64,000 nt of DNA, taken from assembly GCA_951802425.1 (NCBI GenBank), contig OX637803.1:1860001-1924000 (forward strand), read 5' to 3'. The notes under the pieces are model-generated. The model ran no database searches. It was not told the origin of the DNA and was given only the letters and a program-made list of their open reading frames with translations. Position numbers and translations under genes: made by a program. The DNA is from Clavaria fumosa. Taxonomy: Eukaryota; Basidiomycota; Agaricomycetes; Agaricales; Clavariaceae. The stretch's first letter is position 1. Each line of letters opens with the position of its first letter. Shown piece after piece: positions 1-64,000 of the stretch.

Positions 1-457
1 ACCCAACGAAGGTCAAGCGCTTGGGTGAGGCCGACATGCTGAAGAGCCAACGTCTGCAAAAGACGAGATGAGCAACAGAAGCCTTGTTGAACAACAATGA
101 GAAATTGCCTACCACAAACGAGAAGACGTCTGGGATTAAGAAGAGCTCCTGGAACACGGTCGGCGGAGGAAATAGTGGGATGATTGATAACATGGATAAT
201 TCCTAGCGAAAGGTTCAATTGGGGGTCGGTAAAAAAGGTGGCACTCACCATTCTTGGCTTTGACGTCCGCTTTAACGACCTTAGCGAGGAAATTGTGTTT
301 AAAGGGGGGGGTGGAAGAGGGTATGTGCGCGAAGGCGCTGCGGCTCTCCGCCTAGGACGTGCTGGGGCGCGAACACAGTCGCGTAAGTGTGATTCTGTGC
401 GAGCGTGCGCACGTCCAGCGCCGCGGCAGGAATGACGTGAACCGCGGTGACGACCTT

Positions 458-718
458 TTAGAGAATCTTCTTCCACTTTTCCTTGTCCTCGTCAGGCACG
501 TCGATGGAGGCTTCGAAGTGTTCTAGCTCCGCGAAGAGCCCGGCCAGGTTGTACTCTTCGAGTCCACTCGACGCGCACAGAGACGCGGGGAGGCCGTGAT
601 CAAAGTCGGCACGGGGGCGCTTGTCATGAGGTCGTTTCTTCAAGGCAAAATCCGGAACGGCGAAAAACATGAGTCTACTCAAATTGGGGAATTGAGAGTC
701 AGGTGTCGTCCTCGTCAA
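458..718 (-). CDS. Unrecognised short ORF, probably a gene fragment
   Basis: An 86-codon minus-strand frame with a charged, protein-like composition (basic stretch near residues 26-36, acidic C-terminus ending in KWKKIL). I do not recognise the family. An acceptor-like AG (minus strand, near 685) suggests it could be the last exon of a gene whose upstream part was displaced by the transposon that starts just beyond 760. The rest of bases 1-457 shows no convincing gene; a plus-strand frame at 184-435 is arginine/glycine-rich and looks spurious. Confidence 0.3.
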   Translation of the reverse strand: MTRTTPDSQFPNLSRLMFFAVPDFALKKRPHDKRPRADFDHGLPASLCASSGLEEYNLAGLFAELEHFEASIDVPDEDKEKWKKIL

Positions 719-2949
719 TAAAAAATAGTCATAACTAAACTTATGCTACAACAGAACTGATTGACACGGTCAGTTGACTGTGTCTAATAAAGGATGAGCG
801 CGACCGGTCCAATCAATGATGGCCCACAGTCGATCTACTTTTGCTCTACCAATAACGCCTCGAACGCATGTCATATCTACGATCACCGATGCCCCAAGTT
901 TTGAGTAGTATTGGGTTCCGAGGGAATCGACAGCCTCAATGATGCATGGACTAATTGCGACCATGAATATCATGCTGGGGTCTGCAAGATTCAGTGCGCT
1001 AATGGCGGGGAGTTGAATGGCAAATATGTGTTGCAGTTGGCCATAATATATTTCTCTTGTATTCAAGTTCGCGTTGTCGCTTACGGGCATGCTTGTCCAC
1101 AAGAGCTTCATACTAATTGAACCTGGTAAGCCATGTCTGCTACACATTAGTGCAAGTCTTCTCACCCTGATAAAGGTCGCATCACACATATCGTCATGTG
1201 GTTTGAGGGAGGCAGAGGCAACCATTGTGTCGCCATCCAGGTACCGGACCTTGCCGAAACGATCTATGAGCATTTCGGCTACGAGTGGTCGAATAACGGA
1301 TACTGTTGTGTCGAAACGAGTGGCTAGTGCAGCCAATATTTTGTTTGTAAACAAGGGCCCGAGAGGTTCTGAACGGCGTGGTGGCAAAAGCACACAGAAT
1401 CCATCTAGCAAAGGATAACTGGTTAGTTATGGGTGCACCAAGGAGACCGCACTCACAAGAGTTATGAGCAAGCTGGCCGGGGACATGGTTGTGACGAGGG
1501 CGATCTAGTCGAAGTTCCTCGGACATGTTGTGGATGAGCTGGATTTGAGTCAGCCGCGCGTCGTCAACTATATATTGAGCGACGCTAGCATAAGGAAATC
1601 GGCGGCTTCGGATTGCGGGTAGTAAGCGCCCGCAAAATCGCTCTAAAGGGAACGACCAGGACGTCCAGACAGGCCCCGTGGCCTCCACATAGTCGGCAAT
1701 GTGGAGCAACGCATGAATCGTGAGAGGGCATGCACTGAGGCGGCTAGGGTTATGCTGATAATATAAACTGCAATGATGAAGTATGAAGTAGAGCAGAGCA
1801 GAATCCATATTATGACGTACTCTTCATACTTTTCAACCCATCTCGCAAATCCTGCTCGAAGTGTTCTGATGTCGTCCCTTGAGAGCTCGAACTGAAGACA
1901 TACGTGCAGGAGCTTGACAAGCTCTATGAAGTGATCATAATATTTAGACTTTGAGAACCTTTTTCGCAGCAGTACGGGTCCGAGATAGAGTGCCCAGAAT
2001 GACCAGGAATCAGCAGTACAGCTAGAGACATCATGCGCGATGTTTGGGGGGCGCGAACAAAATGCGGAAGGCACGGTTGCGCCGCATCCTGCGGTTAACT
2101 CCCCAATCGCTTCCCAGACGGCCTTCGGAAGGTGGTACGATTCGTGGCCTTGGTCCAAACCCTTAAAATTCCCTGTCCATAATGAAATAAGATTTGGGAT
2201 GAGATTCTCCCATATGAGATGCATGAAGTCATATGGAAACGAGGAGGGAAATACAAGCGATGGAACGAAGCTGAGAATAGGAACGGCTTTTATTCCGTAT
2301 TTCTTGGCTAGGCGGTCCGATTCCTTCTGCGTTGGCGCCAGCTGTACCTCTCGTGCTTGTTCGAGCATCTCTGAGTGGGTGCGTAAGGGAAGATTAACAG
2401 CGACGTATTGAGCGGTGGCAGCGTCCAGCCGTTGGGTGCTTGGAGGCTGTCGGGAAAGGGGTACATAGTACGTCGTCACTCTTTGGCAAGGAGATTGAAC
2501 TCCCGTGATTTTACAGGCACGGCAGGGCGAGAAGGCATTATGACCTTTGATATTTAGAAGCATCGAGAGTGCAGGAATGTCACCCGAAACGACAATAAGA
2601 TAAGCGTGCAGCGCGAATACAGAGGATTGTAGGACGTCGAAAGCACGGATGCCGACTGCCAATTGTAGAAGCTCTTCAACCAGTGGATACAAGAACGAAT
2701 CCATGTCTTTTGGCTTTTTTGGCCCAGGGACGACGCCTAGGCAGAGTATGTACTCTTTTCGGAATCGAATTTCAGGGGGGAGGTTGTAGTTATAAATGAG
2801 GAGAGGCCAAGTAGTTGCCTTGCGTCGGCGAAATGGTGCGAAGCCGTCTGTGGCAAGTCCTAGAGCAATGTCCCGCGAATCAGAGAAGTACATGTAAGGT
2901 AGCACCCGCCCATCAACAATGACCTGCTTCCTTGTAAGGTTAAGGTATA

Positions 2950-4017
2950 CAGTGTACCGGCACCATTTTGCACACTGCCACCGTTTTACACACCAAGAGA
3001 AAAACTTGCTCAATTTCAGTCTGATATTCATCTAAAATTTTCTCCAGCATGCAAGTCATCATGTCAATATTTCCAACAATTTTCAAGAAAATCTGAGAGA
3101 TGGTTACAATGCTGTGATTCGAATTACCCTTTGAAGGTATGATTTTGGTGATATACATACTTTTGAGATGAAAGTGTTACCTGCCTGCCGACTAGGGATG
3201 CCACGGTCCGGTTAAGTCCGGTTCAGGGCCAATTTTTTCGAACCCCGAACCGGACTTTAGGTCCGGTTCAGGCCAAATTCCGAACCTTGAACCTGAGTTC
3301 GGTCCAAGTCTGGTTCATTGGACCGGACTTTTACCAAATAAGGTAATGGTTCGCCCAAATTTGGGCTTCTGAACCTCAATTTTGGTTCGGTTCACCCACT
3401 TGGCTGAACCTGAACCTCATTTTCGGTTCGGTCCAGTCCAGTTCAGGTTCGAACCAAAGTTCAGAACCGAACCGTGGCATCCCTACTGCCGACTTTCTCA
3501 GTAAAAACAACATGTTTGATGGAAAGGAGATATGCTTCTGAATATAACTTGTCTATACTTGGAGGTGATAGCAGCAAAACTGTGTGATTTAGAACAAAAC
3601 CTTTGTTGATGTGCCTTGAACACACTTCCTTTTTTCATTACCATGACAGGAAGGGGTGCTGGTGAAGGACCTTCCTGTGAAGCCAAAATGCCCTTGGAAA
3701 CCAAAGCCAGCCTCAGATGGGTTGAGCATGCATCCAGGACCAAGTGGTGACCCAGAAGATTCGGATGACAAGAGTGATTAGCCTTATGTTGATGGTTCCC
3801 ACAGCTGTGCAAAATGGCTGTTTTCTGCTTGCCATGGTTTCACATTTCATTTTCATTGTATATACCTTGCATTTACCCATAAAAATCTGGAAAAATCAGT
3901 CAAAGCTCCTAAGGCCACTTAGAAACAATCTGTCTCTTTGCTTTTTGGCATGAGGAAGCGAAACACATATGGGGAGGGTAGATTGTATTTGGTGTGCAAA
4001 ATGGTGCCAGTACACTG
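2950..4017. mobile_element. Tc1/mariner-pogo type non-autonomous element in the tnp2 gene
   Basis: Flanked by TA on both sides (2948-2949 and 4018-4019). It has 26-bp terminal inverted repeats beginning CAGTGTAC and ending TTTTGCACAC, with one mismatch between ends. The CAGT start plus TA duplication fits Tc1/mariner/pogo. Without the hAT MITE nested in it (3193-3485 plus its target duplication) it is about 767 bp, too short for a full transposase, and I see no DDE motif. A plus-strand frame ending near 3780 (..GPSGDPEDSDDKSD then stop) might be the tail of a lost transposase. Confidence 0.82.
3193..3485. mobile_element. hAT-type MITE, 293 bp
   Basis: Termini TAGGGATGCCACGGT and its inverse, flanked by a perfect 8-bp target duplication CTGCCGAC (3185-3192 and 3486-3493). 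An 8-bp duplication and TAGGG-type ends are hAT hallmarks. The interior is filled with variants of CCGGTTCAGG/GAACCGGAC, so the strand can fold back over most of its length. It has no coding capacity and depends on an outside transposase. It sits inside the mariner-type element, so it is the youngest of three nested insertions here. Confidence 0.9.
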
Positions 4018-5489
4018 TACAGACCCGTCGAAAATATCGCTGATGCCCTGCGTAGACTGGACGCTTTGACTGCGGTACTTCATCTTCGTTACGAGGTCAA
4101 CATTTCGGTAGAGAGCAACCAGACGGGGAGCCAGGGGGACATAGACAAAGGATTTTCGCGCACGTCGTCCGACAGAGTACCGTGCGGCATTGCAGTACGG
4201 GCATTTATCCAAGAGTGTATGTGGGCCAACGAAGCAACAGCAGGAGTTGGGGCAGCAGTCGTACACAGTGGGATGAAGACCGGAGAGAAAAGCGATGCAG
4301 GATCTAGTCTCCTTCCAGCTTGGAAGAGTATAATTCTGGAAGACGAGCGGCAGAGTTTCAAACGTTTCGTCTTTCAGATGGTCGTGGATTTTCAGAGCAA
4401 ATGCGCGAAGGATAAGTTTGTCGCGTTCATCCATATCATTTGCTATAATGTAGTTCATGTGTAAGCGAGCACATACGAGCAATGCAAAGCTCACCAATTG
4501 CTACGAGATCATGCTCAAAACTTTCTCCTAGTTGGTCTTGAAGATCTAACCCTGTGGATCCTTGCGATGACTCGTAGCTCTTGTCGCTGTGTGCATTCGT
4601 CTCATCACAATCATCTTCCCCTTCATCAGGCGAAATACCTCTAGTCCACTCTCTTGACAGTTTCGACATCGCGTCCTGGACAATAGCCGTCCGACTTGCT
4701 GATTTGTCGTCAATGCTCTCACGGCCGAGTGTAAGTTCAGGATCGCAGGGCTCTTGGATAAATTCCGCATCTGCCTGTGCAGGAACCTCATGACTCTCTA
4801 TTGTGTTACCATCCGAAGGCTGCCATGGTGGTGCCGAGGTACCATGACGAAGAAACGGTGATATTGCTTTAAGCCTCGGTGGCGCCTGGAGCCGGCGATG
4901 CCGATACGCTGTGCTGATACTGACCAGCTGTTGGCAACATACACAGTACTTCTTCCCAGTGGTGTGCAGACTTGTATTGGGCATAACTTTGGTATTGCAG
5001 TGGTCAGAACACGAGAAAACTTGATCAGAGAGAATTAACGGACCACAAAAGATTATATGGTTCGTCGGTGGACGTGCCCAAAAAGAACATTGCGATGTCT
5101 TAAATCAGATGGGGGAAAAGGGCAGGTGAGCAGGCAGGAAATTCACAACGCCGTTTAATTTAGGCTTTACGTCCCTAATCTAAGTCCCTAAATTAGGGCC
5201 CTAAGTGATTAAGTTTCTAAATCATCTGGTATACATCAGCAAAACGGGGGTGATACTGCAGTAGACTGTGTAGATCTACATAGACCCTGTAGAACCCATA
5301 GAACCCATAGACAACTTCCTGGTCTATGTAGAACTACATAGATACAGGCCTTTCTATGTAGAACTATGTAGAACTATGTAGATGGTGCTTCCAGCCTGCC
5401 ACCACCACCCCTCCCTTCCTTTGCACACCAGCTGCTGCGAATCAATGGCCCAGGTCCCCGTCATCGGTCTGTGACCGCAGTGGGGGGCC

Positions 5490-7140
5490 TGGGCCATTGT
5501 TGCTGCTGCTGTTGCTGCTGCCGCCACCCGCCGCCGCCGCCCACCGCCGTTGCTGCTGCCGCCACCGCCGCCGCCGCCCACCGCTGTCGCTGCTGTTGCC
5601 GCCGCCGCCGCCGCTGTTGCCGCCGCCGCCGCCCGCCGCTGTCGCTGCTGTTGCCGCCGCCGCCGCCCGTCGCTGTCGCTGCTGCTGCCGCCGCCACCGC
5701 CCGCCGCTGTCGCTGCTGCTGCCGCCACCACCGCCGCTGTCGCTGCTGCTGCCGCCGCCGCCGCCGCTGTTGCCGCCGCCCATTGCTGTTGCTGCCGCCG
5801 CCGCCGCCGCCGCTGTTGCCGCCGCCGCCGCCCGTCGCTGTTGTTGCTGCTGCTGCCGCCGCCGCCCGCCGCCCGCCGCTGTCGCTGCTGTTGCCGCCGC
5901 CGCCGCCCGTCGCTGTCGCTGCTGCTGCCGCCGCCGCCGCCCGCCGCTGTTGCCGCCGCCGCCGCCGCCCGTCGCTGTCGCTGCTGCTGCCGCCGCCTCC
6001 GCCGCTGTCGCTGCTGCTGCCGCCGCCTCCGCCGCTTTCGCTGCTGCTGCCGCCGCCTCCGCCGCTGTCGCTGCTGCTGCCGCCGCCTCCGCCGCTTTCG
6101 CTGCTGCTGCCGCCGCCTCCGCCGCTGTCGCTGCTGCTGCCGCCGCCTCCGCCGCTGTCGCTGCTGCTGCCGCCGCCTCCGCCGCTGTCGCTGCTGCTGC
6201 CGCCGCCTCCGCCGCTGTCGCTGCTGCTGCCGCCGCCTCCGCCGCTGTCGCTGCTGCTGCCGCCGCCTCCGCCGCTGTCGCTGCTGCTGCCGCCGCCTCC
6301 GCCGCTGTCGCTGCTGCTGCCGCCGCCTCCGCCGCTGTCGCTGCTGCTGCCGCCGCCTCCGCCGCTGTCGCTGCTGCTGCCGCCGCCTCCGCCGCTGTCG
6401 CTGCTGCTGCCGCCGCCTCCGCCGCTGTCGCTGCTGCTGCCGCCGCCTCCGCCGCTGTCGCTGCTGCCGCCGCCGCCGCTGCCCGCTGCTGTTGCTGCTG
6501 CCACCGCCGCCGCCTGCCGCCGCCGCTCACCGCTGTTGCTGCTGCCGCCACCGCCGCCGCTCGCCGCCACCGCTGTCGCTGCTGCTGCCGCCGCCCGCCG
6601 CTGTCGCTGCTGTTGCCGCCGCCGCCGCCCGTCGCTGTCGCTGCTGCTGCCGCCGCCGCCGCCCGCCGCTGTTGCTGCCGCCGCTGCCGCCCGTCGCTGT
6701 TGTTGCTGCTGCCACCGCCGCCCACCGCTGTTGCTGCTGCCGCCACCGCCGCCGCCCGCCGCCGCCGCCGCCGCCCGCTGCTGTTGCTGCTGCTGCCGCC
6801 GCCGCCGCCGCCTGCCGCTGTTGCTGCTGCCGCCACCGCTGCCCGCCGCTGTTGCTGCTGCTGCCGCCGCCGCCGCCCGCCGCTGTTGCTGCTGCCGCCG
6901 CCGCCCGCCGCCGCCGTCATCCGCTGCTACCGCCGCCGCCCGCCGCCGCCGTCATCCGCTGCTACCGCCGCTGCCGTCGTCCGCTGCTGCTGCTGATGCT
7001 GCCGTTGTCGTCATCGTCCGCTGCTGCTGCTGCGGCCGCTACCGCCACCATCGCTGTTGCGGCCGCTACCGCCACCATCGCTGTTGCTGCCGCTGCCGAT
7101 GCTGCTGCTGTCGCTGCCGCCGCCGTCGTCGTCGTTGCTG
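5490..7140. repeat. CCG/CTG triplet-rich tract
   Basis: About 1.65 kb composed almost only of CCG, GCC, CTG and GTC triplets, including the regular 30-bp array listed separately. All six frames stay open over long distances and give poly-Ala/Gly/Pro/Leu strings, which is a composition effect and not evidence of a protein. Confidence 0.95.
5998..6465. repeat. 30-bp minisatellite, about 15-16 copies
   Basis: Head-to-tail copies of a 30-bp unit (gctgtcgctgctg then ctgccgccgcctccgcc), nearly identical; two early copies have TTC in place of GTC. The near-perfect copies indicate recent expansion from the surrounding triplet repeat. Confidence 0.93.
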
Positions 7141-7390
7141 GAGGAGAGAGAGAGGGAAAGGAAGAGGGAGGAGGGAGGGAGGGAGGGGAGGGAGAGAGGA
7201 GAAAGAGGAGGAGGGGTGAGAGAGTGGGGTGAGGGTGAGGGTGCCGCCGCCGTCCGTTGACCTGTAAATAGTGGAATGAAAAAATAAAATAAAATGAAAA
7301 TGAAACAAGACGGGGGAGGGCGCACCCGGTGTTGCTGCCGCCGCTGTTGCCACCGCCGCTGTCACTGTCGCCGCCGCTGCTGCCGCCACT

Positions 7391-7630
7391 GAAGGAGAGG
7401 GAGAGGGAGAGGGAGAGGGAGAGGGAGAGGGAGAGGGAGAGGGAGAGGGAGAGGGAGAGGGAGAGGGAGAGGGAGAGGGAGAGGGAGAGGGAGAGGGAGA
7501 GGGAGAGGGAGAGGGAGAGGGAGAGGGAGAGGGAGAGGGAGAGGGAGAGGGAGAGGGAGAGGGAGAGGGAGAGGGAGAGGGAGAGGGAGAGGGAGAGGGA
7601 GAGGGAGAGGGAGAGGGAGAGGGGGAGGAG
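7391..7630. repeat. (GAGAGG)n hexanucleotide array, about 38 copies
   Basis: A pure purine hexanucleotide tract of about 230 bp, degenerating at its 3' edge into GGGGGAGGAGAGG. Purine-only strands of this kind can form triplex DNA. A related, less regular GAGGGAGG zone lies at 7141-7230. Confidence 0.95.
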
Positions 7631-7879
7631 AGGGAGAGGGGGAGGAGAGGGGAGAGAGGAGGGTGCGGGTGCCGCCGCCGCCGCCGCTGCCGTCGTCGTC
7701 ATCGCCGTCATCGCGCCGCCGCTGCCGCTGAAGGAGGGAGGAAAGAGAGGGAGGAGAGAGTGTGGAGGGTGCCGAGAGTGATGTGTCATGTTCAACATGA
7801 TCACATGGTCATATTTCAAATTACATAATACAAGTGGCAGTGACGACAGCAGTGACAGTGAGTGCGAGCAGTGACGATG

Positions 7880-8560
7880 ACGGCGGCGGGCAGTGATGGC
7901 AAGGGCAGCGGCGCGTCGTCGGCGGCGGACAGTGACGAGGTGGCGGCGGCGGCGGCAATGGACAGTGACGACGAGGGCGGCGGCGGCAGCAGCGACGGAC
8001 AGTGACGACGAGGGCGGCGGCAGCAGCGGCGGCGGACAGTGATGAGGGCGGCGGCGGCGGTGGCGGCAGCGGGCAGTGACGACGACGGTGGCGGACAGTG
8101 CTGACAAGGGCGGCGGCACGTCGGACAGTGACGAGGGCGTCGGCGGCGGCGGCGACGGACAGTGACGACGAGGGCAGCGGCGGCAGCGGCGGCGGATAGT
8201 GACGAGGACGGCGGCGGCGGTGGCAGGCAGTGACGATGACGGCGGCGGACAGAGATGACAAGGGCGGCAGACATTGATGAGGGCGGCGGCGGACAGTGAC
8301 GAGGACGGCGGCGGCGGCGGCGGGCGGTGACGAGGATGGCAGCGGACAGTGATGACAAGGGCGGTGGCGCGGCGTCGGCGGCAGTGACGAGGACGGTGGC
8401 GGTGGCGGCGGCGGGCAGTGACGAGGATGGCGGCAGACAGTGACGAGGGCAGCGGCGGCAGCGGCGGCGGACAGTGACGAGGGTGGCGGCAGCAGCGGCG
8501 GCGGACAGTGATGAGGGCGGCGGCAGTGGCGGCGGATAGTGACGAGGGCGGCGGCGGCGC
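7880..8560. repeat. GGCGGCGGACAGTGACGAG-type minisatellite
   Basis: Imperfect units of roughly 20-40 bp sharing GGACAGTGACGA between GGCGGC runs. On the plus strand it is G-rich, opposite to the C-rich tract at 5490-7140, so the two halves of the host element are partly complementary. Confidence 0.88.
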
Positions 8561-8916
8561 ATGACAATGACGGCCACAGCAGTGACCACCACCATGACAA
8601 TGATGGTGGGCAGCTCTACTAGTGGTACATAGCACCATGTTCTACAACTTGAACAAGGGCCATTCATTGAACAGACTGCAGCTCCAGAAAGGCCTCATCT
8701 ACATAGTACTGCATAGATGCACCTTAGTCTATGAAGAGCTGCAGAGGCCTGCATAGATACACCTGATTCTATGGTGTCTATGGCCTTCTATGGCTTCTAC
8801 AATCCAAAAACAGGTTTTGCTGATGTATATATGTGCGGACTACGAAAAAGCTCGCATCGCCCTTTGGAAGAAGTTTCTGCGGGTCCAGTGTTATTTCTGT
8901 TAATTCAGGAGGCCAG

Positions 8917-9745
8917 ATGCGCAGACAGGAAACAGACACAGCACCAACCAAAGACTCGGCCACGTCCAAATCGAAACCAGGGGCGAAACGGCAAAAGAAA
9001 AGTACTACGGATGTCGAGGCCGAAATTGCAACTTTAAGAGGTGAGTTCTTATTCACATTCATCGAAGAGCAGTTTGATAAATCCATTCAACTTCAGAGAA
9101 GCTTGCAGAAGCTATCGTCGTACAGAAGAAGGCCGAAGAGGCGACGGTGGCAGCCAACAAAGCAAAAGATGAAGCCGAAGCAGCGAGGATAGATTTGGAA
9201 CTGAGGAGTAAATCGACGGAACCGAATGCAGGCCTATCCAAAATCCAGAAGCCGAAAGCCTCGGAAATGTCAGAAGGCAATGGCCGACTGTGTAAAGCGA
9301 TGGGATTACAAGATGATAAGGCAACTTACCTCGCCATTCAGGTGAGCGATATACAGTAGCACTGTCGATCCAAACCCACTGATGAAAATGAAGTCAACGG
9401 TTCGCGATCTTGTACATCAGGTTAGGCTTGATCTACGGTTGGAATATCGTCGACAACCTGCCAAAGACCTCGGCGACCTGTTCAAGATGGTAGGTGGAGA
9501 ATCGCTTTCAGAATTGCTGCTTACCTGTCTTGCAGGCACGCAACCTTCAGCCTCACTTGCGACGCTTTCAAAACGATTGGGCAACAGCCGAACTGGTCAA
9601 GCAGTATCTCAGCAATCGCCGCAAGAGCGAGGTGCGCAAGAGAAAGCTGCCTCATATGCAAGTTCAAAGAGACAAACATCGTCACATTGACGAATTAGAT
9701 TCAGACGGCGAGAATGAGAACGAGGGGGAAGGTGAGAACGATTGA
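8917..9745 (+). CDS. Coiled-coil protein of unknown function
   Basis: Four exons fit with consistent phase and canonical splice sites: 8917-9040, 9097-9341, 9394-9489, 9536-9745, giving 224 aa. The N-terminus (residues 1-35) is Lys/Ser/Thr-rich. Residues about 38-75 are a predicted coiled coil (EAEIATLREKLAEA, then Ala/Glu/Lys heptads). A conserved-looking globular part follows (GRLCKAMGLQDD, TVRDLVHQ, DWATAELVKQYLSNRR), and the tail is acidic (DELDSDGENENEGEGEND). The Lys/Arg-rich segments suggest a nuclear or nucleic-acid-associated protein, but that is inference. I do not recognise the family. The repeat-filled element ends only 90 bp upstream, so the native promoter or first exon may have been displaced; a longer reading from 8833 is possible. 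Confidence 0.65.
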
Positions 9746-11153
9746 AAACCTGTGGCACACCATAATAGCTTTCGATACGCGTCGTAAAAACATTGATCGA
9801 GGAGCTATGGCCCTAACGACCAGATCATGAGTGTCGAAGAAGGGTGCCGCTACGTCCGGTGCTCTGGCGAAGGTGCGTGCAGACAGACAAATTTCTGATT
9901 GAGCTCAACGTCACATTCAAAATTGAGACTGAACACATACTGGATGATGGGCAGTACCTCTTAAGCCATGTCCATTATCCTCGAAAGCGAGAGTTGATGA
10001 GCTTTCATTCGGCGAAGGTAAATTGGTTAAGTGTGGCTCGGGAGTGGCAAGGGCGACATGGACAATACCTGACATGCCCATTCGAAAGATAATATATATG
10101 AGAGGCTTGGGGTACGCGGCCGTGGAGTTCGAGTAGAGTGTCTGTGTCCCGTTGAGGAGTCTTCAACCCTAGCCGCTCCTGCGGTGACCGCTACAAGAAC
10201 ACGCAAGTCTACTCGGATCGCTGAGAAAGCACGCAAGGGCAGCGAGCTAGTTTCTCAACGCTGCGGGACACTGGGCGCGGACTTGTTTTACACCACATGT
10301 CCTTTCGGCAATGGGATCTTTGATTGCAAACGACGTCAACAAAGCACTACATCTACAACTACTCGGCCTTGGTGGTGGTGAGAAACAAGAAAGGAAAATG
10401 TGACAGACTGACGCGTGCCGCAACATGTGCTCCGAACCCCGGAAGTTTCCGAAAATATCACATCATGTGCCCGTGAGACTTTTGGCAACCTCCGAGGCTC
10501 CGAGTATATAGGTCGTGGGGATCGCATTTCAAATTTTTTCTTTTTTCCCCTTACCTCCTCACTCTCACGTTAGCAATTATAATAGATGTAAATATTAGTA
10601 TACCCGCTCGTGAAAGAAAGGGCGCCTAAGCCTGCGCCATTGTAAACTGTCCAAGCAGAAACCAGAGCAAGAAATTAATGAGCGATCCGCTTGGAGCACG
10701 CATCAGTGTGTCAGGTATGGTCTGTCCATTTTGCCGCTCGCGAGCCATATACTAAACCACGACGATTATCTTTTACTGTCTACGTTTGAAGCCCATTCGC
10801 TCCCAATCCGCCAACGCCGACGCAAACGACGGGAAATGTCTCTTCCCTACTGCATCGGCAAGCGCCAGTAGTGTCTGCGGGCCCACAGCACAAGTCAGAA
10901 GACGACGACAGCGAGTCATGCATAAGCCAGTGCTGCGCTCCCATTCACGTCGTCGGGTATCATTGCTGAGGTCACGAAGTTCAAATATATATTTGACCGT
11001 GCAGAAGCGAGGTGAGTAAAGATTCTACATATGCTACCACTTCAGCAACTAAAGAGCCCTAATTCGCACGGCTCATCACCGTGACGTCTGTTTAGCGCAG
11101 GCGATTCTATCAATACATCCATAGATTGGACACCAGATCGACACCAGATCCAC
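9746..11153. other. Unresolved host-like sequence with a possible promoter
   Basis: No gene model can be closed here. A plus-strand frame at 9844-10092 (ends in PFER) and one at 10184-10381 look partly protein-like. A TATATA box at about 10503, a pyrimidine-rich stretch at 10530-10570 and a plus-strand Ser/Arg-rich frame at 10786-11019 ending at a donor-like GTGAGT could be the start of another gene. The strands and splice sites do not let me choose one model. Confidence 0.3.
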
Positions 11154-11541
11154 TTACATCTCTCCTGTCAAAATTCCATGCCCAGCAACTCGTAGTAGTA
11201 TATCCGCGCATTGGTGAGCCAAATGCATATTTTGTCTAGCATCGTGCAGCTGACATTGACAAATACTGGCCATTTTCTGTGCTTCATCGTACTGCGCCGC
11301 GGCGTAACATGTAAGAATCCGTAGGGATTGGCATAGTGCATACGCCTGATGTAGTTCTTGGTGTACGGATACGTTTGGTGCCTAAGAAAAATGGTAGGAA
11401 TGCTTGTTCGTGTTCGAGTCCCATATGTCTTACATCCATTAATACTTGTCGCCATGCTTCAGCGAATTCCTCGTTGTTATTCTCCACGGTCTGTACTCCG
11501 GGAGCTGGGTGGATGGAGCACGTCGAATTTGAAGGATCCAT
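11154..11541 (-). CDS. Small unknown two-exon gene
   Basis: Exon 1 is 11541-11434, the intron 11433-11382 (GTAAGA...TTCTTAG, 52 bp) and exon 2 11381-11154, giving 111 aa. The spliced protein reads MDPSNSTCSIHP.. then LHQAYALCQSLRILTC and a helical, Cys/His-containing C-terminal half (DEAQKMASICQCQLHDARQ). A strong donor (GTAAGTGG) sits exactly at the stop codon, so the real gene may continue in another exon below 11154. No family recognised. The two unspliced frames covering this stretch give less convincing proteins. Confidence 0.5.
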
Positions 11542-11699
11542 TGGGATGCAACAGTTAAGTTATTGTGCTCGTGGAGAGAGCAGAAATGTGGGCCCAATGT
11601 AATCTGCATGAAGCTTTTTTGAAGGTAGGTCCAGCATGACCTCACTTAGTTGTCTGTGCACTTAGTTGCCTAACCGCTTAGATCCCTGAGGTTCCTTTA

Positions 11700-12300
11700 A
11701 GGCTAGTCGCTCAGCTGCTTTGCCTCATGCCGTGATCGCAATCAAGGAAGTGTGTGACGAAACCGATACATCGGGTATTTCATCGTGTACGCTGCCTTAT
11801 TACTTACATTGGCATACGTCTAGTAGTCGCTGAGTCGTTCGGCCTTGTGCCGTGATCGAAATCAAGGGGTTATATGTGCAGTTCTCTAAGTATTTACGAA
11901 CCCAATAAGTCAGGTATTTCCCGTCATGTAAGTTGTGCCTTGTTGCGCGTAAACCGTCCTATTACTTACATCGGCATACGTCTAGTCGCTGAGTTGCTTT
12001 GCCTCGTGCTGTGATCGAAATCAAGGGGTTATACGTGCAGTTCTCTAAGTATTTACGAACCCAATAAGTCAGGTATTTCCCATCATGTAAGTTGTGCCTT
12101 GTTGCGCGTAAACCGTCCTATTACTTACATCGGCATACGTCTAGTCGCTGAGTCGCTTTGCCTCACGCCGTGATCGCAATCAAGGGGTTATATGTGCAGT
12201 TATCAAAGTATTTATGAATCCGATAAATCGGGTATTTCCCGTCAAGTAAGTCGTGCTTTGTTTCGCGTAGACCGTTCCATTGCTTACATCGGCATTCACA
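11700..12300. repeat. About 160-bp tandem repeat, four diverged copies
   Basis: Copies start near CGCTCAGCTGC (about 11708), TCGCTGAGTCG (11827), TCGCTGAGTTG (11987) and TCGCTGAGTCG (12145), spaced 158-160 bp. Shared blocks are CCGTGATCGAAATCAAGG, GGTATTTCCCGTCATGTAAG and TTACTTACATCGGCATACG. The two middle copies are nearly identical, the outer ones degraded. The array lies between two divergently oriented genes (start codons at 11541 minus and 12463 plus), so it may carry promoter elements; this is inference. Confidence 0.88.
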
Positions 12301-12462
12301 AAGTTTACATCCTCAGCTTGATCAAACGTCTTAGGGTCCTGATGGCTCCTCAACCTAACTGGTCAACATCCCGAGCAGATTGTGCCTTCGCGAGCGCGGG
12401 CTGGACCGTTCCACAGATTATTTATTCGTACAGAAGGTTCACCTCGGACATCATCCTGCGAC

Positions 12463-13805
12463 ATGGAACTGTTCGACTTTAACTTGCTCAATGAACGTTT
12501 GGCTTACCCCGACCTTGCGACGCTGCTCGTATCGTACACCGAAAGGAACAACGCATCGGTGAGCCTATCTGGGCTCACATGCACTATGCTTATCCTTGCT
12601 TGACAGTCGACTCCGCCTCCTACCTACCCTTTCACCAACCCTGTTCCTGACCCACCTGTCAATCAGTATGGTTACATGCCTGTCGCAAATCGGATGATAC
12701 CGAACAATTCGCACCTCACCCTGTCTCCAAGTCTGGATAGTTTTGTCGGGCTCGACGAGTACAGAAACTACGCCGACAATGAACATAACCCTCCAACCCC
12801 CCAAACCCCGATTACGGTGCACCCCCCCCCCGCCTACCTCTTGGCAATGTGAAGCCCCTCTGGTCGGGCTCGAACACTATAAAAAACTATGCACCGATGA
12901 CTTCTTCATCATTAAAAATGCGATGATGCGGCACGATTCCATGAGCTATGCGGCCTAGGGTGTGCTTTCAATATCCCGACACCGGTATCCGTTAGAGCGC
13001 ATCTGACGGGCGCGCTCTCTGAATGGAAACAAAAGCATCCGATGTCGCGAGGGTTTTGTATGCCGATCACCAACTTCTCGACAATGACTGACGATACTAA
13101 TAGCTGTATTCGATCTCGAGGATCCGCGCCAAGATGCCAATATGGTTGCAATGTTTCGTACGAAGCTGCAATCGTTGCGGACCGAAGACAAACATCGAAT
13201 CGCCGTGATCATCGACGGTCACTTGCGCAACCGTCCAAAGAGACGCAAGTCCGCAAGCCCACCATCGTACAACATCACTTTCGAGAACGGGGTTAGTCGG
13301 TCAAAGTCTGAGATCGAGACCCAGGTTAATTACTGGAGTAGTGAGTGGCGATTTTGCCACAAAAATGAACCTGATGTAAGTAGCTTTACACTCCGACCCC
13401 TGAATAACGTTCTCACCTTTTCCAGGGCACCATCAAGAAGTTCCAACACCCAACATTCGAACATGCGATTTTGAAGGTAATTGGAACTGGCAGCGATTCC
13501 ATCTGCCGATCCTCGCTCTGGGGTCCGCTTCGCTGCGTCCCATCGGGCATATATTCATACGTGATGGTCATCGTACATTCTCTGGTGGTCATGCATGTCA
13601 TGTTTTAACATTTAAACAGCTAAGGAATGGGTTCGATGTTCGTGCGAAGGGTGTCAAAATGTCAAAGCCCGCCTTCAGCACTGAAAATTATAAAACTCTT
13701 TGTGACGACGGTGCGCGGGAGGTTGAAGCAGAGTCTATTGCAGATCCCGGTCTTATGGAACGGCGTGAATATCTTTTACGACTTGTGAATTCTATCTCGT
13801 TGTAG
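12463..13805 (+). pseudogene. Unknown host gene with frameshifts
   Basis: Starts MELFDFNLLNERLAYPDL; intron 1 at about 12560-12608 (GTGAGC..TTGACAG), then a Pro-rich segment. At the 10-C run near 12820-12835 the frame is lost, and again near 12950, after which the protein-like reading is in another frame (NIPTPVSVRAHLTGALSEWK). An intron at about 13060-13102 then leads to VFDLEDPRQDANMVAMF..RTEDKHRIAVIIDG and a basic RPKRRK patch. One more intron (13375-13426) precedes GTIKKFQHPTFEHAILK. Downstream one frame stays open to 13805 (MSKPAFSTENYK.., RREYLLRLVNSISL). The family is unknown to me. The homopolymer shift could also be a sequencing error. Confidence 0.5.
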
Positions 13806-14064
13806 AGTCTTAGTTGAATATCTTTTACGACTTGTGAATTCTATGTCGTTGTGGAGTCTTAGTTGACAGCTGTCGCGCACTAGGCCAGATTCCGACTCCC
13901 CAAGCTAAGGCTGGCACTGGCACAGGCTTCATGCCGCATTTCACGTTAGAATTACGCCATGAATTCCTTGTATGTTTTTTTTTTACTTTTTCGGCCCAAT
14001 TGATGCCTGCGGCCCACCACGTGTCTCTACCATCTTTTCCACCCACACCATCACCATCGATATC

Positions 14065-16658
14065 ATGCATAAAAGTAAGTGGCCTTAGTCATGGAAAAAT
14101 CAAATAATCTTAACATTTTGCTCTATTTAGTGAATCCCGACACTGGAAGCCGTCCAACTGGCAGATCGCACCCCATCGCTGGGCCTAGAAAGGTGCGTGT
14201 ACACTAATCTTGACCATGTATGGGCTGGTGGCTTAATGATTCCTAACAGCGTAAGCGCAATCTGAAAGTCTCGCAGTTTCTCAACGTCGAAGCCGGGGTC
14301 GATGACACTGAAAGCGACTCCGAGGACACTGAAAGTGACTCGGATGAAATAAGTGATAAAGGTCCGCCTCGTTGACCAGCCATGATCTTTACTGACATCT
14401 GACTAGACCATGATGGTGACGCCGGTAGCGGCAATGATGAAGTGGGAGAAACGTGGACCTCCGTCCACCCCCAGGGGGGCCTCCGTGGTTTCGACGCCGA
14501 GGACCATGCCGCAAATTTGGAAGCGATCGCGCAAGCCATCCAAAAACGATCTAAATTCTACAGGAGCAGTCAAATATCAGACGAAGATTCACATTCGACT
14601 ATACAAGATGTCGAAGATGTCAAAATCTTCCAGGCGCGGGTAGAGGTACATGCCTGTCGAGTAATGTTCCAGCTTCTGATATGCTTATCTCACTAGATCG
14701 GTTCAGAGTTTGACGTTTTAGCTATACTTCTCGACAAGATCGGAGCAGGGAAAGCAGACAACCGCGTCCTCTCTGCTTTCTCGCTGGATTCTATCCAAGG
14801 CTCAGTCTATGTCGAAGCCAAGGGCCTACTAGATGTCCAATACGTGCTACAAGGCATCTCTCATGTACTGCACACCCGTGGAGCTCCGCAAATCGCGTTA
14901 GTGTCCCAAGATGACTGTGTATCCCTCCTCAAGATGATGTTACGTGACGACGCGAATCCAATAGAGCCATCGTTGTGGGTGCGGATCAAGAAAAAAGGTT
15001 GCCTTCATGGCAAACTTGCGCTCGTTACGAATCTCAACCTCCGTGACGGATCGGCCATGGTCTCCTTACTGTCAGAGATGCGCAAATCTAAGCGAAAGAG
15101 GGGGACTGTCCCTCCATCCGAATTGCAAGAGAAGACCATCAAGTTAACTGATATGTCAATCAACAACGTAAATGCATTGCCTCGAGAACTCAGCATATTC
15201 AAGCGAAGTAGCGACGAGTTTGTGAAACGGGCCCTAGCAGATGAACTATTATATCTGCGGACAGAGGATCGAGTCCTTTTCGTAGCAGGACCATTGAGTG
15301 GGCTCGAAGGCTATGTTTCGGAGATTCATGGTGACAGAACAGTCTCCTTTGTTTCAGCTCTCTTGCCGGAGTCCAGCATGGCCATTCGCATCTCTGCCCA
15401 CGATCTCTGTAGGAAGTTCTTACCCGGGGATGACGTGATGGTATTGTATGGGAGTCAGAAAGGGCTGAAGGGTTTCATTATCTCCTCTATGTCCCTAATA
15501 TGGAAGAAGTAAGTCAAAGCGTTCCCAATCCCCCACCTAACTTAATTATCTTGACGCAGATCGAAGTAAATCTCCATCAAATTAGTTGTCACCCGGACAT
15601 TCTGGATAACCCCGACATCACATCGTCCCACTTGGATGTGAGCACTCCTAGTTTCACATGCGATCGTTACAGACACATGGCGGTTCAAATCCTTCACGGA
15701 TCGCACAAATCTGACATCGGCTCGGTGAAGGCGACGGAGGAACGAGAAGGTATTGTTTTCGTTGTCGTGAACACGGAAACACCTCCAATCTTCTTGACCG
15801 TCACTGTGCGGGCAGACCATGTCCGGGAGCGATTGTAAGTAGTACGAACTTATACAACACCTTAATAATGTCTTTTTACAGCACAGGGCTGCCGCTGGAG
15901 AGGGCACGATGGATACCCGCGAGGTACCGTGCCAGTTTTGTTCCCATGCCTCAATCGCAACAAAATCGACCATCCACGCCACCTCCCGCGCCATGTCCAG
16001 ACGATTTGAAAGGGACCGTGTGGGACTCCGCCTTCGAAGCTTCTAACATACCATCTGGAACGCCAGGCTTGCCACCCACATCATCGCCAGCTAGTACATC
16101 AGGTCCACAAAAACCCTCACCAGGCAGGTAGACGCCATCAGTACAGAACGACGACTGACCCCAATTTAAAATGCAGGCAAATGGCTCTTAGATGCACGTC
16201 TTCTCAACAAGCGCCTGGACGTGCGCATCAAAGGCACGAAGGACACGCTATTTCACAATGGCGTTTACGAAGACGAATCTGGTTATCTCACACTCACTTC
16301 AAAACCCTCAAATGTGAATGCATCCGTGATCGTCATGGTCAGCTACCGACGAAATAAGATCAAGCTCAAGCCGATCTACCTAATACCCCTTACGACGACG
16401 GAAACTCCAGGTGTGGTCCCCCAAAATGCAGCACGCCCTGTGGTCTCGTGCGTCGGAGAACGTGTGGTTATTATAGGCCCTGACCTTTTCGGCAATTCTG
16501 AGCTTGTCGGCAATTATGGGTTGATTGTCGACTCGGGTTACCGCCTCAAACCAACACACGCAATTGTGCAAGTGTATGATAGCGCAAGCCCAAAGGTAGG
16601 ATATGCTGCATGTTTTGATGAGTCATCGTTGTGCCGTTCCGTATTGGAACGCTGGTAG
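14065..16658 (+). CDS. Spt5-like NGN/KOW protein (transcription elongation factor paralogue)
   Basis: Exons 14065-14074, 14131-14192, 14250-14361, 14407-14645 and 14697-about 15508 are in phase; later exons are about 15560-15836, 15882-16130 and 16178-16658. An acidic Ser/Asp-rich N-terminus (DDTESDSEDTESDSDE, residues about 40-58), as in Spt5, precedes an NGN-like domain at about residues 173-215 (QGSVYVEAKGLLDVQYVL). KOW-like motifs follow at about 330 (DRVLFVAGPLSGLEGYV) and 385 (PGDDVMVLYGSQKGLKGF), and a last KOW-like unit (GERVVIIGPDLFGN..GLIVDSGY) near the C-terminus. True Spt5 binds RNA polymerase II with Spt4. This copy is shorter and diverged, so it is a paralogue, not the essential gene. 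The reading frame before the intron at 15509 is one base out of phase with the next exon, so it may be a pseudogene or contain a sequencing error. Exon joins after 15500 are approximate. Confidence 0.7.
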
Positions 16659-16928
16659 ATTCATTGCCCATATTCAAATGAGTTGAAATGAATAGTTGAA
16701 CGGCAATAATCCAAGCTTCTGAAACATGCGTATTGATAGAGGATGCCAGGTCGTCTTAGATATAAAGACGCTATAGGGCACAATCAAGTCATAAAACACT
16801 GTTGCCGCAATAGGCACACCTAACTGTCCCACCAATTCTACGAACGTTTCTAGTCAATCTTGATTGCACGCCATTGCATTCTTATGTATTTATTACAGGT
16901 GCGCATTGATGAATCTACGCTACCTGTC

Positions 16929-17866
16929 TCAATCCTCGTCGTCCATGGTGAGATCTATTGTAACGCGCTCCAACCTCTCCTGAACCGCAGGTTGCTGAAG
17001 TTCCGGCATCAAACACTGATGGAAATGGAATGCCCTCTTTGTCATGATCAACCCGCAATTGCATTTCGCAATTAGCATCTTGAATTCGGCTTCGGTCAAC
17101 CCATACTGGTCGAGATCGAGGAGTTTTAATATGACACCGATGAACGGTCGCTTAGGATATCTCAAAATGGATCCCAGGACGGTCTCGACGCCTGTAAGTA
17201 TGCCTGTCAGATATGAATATTCAGTATATTGATAAAGTGTGGTTACCCTTTGGATCCGCTGTGCGTCGTGGGTCATATGTGGCGATCTTTTTGAAGGAAT
17301 CTTCGAAGTGTGATTAAGCAACTCTACAAATGGATGGGCTCGCTCACTTTTCTGTGGATATATTGCGCAAGGAATGCCAAATTTGAACATCATTCGATCT
17401 AGGCATACTAAAAGAATGGGTGAGCATTTTTACTTGTTCAGTTCTTGTTAGAAACTCACTCTTATACCCGCAGCGTTCAAGACGGCAGGAAGCCACGTAT
17501 TCCCCAGCGAACTCCCCGACGGAATGCATCTCGACAACAGTTTCATTTATCCAAGTCAACGCGTCCGTGCCATCGCCCAGCAAATCGCATAGGCATACCG
17601 GATGTAAGAATTTGCGTTCACGATGGTATGCGGCGAAATCGCTCGGGGGTACTTGATTGCACTGTTCGTCAAGTGGCCTGCACCATGTTCGTAAGTTTTG
17701 TCAAGGCTGTTCAGACATGAACTTACCAAAGCCACGAACGGAGGTCCTTCGACCTGAGCTGGTATTGTAGAATGATCCCATTCGGCAAGGTCGTTTGAGC
17801 AATAATGCGGTCGAGAAATCTGTGGATTCGATCGCCTACATCCTCGTGTGCATCGTCGGCTGACAT
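16929..17866 (-). CDS. Unknown Cys-containing protein with a SUMO-interaction-like tail
   Basis: Minus-strand multi-exon gene. Likely start MSADDAHEDVGDRIHRFLDR at 17866; a start at 17965 is also open. The middle exon reads LLGDGTDALTWINETVVEMH..CRLERCGYK and splices via GTGAGT..CTTTTAG to CLDRMMFKFGIPCAIYPQK, then through GTGAGC..CGAAG to the last exon (RIQRVTTLYQYTEYSYLTG, ILRYPKRPFIGVILKLLDLD). The C-terminus ends VTIDLTMDDED. The spaced Cys residues may bind zinc; the tail matches the SUMO-interaction consensus (hydrophobic core followed by acids). No catalytic motif or known family seen. The junction between the first and second exons is not certain. Confidence 0.55.
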
Positions 17867-18003
17867 TCTTCTTTTCGAGTAGTGTGAAACGTTCAACCGA
17901 TGGAACGAGCTTTGCGCTGAGAGAGGGCCTTTTATGTGCGTCTGGGACTCAGTAACGTAAGCCATAAGTATCCAAACTCACCTCTTCTCTCTCTGATTCC
18001 TAG

Positions 18004-18150
18004 CTGCTTTGACGCCTAAGCGCTTTAACACCTAACCACTTTGACGCCTAATTGCTTTGACACCTAGGCATTCCGACACCTAGACATTCCGACACCTAGA
18101 CATTCTGACACCTGGACATTTTGACCCCTGGGCACTTTTGACACTTAACT
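18004..18150. repeat. 16-17-bp minisatellite
   Basis: About eight head-to-tail units of the form CATTCCGACACCTAGA, diverging at the left (CTTTGACGCCTAAG-like) and right (CTTTTGACACTTAA) ends. It lies just upstream of the minus-strand gene that starts at 17866-17965. The following 18151-18450 shows nothing I can identify. Confidence 0.85.
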
Positions 18151-18463
18151 CTGGGCATCGAGGATGCTGATGTTAATGCCTTGGCCGATGATGCCTTGCC
18201 AATAATTGTTCAAGACAGGGTTCCAACCAGCCCACAGACTTATAACCTTCAAATAATTGTTTTGTATGCCACGGCACCGGTGCCAGGTCTGTTCCTCTGG
18301 GCATACACATGAAGTGGTGATAAATTAGACACATACATGATTACAGTACAGTGATTACAAGTTGTACGTGATTACAATAGATGAGATACAGGAGGCGACG
18401 TCAGACATGCGAAATATGACTAGGAAGACAGGGCGGGCTCCGTTTCTACCATATTCGTATCAG

Positions 18464-19328
18464 TCAACCGCAGGGAGCAGAAAAGAAAGAAGGTTGCCGC
18501 AGGGCGCTGCTCTGGAACGGTGAGAGAAGTCGTTTGGTGGAAAAGAGGAAAAGGAAAAACTGTCTGTTGCCGAAACAAAGCAGAAAAAACAGAGAGCAAA
18601 GAGAGGGAGGAGTAAGCCCCACCGGCTTCCAGCCCGCGCGCTCACGCCCCCTTCCCGAGACCATACACTCACTTCTGCTTGTCACGCACGTCGCCGCGCA
18701 TCCCCTCGTCCTCCACCGAGTGCGCCTCGTTGCCGTCGTACGTCGGCGACGCAGGCCCCGGCCGTGCTGGGTCACGAACTCCACGGGCTGCCGCACGACC
18801 GCCGGCGGCAACCTCACGCGGTTGGAGTTCGTCGTTGTCATCGTCGTCGCAGTCGTCGAGGCCACAGTTTGCGTCGGATACAAGGCGATTGAATACTGAA
18901 TTTTTTTTTTGAACAGCACGATGTGGGTCGGAGCCGGATCCGGGGGGACACAGCTCTCTCACTCACCTCGACGGAGAAGTGCGCCAGCACCATGGTTGGC
19001 TTCAGGTCCTTGAGCACGATCTCGCCGTGCATCTTCCTGGTACCCGTGGGCGACGCGACGGGACTCCACTCATTGCTGTCCGCTTGGCAATGTCATTGGC
19101 GGGCCACCACACCGCGCGCTTCACGACATCTGTAATCTCCATCGGCTGCCCCTGGAGCATAAACCCTAGTCGGCGCATGAGACGCACGATGGGGGGCTGC
19201 AGCTGCGGTGGCGCGGTAGACGCGTGCCGGTGCGTCGGCGTCAGGATGAGGAAGAGGGGGTTAATGAATGATGGTGACATCAAGGCGAGTCCTCGCATAT
19301 GTATCTTTCTGATTGCGCCGTCTCTCAT
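18464..19328 (-). pseudogene. Unknown protein gene, frameshifted
   Basis: The minus strand first reads MRDGAIRKIHMRGLALMSPS..RHASTAPPQLQPPIVRLMRR..GQPMEITDVVKRAVWWPANDIAK. One base out of frame near 19060 it continues SPTGTRKMHGEIVLKDLKPT..AHFSVE, then a GTGAGT donor. The next exon reads YSIALYPTQTV..NRVRLPPAVVRQPVEFVTQHG, with another shift before YDGNEAHSVEDEGMRGDV. The alternating hydrophobic segments around EIVLKDLKP look like a beta-sandwich, but I cannot name the family. At least two frame breaks make it non-functional, or the sequence has errors. Confidence 0.5.
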
Positions 19329-19508
19329 GCACCTGTAAATCAGTTTGGTTTGTGAGATGCGTTGGTGCGTGCGCTAGGCGGCCTAAGCGGTGTGGCTGGT
19401 GTGTTATCACTGTTGTTGATTCGTCCTGTTCAGTGTCAGCTAATTGGATTTTTTTTGCTTAGTGATTGTCCTTCGGGTACTTCCCCCAACAAAAAGACCC
19501 TCCGCATG

Positions 19509-20246
19509 TGTTACGTCTATGTCGCGGGGGTCGGGCGGAGTAAAGTCCGGGCGGAAATAACAAAGTCTGGTGGGGAACAATAAAGTCCGGGCGAGAGTAA
19601 CAAGGTCCGGGTGCGACGGAGCAAACCGGAGTTTGGACGGAGTTGGACTTGGGTTCGGACGAGACTTGGCGAACGTATTGAAACAACGCCCTCTGCGGAT
19701 CAGTGTCTCGGATTTCGGAAGAAGTCAGGAGATGGGTTTCAGGCAATGCGGAGTAGAGTGCAAGTAGGCAGGGTTGAATAATCAGACTGGCTAGACTAAG
19801 GCCGTAATCTACGAGTACTTATACAAAAGTCCGGGGCGATGCTAGCAATGGAGATAACTCCGGTACAACTACGGAATCAGTTCGTAGCTACGGAGTAATG
19901 TCCAGGAGTCAGGAAATAAACTAAACTATGGGACTACGAGACGGAGACGGAATCTGATCGGGACAAAGGTTAAACTACTAACTATGATGTACAGGCGTTT
20001 CCGGGAGTCCATCAAATTGTCCGGGCGACAGGTCCGGGGCAGGACCAGTTCCTGGTTGCCTGAGGCAACAGCAACTAGTGCGGACATCAGTTGGTGGCCC
20101 TCCAGGCACATTTCCTGATCCTGCGCTATGTCGCGCAAGTAAAGTCCGGCACTCTGGACATAGGTCCGAGAGCCCGGAGTTGCGATCGGAGGTCCGGAGA
20201 CCACCGGAGAAGGCCGGAGAATACTCCGGTTGGCACGGGCGTGACA
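19509..20246. mobile_element. Solo LTR, 738 bp
   Basis: Begins TGTTACG and ends CGTGACA, flanked by a perfect 5-bp target duplication GCATG (19504-19508 and 20247-20251), the signature of an LTR retrotransposon. No internal genes remain, so it arose by recombination between the two LTRs. The interior repeats GTCCGGGCG/GGTCCGG motifs many times. Orientation and superfamily cannot be told. Confidence 0.85.
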
Positions 20247-20607
20247 GCATGGTCATGAACTGCGAACGCTGTCACGGCACCTCGACCCATGACCGCCTTC
20301 CACATGCCGTACGCCGCCCGCCGCATCCCGCGGTTTTATGACAGACCCGGCACTGCGCCCGCGTGCTTCCCCGACACCGCTGCGGACGCAGGTATCCTCC
20401 TCCACCCCGACCTAATCTTCGAGTGTACACGAAGTATTCAGAGAGTACAAGTTGAGCACACAAAAGGACTGAGTAGGAACGAATTCACCTGATTTAATGG
20501 TTTTCCACGTTCTGCATCTGTGCATATGTGCCCGAAAGCATTACAAAAATCCCTGCCTGTATTGGGGCAAGTGTACTTGATATCATGGCAAAATTCATCC
20601 ACTGGTT

Positions 20608-21515
20608 TGATGTTTCAGCACTTGATTGCGTAGTTAAAATCACTACCAATTAGTGTTGCCACAGCTAGACTAGTCATGAGCCAGCTAGACCAGCTGCAGC
20701 TACTGACTACTCTAGCTGGTCTCAATTTGTCTTAGCTGTAGTCATAGCTGCAGCTGGTGAGTTTAGCTGACAATAGCCATGGCTTAGCTGCCAACTCTTA
20801 TATTATAATTATGTGTTCATTCTCACTGCTGTAATGCCCTGGTGGCCATGACACTGCAGTACTGCTACTTTGACTAATAATGCAATGCCACCACTATCAC
20901 CAGTTACAACCACTGTCACTGTCAGTTCATAAGCTGGTTCATATGCAACAAGTCTAAGAATGATTAAGTCAGCACAGCAGGGATAAAAAGGTGAGTTACA
21001 ACATGGCAAACAAGATAATAGAGCATTTAACAGTGAAGTATTTGAAAGATAAAGTGCTATTCTCAACTTATTTCACTTGAAACTTTACATCAAACCTAGC
21101 CATAGCTTAGCTGCAGCTATCAGCTATGGAAATATCAATAGCCATAGTCATAGCTGCTTTATAGCCATAGCTGATTGCCAGCTAGGCTACAGCTACAATC
21201 AGCTAAGGCTATGGCTATTAGTCAGCTACTAGTCATAGCTGTGGCAACACTACTACCAATGCAGATTTTTAATGAGTGAAAAACATGAAATTCGGAGGTG
21301 AAACTTATCAGACTCTCTGATGTTTAAGCACTTGATTGTGTAGTTAAAATCACTACCAATGCAATTTTTAAATGAGTGAAAAACATGGAATTTGGATGTG
21401 AAACTGTCGGACTTTCTGGTGTTTAAGCACTTGATCGCTCAGTTAAAATCTCTACCAGTACAATTTTTAAACAAGTGAAAAACACGAAACTTGGAGGTGA
21501 AATTCACCCCTCCCA
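20608..21515. repeat. About 100-bp tandem repeat, three copies, split by a MITE
   Basis: Units beginning TGTTTMAGCACTTGATYG start at 20611, 21321 and 21420. After subtracting the 610 bp of MITE plus duplicated target, the spacing is 100 and 99 bp. Shared blocks include GTTAAAATCACTACCAAT and GAGTGAAAAACATG. No coding potential. Confidence 0.85.
20651..21252. mobile_element. hAT-type MITE, 602 bp
   Basis: Termini TAGTGTTGCCACAGCTA and its inverse, with an 8-bp target duplication CTACCAAT (20643-20650 and 21253-21260). The subterminal zones are packed with AGCTA/TAGCTG motifs in both orientations, typical of transposase-binding arrays. A middle segment (20800-21060) has no coding capacity. Confidence 0.92.
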
Positions 21516-21743
21516 ATGTGGTGCAAAATGACCCAGAAACATGGGAATAAACGTGCGATAATGAGCAGGTGAATTCGGTCATAAAAGTGTAGATAATCAA
21601 CGTTGGACAACTTGGTGATTTCCACCTCAAATAGATGATTTTCCCTGTGTAAATCGGCATAATTCATCTACATTTTGGGTTTTTTATCCTGTGATTTTCA
21701 CTCTATCTACATCACACAGTGACAGCACTCATTTCCTTTCCCC

Positions 21744-22020
21744 CGCTAGAGGCTGAATGCGATTGCTGTTGGAGCTGCCCCCGGCCTCAGGGTTTTTGCC
21801 ACTGATAAGCGCCAATAGACGCTCTTGACCCATGCGCTGGTGGAGCGACGGAAGTGATCCACTCGTCATTTCGTTTGCCATTCGTCGCTTTTGGATTGCA
21901 CCCATGTAGAAGAAATACTGAAGCAGTTGGCATAGCATTTGGCTGTGATCGGTGGCTGTACATGTGACCACCTTCTTCTGAAATGTGACTCAAAAGTGTG
22001 ACAACTTTGGAAATTTGGTC
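21744..22020 (+). repeat. 277-bp inverted repeat, left copy
   Basis: Matches 32053-32330 in inverted orientation with only about ten differences. Both copies start at CGCTAGAGGC (outer edge) and end at GAAATTTGGTC (inner edge). It could be a remnant of a mobile element or of a duplicated gene end; one frame is open over most of it but I recognise no protein. Confidence 0.9.
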
Positions 22021-22440
22021 TTGGCTCTGTACTCAGGCCGAGATGAGGAGATTTTGGAGAGAGAGAAGAGTTTTTTATAGATCTGTGTATTGATAAGCTA
22101 GAGACTAATTACGGGTGAGCCGAGGCTGCCAACCGAGCCCTAGCTGGGAGTGCCGGGGGGAGAGACAGGACTACCCCAGCACGAGGAAGAAACTAACCAT
22201 CAATACACAAAAAGGGAGAGGAGGGTGGGTAGCACGAAGGTGAGATGACTTCGGGTGGTTGGACCGAGTGTTGAGGCTGGGGGAGAAGGGAGAGAGGAGG
22301 GCAGAGAAGAGAACGTTGAATTATATATGTGAAGGAGGCTTATGATGTCATGCTAGCATGTTGAGACTTCATGACACAATGAGTCTTGAGCGCTTGAGCA
22401 GCGAGGGAGGGATTGAAGATGAGCTGCACGTGATGGGCCT
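22021..22440. other. LTR-like remnant upstream of the first NWD gene
   Basis: Contains TTGGCTCTGTACTCAGGCC, then a GATTTT stretch and TGATAAGCTAGAGACTA, resembling a stretch at 51215-51285 and its mirror at 52680-52745. This looks like the promoter/R region of an LTR, but I cannot define ends. A plus-strand frame at 22358 runs into the NWD gene and may supply an alternative start. Confidence 0.4.
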
Positions 22441-22594
22441 TTGTTTGGGCCTGTGTGCCTCAACACCGCCTCGGAATAACACGCATCAACAGAGAGCGCA
22501 CGGTTCAATCGTCGTTATCGATAAGCCCCGCGGCGACCCTCTTGGATTTGCCACTCATCATCGACAAGTCCTATATAGACTCCTGTATCACAGT

Positions 22595-25500
22595 ATGCGC
22601 GACACAGTCAGCACTGCCCTAGCGAAGCTGAAGTTATCGTTGGGACCCCGCTCGACTGCCTTCGTCAGTCTCCAGAATGCTCTCAGCCTGTTCAAAGAGG
22701 TCGCAGGCAGGACGGGTGTGCCAGGACTTCAGGAAGGCATCAAGGGCTTCGTCATCCTCCTTGATGCTGTTCAGGTGTGCAATTCATCTTTATCTCATTT
22801 ACCGTATTGTCACACTGCTCACCCATCCCTCACCCAGAAAACCGCACAAAATGACGATGACTTGGTTTCACTGGCCCAACGTGTTCAGGACTTGGATGCC
22901 ATGCTGAAGAGGGTGTTGAATACCAATAATGGTGTTTTGTCAGAGGCCATGGTTGATCGTATCAACTGTCTTTCCGAGTAAGTCACCATCCCATGGTGTG
23001 TACATTGCTTATCCCGGTTGGAAGATCATGGAAGTCCACGGGTGCCCGGGCTCAACATATGGTTGCTCGCAACTATTCCAAACGTGTCCTCGCCCGTGAC
23101 CAAAATGCCCTCGAGATTGCAGGCTGCATTTCTGCTATCCATTGGTCTATTGAAAGTTTTCTGGTGAGTATGTATGCTGTACCATTTACACTCTCTAAAT
23201 GAAGCTGTCTGGATGTCAGGTTGAAAGCACATTAGCAATTGAGTTTGCCCTTGATGTAAGTTTATCAGCACCAAATCTGACAAATGCCAAAACCTGACTG
23301 TTTAAATGACTAGGAACATGTTGGGTTCACAAGAAATGTTATGACCCGAATTGAGGACAAAATTGAGAGAAATCAAGAGGGCATTGAAGTTTGTTTCGTT
23401 CTGTCGGCATTCCTTGCCCAGTTTCTGACCTAAATCATGTATCAGGAAATCAAGATGAAACTTGATGTTTATGGTAGTAGTTTTGTCTGGCTGCAGTACT
23501 TTACTGATGCTGACTTGTACAGGTGGCTTGAATCCTCCGTATGCAATTATGGCCCATTTCCGTCACAAGGGGAAGCTAGTCCCTTGTCTCCCTGGAACCC
23601 GTGTTGAGGTTCTTGAAGAAGTATTCCGGTGGATTAGTTATACTGAGTGCACCTGGGACCAGGAGTGTGTGCCTGTGCCCTCTCCGGGCCTCAGTAGACC
23701 TGTGGGAAGCCGATGCATATTTTGGATCAATGGTTTAGCTGGAAGTGGGAAGACCACAATTGCGTTTACTTGTGCGGAGCATTGTCGGGAGAAAGGCATC
23801 CTGGCTGCAAACTTCTTTTGCTCCAGGGACAATGCTGACTGCAGTAACATCAAACTGGTATTCACTACCATTGCCTATCAGATGGGGAAATTTTGCCCAG
23901 AGTTCAAAGTTCTCCTTTCAAGTATTCTTGGGTCGGACCCAGACATTGTCTACTCTGATGTCTCCTATCAACTGGAAAAGTTGATCGTGGAGCCATTGAT
24001 TGCTGTCAGAAACAAATTCCCTCCAAGTGTGGTTGTGATTGATGCATTGGATGAGTGCAAAGATGACAATGCCACATCAACCATTTTGGCATCCTTGTCT
24101 CGACACATTGACAAGCTGTTCCCATTGCAATTCCTCATCACCAGTAGACCTATTCATAAAATCACTAGGGGTTTTCAAGATCCTCATCTCAGCAATGCAA
24201 CCAGACCTTTGATTCTTCATCAGGTTGACTTGGATATTGTTGAAAGTGATATCCAGAAGTATTTGGAATGGCATCTCAATGTGATCAAGGATCAATATGA
24301 CCTCCCTTCTCCCTGGCCAGCTTCTGTAGATATTGAAACCTTGACACATATGTCTTCAGGGCTCTTCATTTTTGCTGCCACTGCAGTAAGGTTCATTGGG
24401 ATGGCTGATCCAGGTGATCCAATGGCACAGTTGGAGGTACTTTTACAGAAAAACCCTGTTGCTGGCACATCTCCACAGCAGCATCTAGATCAGTTGTACT
24501 CTCAAGTGCTCAAAAGCACATTTCCAAATATTTCTGACCAACTTGCTGCCAAGTTGCGCTTGTTTCTTGGAGCTGTTGCCCTCCTCCAGGACCCTCTCCC
24601 AATAGATCAATTGGAGGATATGCTTGACCACAAGATAAACCACTATCTTCAGCAATTGCAGTCAATCATGATCATCCCAGCAGACAGAGTTGGAGTTATC
24701 CAGTTAATCCACCCATCATTTTTTGACTTTATTGTGGACCACAAGAGATGCCAGGAAGTGCAGGCACTGCAGTTCAGAGTCAACTCTCAAATGCAACACA
24801 CCATTCTTGCCAAGAAGTGCTTGACTTTGATGACAAAATTGAAAAAGGATATATGTGGCATAGGAGATCCTACAAAATTCAACCATGAACTGCCAGGTCT
24901 CTCAGAAAAAATATCAAAAAATATCTCATGCAGTCTAGAGTATGCATGTAGACATTGGGGATTGCATCTTTGCAGTGGATTGCTTTCAAGTGACCTATGG
25001 CAGCTTTTGAAAGATTTCTGCTTGAAGTATTTGGTGAACTGGATTGAGGTCTGCAGTCTCCTTGGTTACCTGAAAGATGCAGTTCAGATGTTGGTGGCTG
25101 TGCAGAGATGCTTGAAGGTATGTCCATGATTTGAAGCTCTGGGATATGTGAAGCTGACAAGTATTTTGCAGATGAATAACTTTAGAGATCCAGTTGTCTC
25201 AGCACTGCTTTATGACAGTGAAAGAATGATTCAAGAGTTCTTTCCAGCACTTAGTGCATCTGCCTTGCAGGTGTATTTCACTGCACTGCCCTTCATGCCA
25301 GTGGGCACTGAACTTTACAAGACCCATCATGATAAAATGAATGGAACAGTATTGGTAGAAGGAGCATTGCAAAAACATTGGAGTGCATGTGTGCAGGTCA
25401 TGGAGCATTCTGGTGAGGTGACATCAGTGTCATTCTCTCCAGATGGCACAAGGATAGTCTCAGGGTCATATGACAAGACTGTGAGAATGTGGGATGCAGT

Positions 25501-27640
25501 CACTGGTGCCCATTTACAAACACTCAAGGGCCATTCTGATCCTATCACATCAGTGTCATTCTCTCCAGATGGCACAAGGATAGTCTCAGGGTCTGATGAC
25601 AAGACTGTGAGACTGTGGGATGCAGTCACTGGTGCTCATTTACAAACACTCAAGGGCCATTCTGATTGGGTCAAATCAGTGTCATTCTCTCCAGATGGCA
25701 CAAGGATAGTCTCAGGGTCTTTAGACAAGACTGTGAGACTGTGGGATGCAGTCACTGGTGCTCATTTACAAACACTCAAGGGCCATTCTGATCCTATCAC
25801 ATCAGTGTCATTCTCTCCAGATGGCACAAGGATAGTCTCAGGGTCTTTAGACAAGACTGTGAGACTGTGGGATGCAGTCACTGGTGCTCATTTACAAACA
25901 CTCAAGGGCCATTCATCTTGGGTCACATCAGTGTCATTCTCTCCAGATGGCACAAGGATAGTCTCAGGGTCTAAAGACAAGACTGTGAGACTGTGGGATG
26001 CAGTCACTGGTGCTCATTTACAAACACTCAAGGGCCATTCTGATCATATCACATCAGTGTCATTCTCTCCAGATGGCACAAGGATAGTCTCAGGGTCTGA
26101 TGACAAGACTGTGAGACTGTGGGATGCAGTCACTGGTGCCCATTTACAAACACTCAAGGGCCATTCTGATCCTATCACATCAGTGTCATTCTCTCCAGAT
26201 GGCACAAGGATAGTCTCAGGGTCTGATGACAAGACTGTGAGACTGTGGGATGCAGTCACTGGTGCTCATTTACAAACACTCAAGGGCCATTCTCATTGGG
26301 TCACATCAGTGTCATTCTCTCCAGATGGCACAAGGATAGTCTCAGGGTCTTTAGACAAGACTGTGAGACTGTGGGATGCAGTCACTGGTGCTCATTTACA
26401 AACACTCAAGGGCCATTCTCATTGGGTCACATCAGTGTCATTCTCTCCAGATGGCACAAGGATAGTCTCAGGGTCTTTAGACAAGACTGTGAGACTGTGG
26501 GATGCAGTCACTGGTGCTCATTTACAAACACTCAAGGGCCATTCTGATTGGGTCAAATCAGTGTCATTCTCTCCAGATGGCACAAGGATAGTCTCAGGGT
26601 CTTTAGACAAGACTGTGAGACTGTGGGATGCAGTCACTGGTGCTCATTTACAAACACTCAAGGGCCATTCTGATCCTATCACATCAGTGTCATTCTCTCC
26701 AGATGGCACAAGGATAGTCTCAGGGTCTTTAGACAAGACTGTGAGACTGTGGGATGCAGTCACTGGTGCTCATTTACAAACACTCAAGGGCCATTCATCT
26801 TGGGTCACATCAGTGTCATTCTCTCCAGATGGCACAAGGATAGTCTCAGGGTCTAAAGACAAGACTGTGAGACTGTGGGATGCAGTCACTGGTGCTCATT
26901 TACAAACACTCAAGGGCCATTCTGATCATATCACATCAGTGTCATTCTCTCCAGATGGCACAAGGATAGTCTCAGGGTCTGATGACAAGACTGTGAGACT
27001 GTGGGATGCAGTCACTGGTGCTCATTTACAAACACTCAAGGGCCATTCTGATGTTATCACATCAGTGTCATTCTCTCCAGATGGCACAAGGATAGTCTCA
27101 GGGTCTGATGACATGACTGTGAGACTGTGGGATGCAGTCACTGGTGCTCATTTACAAACACTCAAGGGCCATTCTGATTGGGTCAAATCAGTGTCATTCT
27201 CTCCAGATGGCACAAGGATAGTCTCAGGGTCTGATGACAAGACTGTGAGACTGTGGGATGCAGTCACTGGTGCTCATTTACAAACACTCAAGGGCCATTC
27301 TGATCCTATCACATCAGTGTCATTCTCTCCAGATGGCACAAGGATAGTCTCAGGGTCTTCTGACAAGACTGTGAGACTGTGGGATGCAGTTACCAGCCAA
27401 TTTCTGAGTGTCCATGTTGATGAAAATAATGGACATTCATTGCCACATGTGACAGACAAGGGATGGTTATGCAATCCTTTCAGAAATTGTAGACTCTGCT
27501 GGATTCCTGTTACTTATCGCAAAATCTTAAGCTCTACTGGTGATGCTATAGCAATTGTGACCTATGATCATCAGCTTGTTGTGATCAAATTGTCTCCCCT
27601 GTATTCTTATCTACAAACTTGTGCAGCATTGTCTCAATAA
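22595..27640 (+). CDS. NACHT-WD40 (NWD) NLR protein, 16 WD40 repeats
   Basis: STAND/NLR receptor. Eight exons keep phase: 22595-22774, 22838-22977, 23025-23163, 23220-23255, 23314-23388, 23446-23473, 23523-25117, 25172-27640 (1553 aa). Residues 1-199 are a helical N-terminal region without a HET, HeLo or patatin motif. In the NACHT domain, Walker A GLAGSGKTT is at 270-278, Walker B VVVIDALDEC at about 370, then LQFLITSRP. A helical linker (to about 806) leads to 16 WD40 repeats of 42 aa (about 807-1480) and an 80-aa tail. Two WD40 propellers of seven to eight blades are possible. Such proteins oligomerise on ligand binding and trigger immunity or incompatibility; here that role is inferred. 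No stop or frameshift. AATAAA overlaps the stop. The start at 22595 is the first Met of the conserved region; an in-frame Met at 22358 exists. It converges on the gene ending at 28207. Confidence 0.93.
25400..27400 (+). repeat. 126-bp WD40-coding tandem array, 16 units
   Basis: Each unit encodes 42 residues with the frame GHSxxxxSVSFSPDGTRIV, GSxDKTVRLWDAVTGAH and LQTL. Units are almost identical in DNA; differences cluster at the four codons after GHS and the codon after GS. Units 3-6 (types DWVK/L, DPIT/L, SWVT/K, DHIT/D) recur in the same order as units 10-13, showing block duplication by unequal exchange. Confidence 0.95.
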
Positions 27641-28206
27641 ATTTGATTGCCCATGTTTTCCCATGGTTGCAATCTTGTGGTTCACTTACCCTCATTCCTT
27701 ATGCCACAACTGCATATTTAGTTGATTCAGCCTTTTGCAAAATGGTTGGTAGAGCTTGAATTCTGATGATACTTCAATAAAAGGTAAAACTATTATTCCT
27801 CTCTTGATTCTCAGTGGATGTGTTTGGTTGTGGATGAAAAACTCATTTGAGAGACTCAGAATATTCTGGGCAGTCATTGACAAAGTGCTTGAAAACTTTG
27901 ATACACCCATATCTCATATCTCATTCAATGTTCAACAGATTTGCATGGTATTATGCCCACTCCACATACTTTAATAGAGGGAATGATATGCCAAAAAGGG
28001 CAGAGAGATTTGAGTGAGAATTTAAGATGCTTGTCAGCAATTCCAGTGAGTCATTGTTATGGATCTGGTACTGGACATAAATAGAAATGGATCACTGGGA
28101 GTCAGAATGATTCAGACCATTCCTCAATTATATCTAGAGTTCAGCCTACAGTGTGTCCCTGCTCTACCAAAAAGGAGACATGTGAGATTGATCCTGCTGC
28201 CCGCAA
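27641..28206. other. Shared 3' region between two converging genes
   Basis: No gene. AATAAA-type signals lie near 27638 and 27775. The stretch is about 95% identical to the corresponding sequence downstream of the second NWD gene (39420-39661, continuing at 61869-62187), which shows that the two convergent genes were duplicated together. Confidence 0.75.
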
Positions 28207-31200
28207 TCAAATAACACTCTGTGTTCCATCTTCGTCCCATTTGTGCACAGAGCCATCCCTTGAGCCGGACAAGAAAGATGTGCCGTCTGGCGCACTCACA
28301 GCAGGAAGGATGCTGTGACCAGAATGGCCCTCGTAGCGTGTCACTAGCACGCCAGTCAGCGCGTTGTACACCTCCACGGTCCCGTCTTGGTGCCAAGAGA
28401 CAGTGTGTATGTCGCGCAGCCAAGACACAGAAGTCACGCCTGACAAGGCGGAGATAGCCCGCAAGCCTGCGTTCCATTCTTCCTCAATGCCACTCAGCAC
28501 CGTCACCCCGTTGGGAAAGCGGTACGTCCCGCAGCCCAGCGACTTCCTTGGAGTGGAAGGCAGTACTGAGACATGGAGCTGCAGCGGGGAATCACGAATG
28601 AACTCGAAGGCATTCGGGATAAATTGCTCTGCATCGATGAACATGCGAACAAGCCAGTTATCACTGTGGGCCTAGACCTTCTGCAAAGCAAGCCCCGTAT
28701 AAGTATTCACGAACGAGAGTCGTAGGAGAATACTCACTTCAAGCCACTCCGTCGCTTTGTGCAGCAGAGGGATTGCACAATCCAAGTGACCAAGAAGGCT
28801 CAGCCTCTCTACCCAGAAGATCAGGCCTTCTCGTGCAAAGCGTCGCAGTTCGACCATGAGTAGGTCATCGGGTCTCGTTTCCAAGGTTCGTCATAAATGT
28901 CACGCCCAAAAAGTGCATGCATACTCCAACGCGCCGCCTTTCTTACGACTGCGCACCTCGTCGGGCTGCGCCCATCAGCATCGGGCGGAAGGTCACAAAT
29001 ATTCTGCTTCAGCTCCTGGTTCATCAGAAGTAGACATCTGTGTGAGAGCTGGGCATATTGCTGTACGCGATCGACAAAAAAGGCCTTCGTCACTCTCTTC
29101 GGCGAGATCGGATGATCATGGAATGTTTCGTGACGCGTCTCCACGGGACCGCGCTCTGGGACTTTCAGCACTGGTAAGAGTGAATTTAACACCTTGCCGA
29201 CTGTGCTCAGGTTCCGAATGACTGCATCAGGTTCTACAGAAAGTAGATCAAAGTGGGCCTGCGGCGTGAGAGGGTTATACACGAGGACGATGGAAGCAAT
29301 GACTTCAGCAGCAACGGGCCGCTCCTTCGGGAAAGAACCTTCAAGTAAGTAGTTGTACAGCTTCTTCAGGCTTCCCGGTCCCGACTCATATTCACTACCT
29401 TCCGTCGATTCACCGCCGCCAAGCCATGTCTTCCGCTCGATGCTGGGCGTCCTCGAGCTGTCACTGTCATCACTCGCGTCGACTGATCTCCTTCAACCGC
29501 TGCTCGGGCTTTGATACGTGTAAAGAGAAGATGCGAGAGCACGCAATAGCAGCGAAGATGAACAATCCGGAGCTCTTCAGTGCCAGGGCCTTCACATCGT
29601 GTGGATCCGGGAACTTCGGGTCGGTAAAAGTGCTTTCCTGGGCGAGTGTTCGCAACCTGTGACCGATAAACGTCTCGAGATCCTTTCGCACCTCTTCCGG
29701 TGGCTCTGTGATCAGATCGAGCACATCCGGAGACAGATTCTCAAATGCAGAGGATAGTTCATTCCTGGTCCGGCTTGTGATCAGGAATTTGATCTGAGGC
29801 GGCAAGTCTTTGAGACCAGCCGCCAGCACCCGGATGAGAGGAGACATCCTCGGCCCTCGAAATTCATCAAGCGCATCGATCACCATAAGAATCAGCTGGT
29901 CGATGGCCGCAGACCGGATCGGCTGCACGATCAGCCGCCCGAACTGCTGCTGCAACTGTTCCCCCTGGACGACGTCGGTCGTCTTCAGACACAGCAAGAC
30001 CTCGGCAAACTTCGGCAGGCGCCCGGCAAGCTGGTACGCGAGGGCGGGGAAGGGATGGTCGAGGCTGCGGACACCTTTGACCTTGCCCCGTCTGCAGAAA
30101 TACCGCGCGCAAAGGCGGCCGGTCTTATCTGCGGACGGCGCGACGGTCTGGGCAATCATCGACTTCCCGCAGCCGGCCGGTCCGTGCATCCAGTTTACCT
30201 GGCGCTTGTCGTCCTTCAGCCATGCTTGGAGCTTCGATGCGTAACCGGAGGGCTTGCGACTGTGGCGCTTGCCGCCCTGCCCGTACGCATGATTACCATT
30301 AATACTGATATTGTCGTTGCCGTTGGGGTGCGCAAGCGATGTCGCCGGCTGCTGTGGGTGCTCGGGGTCTACGTCTGGCACGCGCTTATACACGCGGGCC
30401 TCGTAGCCCAGTTCCTCGGCGCTCTCGATGGGCTGATACAGCGGCGACGACGTCACGAGGACGCGTCGGCTGATGCGCCGCCCGCGCTCGAGGATGAGCG
30501 CAACGGCAGCGTGGGACATGTGCCTCTGCTTGTTGTGGTGAGTGTGTAGCGGATGCTTTCGCAGGTAATTAAGGAAACCGATAAGAATATTAGAGCTGGA
30601 GTGGCCGTGGTTGGTCAGCCACAGACAAGTGCAGGAGCAATAGAGAGGAAAAAACGTACTGATCGATGAAGACGTGGATCAAGGGGTCCGGCGGTTGCGG
30701 CGCCGGGGGGCTAGCGTCGACTTTGACAGGGCTTACGGGAGAGTTGTCGGCTAGGACGGCAGCGAGAGACGCCGCGTCCTCCGGGAACAGCAAGCGCAAC
30801 TTGTGCGCGAGAGTGCGAAGCTGGAGAGTCTGGGGCTCGGCGGGGATCGTGAGTGGTATACGGAGCGATGGCGTGGACCGGCTGCGACGCAGGCCGGAGT
30901 CGTCCTCGATTGCGGAGGCCGCGGCGCGTTGGCTCTGCTTGTATGCGTGATTGCGCGGGGGTGTCCCCGGGGTCGACTTGTAGGGCATGGCTGAGGGGTT
31001 ATCGGACGACGAAGAGTCGACATCACGGCCCGCGCTGGCTTCTGCGGGTGCGTCCGCCAGCTGGCCACGCACGGTCGAGCGGGGGTGTTGTGGATCGTCG
31101 ACGACGCAGGATGCGCGGCGTCTTGCTCTTCTTCCGGCGACGCGTGCGGCGCGGCTGGACGACGTACCGCCAGGCACTCCCCACGCCCACGGTCCCGCTC

Positions 31201-31941
31201 TGAGCAGGTACGATGGCCGCCGCCGCTGCCGCAGCAGCAGCAGCAGCAGCGGTGGCGTGGGAGGAGGTGGACCGGCCGGTGCGCTGAATGGCGGACTGGG
31301 CGCGCTGCGTTGCGAGGGCGCGCTCGGCGGCGATGAAGTTTAGTGCCTCGTCAAGATAGCCTAGCGACGGCGCCGAGTCGAGTGAGTCGAGCGAGCCAAA
31401 CGTCGGGTGTGCAGCGGCGGCATGAGCGTCGGCGTCGGCATCGGCGTCAGGGGGTCCAGACGGCCGGTCGCCAGGGTCGCCCCCCGTGTCCGAGCCCGAG
31501 ACGGACGACTCCTCGTTGGACACGGTCGCGGGTGGGGACGGGGAGTCAGGTGCGGGGTGCGAGTCGGCGGTGTCGTACGACGAGGTGGAGAGGTTCGCCT
31601 GGCGGGACCAGAGCGAGTCGCAGGAAGGGGCGTGGCTGAATTTGGTGGACGATGGAGAGAGCGGCTCGGACGTGGTGTTCACGAGGGGGACGCCGATGGC
31701 CCACGGAGGCTGGAGGTAGTTGAGGGCGCGGAAGACTGATGTCCATGAGCCGAGATCAGGCTGTTCTGCGTGAAGAAAAGGATAAGCGATGGCGTGCAAC
31801 AGAAGAACCGAGCTCACCGTCGGAGGTAGGGTCGCTGATAACAGAATAAGAAGAGAAAGGACTGAGGGGAGTTGAGGTAGTGGCGGTTGGACTTGCTGGA
31901 GTGGGCTGAACCGCTGAACTTGGAGAATGAAGCATAATCAT
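28207..31941 (-). pseudogene. NYN-domain/NACHT fusion with degenerate WD40 tail
   Basis: From 31941: MIMLHSPSSAVQPT.. spliced (GTGAGC..CACGCAG) to a Ser/Pro/Ala-rich region with a poly-Ala run, then LRTLAHKLRLLFPED and PDPLIHVFIDQ, the first strand of a NYN (limkain-type PIN-like) nuclease. After an intron with GTACGT donor comes the rest (SHAAVALILERGRRISRRVL, SPLYQPIESAEELGYEARVY), then a linker ending SGYAS, continuing without intron into KLQAWLKDDKRQ and a NACHT domain: Walker A GPAGCGKSMIA, Walker B LILMVIDALDEF, FLITSRTRNEL. This NYN-NACHT frame is uninterrupted from 30519 to 29470. Breaks: a shift near 31110, stops near 29470, a shift near 28880. The tail has ATEWLE, then weak WD-like units (GSRDGSVHKWDE). 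NYN domains usually cut RNA; here only part of it is present. Confidence 0.75.
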
Positions 31942-32052
31942 ACAGGTTTGAGATGGATGAAAGGGAAAGATTGACGAGCGAGGAGGGAACGTGTTCGAGG
32001 CGTGGACAGCAAGCAAGCGAGAACGGTGGTTGGCAGCAAAGAAAAAAGACAT

Positions 32053-32330
32053 GACCAAATTTCCAAAAGTTGTCACACGTTTGAGTCACATTTCAGAAGA
32101 AGGGGGTCATATGTACAGCCACCGATCACAGCCAAATGCCATGCTAACTGCTTCAGTATTTCTTCTACGTGGGTGCAATCCAAAAGCGACGAACGGCAAA
32201 CGAAATGACGAGCGGATCACTTCCGTCGCTCCACCAGCGCATGGGTCAAGAGCGTCTATTGGCGCTTATCAGTGGCAAAAACCCTGAGGCTGGGGGCAGC
32301 TCCAACAGCAATCGCATTCAGCCTCTAGCG
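32053..32330 (-). repeat. 277-bp inverted repeat, right copy
   Basis: Inverse of 21744-22020. The inner edge (GACCAAATTTCC) lies 110 bp upstream of the start of the NYN/NACHT gene; the outer edge ends CTCTAGCG. No target duplication could be found outside the pair. Confidence 0.9.
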
Positions 32331-32343
32331 GGCTGCCAAAGGG

Positions 32344-32637
32344 TCAATTAGGGTCACATCGTGATGCGCTCCCGAAACGGGGAAAGCGGGGGGGTGCACT
32401 AGGAGCAGATTGTAGGTTGTTCTTAGGAACAGAATCAAATATCATGCATGTGAAGGAAATAGGCATAATCAAGATCCGCTCCAAGTCAGTGACCGCGTCC
32501 ACCAGTCCATCAAGAGTGCTCGTAGGTAGTGCTTCAACAACAAATGCCTCGACTGGGTTCCCCTTTTCCTCAGCGCTCAATAGGCAGTGCAGCGGGAGTC
32601 CGGGAGCGGCATATCTCGGCTCGGTGGTGCTTGGCAT
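32344..32637 (-). CDS. Unknown ORF, possibly a ubiquitin-like header fragment
   Basis: Minus-strand frame of 97 codons. The part LPLHCLLSAEEKGNPVEAFV..LDGLVDAVTDLERI resembles the short ubiquitin-like N-terminal header of Crinkler-type proteins (hydrophobic strand, then a helix with DLxxAI spacing). After DLERI the sequence loses similarity, and a donor is not obvious. Without a database search this is only a suggestion; it may be a gene remnant. Confidence 0.22.
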   Translation of the reverse strand: MPSTTEPRYAAPGLPLHCLLSAEEKGNPVEAFVVEALPTSTLDGLVDAVTDLERILIMPISFTCMIFDSVPKNNLQSAPSAPPRFPRFGSASRCDPN

Positions 32638-32639
32638 GG

Positions 32640-33870
32640 ACCAAGTCGTGCGGGTGCCCAGTGCGGGTAAGCCGAAGTATTTGCGGGGCGTGCAGAGGCG
32701 TTGGGAGCATGCCTAGGCTCAGCGCGGCGTGTGAAGGCGTAGTGGCTGAAGCCGTGAGGCGCGTGAGGGATTGGACTACTGGAAATACATTTAAACACAA
32801 CCAATACCAAAGTGGCCTGAAGACTCTAGGGATGATGCAGGCGAAGAAACTACACGACACTGCTTGGGGCCATCGGTTCTTCCTCAATTCTGCTGGAGGA
32901 CTCGTTGAACTCTTCCAGCTTTCGAGGTGCTAAAACGATTTCCACACTACTGTGCCGCAACTGTCTCGGAGACTTTGGCGCAAACACGAGCCCTGAGGCG
33001 CGGTTTGTATACGGATTGTTAACTTCCTTATCGGACAATTGCCAAAGCCGAATAATGATAGAGGAAAACTGGACGTTGACAGTCAATTATGCACAAAGGT
33101 CAAGCATCGAGAGACGTAACACACTACTATGCCCTGTGAATGAAAGTTGGATAGCGTCTCAAAACCGCTCTTAAGAATACTTGTGAGAAATGCTTACAAT
33201 GATGGAGGACATCTGGACAAGAGGGCGTCATTCCACTTGACGACAGGGTGGAAAATCCGTAAACTCACAGGGTTTACGAGGAGATATGTAGCGGGCGATA
33301 GATATGAGTCCACGATAATTAGCACAATCATAAATATCGCATATATCGCAGCTGAAGAGAGAGACAGTGAGGATCTTCGAAAAGGCAACGGGAAATAGAA
33401 GGTGGACCCGAATCAATCACAACCGACATCACGGTTCCTGACAATCCTTTATTACCAGCCGCATGTGCTGAAGCCCTTGAGACAAGCCAGATGCGATACG
33501 AAATCAAAGCTGCAAGAAAGGCAGGGCTACAACACGAACGTAGGAATATCTGAAGCGATTTGCTTACCAGTACAGATCAAGTTCAATGCTAGAGTCGAAC
33601 TAAAAAGAAGCATATCAACTGAGTATTTTGGGCGACCAACGAATTAAACTGACATGAAGAACGACTTTGAACGACGAATTGCGTCGTAAAATCTCTTGGG
33701 ATTAACTGGAAGTCTGAGCTGAGCTCCCGTCCATAGTGACCATGCGGACAGCCCTGTTGATGCAAAGTCAGGGCATGGAGATACTCGGAATACCACGTAA
33801 ATTACCTATGTTGAGACAGAAGAGCAGCAGGGGCAATACTACGATGCGCCAATCGTGTCCATACACGACC
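32640..33870. other. No recognisable gene
   Basis: Short frames on both strands (for example plus 32905-33174 and 33402-33647), none with a recognisable domain, splice pattern or repeat. Possibly an old spacer between the two duplicated NLR modules. Confidence 0.5.
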
Positions 33871-33879
33871 CATGTACGG

Positions 33880-34025
33880 TACTCCTTGATCCACGCCTTC
33901 ATCGATCAGTACGTTTTTCCTATCCGTTGCTCCTGCACCTGTCTGTGGCTGACGAACCACGGCCACCCAAGTTCTAATATTCTTATCAGTTTCCTTAATT
34001 ACCTGCATAATCATACAGGTTTGAG
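33880..34025 (+). pseudogene. Fragment of the NYN gene, inverted
   Basis: Reads SLIHAFIDQ followed by a GTACGT donor and about 110 bp of the next intron, the same sequence as on the minus strand at 30545-30690 and 63745-63870. It ends at CATAATCATACAGGTTTGAG, a sequence found at the start codon region of the NYN gene (31936-31952). So two distant parts of the NYN gene have been joined in a short inverted copy. Confidence 0.8.
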
Positions 34026-34156
34026 AGGAATGGCTCGTGGGCTGCCAAAGGAGGAAAGGAAATGAGTGCTGTGTCCCCGTGGGCACGAGAGGCCGCTCCA
34101 TCCTTGTCCGCATGTTGCAAGCTGGGACTTTGCAGCGACCATTCAGACCAGGGGCA

Positions 34157-34537
34157 CTGCTAGTGACCTTGAAGTTACCCAGCAGGCTTGGGAATGGCTT
34201 GTTCATGTTACGTGTCGTGTGTGGATTCCGACAAGCATCCCGCCCCCCATAGTGAAGCGTCGTCGGAGTCGGACACGATGTACTCATTTACAGTGTCTAC
34301 AGTGGGGTTGATAAAGGTCCCGGTGGGGCAATGAGAGGCGGGAGATGTGTATTTCTGGTGAGAAAGCGATATCTACGACAATGAAGAGACGACAACGAAA
34401 AGAAAACGAGGGACAACGAAGAAGGAACGAGAGTGAGACGCGCTTTGGATGCCGTGATTGTGAAGTCTGGAAGTGTGGCGAACGACGGACAACACGACGA
34501 GACAAAGCCTGCTGGGTAACTTCATAATGACTAGCAG
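34157..34537. repeat. Small inverted-repeat element
   Basis: Perfect 19-bp inverted arms GAAGTTACCCAGCAGGCTT (34171-34189 and 34505-34523), extended outward by a weaker match ending in CTGCTAGT. About 315 bp lies between. No clear target duplication, so I cannot tell whether it is a MITE or the scar of a rearrangement at the border of the second NLR module. Confidence 0.45.
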
Positions 34538-34750
34538 ATGACTCCGAATTCACGTCTGCGTCGGAACGATAAGTCAAGAGTGACTTGTGGCGCAACTTTG
34601 TTTGGGCCTGTGTGCCGCAACACCGCCTCGGAATAACACGCATCAACAGAGAGCGCACGGTCAATCGTCGTTATCGATAAGCCCCGCGGCGTCCGTCTTG
34701 GATTTGCCACTCATCATCGACAAGTCCTATATAGACTCCTGTATCACAGT

Positions 34751-37700
34751 ATGCGCGACACACTCAGCACTGCCCTAGTAAAGCTGAAGTTATCGTCGGG
34801 ACCCCGCTCAATCGCCTTCGTCAGTCTCCAGAATGCTCTCAACCTGTTCAAAGAGGTCGCAGGCAAGACGGGTGTGCCAGGACTTCAGGAAGGCATCAAG
34901 GGCCTCGTCATCCTCCTTGATGCTGTTCAGGTGTGCAATTCATCTTCATCTCATTTAACGTACTGTCACACCGCTCACCCATCCCTCACCCAGAAAACCG
35001 CACAAAATGACGATGACTTGGTTTCACTGGCCCAACGTGTTCAGGACTTGGAGGCCATGCTGAAGAGGGTGTCGAATACCAATAATGGTGTTTTGTCAGA
35101 GGCCATGGTTGATCGTATCAACTGTCTTTCCGAGTAAGTCACCATCCCTGGTGTGTACATTGCTTATCCCGGTTGGAAGATCATGGAAGTCCACGGGTGC
35201 CCGGGCTCAACACATGGTTGCTCGGAACTATGCCATACGTGTCCTCGCCCGTGACCAAAATGCCCTCGAGATTGCAGGCTGCATTTCTGATATCCATTGG
35301 TCTATTGAAAGTTTTCTGGTGAGTATGTATGCCGTACCATTTATACTCACTAAATGAAGCTGTCTGCATGTCAGGTTGAAAGCACATTAGCAATTGAGTT
35401 TGCCCTTGATGTAAGTTTATCAGCAAAAAAATCTGACATATTCCTAAAACCTGACTGTTTAAATGACTAGGAACATGTTGGGTTCACAAGAAATGCTATG
35501 ACTCGAATTGAGGACAAAATTGAGAGAAATCAAGAGGGCATTGAAGTTTGTTTCGTTCTGTTGGCATTCCTTGCCCAGTTTCTGACCTAAATCATGTATC
35601 AGGAAATCAAGATGAAACTTGATGTTTATGGTAGTAGTTTTGTCCGGCTGCAGTACTTTACTGATGCTGACTTGTACAGGTGGTTTGAATCCTCCCTATG
35701 CAATTATGGCCCATTTCCGTCACAAGGGGAAGCTAGTCCCTTGTCTCCCTGGAACCCGTGTTGAGGTTCTTGAAGAAGTATTCCGGTGGATTAGTTATAC
35801 TGAGTGCACCTGGGACCAGGAGTGTGTGCCTGTGTCCTCTCCGGGCCTCAGTAGACCTGTGGGAAGCCCATGCATATTCTGGATCAATGGTTTAGCTGGA
35901 AGTGGGAAGACCACAATTGCATTTACTTGTGCAGAGCATTGTCAGGAGAAAGGTATCCTGGCTGCAAACTTCTTTTGCTCCAGGGACAATGCTGACTGCA
36001 GTAACATCAAACTGGTATTCACTACCATTGCCTATCAGATGGGGAAATTTTGCCCAGAGTTCAAAGTTCTCCTTTCAAGAATTCTTGGGTCGGACCCAGA
36101 CATTGTCTACTCTGATGTCTCCTATCAACTGGAAAAGTTGATCGTGGAGCCATTGATTGCTGTCAGAAACAAATTCCCTCCAAGTGTGGTGGTGATTGAT
36201 GCATTGGATGAGTGCAAAGATGACAATGCCACATCAACCATTTTGGCATCCTTGTCTCGACACATTGACAAGCTGTTCCCATTGCAATTCCTCATCACCA
36301 GTAGACCTATTCATAAAATCACTAGGGGTTTTCAAGATCCTCATCTCAGCAATGCAACCAGACCTTTGATTCTTCATCAGGTTGACTTGGATATTGTTGA
36401 AAGTGATATCCAGAAGTATTTGGAATGGTATCTTGATGAGATCAAGGATCAATATGACCTCCCTTCTCCCTGGCCACCTTCTGCAGATATTGAAACCTTG
36501 ACACATATGTCTTCAGGGCTCTTCATTTTTGCTGCCACTGCAGTAAGGTTCATTGGGATGGCTGATCCAGGTGATCCCATGGCACAATTGGAGGTACTTT
36601 TACAAAAAAACCCTGTTGCTGGCACATCTCCACAGCAGCATCTAGATCAGTTGTATTCTCAAGTGCTCAAAAGCACATTTCCAAATATTTCTGACCAACT
36701 TGCTGCCAAGTTGCGCTTGTTTCTTGGAGCTGTTGCCCTCCTCCAGGACCCTCTCCCAATAGATCAATTGGAGGATATGCTTGACCACAAGATAAACCAC
36801 TATCTTCAGCAATTGCAGTCAATCATGATCATCCCAGCAGACAGAGTTGGAGTTATCCAGTTAATCCACCCATCATTTTTTGACTTTATTGTGGACCACA
36901 AGAGATGCCAGGAAGTGCAGGCACTGCAGTTCAGAGTCAACTCTCAAATGCAACACACCATTCTTGCCAAGAAGTGCTTGACTTTGATGACAAAATTGAA
37001 AAAGGATATATGTGGCATAGGAGATCCTACAAAATTCAACCATGAACTGCCAGGTCTCTCAGAAAAAATATCAAAAAATATCTCATGCAGTCTAGAGTAT
37101 GCATGTAGACATTGGGGATTGCATCTTTGCAGTGGATTGCTTTCAAGTGACCTATGGCAGCTTTTGAAAGATTTCTGCTTGAAGTATTTGGTGAACTGGA
37201 TTGAGGTCTGCAGTCTCCTTGGTTACCTGAAAGATGCAGTTCAGATGTTGGTGGCTGTGCAGAGATGCTTGAAGGTATGTCCATGATTTGAAGCTCTGGG
37301 ATATGTGAAGCTGACAAGTATTTTGCAGATGAATAACTTTAGAGATCCAGTTGTCTCAGCACTGCTTTATGACAGTGAAAGAATGATTCAAGAGTTCTTT
37401 CCAGCACTTAGTGCATCTGCCTTGCAGGTGTATTTCACTGCACTGCCCTTCATGCCAGTGGGCACTGAACTTTACAAGACCCATCATGATAAAATGAATG
37501 GAACAGTATTGGTAGAAGGAGCATTGCAAAAACATTGGAGTGCATGTGTGCAGGTCATGGAGCATTCTGGTGAGGTGACATCAGTGTCATTCTCTCCAGA
37601 TGGCACAAGGATAGTCTCAGGGTCATATGACAAGACTGTGAGAATGTGGGATGCAGTCACTGGTGCCCATTTACAAACACTCAAGGGCCATTCTGATCCT

Positions 37701-39419
37701 ATCACATCAGTGTCATTCTCTCCAGATGGCACAAGGATAGTCTCAGGGTCTGATGACAAGACTGTGAGACTGTGGGATGCAGTCACTGGTGCTCATTTAC
37801 AAACACTCAAGGGCCATTCCTATTCTATCAGATCAGTGTCATTCTCTCCAGATGGCACAAGGATAGTCTCAGGGTCTGATGACAAGACTGTGAGAATGTG
37901 GGATGCAGTCACTGGTGCTCATTTACAAACACTCAAGGGCCATTCCAATGGTATCACATCAGTGTCATTCTCTCCAGATGGCACAAGGATAGTCTCTGGG
38001 TCCTGGGACAAGACTGTGAGACTGTGGGATGCAGCCACTGGTGCTCATTTACAAACACTCAAGGGCCATTCCCATTGGGTCACATCAGTGTCATTCTCTC
38101 CAGATGGCACAAGGATAGTCTCAGGGTCTTTAGACAAGACTGTGAGACTGTGGGATGCAGTCACTGGTGCTCATTTACAAACACTCAAGGGCCATTCTGA
38201 TTCTATCACATCAGTGTCATTCTCTCCAGATGGCACAAGGATAGTCTCAGGGTCTGATGACAAGACTGTGAGAATGTGGGATGCAGTCACTGGTGCTCAT
38301 TTACAAACACTCAAGGGCCATTCTGATTGGGTCAGATCAGTGTCATTCTCTCCAGATGGCACAAGGATAGTCTCAGGGTCTGATGACAAGACTGTGAGAC
38401 TGTGGGATGCAGTCACTGGTGCTCATTTACAAACACTCAAGGGCCATTCTGATTGGGTCAGATCAGTGTCATTCTCTCCAGATGGCACAAGGATAGTCTC
38501 AGGGTCTTCTGACGAGACTGTGAGACTGTGGGATGCAGTCACTGGTGCTCATTTACAAACACTCAAGGGCCATTCTGATTCTATCACATCAGTGTCATTC
38601 TCTCCAGATGGCACAAGGATAGTCTCTGGGTCCTGGGACAAGACTGTGAGACTGTGGGATGCAGCCACTGGTGCTCATTTACAAACACTCAAGGGCCATT
38701 CCCATTGGGTCACATCAGTGTCATTCTCTCCAGATGGCACAAGGATAGTCTCAGGGTCTTTAGACAAGACTGTGAGACTGTGGGATGCAGTCACTGGTGC
38801 TCATTTACAAACACTCAAGGGCCATTCTGATTGGGTCATATCAGTGTCATTCTCTCCAGATGGCACAAGGATAGTCTCAGGGTCTGATGACAAGACTGTG
38901 AGACTGTGGGATGCAGTCACTGGTGCTCATTTACAAACACTCAAGGGCCATTCTGATTGGGTCATATCAGTGTCATTCTCTCCAGATGGCACAAGGATAG
39001 TCTCAGGGTCTTCTGACGAGACTGTGAGACTGTGGGATGCAGTCACTGGTGCTCATTTACAAACACTCAAGGGCCATTCCCATTGGGTCACATCAGTGTC
39101 ATTCTCTCCAGATGGCACAAGGATAGTCTCAGGGTCTAAAGACAAGACTGTGAGACTGTGGGATGCAGTTACCAGCCAATTTCTGAGTGTCCATGTTGAT
39201 GAAAATAATGGACATTCATTGCCACATGTGACAGACAAGGGATGGTTATGCAATCTTTTGAGAAATTGTAGACTCTGCTGGATTCCTGTTACTTATCGCA
39301 AAATCTTAAGCTCTACTGGTGATGCTATAGCAGTTGTGACCTATGATCATCAGCTTGTTGTGATCAAATTGTCTCCCCTGTATTCTTATCTACAAACTTG
39401 TGCAACATTGTCTCAATAA
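34751..39419 (+). CDS. NACHT-WD40 (NWD) NLR protein, 13 WD40 repeats
   Basis: Recent duplicate of the NWD gene at 22595. Eight exons in phase: 34751-34930, 34994-35133, 35180-35318, 35375-35410, 35471-35545, 35603-35630, 35680-37274, 37329-39419 (1427 aa). Walker A GLAGSGKTT is at about 270-278 and Walker B VVVIDALDEC near 370. The NACHT-linker exon differs from the first copy at only about ten residues (for example WHLNVIKDQ against WYLDEIKDQ). The WD40 part has 13 units, with different types and order from the first copy (YSIR, NGIT and DSIT units occur only here). The 378-bp size difference in the last exon is exactly three units. No stop or frameshift. The region 240 bp downstream is broken by a retrotransposon. 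Confidence 0.93.
37555..39180 (+). repeat. 126-bp WD40-coding tandem array, 13 units
   Basis: Same 42-aa unit as the array at 25400. Type order: EVT/Y, DPIT/D, YSIR/D, NGIT/W, HWVT/L, DSIT/D, DWVR/D, DWVR/S, DSIT/W, HWVT/L, DWVI/D, DWVI/S, HWVT/K. The block W, HWVT/L, .., DWVx/D, DWVx/S occurs twice with small changes. Two units with W after GS also carry Ala in place of Val in WDAVTG, marking them as copies of each other. Confidence 0.95.
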
Positions 39420-39661
39420 ATTTGATTGCCCATGTTTTCCCATGGTTGCAATCTTGTGGTTCACTTACCCTCATTCCTTATGCCACAGCTGCATATTTAG
39501 TTGATTCAGCCCTTTGCAAATGGTTGGTAGAGCTTGAATTCTGATGATACTTCAATAAAAGGTAAAACTATTATTCTTCCCTTGATTCTCACCAGATTTA
39601 TTTGGTTGTGATGAAAAACTCATTTGAGAGACTCAGAATATTCTGGGCAGTCATTGACAAA

Positions 39662-40297
39662 TGTCACGGCGACATCACGTGACCCACCAAGGTCGTGGAC
39701 ACATGCCCTGTCACATGATCAGTAAGTCATGAGACTCACATGACTACCACCAACAGTACAGCCCAAATATGTGATGGCACATCAAGCAGGATGCCATCAC
39801 CCTGTCAACAGTCTGACACTTGACATCACCCATCAAGCAACTATCCCTAACACCACCTTGTCCTCTCCTGCACCCCTCCTTTACCACTATCCCATCCCCT
39901 TAACATCCTTATCTCCCTCCCATGCTGGCTTCTCATCCCCTTGCCACCCTTGTTCCCTCTTTTACCACTATCCTGTTCCCTCACTGACCAACACTTCCCT
40001 TCCTGGCACTATTGTGACCCCGTGATTGTTTCTGGGATACCTTCTTGCCCTCCTGACTGTCGCTTCTGTTGGACACTTCGCTCCCATTACCTTGTACTTC
40101 ACTGTCTCTATAGGTATGGACTCAGTATATATATGAGTAGACACAAAGCCTGTATTCTTCAGACTTTGATATTCTCAGACATCGCCTCTTTCTACCTCCA
40201 AAGTTGAGCCCTTGTGTCTGCTATCCACGTGACCTCCACGACCTTGTCGCAACTTCACCATGACCTTTGAGCTCCCAATTTAGGATCGACCATGACA
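39662..40297 (+). repeat. 5' LTR of the chromovirus, 636 bp
   Basis: Starts TGTCACGG and ends CCATGACA. Matches the 3' LTR over its full length; most differences are transitions, many at CpG (for example GTCGTGGACACATG against GTCGCAGACACGTG). Holds the promoter described separately. Confidence 0.93.
40126..40173 (+). promoter_or_regulatory. LTR TATA box and probable RNA start
   Basis: TATATATAT at 40126-40134. About 30 bases downstream lies AGACTTTGATATT (40161-40173), which is the exact complement of the sequence just after the LTR. The usual TATA-to-start distance puts the 5' end of the RNA at or next to 40161. The same arrangement is present in the 3' LTR near 61690-61740. Confidence 0.7.
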
Positions 40298-40298
40298 T

Positions 40299-40311
40299 AA
40301 TATCAAAGTCT
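40299..40311 (+). promoter_or_regulatory. Self-priming primer binding site
   Basis: AATATCAAAGTCT starts one base after the 5' LTR and is perfectly complementary to 40161-40173 in the LTR. No TGG-type tRNA primer site is present. This matches the Tf1/sushi mechanism, in which the 5' end of the RNA folds onto the primer site and is cut to prime minus-strand synthesis. Confidence 0.75.
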
Positions 40312-40944
40312 CAACCTCGTCCCTCATCCCAACTCAGTGTCTGCAACACTCCAACATCGACAACTGACCCCAACCAACTTTGCCCGGCCCTCCTAACGTA
40401 TCTGGAAGCCATGACCTTCACCACTCGCCAAACTGGATTCCCAGTCGCTCAGAGAAAAGAATTTGCCAGTCCCCCAAGGTCTTACCAACCGACAGAAACA
40501 ACATTGCTTCTTCGCTCTTCGCTATATCAATCACTGTACACTGGCACCCACCACACATTGCAACTCCCTGGATGGATGACCTCCGCAGAGTACCATCTAT
40601 CGTTCAGTAGAATGGCAGTTTATCAAACCGTCCTTGGTCCTTGAGAGAGATTTGTGAGCAAAGGCTCTACCCAAGTTACTTCCCTGCAGAGTTTCCCACG
40701 CTACTCACTGCTGCCCTTAATGAAAAAATATTTCGTCAGGCTACCAAAGGCCTGACGATAGAAGACATCGAAAACATCGAGTCCCCACTGAGAATGCCCT
40801 TGCTCATTCCTCCCACATGACCCCCTACCTATGCCGACGCCTCGGTTCAGACCGACACCCCCGAGCCCGAACCCACCCCCAAGCATTTCCTACAAGCACA
40901 CACAGCCAATGTGTGGCTCAACATCGACACCAGCTACCACCCAC
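40312..40944 (+). pseudogene. gag 5' part of the chromovirus
   Basis: Protein-like reading with stops: SLREICEQRLYPSYFPAEFP, LTAALNEKIFRQATKGLT, EDIENIESPLRMPLLIPP, then a Pro/Thr/Glu-rich stretch ending WLNIDTSYHP at the border with the solo LTR. The reading resumes at 42792-42850 (PDSSPGRPSTPESTLV) and 46331-46545. The function would be capsid; the region is too degraded to work. Confidence 0.65.
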
Positions 40945-42786
40945 TGTCAGGACCCATTCATTTTTCCCTTGCCCAAGCTGACTCTACCAACACCTATGAA
41001 CCTCCCAACAACCCTCTACAACCTCGCAAGCTCCTATACATACTTCTGGAACCTGCCATCCTCTTCCAGAAGCCTCCCTGACCTCCCCCACATTCACATG
41101 ACACTCACGACCACCATACCATACTCACGACACCTCTCTTCGCCTCACCTACATGTATACTTTGCCCAGACCCACCACCTCGATGCATGACACGCCATTG
41201 CGCATCTCCTTCAGCCAGCACGTGACTTGCTATGTGGCACCCCTGGCGCTACCACTACCAGTGCTAATACATTACCTGCATTACCAGCATCACCCAGGTC
41301 ACCTGCATCACTACTGTCACCCATGTGACTGCTCCTATGACCTCATGACCTTAACACTCAAATGCGCCACCAATGGTCAGCTGCATATACCCTTCAAAAT
41401 ATGTTCCCCTTCCTCTCCTCAGTCGTCTATAACTATGTTACATATGATCCAAGAATCCCCCTGTAGTTATAGTTATGTATATGATTATTTAACCAGGTCG
41501 CAACCCATGACTGGTCATGCTCGCAACCTTACCTATGCATTCCTAACCCCTCGCGACCTTAGTAGAGCATGCGCCTAGTTACTATACGACTAAACATACC
41601 CCACACTACTATAGTTCTGTCACCTGGCAACCTCTGTACTTTTCCTCTTTCATTATGCTCTTCTGTATGCACATATATAAGTCTCGCATGTACTTCTCAT
41701 ACTGTAGACTTGATATTGATGCACTTTGGTTTAAGCTTGAGGCTATTATGCCCTTTGAGCTTGGAACCACCATGATTGATAGGTCTTGTCTCACTTGGTG
41801 ACCTCGACAATACCAAAGACTACTCTACTTCTTTCTAAATTTGTCCTCTGCACTTGTACAACTCGCATGCTCTAAGTATTTTCTTTACTTTGTCTTGGTA
41901 CTGATTCTTTGAACCCTACAGGTTCTCTCGTCGGTTGGCAAAGTCATGGCCTTCACCGATATACTTCTCGATACTGTCGCAACCACTCATGACCTTCTTG
42001 ACATCACCTGTTTCTCCCTCGTCTATTTCTCTTTCTACACTTCGTTGGTCAACTTCGTGACCTTTTCAGCATTATCTGTTCCTCTCAACTCATCTTTTCC
42101 CTTCTTTACACTTCGTCTACCAACTTTGCGACCTTCCCAGTGACGTCTCCCTTCTCCCTACTTGTCCATTTCTGTTCTTACATCTTTCAGATGTCCCTGC
42201 AACCTTCCAGGACTAGTGAATGGCACAGGTAACCCACAGGTAAATTTGACTGTACCCGTACCCACACCTGACAGTACCCTTACCCATGGGTATGGGTCCA
42301 CTAAACTGCCAGGTATGGGTATGGGTTTGTACTTCTATCTACGCTATGCACAAATACAATGGTGTCCCACCCATCTGCCATCTCCTCCTCATCTCCTTCA
42401 ACTTCAGCCAGTGCTGTGACACCCATAACATCATTGTCCTTCACTAGACCTAACTTACTCCACATACCAATGCAAATCAATGCCCAAGTTGACTGAGCTG
42501 ACAGCCAAATCTGGACATGCAACAATAGGATCCATGCTGACTGGCTACCCGTGTACCCCTATGAAGGGTACGGGTTTTGGAAGGGTCCAGAATCCATTAC
42601 CCGTACCCGCACCTACCCGTACCCATGAAGAAAACCCGTATGGGTACCAATACCCATGCAATTCACTATCCAGGACCGAGTATTCTCAACTGTACTCAAC
42701 AGTTGACTGGTCTTAGTGAGTTTCCAGGATTGGTCACCAACAAGTCAACCTTCAGCATTACTTACAAGATGGGACAGGCCCTAACA
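40945..42786 (+). mobile_element. Solo LTR of a second family, copy A
   Basis: Begins TGTCAGGACC and ends GGCCCTAACA, flanked by the 5-bp duplication CCCAC (40940-40944 and 42787-42791). An internal TATATAAG near 41672 would be its promoter. 1842 bp, of which 463 bp is a hAT MITE plus its duplicated target. Inserted in gag of the chromovirus. Confidence 0.88.
42214..42668. mobile_element. hAT-type MITE, 455 bp, inside solo LTR A
   Basis: Termini TAGTGAATKGCA with an 8-bp target duplication TCCAGGAC (42206-42213 and 42669-42676). The interior is rich in TACCCGTACCC/GGGTATGGGT motifs in both orientations. The empty site is visible in solo LTR C, where the sequence reads straight through (CTTCTGGGACCGAG). 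Confidence 0.9.
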
Positions 42787-42850
42787 CCCACCCTGACTCA
42801 TCTCCTGGGCGCCCATCAACCCCTGAGTCTACCCTAGTGCCTGGCCTCAG

Positions 42851-43366
42851 TGTTAGGGCCTGTCCCGTCTCGTAAGTAATGCCAGAGGTCAACTTGTTGG
42901 TGACCGATCCTGGAAACTTGCTAAGACCAATCAACTGTTGAGTACAGTCAAGAATACTTGGTCCCAGAAGGTCGCAGGGACATCTGAAAGATGTAAGAAT
43001 GGAAATAAACAAGTAGGGGGAAAGGAGACATTGCTGGGAAAGTCGCGAAGTTGGTAGATGAAGTGTAAAGAAGGGAAAAGACAAGTTGAGAGAAATGGAT
43101 AATGCTGAGAAGGTCGCAGAGTCGACCGATGAGGTGTGAAGAAAGAAATAGATGAGGAGGAAGAAACAGATGATGTTGAGGAAGTTGCGGGTAGTCATGA
43201 TGGCATTGAGAGATGTGTTGGTGAAAGCAATGACTTTGCCAACTGACGAGGGAACCTACAGGGTTTGAAGAGTCAGTACCAAGATGAAGGAAGGAAATAC
43301 TTAGAGCACGTGAGTTGTACGAGCATGGAGAATGAGTTTGGAAAGAAGCAAGGTGGTCTTGGTATT
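42851..43366 (-). mobile_element. Truncated second-family LTR, copy B
   Basis: Inverse of the 3' part of the LTR: starts TGTTAGGGCCTGTCCC and matches copy A up to GGTGGTCTTGGTAT, where it is cut by the next LTR copy. The 5' part of copy B is not found on the other side, so a deletion followed or accompanied the second insertion. Confidence 0.8.
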
Positions 43367-46330
43367 TGTTAGGACTTGTCCCATCTCGAAAGTGATGTTG
43401 GAGGTCGACTTGTTGGTGACCGGTCTTGGAAACTCGCTAAGACCAAACAACTGTTGAGCACAGTCAAGAATGCTCAGTCCTGGAGGGTCGTGTAGACATC
43501 TGGGAAGATGTGAGAATGGAAACGAACAAGTAGCAAGACAGGAGACGTCGCTAGGAAGGTCGCGAAATCGGTAGACGAAGTGTAGGATGAAAAGGGACAA
43601 GTGAGGAGACAAGAGATGTCACTGAGAAGGTCGCGAGGTCAACCAACGAAGCGTGAAGAGAGGAATAGACGAGGTGGGAAAATAGGTGACACTGAGAAGG
43701 TTGCAAAGTTGACCGACAAAGCGTAAGAAGGACGAGGTGAAGGAAAGAGATGATGTTTGAAGAGTCATGGGTAGTCGTGACGGTGTTTAAGAAGTATGTC
43801 GATGAAGGCAATGACTTTGCCAACTGACGGGAGAACCTGTAGGGTTCGAAGAAGTCAGTACCGAGACGAAGTAAAGGAAATACTTAGGCGCGCGAGTTGT
43901 ACGAGCACGGAGGACGAAAGCAAAGAGAAGCAGAGTGGTCTTGGTGTTGTCAAGGTCACCAAGTGAGACAAGACCTATCAATCGCGATGGTTCCAAGCTC
44001 AAAGGGCATCAAGGCCTCAAGCTTAAACCAATATCAAGTCTACCGTACTGTATGTACATGCGAGACTTATATATGTGCGTACAGAAGAGTATAACGAAAG
44101 AGGAAAGGTACTGTCAGGACCCATTCATTTTTCCTTTACCCAAGCCGACTCTACCAACATCTACGGCTCTCCCGACGACCCTCTACCACCTCGCGTACCC
44201 CTCTACCCACTTCCGAAACCCGCTATCTCCTTCCGGAAACCTCTCCAACCTCCCCCGCGCTCACACGACACTCGCGACCACCATGCTGTACTCGCGACGC
44301 TTCCTACTACTTCACCCTACACGCATACTTCGCCCGGATCCACCAATCCTACGCGCGACACACTAATACGCGTCTACTTCCACCAGCACGTGACTTGCCG
44401 AGCGGCACCCCCGGCGCTACCACTACCAGCGCCAATACATTACCAGCGTTACCAGCGTTACCCACGTGACTACCCGCCCGTAGGTCACCTGCGTTACTAG
44501 CGTCACCTGCGTCACTAGCGTCACCCACGTGATCGCTCTTATGACCTCGCGACCTTAACACTCAAATGCGCCACCAACAGTCAGCTGTATGTACACTTCA
44601 AATATGCGTCCCTTCTTCTCTTCAGTCATCTATAATTACATTACTTATGATCCGAGAATCCCTCCGTAGTTATAGCGACATATATACTTATTTAACTAGG
44701 TCGCGACCCGTGACAGGTCATCTTCGCGACCTTACCTATGCATACCTAACCCCTCGCGACCTTAGTAGAATACGCGCCCAGTCACTTTACGACTAAACAT
44801 ACCCCGTACTACTATAGTCTTGTCGCCTGGTGACCTCTGTACTTTCCCTTTTTCGTTATACTCTCTGTATGCACGTATATAAGTCTCGCATGTACTTCTC
44901 GTACTGTAGACTTGATATTGACGCACATTGGTTTAAGCTTGAGGCTAGTACGCCCTTTGAGCTTGGAACCTTCGCGATTGATAGGTCTTGTCTCTCTTGG
45001 TGACCACAAGATCGCCAAGACACACTCTACTCTGTTCTAACTCATCCTCTGCACTCCTACAACTTGCGCGATCTAAGTATTCTCTATCATTCGTCTTGGT
45101 ACTGATCTTGGAACCCTACAGGTTCACCCGTCGGTTGGCAAAGTCATCGCCTTCACCGACACATTTCTCAACACTGTTGCGACCACCGTGACCCTTCCAA
45201 CATTGTCTATCTCTTTCACCTCGTCTTTTTCCTTCTCTACGTTTCGTCAGTCGATCTTGCGACCTTCTCAGCATTGTCACTTTCTCCCACCTCGTCTATT
45301 CCTTTCTTCACGCTTCATTGGTCGACTTCGCGACCCTCTCAGCGTCACCCATTTCCCCCCTCCTCGTCAATTACTTCCTTTACGCTTCGTTTACCGACTT
45401 CGCGACCTTCCCAACGACGTCTTCCTCCTCTATACTTGTCTTTCTTCGCTCTTACATCTTCTCAGACGTCTTCGCGACCTTCTGGGACCGAGCATTCTCG
45501 ACTGTGCTCAACAGTTGATTGGTCTTAGTGAGTTTCCAGCATAGGTCACCAACAAGTCGATCTCCGACACTATTATCGAGACGGGACAGGCCCTAACAGG
45601 TACAGAGGTTGCCAAGCGATGAGACTATAGTAGTATGGGGTATGTTTAGTCATATAGTAACTAGGTGCGTGCTCTACTAAGGTCATGAGGGGTTAGGAGT
45701 GCATAGGCAAGGTTGCAAGGATGACCAGTCACGGGTCACAACCTAGTTAAATAAATATGTACATATCTATAACTACTGGGGGATTCTCAGATCATAAGTA
45801 AGGTAGTTATAGACGATTGGGGAGAAGATGGGAAGCATAATTTTAAGTGTACATACAGCTGACTGTTGGTGGCATGTTTGAGCATCAAGGTCGCGAGGTC
45901 ATAAGAGCGGTCACGTGGGTGACGCTAGTGACGCAGGTGATGCAGGTGACTTTGGGCGGGAAGTCACGTGGGTAGCGCCAGTAACAGCCATAATGCTGGT
46001 AACATATTGGAGCTGGTAGTGGTAGCGCTGGGGGTGCCACGCAGCAAGTCATGTGCTGGCTGAAGAAGATGCGCAACAGCGTGTCGCGCATGGAATTGGT
46101 GGGTCCGGGCGGAATATGCGCGTGGGGTGAGGTAGTAGGAGGCATTGCAAGTACAGCATGGTGGTTGCGAGTGTCGTGTGAGCGCAGGGGAGGTTGGAGA
46201 GGCTTCCAGAAGGGGACAGTGGGTTTTGGAAGTGTGTAGAAGGGCTCGCAAGGTGATAGAGGGCTGTCAGGAGGTTTGTAGGTGTCGGTAGAGTTGGCTT
46301 GGGTAGGGGAAAAATGAATGGGTCCTGACA
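43367..46330 (-). mobile_element. Second-family LTR, copy D, split by copy C
   Basis: Minus-strand LTR of about 1.47 kb in two pieces, 43367-44111 and 45604-46330, ending in GGTCCTGACA. The split is at GGTAC and is caused by solo LTR C. No target duplication of its own was found. Confidence 0.85.
44112..45598 (+). mobile_element. Second-family solo LTR, copy C, 1487 bp
   Basis: TGTCAGGACC to GGCCCTAACA, flanked by GGTAC on both sides (44107-44111 and 45599-45603). It is inserted into copy D in the opposite orientation, so it is younger. Contains the same TATA-like ACGTATATAAG near 44875. It lacks the MITE found in copy A. Confidence 0.92.
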
Positions 46331-46545
46331 CTTGGCCTGCTTCAGATATTGGAAGAAGTCTTCAGGACACCTTCGCACAGCCCCACACACTCACCACCTC
46401 CCATGAACCTTGCCCTCCCTGTAGCACTCGATCCCCCATCACCTCAGACTCCCTCTCCCCCTCCTCAGTCTCCTCCATCTCCTTTGCCTCAGATTCCATG
46501 CAACTCCCAGACATTAACAATGAGGTATTCAGATATGATGTCTAG
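46331..46545 (+). pseudogene. gag segment between LTR copy D and the palindrome
   Basis: Pro/Ser-rich reading (PPSPQTPSPPPQSPPSPL) ending TMRYSDMMSS at the palindrome border. It continues across the palindrome in the same frame with RYSIAPFDGNKLAYWTF at 56982, which supports the border and the TCTAG duplication (46541-46545). Confidence 0.7.
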
Positions 46546-47180
46546 CCACCCCCTTCAGCACACCCACCCCCTATCCAAAAGGCCCAGCCGATTTTGACTG
46601 ATGCCCTTTTTATGGGCCCAGCCGATCATCGGCCGAGATATAGCTTTATAGGCTTGGCCGATCAACTTGATATACCAAAATCCTGCCAGGCATACAGGGA
46701 TCCCATGGTAATGATGATACCCTTTCAAAAGGGCTGGCTGACACCCATTTTAGGAACCAGTGTAGAGGGTCTGAAGAACCCTATTCAAACATTTCTCTCA
46801 CTTACATGACAAATTAGATCAAAAAAGCTGGGGATAAAGCATATGCACAAGATTAGGAAGCAAAGATCAGATGTGCTATTTGATAGACATGTAAATTACA
46901 AGGTCATCTGCATCATTTGAGACTCCTTATCATCTGAGACTCCTCCATGACAACTTAACATAGTTGGGTGAGATGAAAACCAATATGCCTTCCAATAGGT
47001 CTTCAAAGGGTAGAAGCAAATGTACCAATCAAATATGCAATGGAGCCATTATAAACTAGAGTGAAATGTGGTTGTCAACTGAGTCAGGATATTCTTTGGA
47101 AAAGGATGGGCCTTAATATCCTTTCTGAAGAGTATTCAAATCCACTTTGAATATGTGTTCTAAAGGAGAATGTATTGTTA

Positions 47181-47582
47181 TTGTTCAAATATTCTTGCAA
47201 TGTAGAAGTTGTGCATGTGAGTCTGTTATCTCACCTTGGGATTATATCATTTTGTGGCTGTGCCCGGGATCCCAGGTGTGACAGTCACACTGTGACCAAC
47301 TCTGCATATTAGTATTGTTCAGATATCCTTGCATTGTAGAAGTTGTGCATGTGAGTCTGTTATCTCACCTTGGGATTATATCATTTTGTGGCTGTGCCCG
47401 GGATCCTGGGTGTGACAGTCACACTGTGACCAACTCTGCATATTAGTATTGCTCAGATATTCTTGCATTGTAGAAGTTGTGCATGTGAGTCTGTTATCTC
47501 ACCTTGGGATTATATCATTTTGTGGCTGTGCCCAGGATCCCGGGTGTGACAGTCACACTGTGACCACAACTCTGGATCTGCA
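47181..47582. repeat. 134-bp tandem repeat, three copies (left arm)
   Basis: Units start at about 47181, 47315 and 47449. Each holds TGTAGAAGTTGTGCATGTGA, CACCTTGGGATTATATC and a perfect dyad GTGTGACAGTCACAC. Mirrored in the right arm at about 55945-56350. Confidence 0.92.
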
Positions 47583-48001
47583 ACTCATATCCATAACTAC
47601 CAGGGCAGGGCAAGTACAATGATTGGACAGAGGGGAACAAGGTGTGAAGACATGTTCAGAGAAGGAAGGACTACTGTATCTGTAACTACAAGGGCACAAC
47701 AAGAACATATCCAAGGCTGGGGAAGGCATCTCAGAGAGGGTGATGAGTGTTGAGAAGGGGTGGTGTCAGCACTGACAGAGCCATCACACTCAAACATTCT
47801 TTCATTTACTTGTGTCTATAGTAGTCTCTTTGTGTTTACCTGCCCTCCTCTCCTTGTATTTACCTACCAGTTTCTACATCATATACACCCTGGGGCTCTT
47901 GAGCATGAGCCAGGGATCACTTTATGACTTATTGCACATGGACAGCAGAACATAGGATGATTTGACACTTGAGATTATTTGAAAGGATGCTGCTGGCCCA
48001 C

Positions 48002-48019
48002 TTAGGGTTAGGGTTAGGG
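48002..48019 (+). repeat. Interstitial telomere-type repeat (left arm)
   Basis: Three perfect TTAGGG units, the canonical fungal telomere repeat, oriented with the G strand pointing to the centre of the palindrome. Mirrored at 55503-55520. Confidence 0.95.
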
Positions 48020-48749
48020 CAGATAAACTGCAATAGATTCAGGGTGATCTCTTATACCATATTCATTTGTCAAAGCTAATCCACAAGTACAAATTAATTA
48101 CAACAAATCAAAAGAAAAACATGTCTGGCATTTACATCAGAGGATGGGTGGCCAAATCCACCTCCGACAAGCCATTCATATGATAATATGTGCTTCATTG
48201 CAAAGGGGGCACTGCAATCTAGGCAAGCCCCACTTCACCAAAGCAAGAGTCCCCAGTCTCAAGTAGATAAGATGATCTGTAAGAAACTAGGGTGGGAGGA
48301 CGCTAACCACATGGCAGTCAGCAGTCCATCCCAGAGCCCATATGGCAACCCCAAGGTATGAGCAGCAGATAGCACAAAAAAACTTACAAAGATGGGGTTG
48401 GGGGAGGTTGTCTTGCATAATAGACCACACTCACATCCTTGGCCCATTTGGCCACCCCAGGTGCAGGTATGAATGAGGGTTGGTTGGGGCCAGCCTGCAT
48501 ATAAGCTGCCACCAAACCAAAAGGCCCATACAGCCACCCTCTTCACATAACATTCTGAAAAGCAACATCAACGAGCACCATACCAGTAAAAAGTGTGAAT
48601 AGTAATAAAACCCACATACCTCTGCAGGTGTCAAGCTCATACAGACACCTGAAGGCAGACAAGAGCAGCATTCCCTGTATGGCACTGCAGTTGCCACACA
48701 GAGAATGCTGCCCTTGTCTGCCACAAACCATAAGGTGGACATGGCAGCA

Positions 48750-51085
48750 CAGGAAGGGCAGTGGGCAGCGGGGCAGCAGGCGGGGCAGCAGGTGGGCAGG
48801 CGAGGCAGCGGGTGGGCAGGCGGGGCAGCGGGCAGGCAGGCGAGGGAGCGGGTGGGCAGGCGGGGCAGCGGGCAGGCGGGGCAGGGCAGCGGGCAGGCAG
48901 GGCAGGGCAGCGGGTGGGCAGGGCGGGGCAGCGGGCAGGCAGGCAAGGCAACTGGCGGCAGGGCGGGGCAGCGGGTGGGAAGGCGGGGCAGCGGGTGGGA
49001 AGGCGGGGCAGCCGGTGGGCAGGCGGGGCTGCAGGAGGGCAGGGCTGGGCAGGGCGGGGCTGCGGGGCTGCGAGGCAGCGGGCAGGCAGGGCGGGGCAGC
49101 GGGCAGCAGGCAGGCAGGGCAGTGGGTGGGCAGCGGGTGGGCAGCGGGTGGGCAGCGGGTGGGCAGGCAGGGCTGCGGGCAGGGCGGGGTTGCGGGCAAG
49201 CAGGCGGGGCAGTGGCCAGGCAGGGCGGGGCAGCGGGCGGGCAGGCGGGGCTGGGCAGCGGGCAGGCGGGGCAGGGCAGCGGGCAGGCAGGGCGGGGCAG
49301 CAGGCAGGCAGGGCAGCGGGCAGGCAGGCAAGGCAACTGGCGGCAGGGCGGGGCGGCGGGTGGGAAGGCGGGGCAGCCGGTGGGAAGGCGGGGCAGCCGG
49401 TGGGGGGGCGGGGCAGCGGGCAGGCAGGGCGGGGCAGCAGGCAGGCGGGGCAGCAGGTGGGAAGGCGGGGCTGCCGGTGGGCAGGCGGGGCTGCGGGCAG
49501 GCAGGGCGCGGCAGCAGGCAGGCAGGGCGGGGCAGCGGGCAGGCGGGGCAGCAGGTGGGAAGGCGGGGCTGCCAGTGGGCAGGCGGGGCTGCAGGCAGGC
49601 AGGCGGGGCTGCGGGCAGGCGGGGCAGGGCAGCGGGCAGGCAGGGCGCGGCAGCAGGCAGGCAGGGCGGGGCAGCGGGCAGGCAGGGCGGGGCAGCGGGC
49701 AGACAGGCAAGGCAGCGGGCGGGCAGGGCGGGGCGGCGAGGCAGCGGGCAGGCAGGGCGGGGCAGCGGGTAGGAAGGCGGGGCAGCGGGTGGGCAGGCAG
49801 GGCTGCGGGTGGGCAGGCAGGGCTGCGGGCAGGGCGGGGTTGCGGGCGAGCAGGCGGGGCAGCGGCCAGGCAGGGTGGGGCAGCAGGCAGCAGGCAGGCA
49901 GGGCAGCGGGTGGGCAGCGGGTGGGCAGCGGGTGGGCAGTGGGTGGGCAGTGCGGGCCAGCGGGCCAGCAGGCAGGCGGGGCAGCGGGCAGGCGGGGCAA
50001 CGGGTGTAGAGGCGGGGCAGCGGGCGAGCAGGCGGGGCTGCAGGAGGGCAGGGCGGGGCAGCAGGCGGGCAGGCGGGGCTGCAGGAGGGCAGGGCGGGGC
50101 AGGGCGGGGTGGCGGGTGGGCAGGGCTGTGGGGCTGCGAGGCAGCGGGCAGGCAGGCAAGGCAGTGGGCGGGCAGGGCGGGGCTGCGAGGCAGCGGGCAA
50201 GCAGGGCGGGGCAGCAGGCAGCAGGCAGGCAGGGCAGCGGGTGGGCAGCGGCTGGGCTGCGGGTGGGCAGGCAGGGCTGCGGGCAGGGCGGGGTTGCGGG
50301 CGAGCAGGCGGGGCAGGGCGGGGCGGCAGGTGGGCAGGGCTGCGGGGCTGCGAGGCAGCGGGCAGGCAGGCAAGGCAGTGGGCGGGCAGGGCGGGGCTGC
50401 GAGGCAGCGGGCAAGCAGGGCGGGGCAGCGGGCAGCAGGCAGGCAGGGCAGCGGGTGGGCAGCGGCTGGGCTGCGGGTGGGCAGGCAGGGCTGCGGGCAG
50501 GGCGGGGTTGCGGGCAAGCAGGCGGGGCAGGGCGGGGCGGCGGGTGGGCAGGGCTGCGGGGCTGCGAGGCTGCGGGTGGGCAGGCGGGGCTGCGGGCGAG
50601 CAGGCGGGGCAGCGTGCGGGCAGGCGGGGCTGCAGGAGGGCAGGCGGGACTGCAGGAGGGCAGGCGGGGCTGCAGGAGGGCAGGGCGGGGCAGGGCGGGG
50701 CGGCGGGTGGGCAGGGCTGCGAGGCTGCGAGGCAGCGGGTGGGCAGGCAGGGCTGCGGGCAGGGCGTGGTTGCAGGCGAGCAGGCAGGGCGGGGCAGCGG
50801 GCAGCAGGCAGGCAGGGCAGCGGGTGGGCAGCGGGTGGGCAGCGGGTGGGCAGTGGGTGGGCAGTGCGGGCCAGCAGGCAGGCTGGGCAGCGGGCAGGCG
50901 GGGCAGCGGGCAGCCAGGCGGGGCTGCAGGAGGGCAGGGCGGGGCAGCGGGCAGGTAGGCGGGGCTGCAGGAGGGCAGGGCGGGGCAGCGGGCGGGTAGG
51001 CGGGGCTGCAGGAGGGCAGGGCGGGGCGGCGGGTGGGCAGGGCTGCGGGGCTGCGGGGCTGCGAGGCAGCGGATGGGCAGGCGCA
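48750..51085. repeat. GC-rich minisatellite (left arm), about 2.3 kb
   Basis: Variable units of 8-30 bp built from GGCAGGCGGGGCAGCGG, GGCTGCGGG and GGGTGGGCAGC. Several frames stay open for hundreds of codons and give Pro/Ala/Cys or Gly/Ala/Arg strings, without protein-like composition. The array has higher-order copies (for example blocks around 50110-50300 and 50330-50520). Confidence 0.95.
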
Positions 51086-51938
51086 GCAGAGGATGTTCCA
51101 CCATGTTTGTTTGGTGCTCACTGTTTAAAGTGTTTCAACATTTGGCTCTGTTTGTTCATGTTGATATATCATGTGACTCTGCCCAATGACACAATCACAA
51201 GCCTTTTCTTGGCCCTGTACTCAGGCCAGGCTAGAATGGGAGGATTTTATGTACTAGGTTCTATATGATGTGATAAGCTAGAGTCTAGATGTGGGTGCCA
51301 AGAGAGGATGATACAAACAAAGGCCCAGAGCTGCTTTTGGTAAGCTGCTATGACTGTGGGAAGAAAATTGCATGGCTTGCGAAATATGACTTTTTATACA
51401 CCAAAAAATCGGCAAAAATCTGGAGATTCTGAATCTGGATACCCCACATTTGTACCTGCCTTGGTTCAGTGTCAATTCGCAAAATACACAGAAAATATTC
51501 ATTTTCCACAATTCTGCAGTACTCTGCAGTACTCTGGCTTGAAAATGGTTAGTGGAGGATACACACATTACCTGTAGACATATGGGGAGGGTGCAGATTA
51601 GTTTAACAACCCACCCACCATCTCTGTCACCTCCCTGGAATCCATTACTGGGAATTAGGGTTATTGGCCTGGGAGCATGGCTATTTGTTATATTGCAAAT
51701 TCCAGCCATCAAACTACACCCTATGACATCTAATACAATCATACAAAAGCCCATAATATTTGGTGCAGAACTACAGATTCCCCATGTCTATTTTCCCAAA
51801 ATTCTCAAAATCTCTCCCCAGATAGCCCCCTTTGTCAAATCACATATTCCTGTTAGCAAATAGTTCACAATGTGTACATGAAGACATGTTCAAAGTTTGG
51901 TGAAGTTGGGCCAAGTTCTCAGGAAGATAGCTCAGAAT

Positions 51939-52020
51939 GAGACTTTTGGGAGACTGTCAAGGTCTTCCTTATCCTCGCCTTCATCTTTGACTTCACTTTA
52001 GACTGTCCTCCAGAAGACAT
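51939..52020. other. Palindrome centre (82-bp spacer)
   Basis: The only part not mirrored. It contains AGACTGTC twice and no recognisable signal. The arms resume at ATTCTGAGCTATCTTCC-type sequence on each side. Such a long hairpin with a short loop is unstable in replication, and a small asymmetric centre is typical of palindromes that persist. Confidence 0.85.
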
Positions 52021-52871
52021 ATTCTGGGCTATCTTCCTGAGAACTTGGCCCAACTTCACCAAACTTTGAACATGTCTTCATGTACACATTGTGAACTATT
52101 TGCTAACAGGAATATGTGATTTGACAAAGGGGGCTTTCTGGGGAGAGATTTTGAGAATTTTGGGAAAATAGACATGGGGAATCTGTAGTTCTGCACCAAA
52201 TATTATGGGCTTTTGTATGATTGTATTAGATGTCATAGGGTATAGTCTGATGGCTGGAATTTGCAATATAACAAATAGCCATGCTCCCAGGCCAATAACC
52301 CTAATTCCCAGTAATGGATTCCAGGGAGGTGACAGAGATGGTGGGTGGGTTGTTAAACTAATCTGCACCCTCCCCATATGTCTACAGGTAATGTGTGTAT
52401 CCTCCACTAACCATTTTCAAGCCAGAGTACTGCAGAGTACTGCAGAATTGTGGAAAATGAATATTTTCTGTGTATTTTGCGAATTGACACTGAACCAAGG
52501 CAGGTACAAATGTGGGGTATCCAGATTCAGAATCTCCAGATTTTTGCCGATTTTTTGGTGTATAAAAAGTCATATTTCGCAAGCCATGCAATTTTCTTCC
52601 CACAGTCATAGCAGCTTACCAAAAGCAGCTCTGGGCCTTTGTTTGTATCATCCTCTCTTGGCACCCACATCTAGACTCTAGCTTATCACATCATATAGAA
52701 CCTAGTACATAAAATCCTCCCATTCTAGCCTGGCCTGAGTACAGGGCCAAGAAAAGGCTTGTGATTGTGTCATTGGGCAGAGTCACATGATATATCAACA
52801 TGAACAAACAGAGCCAAATGTTGAAACACTTTAAACAGTGAGCACCAAACAAACATGGTGGAACATCCTCT

Positions 52872-54775
52872 GCTGCGCCTGCCCATCTGCTGCCTCGCAG
52901 CCCCGTTGCCCCACCACCCCGCTTTCCCGGCATCCCGCTCTCCCCTCCTGCCAAGCTGCCCCTGCTCCACTGCCCCGCTGCCCGCCACCCTGCTGCCCTG
53001 ACGCCCCACCTCGCAGCCCCGCCTGCCCCACCCTGCCCACGCGCTGCCTTGCCTGCCTGCCCGCAGCCCCGCCTGCCCACCGGCTGCCCCGCCTGCCCAC
53101 CCGCTGCCTCGCAGCCCCGCCCTGCCCCGCCCTGCCCTCCTGCATCCCCGCCTGCCCGCCCGCTGCCCACCTGCTGCCTCGCCTGCCCACCCGCTGCCTC
53201 GCCTGCCCCACCCTGCCCACCCGCTGCCTCGCCTGCCCCACCCTGCCCACCCGCTGCCTCACCTGCCTGCCCGCAGCCCCGCCTGCCCACCCGCTGCATC
53301 GCAGCTCCGCAGCCCTGCCCACCCGCCGCCCCGCCCTGCCCCGCCCTGCCCTCCTGCAGCCCCGCCTGCCCGCCCGCAGCCCCGCAGCCCTGCCCACCCG
53401 CCGCCCCGCCCTGCCCTCCTGCAGCCCCGCCTGCCCGCGCGCAGCCCCGCAGCCCTGCCCACCCGCCGCCCCGCCCTGCCCTGCCCTGCCCTCCTGCAGC
53501 CCCGCCTGCCTGCCCGCTGCCCCGCCTCTACACCCGTTGCCCCGCCTGCTCGCTGCCCCGCCTGCCTGCTGGCCCGCTGGCCCGCACTGCCCACCCGCTG
53601 CCCACCTGCTGCCCACCCGCTGCCCTGCCTGCCTGCTGCCTGCTGCCCCGCCCTGCCTGGCCGCTGCCCCGCCTGCTTGCCCGCAACCCTGCCCTGTCCA
53701 CAGCCCTGCCTGCCCACCCGCAGCCCCGCCTGCCCACCGGCAGCCCCGCCTTCCCACCCGCTGCCCCGCCTGCTCGCCCGCAACCCCACCCTGCCTGCAG
53801 CCCTGCCTGCCCACCCGCAGCCCCGCCTTCCCACCCGCTGCCCCGCCCTGCCGCCCGCTGCCTTGCCTGCCTGCCTGCTGCCCCGCCTGCCCGCTGCCCC
53901 GCCCCGCCTGCCCGCTGCCCCGCCCTGCCTGCCCGCTGCCCCGCCCTGCCTGCCTGCTGCCCCGCCCCACCTGCCCGCTGCCCCGCCTGCCCGCTGCCCC
54001 GCCTGCCCACCCACAGCCTCGCCTGCCTGCCCGCTGCCCGCTGCCCTGCCCTCCTGCAGCCCCGCCTGCCCGCCCGCTGCCCCGCCCTGCCCTCCTGCAG
54101 CCCTGCCTGCCCACCCGCTGCCCCGCCTGCCCACCCGCTGCCCCGCCTTCCTACCCGCTGCCCCGCCCTGCCTGCCCGCTGCCTCGCAGCCCCGCCCTGC
54201 CCGCCCGTTGCTTTGCCTGTCTGCCCGCTGCCCTGCCCTGCCTGCCCGCTGCCCCGCCTGCCCGCTGCCCCGCCTGCCCACTCGCTGCCTCGCCTGCCTG
54301 CCTGCTGCCCCGCCCTGCCTGCCCGCTGCCCCGCCCCGCCTGCCCACCGGCAGCCCCGCCTGCTCGCCCGCAACCCTGCCCTGCCCGCAGCCCTGCCTGC
54401 CCACCCGCTGCCCACCCGCTGCCCTGCCTGCCTGCTGCCCGCTGCCCCGCCCTGCCTGCCCGCTGCCTCGCAGCCCCGCAGCCCTGCCCACCCGCCGCCC
54501 CGCCCTGCCCCGCCCTGCCCTCCTGCAGCCCCGCCTGCTCGCCCGCAACCCCGCCTGCTAGCCCGCAACCCCGCCCTGCCCGCAGCCCTGCCTGCCCACC
54601 CGCAGCCCCGCCTGCCCACCGGCTGCCCCGCCCTGCCGCCAGTTGCCTTGCCTGCCTGCCCGCTGCCCCGCCCTGCCCTCCTGCAGCCTCGCCTGCCCAC
54701 CCGCTGCCCTGCCCTGCCCACCTGCTGCCCTGCCTGCTGCCCCGCTGCCCCGCCTGCCCACTGCCCTTCCTGTGC
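52872..54775. repeat. GC-rich minisatellite (right arm), about 1.9 kb
   Basis: Inverse of the left-arm array but shorter and with a different unit order, so it has evolved independently since the palindrome formed. The unique sequences on both sides of it still match the left arm. Confidence 0.95.
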
Positions 54776-55502
54776 TGCCATGTCCACCTTATGGTTTGTG
54801 GCAGACAAGGGCAGCATTCTCTGTGTGGCAACTGCAGTGCCATACAGGGAATGCTGCTCTTGTCTGCCTTCAGGTGTCTGTATGAGCTTGACACCTGCAG
54901 AGGTATGTGGGTTTTATTACTATTCACACTTTTTACTGGTATGGTGCTCGTTGATGTTGCTTTTCAGAATGTTATGTGAAGAGGGTGGCTGTATGGGCCT
55001 TTTGGTTTGGTGGCAGCTTATATGCAGGCTGGCCCCAACCAACCCTCATTCATACCTGCACCTGGGGTGGCCAAATGGGCCAAGGATGTGAGTGTGGTCT
55101 ATTATGCAAGACAACCTCCCCCAACCCCATCTTTGTAAGTTTTTTTGTGCTATCTGCTGCTCATACCTTGGGGTTGCCATATGGGCTCTGGGATGGACTG
55201 CTGACTGCCATGTGGTTAGCGTCCTCCCACCCTAGTTTCTTACAGATCATCTTATCTACTTGAGACTGGGGACTCTTGCTTTGGTGAAGTGGGGCTTGCC
55301 TAGATTGCAGTGCCCCCTTTGCAATGAAGCACATATTATCATATGAATGGCTTGTCGGAGGTGGATTTGGCCACCCATCCTCTGATGTAAATGCCAGACA
55401 TGTTTTTCTTTTGATTTGTTGTAATTAATTTGTACTTGTGGATTAGCTTTGACAAATGAATATGGTATAAGAGATCACCCTGAATCTATTGCAGTTTATC
55501 TG

Positions 55503-55520
55503 CCCTAACCCTAACCCTAA
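55503..55520 (-). repeat. Interstitial telomere-type repeat (right arm)
   Basis: CCCTAA three times on the plus strand, the mirror of 48002-48019. Confidence 0.95.
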
Positions 55521-55944
55521 GTGGGCCAGCAGCATCCTTTCAAATAATCTCAAGTGTCAAATCATCCTATGTTCTGCTGTCCATGTGCAATAAGTCATAA
55601 AGTGATCCCTGGCTCATGCTCAAGAGCCCCAGGGTGTATATGATGTAGAAACTGGTAGGTAAATACAAGGAGAGGAGGGCAGGTAAACACAAAGAGACTA
55701 CTATAGACACAAGTAAATGAAAGAATGTTTGAGTGTGATGGCTCTGTCAGTGCTGACACCACCCCTTCTCAACACTCATCACCCTCTCTGAGATGCCTTC
55801 CCCAGCCTTGGATATGTTCTTGTTGTGCCCTTGTAGTTACAGATACAGTAGTCCTTCCTTCTCTGAACATGTCTTCACACCTTGTTCCCCTCTGTCCAAT
55901 CATTGTACTTGCCCTGCCCTGGTAGTTATGGATATGAGTTGCAG

Positions 55945-56350
55945 ATCCAGAGTTGTGGTCACAGTGTGACTGTCACACCCGGGATCCTGGGCACAGCCAC
56001 AAAATGATATAATCCCAAGGTGAGATAACAGACTCACATGCACAACTTCTACAATGCAAGAATATCTGAGCAATACTAATATGCAGAGTTGGTCACAGTG
56101 TGACTGTCACACCCAGGATCCCGGGCACAGCCACAAAATGATATAATCCCAAGGTGAGATAACAGACTCACATGCACAACTTCTACAATGCAAGGATATC
56201 TGAACAATACTAATATGCAGAGTTGGTCACAGTGTGACTGTCACACCTGGGATCCCGGGCACAGCCACAAAATGATATAATCCCAAGGTGAGATAACAGA
56301 CTCACATGCACAACTTCTACATTGCAAGAATATTTGAACAATAACAATAC
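55945..56350. repeat. 134-bp tandem repeat, three copies (right arm)
   Basis: Mirror of 47181-47582 with the same number of copies and the same dyad. Confidence 0.92.
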
Positions 56351-56981
56351 ATTCTCCTTTAGAACACATATTCAAAGTGGATTTGAATACTCTTCAGAAA
56401 GGATATTAAGGCCCATCCTTTTCCAAAGAATATCCTGACTCAGTTGACAACCACATTTCACTCTAGTTTATAATGGCTCCATTGCATATTTGATTGGTAC
56501 ATTTGCTTCTACCCTTTGAAGACCTATTGGAAGGCATATTGGTTTTCATCTCACCCAACTATGTTAAGTTGTCATGGAGGAGTCTCAGATGATAAGGAGT
56601 CTCAAATGATGCAGATGACCTTGTAATTTACATGTCTATCAAATAGCACATCTGATCTTTGCTTCCTAATCTTGTGCATATGCTTTATCCCCAGCTTTTT
56701 TGATCTAATTTGTCATGTAAGTGAGAGAAATGTTTGAATAGGGTGCTTCAGACCCTCTACACTGGTTCCTAAAATGGGTGTCAGCCAGCCCTTTTGAAAG
56801 GGTATCATCATTACCATGGGATCCCTGTATGCCTGGCAGGATTTTGGTATATCAAGTTGATTGGCCAAGCCTATAAAGCTATATCTCGGCCGACGATCGG
56901 CTGGGCCCATAAAAAGGGCATCAGTCAAAATCGGCTGGGCCTTTTGGATAGGGGGTGGGTGTGCTGAAGGGGGTGGTCTAG

Positions 56982-57858
56982 CAGATACTCCATCGCTCCC
57001 TTCGATGGGAACAAGCTTGCTTACTGGACCTTTGTCTGACAACTCAACATCTTCTTCCTCACAGAAGCCGAAAGGTTCAATACAGACCTAAAATGAATTC
57101 TCTTCACCCTCAACCAGATGTGCAGAGGTTATGCCAGAGATTGGGCAAATTCCGTGGTCGAGAAAATAGTTGCAAACCCCACCTCATGCCCTACCTGGGC
57201 TGTCTTCAAAGAGAGAATGGATGCCGAGTTTGCTGACTTGGTAGAGAAGGAAAACACTTACCTTAAGCTTGGAAAGCTTAAGCAGGGTAAGCAGCTGGTT
57301 AATGAGTTTCTAACAGAGTTCAACCAGCTAGTCACAAAGGCTGAACTCACAAAGGAAACTCATGGAGACCTCCTCATCACCCTCCTCAAACCTGCACTCA
57401 AGTTTGCCATTACCGACCACATATACGCCACCGCCTCCCTTCCACCCAACTACTCTGCATGGAAGAGGAAAGCCCTTGCCATTGACATGATGCTCGAACA
57501 TCGCGATGCTATGCGCCCAGCCCAGCCCATCATCTTCGTCAAACCACCCGACCGCCCAGCTCCACGACCTTCCATGCCCCCACAACATGACCCGAATGCC
57601 ATGCAGGTTGACTGGATCCTGTCATGTGGCAATTGCTACAATTGTCAGCAGCCTGGTCACCTTGCGCGCAACTGCCCGCTCCCTCACAAGCCCCCCCAAG
57701 TCCCCCAAATCAATGTCTGCACCAATGACACCTTGACCGCTACTGTTGACAAGCTTGAGGCCCTGGTGGCCCAGCTCTGCGACACCATTGAGGTGAAGGA
57801 CAAGGAGCTCGGAGTGCTAAAAGAGGCAAAGGCGGATTTTCCCGCAGGCAAGGAGTGA
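56982..57858 (+). pseudogene. gag 3' part of the chromovirus, with zinc knuckle
   Basis: APFDGNKLAYWTF.. then, after two stops, MCRGYARDWANSVVEKI, WAVFKERMDAEFAD, LGKLKQGKQLVNEFLTEF (retrotransposon gag domain). A CCHC zinc knuckle CYNCQQPGHLARNC is encoded at about 57638-57679, then a short coiled coil. The 246-codon part 57118-57858 is free of stops. The product would form the capsid and bind RNA. Confidence 0.85.
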
Positions 57859-57959
57859 AGGAAGCAGCCTCCCTGCCTAAGTCCCCCCCTTGTACTAGTG
57901 TCATGTCAATGTCATCTTCTGATTCTTGTCCTGAACTGCTTCTAAGGACCATGAAAATA

Positions 57960-60900
57960 GTGGGCCATCAGGAAATGGCCCAACTCGAGTTCAAAGTACA
58001 AATCTCCCCCCCCCCCCATGTTCCCGAGTAGAGCTGTGCTCAGAAAGGTGCTCATCGACAGCAGGAGTACTACCTCGGTCATGGATCACAATTTTGCTAA
58101 ATGAAACTGATTTCCCTTGGAATGACTCCTGGCCCCGATGATCACAAGGAATGTGGATGGTATGCCAAACTCGTGAGGACCCATTACACACTCCACCAAG
58201 GTTGCAATCAAGTTTGGTCTTGGTCATCGCGAGGTTATCGAGTGTTATCTGGGCGACTACCCTGACTTCGACCTTGTACTGGGCAATGATTGGCTCTGGA
58301 AACACAACCCTGTCATCGACTGGTGAACCTGTTCCCTCGAATTCCAGCATTGCTGTGGTCTTCCCTGTAGTGCTGCGGTCTGCGTCATTGCAAGTGACTC
58401 CCCTGATTGGCCAACCCTCTTCCTGCAAGTATTTGAAGAAGAGTTCTACAATGTTTTACCCCTGTACTGCCCCAGAGTCGATATCGACATCCAGCTAGAG
58501 GATGGTGCCCACCCATACTGGTCTCAAATTTACCTGACACCCAAGGCCTACCACGCAGAACTCTGGAAGTGGCTAGACAAGAACCTTGTGACCAGACATA
58601 TCTATCCAGGTCAGTCACTGTGGGCAAGCCCTCTCTTCTTCAAGAATGAAGGAGACAAGCTCCAGCCTGTGGTTGACTACAAACGGTTAAATGAAGTCAT
58701 GGTCAAGAATGCCTACCCTCTCCCTCTTATCCAGAACATCTACGACCACCTGCAGAAGTTCTGGTACTACTCAAAAATTGACATCCGGATCGAATTCAAC
58801 AATATCTGGGTGTCGAAGGAGAGCGAGAAGTTACTGGTGTTCATATGCGAATATGGACAATTCCTTTGTCGAGTTATGCCCTTCGGAGTGACTAACGCCC
58901 CTGTGATCTTCCAGGCCTTTATGGATGATGTCCTGAAGGATTTGGTGGCCACCAGCCAAGTCTTTGTATACATCAACGACATCCTCATCTGTTCCAATAC
59001 TTGCAAAGAACTCTGCAACCCTACGGCACGAGTTTTCCGGGTCCTCCAGGACAATCACCTGACCATCAAACCCACAAAGTGCAAAGTGCAAATTCGAGTG
59101 GACAGAGGTGACTTTCCTTGGAAACAAAATCCAGCAAGGGACCATCGAGAAAGGCGAGAAGAGATGCTCAGCAATTGACAACTGGCCAGTCCCGAAATCT
59201 GCCAAGGACACCTGCAGATATATGGCCCTCGGGAGTTACTACCGACAGTATATTCTGAACTATGCCAAGATTGCCACCCTGCTTCATGCCTGCACCAGCA
59301 AAGGTGAATTTGAATTAACGGATGCCATGCTAAAATCATTCCATGACATCCAGGATGCAATTTGGAATTCGGTTCAGGTCGCAATCCCCCAAGACAGGAT
59401 GCCTTGGAAGATCGAGACGGATGCCAGCGAAGTTGCAACCTCAGCCATCCTTTATCAGCAGCAGGATGGAGTATGGAGGATGGTAGACTGCCTATCGACC
59501 AAGCTTCAGGACGCCCAGCTGAATTACGATGTCTACGACTTGGAGCTTCTTGCGGTGGTATGTGCACTTGAGGAATGGCAACATTACCTCCTCGGTCAGG
59601 ACTTTGAGGTCCACATGGACCACAAGAACCTATCATATTTCTGGAAGCTGAACCTGCTCAACAGACACCAAAACTGGTGGAGACAGTTCCTATCACTCTT
59701 CTGCTTCAAGATCATTCCCCACTCTGGAAAATCGAATGCCGCCGCCAATGCCTTATCCCGCCATCCCAACTACGATGACCAACCTCCCCGCCCTGCCCAA
59801 GTCCTGCTACCGGACCACTTCTTCCAGGTTAATGAGACCCTGTCCCTAATGGAGAAACTGAGGATTGAACAGGCCCTGGAGACCCCTCCAGAAGAGGCGG
59901 AGAAAGATAAGGAAGGATACCTCCAGGTGCAGGAGAAGCTCTGGGTCCCGGCATCACTTGTAAAGGACATCCTCGATCTCCATCACTCAGCTCAGACTAC
60001 CGCACACCCTGGGATTGCCAAAACCCAAGTTTCAGTCACGAAATACTGGTATTGGCCTACACTCAAGAAGGACACCTGCACCTACATCATTGCCTGTGAC
60101 ATCTGTCCAAGGATAAAACCTCGACACAGACGAAAACCGGCCCCCCTTCACCCCCTCCCTATCCCCTCATGATCTTGGCAAGTCATCAGTTGGGATTTAA
60201 TTGGCCCTGTCTCGGAGTCCGCAGGCTACGACATGATTTTGGTTATCAAGGACTATTTAACCAAGACTATCATCCTCACCCTGACTGTCCAGGAACTCAC
60301 GTCAGAAGGAGCGGCCTCGATCCTCCTGGAGAAGATATATGCCTACTACAGACTTCCGGAGAAGGTAGTATCTGACTGAGGGGGACAGTTCATCTCCAAG
60401 TTCATGTGTGAAGTCTATGACAAGTTAGGAATCAAGTCAGCTGCATCCACTGCCTACCACCCCCAGATGGATGGGCTGGTAGAAAGGGCCAACCAAAAGG
60501 TTGAGGTAGTACTCCAAGCACTAACTAAAGAAGACCAGGCCGATTGGGCCACTGTGCTCCCCCTCACCCAGTTCGCCCTTAATTCACAACCCATCCACAA
60601 CTCGGACATCACCCCCTTCTCGACACTCCATGGCTTCGACCCTGCCCCAATCCCTGACTTCCCCTCCAGCTTCGACATACCCACCACCGACGAATTCCTG
60701 GCCAGGATTTCTGCCACCTGTGACCACCTCCGGGATGTCCTGCAAAAAGGGCAAACAACTGACTCTGCAACTTATGATGACCATTCATGAGAACTGGAGG
60801 TCTACAAGAAGGGTAACCCAGTGTATTTAGACTCATGGAACCTCCCCCTTCACCTCCCGTCAAAGAAGCTTGGCCCTAAATTCGTCAGTCCTTTCCCTGT

Positions 60901-61216
60901 GGAAGAAAAGGTGGGAACATCCGCCTACCATCTTACCCTTCCCCCAAGCTGGCGAATCTACCCAGTCTTCAACAAGACCTTACTCAAACCCTTCCATGGA
61001 GACCTGTCTTCCGTCTGACCGCCACCTGAACTTGTAGAAGGAGGAGAGCAGTACAACATCAAATGAGTCCTTGCCAAGAGGAAGAGGAGAGGGAAGGTCC
61101 AATACCTGGTGAGCTGGGTTGGTTATCTGCCTGAAGAGAATATGTGGGAGCCCCTGGAGAACCTCATGCATGTGAAGGAGGCCATCACAGAGTTTGTTCA
61201 GGAGAACAAATCTTAG
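57960..61216 (+). pseudogene. Chromovirus pol: protease, RT, RNase H, integrase, chromodomain
   Basis: Order seen: protease (LIDSRSTTSVMD, with DSR in place of the catalytic DSG; later LVLGNDWL), RT 58588-59100 (YSKID, MPFGVTNAPVIFQ, active site YIND in place of YxDD), a frameshift near 59100, then RNase H (ETDASEVATSAILYQQ, LELLAVVCALEEWQHYL, HMDHKNLSYF, AANALSRHPNYDDQ). The integrase has its HHCC finger (LHHSAQTTAHPG..CDICPR) and core (IKDYLTKTII, SD-stop-GGQF, VERANQKVE). A chromodomain at the end (LAKRKRRGKVQYLVSWVGYL, NMWEPLENL) would target heterochromatin. Internal stops near 58324, 60170, 60377, 60788, 61016 and 61064 are all TGA. Confidence 0.92.
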
Positions 61217-61227
61217 GAAGGGGAATA
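61214..61227 (+). promoter_or_regulatory. Polypurine tract of the chromovirus
   Basis: TAGGAAGGGGAATA directly before the 3' LTR; primes plus-strand synthesis in this family. Confidence 0.85.
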
Positions 61228-61863
61228 TGTTACGGCAACATCATGTGACCCGCAAAGGTCGCAGACACGTGACCTGTCACATGATCAGTAAGTCATGAGA
61301 CTCACATGACTACCACCGACAGTACAGCCCAAATGTGTGATGGCACATCAAGTGGGATGCCATCACCCTGTCAACAGTCTGACACTTGACATCGCCCATC
61401 AAGCAACTATCCCTAACGCAACCTTGTCCTCTCCTGTGCCCCTCCTTTACCACTATCCCATCCCCTTAATGTCCTTATCTCCCTCCCATGCCAGCTTCTC
61501 GTCCCCTTGGTGCCCTTGTTCCCTCTTTTACTGCTATCCTGTTCCCTCACTGACTGACGCTTCCCTTCCTGGCACTATTGTGACCCCATGATTGTTTCCA
61601 GGATACCTTCTTACCCTCCTGACTGTCACTTCCGTTGGACACTTCGCTCCCATTACCTTGTACTTCACTGTCTCTATAGGTATGGACTCAGTATATATAT
61701 GAGTAGACACAAAGCCTGTATTCTTCAGACTTTGATATTCTCAGACATTGCCTCTTTCTACCTCTGAAGTTGAGCCCTCATGTCTGCTATCCACATGACC
61801 TCTGCGACCTTGTCATGACTTCACCATGACCTTTGAGCTCCTGATTTAGGATGGACCATGACA
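61228..61863 (+). repeat. 3' LTR of the chromovirus, 636 bp
   Basis: Starts TGTTACGG and ends CCATGACA, the same length as the 5' LTR. Followed by the target duplication ACAAA (61864-61868). Confidence 0.93.
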
Positions 61864-62187
61864 ACAAAGTGCTTGAAAACTTTGATACACCCATATCCCA
61901 TATCCCATATCTCATTCAATGTTCAACAGATTTGCATGGTATTATGCCCACTCCACATACTTTAATAGAGGGAATGATATGCCAAAAAGGGCAGAGAGAT
62001 TTGAGTGAGAATTTAAGATGCTTGTCAGCAGTACCAGTGAGTCATTGTTATGGATCTGGTACTGGACATGGATCACCAGGAGTCAGAATGACTCAGACCA
62101 TTCCTCAATTATATCTAGAGTTCAGCCTACAGTGTATCCCTGCTCTACCAAAAAGGAGACATGTGAGATTGATCCTGCTGCCCGCAA

Positions 62188-62928
62188 TCAAATAACACTC
62201 TGTGTTCCATCTTCGTCCCATTTGTGCACAGAGCCGTCCCTCGAGCCGGACAAGAAAGATGTGCCGTCCGGCGCGCTCACAGCAGGAAGGATGCTGTGAC
62301 CAGAATGGCCCTCGTAGCGTGTCACTGGCACGCCAGTCAGCGCGTTGTACACCTCCACGGTCCCGTCTTGGTGCCCAGAGACAATGTGTTTGTCGCGCAG
62401 CCAAGACACAGAAGTCACGCCTGACAAGGCGGAGATAGTCCGCAAGCCTGTGTTCCATTCTTCCTCAATGCCACTCAGCACCATCACCCCGTTGGGAAAG
62501 CGGTACGTCCCGCAGACCAGCGACTTCCTTGGAGTGGAAGGCAGTACTGTAGCCGGGAATCACGAATGAACTCGAAGGCATTCGAGATAAATTGCTCTGC
62601 ATCGATGAACATGCGAACGAGCCAGTTATCGCTGTGGGCCTAGACCTTCTGCAAAGCAAGCCCCGTATAAGTATTCACGAACGAGAGTCGTAGGAGAATA
62701 CTCACTTCAAGCCACTCCGTCGCTTTGTGCAGCAGAGGGATTGCACAATCCAAGTGACCAAGAAGGCGCAGCGCCTCTACCCAGAAGATCAGGCCTTCTC
62801 GTGCAAAGCGTCGCAGCTCGACCACGAGTGGGTCATCGGGTCTCGTTTCCAAGGTTCGTCGTAAATGTCACGCCCAAAAAGTGCATGCATACTCTAACGC
62901 GCCGCCTTTCTTAGGACCGCGCACCTCG
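62188..62928 (-). pseudogene. NLR tail of the second NYN/NLR copy
   Basis: About 95% identical to 28207-28967: a helical part ending ATEWLE, an intron, then weak WD-like units (GHQDGTVEVYNALTG, GSRDGSVHKWDE). A small deletion near 62550 relative to the first copy breaks the frame. Similarity stops abruptly at GCGCACCTCG (62928); the NACHT-coding part present in the first copy is missing. Confidence 0.8.
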
Positions 62929-64000
62929 TATCCAAGGATGGATTCGTCGAGCCACAGGAAATTCTTGAGTTTCACTAATGATCAACCAACTATCAATCAC
63001 GGGCTATGATGCAACCGTTGACATACGCACCTTCTTTCTATATCGGCGCGAGTGAGACTAGCGTTGCGAGATATCTCGATAACAGCCAATGAGTCACCCA
63101 CCAAAACGTCAAACCGCATTTTATGATCGTTGAAGCTAGTCTTAACGTAGAAGAAGTGGTCCCTCAAGTCATGAACCCAGAATGAGAGTATATGTGACCT
63201 ACCCGATAACGCTCGACGATGTGTTGGATTTGCTGTACATAATTCTTTATCTGGTCCTGATCTTGGGCAACAACTCGGTGGTGGGGGAGGGATAATAAGG
63301 GTTGGGGGTGGTGCTGGTGCTGGTGTTGGTGGTGGCGGCGGCTGCTTGGTAGGAGACGCCGTCGTCGTCGAGGTCGCCGTCGTCACCCCAGTCGTCCCTG
63401 TCGTGTGTTCGCCCAGCTCACCCGATGCGTAACCGGAGGGCTTGCGACTGTGGCGCTTGCCGCCCTGCCCGTACGCATGATTACCATTAATACTGATATT
63501 GTTGTTGCCGTTGGGGTGCGCAAGCGATGTCGCCGGCTGCTGTGGGTGCTTGGGGTCTACGTCTGGCACGCGCTTGTACACGCGGACCTCGTAGCCCAGT
63601 TCCTCGGCGCTCTCGATGGGCTGATACAGCGGCGACGACGTCACGAGGACGCGTCGGCTGATGCGCCGCCCGCGCTCGAGGATGAGCGCAACGGCAGCGT
63701 GGGACATGTGCCTCTGCTTGTTGTGGTGAGTGTGTAGCGGATGCTTTCGCAGGTAATTAAGGAAACCGATAATAATATTAGAGCTGGAGTGGCCGTGGTT
63801 GGTCAGCCACAGACAAGTGCAGGAGCACTAGAGAGGAAAAAAAACGTACTGATCGATGAAGACGTGGATCAAGGGGTCCGGCGGCTGCGGCGCCGGGGGG
63901 CTAGCGTCGACTTTGGCAGAGCTTACGGGAGAGTTGTCGGCTAGGACGGCAGCAAGAGACGCCGCGTCCTCCGGGAACAGCAAGCGCAACTTGTGCGCGA
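62929..64000 (-). pseudogene. NYN-domain gene copy without NACHT, cut by the window end
   Basis: From the window end: NYN start (FIDQ at about 63850), intron with GTACGT donor, then SHAAVALILERGRRISRRVL and SPLYQPIESAEELGYEVRVY as in the first copy. After SGYAS the protein does not enter a NACHT domain but a Thr/Pro-rich linker (TTGTTGVTTATSTTTASP, PPPPPTPAPAPPP). An unrelated exon-like part follows (SFWVHDLRDHFFYVKTSFND, GDSLAVIEISRNASLTRADI). This linker probably shows the original NYN protein; the second half of a normal NYN domain is not found. The 5' end lies outside the window. Confidence 0.65.

Follow-up and report, generated by a model that had tools for sequence, protein, structure and literature searches.

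The 64,000-nucleotide stretch of Clavaria fumosa DNA analysed here (hereafter the window; G000:C10:1860001-1924000, in a genome of 48.76 Mb and 17 contigs) carries a large palindrome inside a retrotransposon, which raises the question of what this structure is, how it came to lie there and how its two arms remain so alike. Its parts and immediate surroundings are given below in window coordinates.

46540..46546, no strand: left target-site duplication GTCTAGC, from multi-element comparison
46547..56975, no strand: whole palindromic element, CACCCCC...GGGGGTG, 10,429 bp, ends set by comparing nine elements
46547..47316, plus: left terminal 770 bp, common to the ends of three 26-kb elements
47179..47566, plus: 134-bp tandem repeat of the left arm, 2.9 copies
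47570..48760, plus: inner left arm, with whole or partial matches at other palindromes and larger elements
48763..51083, plus: left GC-rich minisatellite
51084..51938, plus: central palindromic core, left half, with pieces found again elsewhere in the genome, usually in mirrored pairs
51939..52020, no strand: 82-bp centre with little mirroring
52021..52875, minus: right half of the central core
53005..54761, minus: right GC-rich minisatellite, shorter than and diverged from the left one
54762..55952, minus: inner right arm, mirroring the left
55956..56343, minus: 134-bp tandem repeat of the right arm
56206..56975, minus: right terminal 770 bp, mirroring the left one (sequence comparison)
56976..56982, no strand: right target-site duplication GTCTAGC, from multi-element comparison
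57097..57600, plus: host retrotransposon gag, open piece 3' of the insertion (Retrotrans_gag, domain match 9e-10)
58327..60172, plus: host retrotransposon reverse transcriptase, RNase H and integrase pieces (RVT_1, RT_RNaseH, Integrase_H2C2)

Comparison of the left arm with the mirrored right arm, inward from 46547, revealed 3 mismatches over the first 2,222 bp, and the core (51072-51938) differed from its mirror at 4 positions, which confirms the near-perfect palindrome announced in the preliminary description. The 82-bp centre described there is indeed poorly mirrored (51939-52020) and, as also stated, mirroring fails in the minisatellite, the two GC-rich arrays between arm and core being of unequal length and matching poorly base for base. 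Three tandem units of the telomere-like motif TTAGGG were also noted in each arm, at about 48005 and 55503.

A perfect 7-bp duplication was found around CACCCCC...GGGGGTG ends in eight of the nine elements compared. In the window, the duplicated target is thus GTCTAGC, and CACCC from 46547 onward forms the beginning of the element. A 5-bp duplication, TCTAG, and a start at 46546 with CCACCC had been proposed earlier; the 5-bp duplication was dropped for 7 bp after this comparison. The count of five arose because the duplication itself starts with G and ends with C, and the additional C and G of the CCACCC reading belong to the duplication, as its last and its first letter. No strict target motif emerged from base counts over 19 duplications. 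A genome search with both flanks joined by one copy of the duplication led to the recovery of an uninterrupted gag site at C10:1838350-1838553, with 97% identity; the 40 rows listed also contained the window's own two halves and 37 more distant relatives crossing the junction. The joined site reads through in one open frame, TMRYSDMMSSRYSIAPFDGNKLAYWTF, as had been claimed for the excised sequence, and the uninterrupted site and the Retrotrans_gag match together bear out the proposed insertion into gag. The host retrotransposon has a domain set as in Ty3-type elements.

Perfect palindromes are prone to misassembly, and an assembly fault or a local inverted duplication was therefore considered as the source of this structure. 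This explanation is very improbable in view of the direct 7-bp duplications at unrelated sites, the intact empty gag site, and the sister copies, which are of unequal length and have minisatellites unlike each other between arms. Judged from the sequence, the palindrome is genuine, and it represents a mobile element that was inserted here.

Other features were observed elsewhere in the window. Two very similar NACHT/NPHP3_N reading frames (23459-27640 and 35616-39419, the first scanned against Pfam) are each followed by an array, of 15.6 and 12.8 copies respectively, in which the 126-bp WD-repeat-like units are nearly identical, a pair that looks like a recent duplication. The few named relatives among the 120 matches listed for a NACHT protein of the window belong to Jaapia, Phanerochaete, Galerina and Mycena, which are Agaricomycetes. 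An open frame with a Transposase_21 (tnp2) domain is located on the minus strand at 1643-3031, and tandem repeats (CCG-rich, GGAGAG and CGG-rich) occupy approximately 3 kb at 5511-8559.

To what family does the element belong? Its 36-bp terminus, with up to 3 mismatches allowed, occurs 107 times genome-wide (52 forward and 55 reverse copies) and its reversed control 0 times, which therefore excludes chance. Thirty-one end pairs were made by hand from 62 of the 100 termini listed out of the 107, the 38 others being left out, and duplications were read in 29 of these pairs (all except C5:3512732 and C11:2185650). Seventeen had a perfect 7-bp duplication, three had one mismatch, three had none and six had mirrored flanks. 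Further copies, empty sites and duplications, a search for which had been suggested as a check, are thus all present in the genome. The 31 pairs fall into two size classes, with 16 pairs above 20 kb and 15 of 0.65-12.4 kb. Eleven of the 15 short pairs, including the window element, are palindromic by position, their termini and inner-arm matches being symmetric about one centre with an offset of 0 in eight, 67 bp (half a 134-bp unit) in two and 17 bp in one; the remaining four comprise one composite, one copy with a single arm, and two pairs of 5.9 kb and 650 bp. The size classes were then compared with the positions of KDZ sequences, using 48 matches picked by hand for nearness among those listed of the 185 in the genome. 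Among the matches listed, one lay inside 13 of the 16 same-ended pairs above 20 kb, including all seven pairs of 25.9-26.8 kb, and none lay inside any of the 15 shorter pairs (listing checked by eye), nor inside the window element.

Three of the 26-kb elements were compared with the window element:

C1:471029: B1, inverted repeats of about 3.7 kb, perfect 7-bp duplication
C8:731235: B8, inverted repeats of about 3.7 kb, perfect 7-bp duplication
C11:227226: B11, inverted repeats of about 3.7 kb, perfect 7-bp duplication

The outer 770 bp of the window element are found in all three at about 93-98% identity, the right end of B1 covering 661 bp. A domain scan of seven open frames of B1 identified CxC2 (8.4e-27), KDZ (PF18758, 1e-30) and Tet_JBP (1.8e-18). 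KDZ was the only transposase family above the Pfam cut-off in these frames, and no P-type transposase matched in the seven, B1 having other frames. The Tet_JBP frame aligned with the solved CcTet (4e-22), and HRD and the downstream Gly331 and Asp337 were in place when this alignment was read by eye. A full-length relative with a transposase, as sought in the preliminary description, is thus represented by 26-kb elements that share the ends and carry KDZ transposase sequence.

Two Kyakuja families of Laccaria are described with 7-bp duplications and CA..TG ends, and lack inverted repeats, and the AG-type TET is found in Kyakuja and Zisupton (Kojima 2025, PMC12730594, in the passages considered). 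The window element has a perfect 7-bp duplication and CA..TG ends (CACCCCC...GGGGGTG), and its presumed autonomous partner B1 carries a KDZ transposase; the 8-bp duplication of Zisupton and Dileera is not found, the length here being 7 bp. Because of its duplication, its ends and its KDZ relatives with shared ends, the element would therefore be a Kyakuja-type passenger. The label rests on duplication length, termini and companion gene, and the 26-kb set fits Kyakuja except for its inverted repeats. Absence of terminal inverted repeats, as in the two L. bicolor families, does not apply to B1, B8 and B11, and we regard it as particular to these two families, the long repeats here then marking a variant; if it is taken as defining, the element should not be filed as Kyakuja. 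The inverted repeats extend over most of the window element and contain tandem repeats, which agrees with the foldback-like nature proposed earlier. The accompanying claim that the element fits no common fungal family came partly from the wrong 5-bp duplication; the 7-bp duplication and CA..TG ends match published Kyakuja.

The same data bear on whether another superfamily with 7-bp duplications, such as hAT7, could be responsible, the KDZ genes of the 26-kb elements being passengers. The length of hAT7 duplications is also 7 bp, and the genome is very rich in KDZ sequences. However, the presence of a listed KDZ match in every same-ended pair of 25.9-26.8 kb, its being the sole transposase family over the cut-off in the B1 frames scanned, and the agreement of the CA..TG ends with Kyakuja make this alternative improbable. 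We therefore favour, with a probability of roughly 80%, a non-autonomous, foldback-like Kyakuja (KDZ) DNA transposon, together with the mobilisation proposed here and the arm repair considered below. The window element is without an enzyme of its own and is apparently moved by much larger, enzyme-encoding relatives: the KDZ transposase of the full-length relatives of about 26 kb would most likely recognise the shared terminal sequence, cut both ends and insert the element through a 7-bp staggered cut.

The likeness of the two arms was then considered using a tree of the outer arms of six palindromes, in which one arm of the copy S1 (C1:3227889-3237919) was trimmed at a fixed length, the trimming motif being absent from it. 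The two arms of the same element grouped together in all six, with a support of 0.97-1.00 in five palindromes and identical arms in the copy S5. Substitutions numbered 0-8 within elements and 12-33 between elements (left arms, 15 comparisons), S5 differing from the others by 14-22, and between 2 and 28 columns per element were private to that element and present in both its arms. The window element, whose arms are 3 substitutions apart, is the weakest case of homogenisation because only 2 of its private variants are common to the two arms and 2 others are confined to a single arm. It follows from the grouping that each element either keeps its arms homogeneous or acquired its palindromic form independently, and the grouping could also reflect separate recent palindrome formation. 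In the first case, which we consider probable, a cut or gap in one arm would be mended with the opposite arm of that element as the template; copying past the arm end would mirror some of the host flank, and if a terminus of a different Kyakuja family lay in this flank, the palindrome would gain new ends.

The copy S1 has the organisation expected from such an overshoot. Its left flank can be written X-GTAGTCT; on the right, the element is followed by GTAGTCT in inverted form and by the 36-bp X, likewise inverted, after which come GTAGTCT in direct form and the original right flank. The target with a single GTAGTCT is intact at C1:3221212 (99%), other places having lower identity; the extra 43 bp is therefore a mirror copy of the left flank, and it stops exactly at the right copy of the duplication. 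The simplest reading would be a precise cut at the right end, outward copying along the left arm and beyond its end, and joining to the cut flank. The arms of S1 differ by 8 substitutions and one 134-bp unit, more than in the other five palindromes, and the copying event is therefore old rather than fresh. A large mirrored chromosome segment or an assembly fault was rejected for S1, the mirror covering just 43 bp of flank. A 26-kb element with a KDZ match (C1:4638393-4664361) has a 64-bp mirrored flank with one mismatch and no duplication at the junction. This element was not counted as a second clean case, as the exact junction is absent, no uninterrupted target was found in the genome and the 64-bp piece commonly adjoins the right flank elsewhere.

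A second type of mirrored flank was found in four copies with CACTCCC ends, in which the 40 bp of flank that were read are both mirrored and shared, as are about 400 bp or more in the three that were read further. In the C6 copy the mirrored flank extends for 889 bp, up to a second terminus, CACACCCTTCAGCGTACCC. The outer 7-bp duplication is perfect in two of the three nested copies read, namely the C6 copy (GCCGTCA) and C2:3950041 (GGGGAAA), both identified by eye, and C1:4811843 has none at its read ends. In C1:4811843 and C2:3950041 the outer flanks are unequal, with a difference in length of 331-367 bp. The second-family ends sit about 0.9 kb outside the palindrome ends. Genome-wide, the second terminus has 21 + 24 copies and its control 0, and it bounds nine pairs of 34-49 kb with CACACCC ends (e.g. 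C2:1093238-1141268), all nine with a listed KDZ match and seven with two or three. As the mirrored flank ends in the second terminus, a palindrome is now inside the ends of another KDZ-associated family, which would be expected if a mirrored overshoot had reached that end. Simple nesting, followed by mirroring at another time, could also account for this arrangement.

The main rival to copying from arm to arm places the origin in the centre of the palindrome. The core may have seeded palindrome formation by inverted duplication around it (through a cruciform or hairpin, then fold-back replication), in which case the likeness of the arms would denote recent origin and not ongoing repair. The recurrence of core parts at other loci, usually as mirrored pairs, fits such an origin. 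So does a locus at C6:1809586, another palindrome, where the same core has on either side a different, unrelated 33-bp minisatellite, so that one core lies in the middle of differently built palindromes; neither terminus was found there within the stretch C6:1805200-1811400. In contrast, the private variants shared by the arms (2 to 28 columns each) would require every element to have had its own event, the S1 flank joined exactly at the insertion site points to repair at the end and not at the centre, and the core lies apart from arm sequence in the C3 stretch that was read. This C3 stretch was also considered as the parent of the palindrome and rejected, as arm, minisatellite and core are present but in another order. 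Core seeding consequently appears rather unlikely.

Taken together, the grouping of the arms, the mirrored flank of S1 and the nested group favour arm-to-arm copying after transposase cuts. Self-templating palindromes, in which an end cut is repaired from the opposite arm, overshoot mirrors the flank, and a flank with an end of another KDZ family leads to a switch of ends and so probably of transposase, thus have a single clean case and a single nested group in their favour. This is not a proof, and we propose the complete scheme tentatively, with slightly less than even confidence.

Kyakuja are carriers of DNA-demethylation-type enzymes and are poorly characterised; in this genome, full-length Kyakuja-type ends are seen together with long inverted repeats and a class of large palindromic passengers. 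S1 looks like the trace of a cut at one end that was mended from the opposite arm, and in the nested copies a parasite bears the ends of a second family. The survival of long palindromes and the origin of foldback elements become testable in one fungus. If transcribed, the 10-kb palindrome would yield double-stranded RNA covering the helper ends. In maize, Mu killer yields double-stranded RNA of this kind for MuDR.

Palindromic Kyakuja derivatives were named in none of the titles and abstracts searched, the KDZ terminal motifs in the Marasmius oreades supplement lying outside this comparison. In the parts of the Kyakuja report on which we rely (PMC12730594), the 7-bp duplication, CA..TG ends, KDZ transposase and Tet_JBP gene with HxD are as found here, and the CcTet Gly331 and Asp337 positions, present in B1, are conserved or common. 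These parts make no mention of palindromic derivatives, and the Laccaria families they describe are without inverted repeats, whereas the repeats here are of about 3.7 kb in the three 26-kb elements and take up most of the length of the palindromes. Zisupton, Dileera and Cryptococcus KDZ1-3 also share the KDZ transposase; according to the sections consulted (PMC12730594; PMC12810828), Zisupton, the Dileera family Zisupton-1_PGr and KDZ1 differ by their 8-bp duplications, those of KDZ2 and KDZ3 being of 4-8 bp, and the inverted repeats of KDZ1-3 are of 139-241 bp. In Pack-TIR gap filling in animals, as far as the excerpt used goes (PMC8277862), template switching during transposon repair likewise copies foreign sequence in, and P elements can incorporate flank when a sequence farther downstream serves as an end, whereas here the flank is copied outward as a mirror image. 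A structural parallel is provided by Galileo and Foldback of Drosophila (PMC4168063, PMC3573991): their transposase belongs to the P superfamily and not to KDZ, and the passages considered describe no mirrored host flank or end change, but they share with the present elements 7-bp duplications, long inverted repeats with tandem repeats inside, abundant transposase-less copies, and inverted repeats that grow by recruiting inner sequence.
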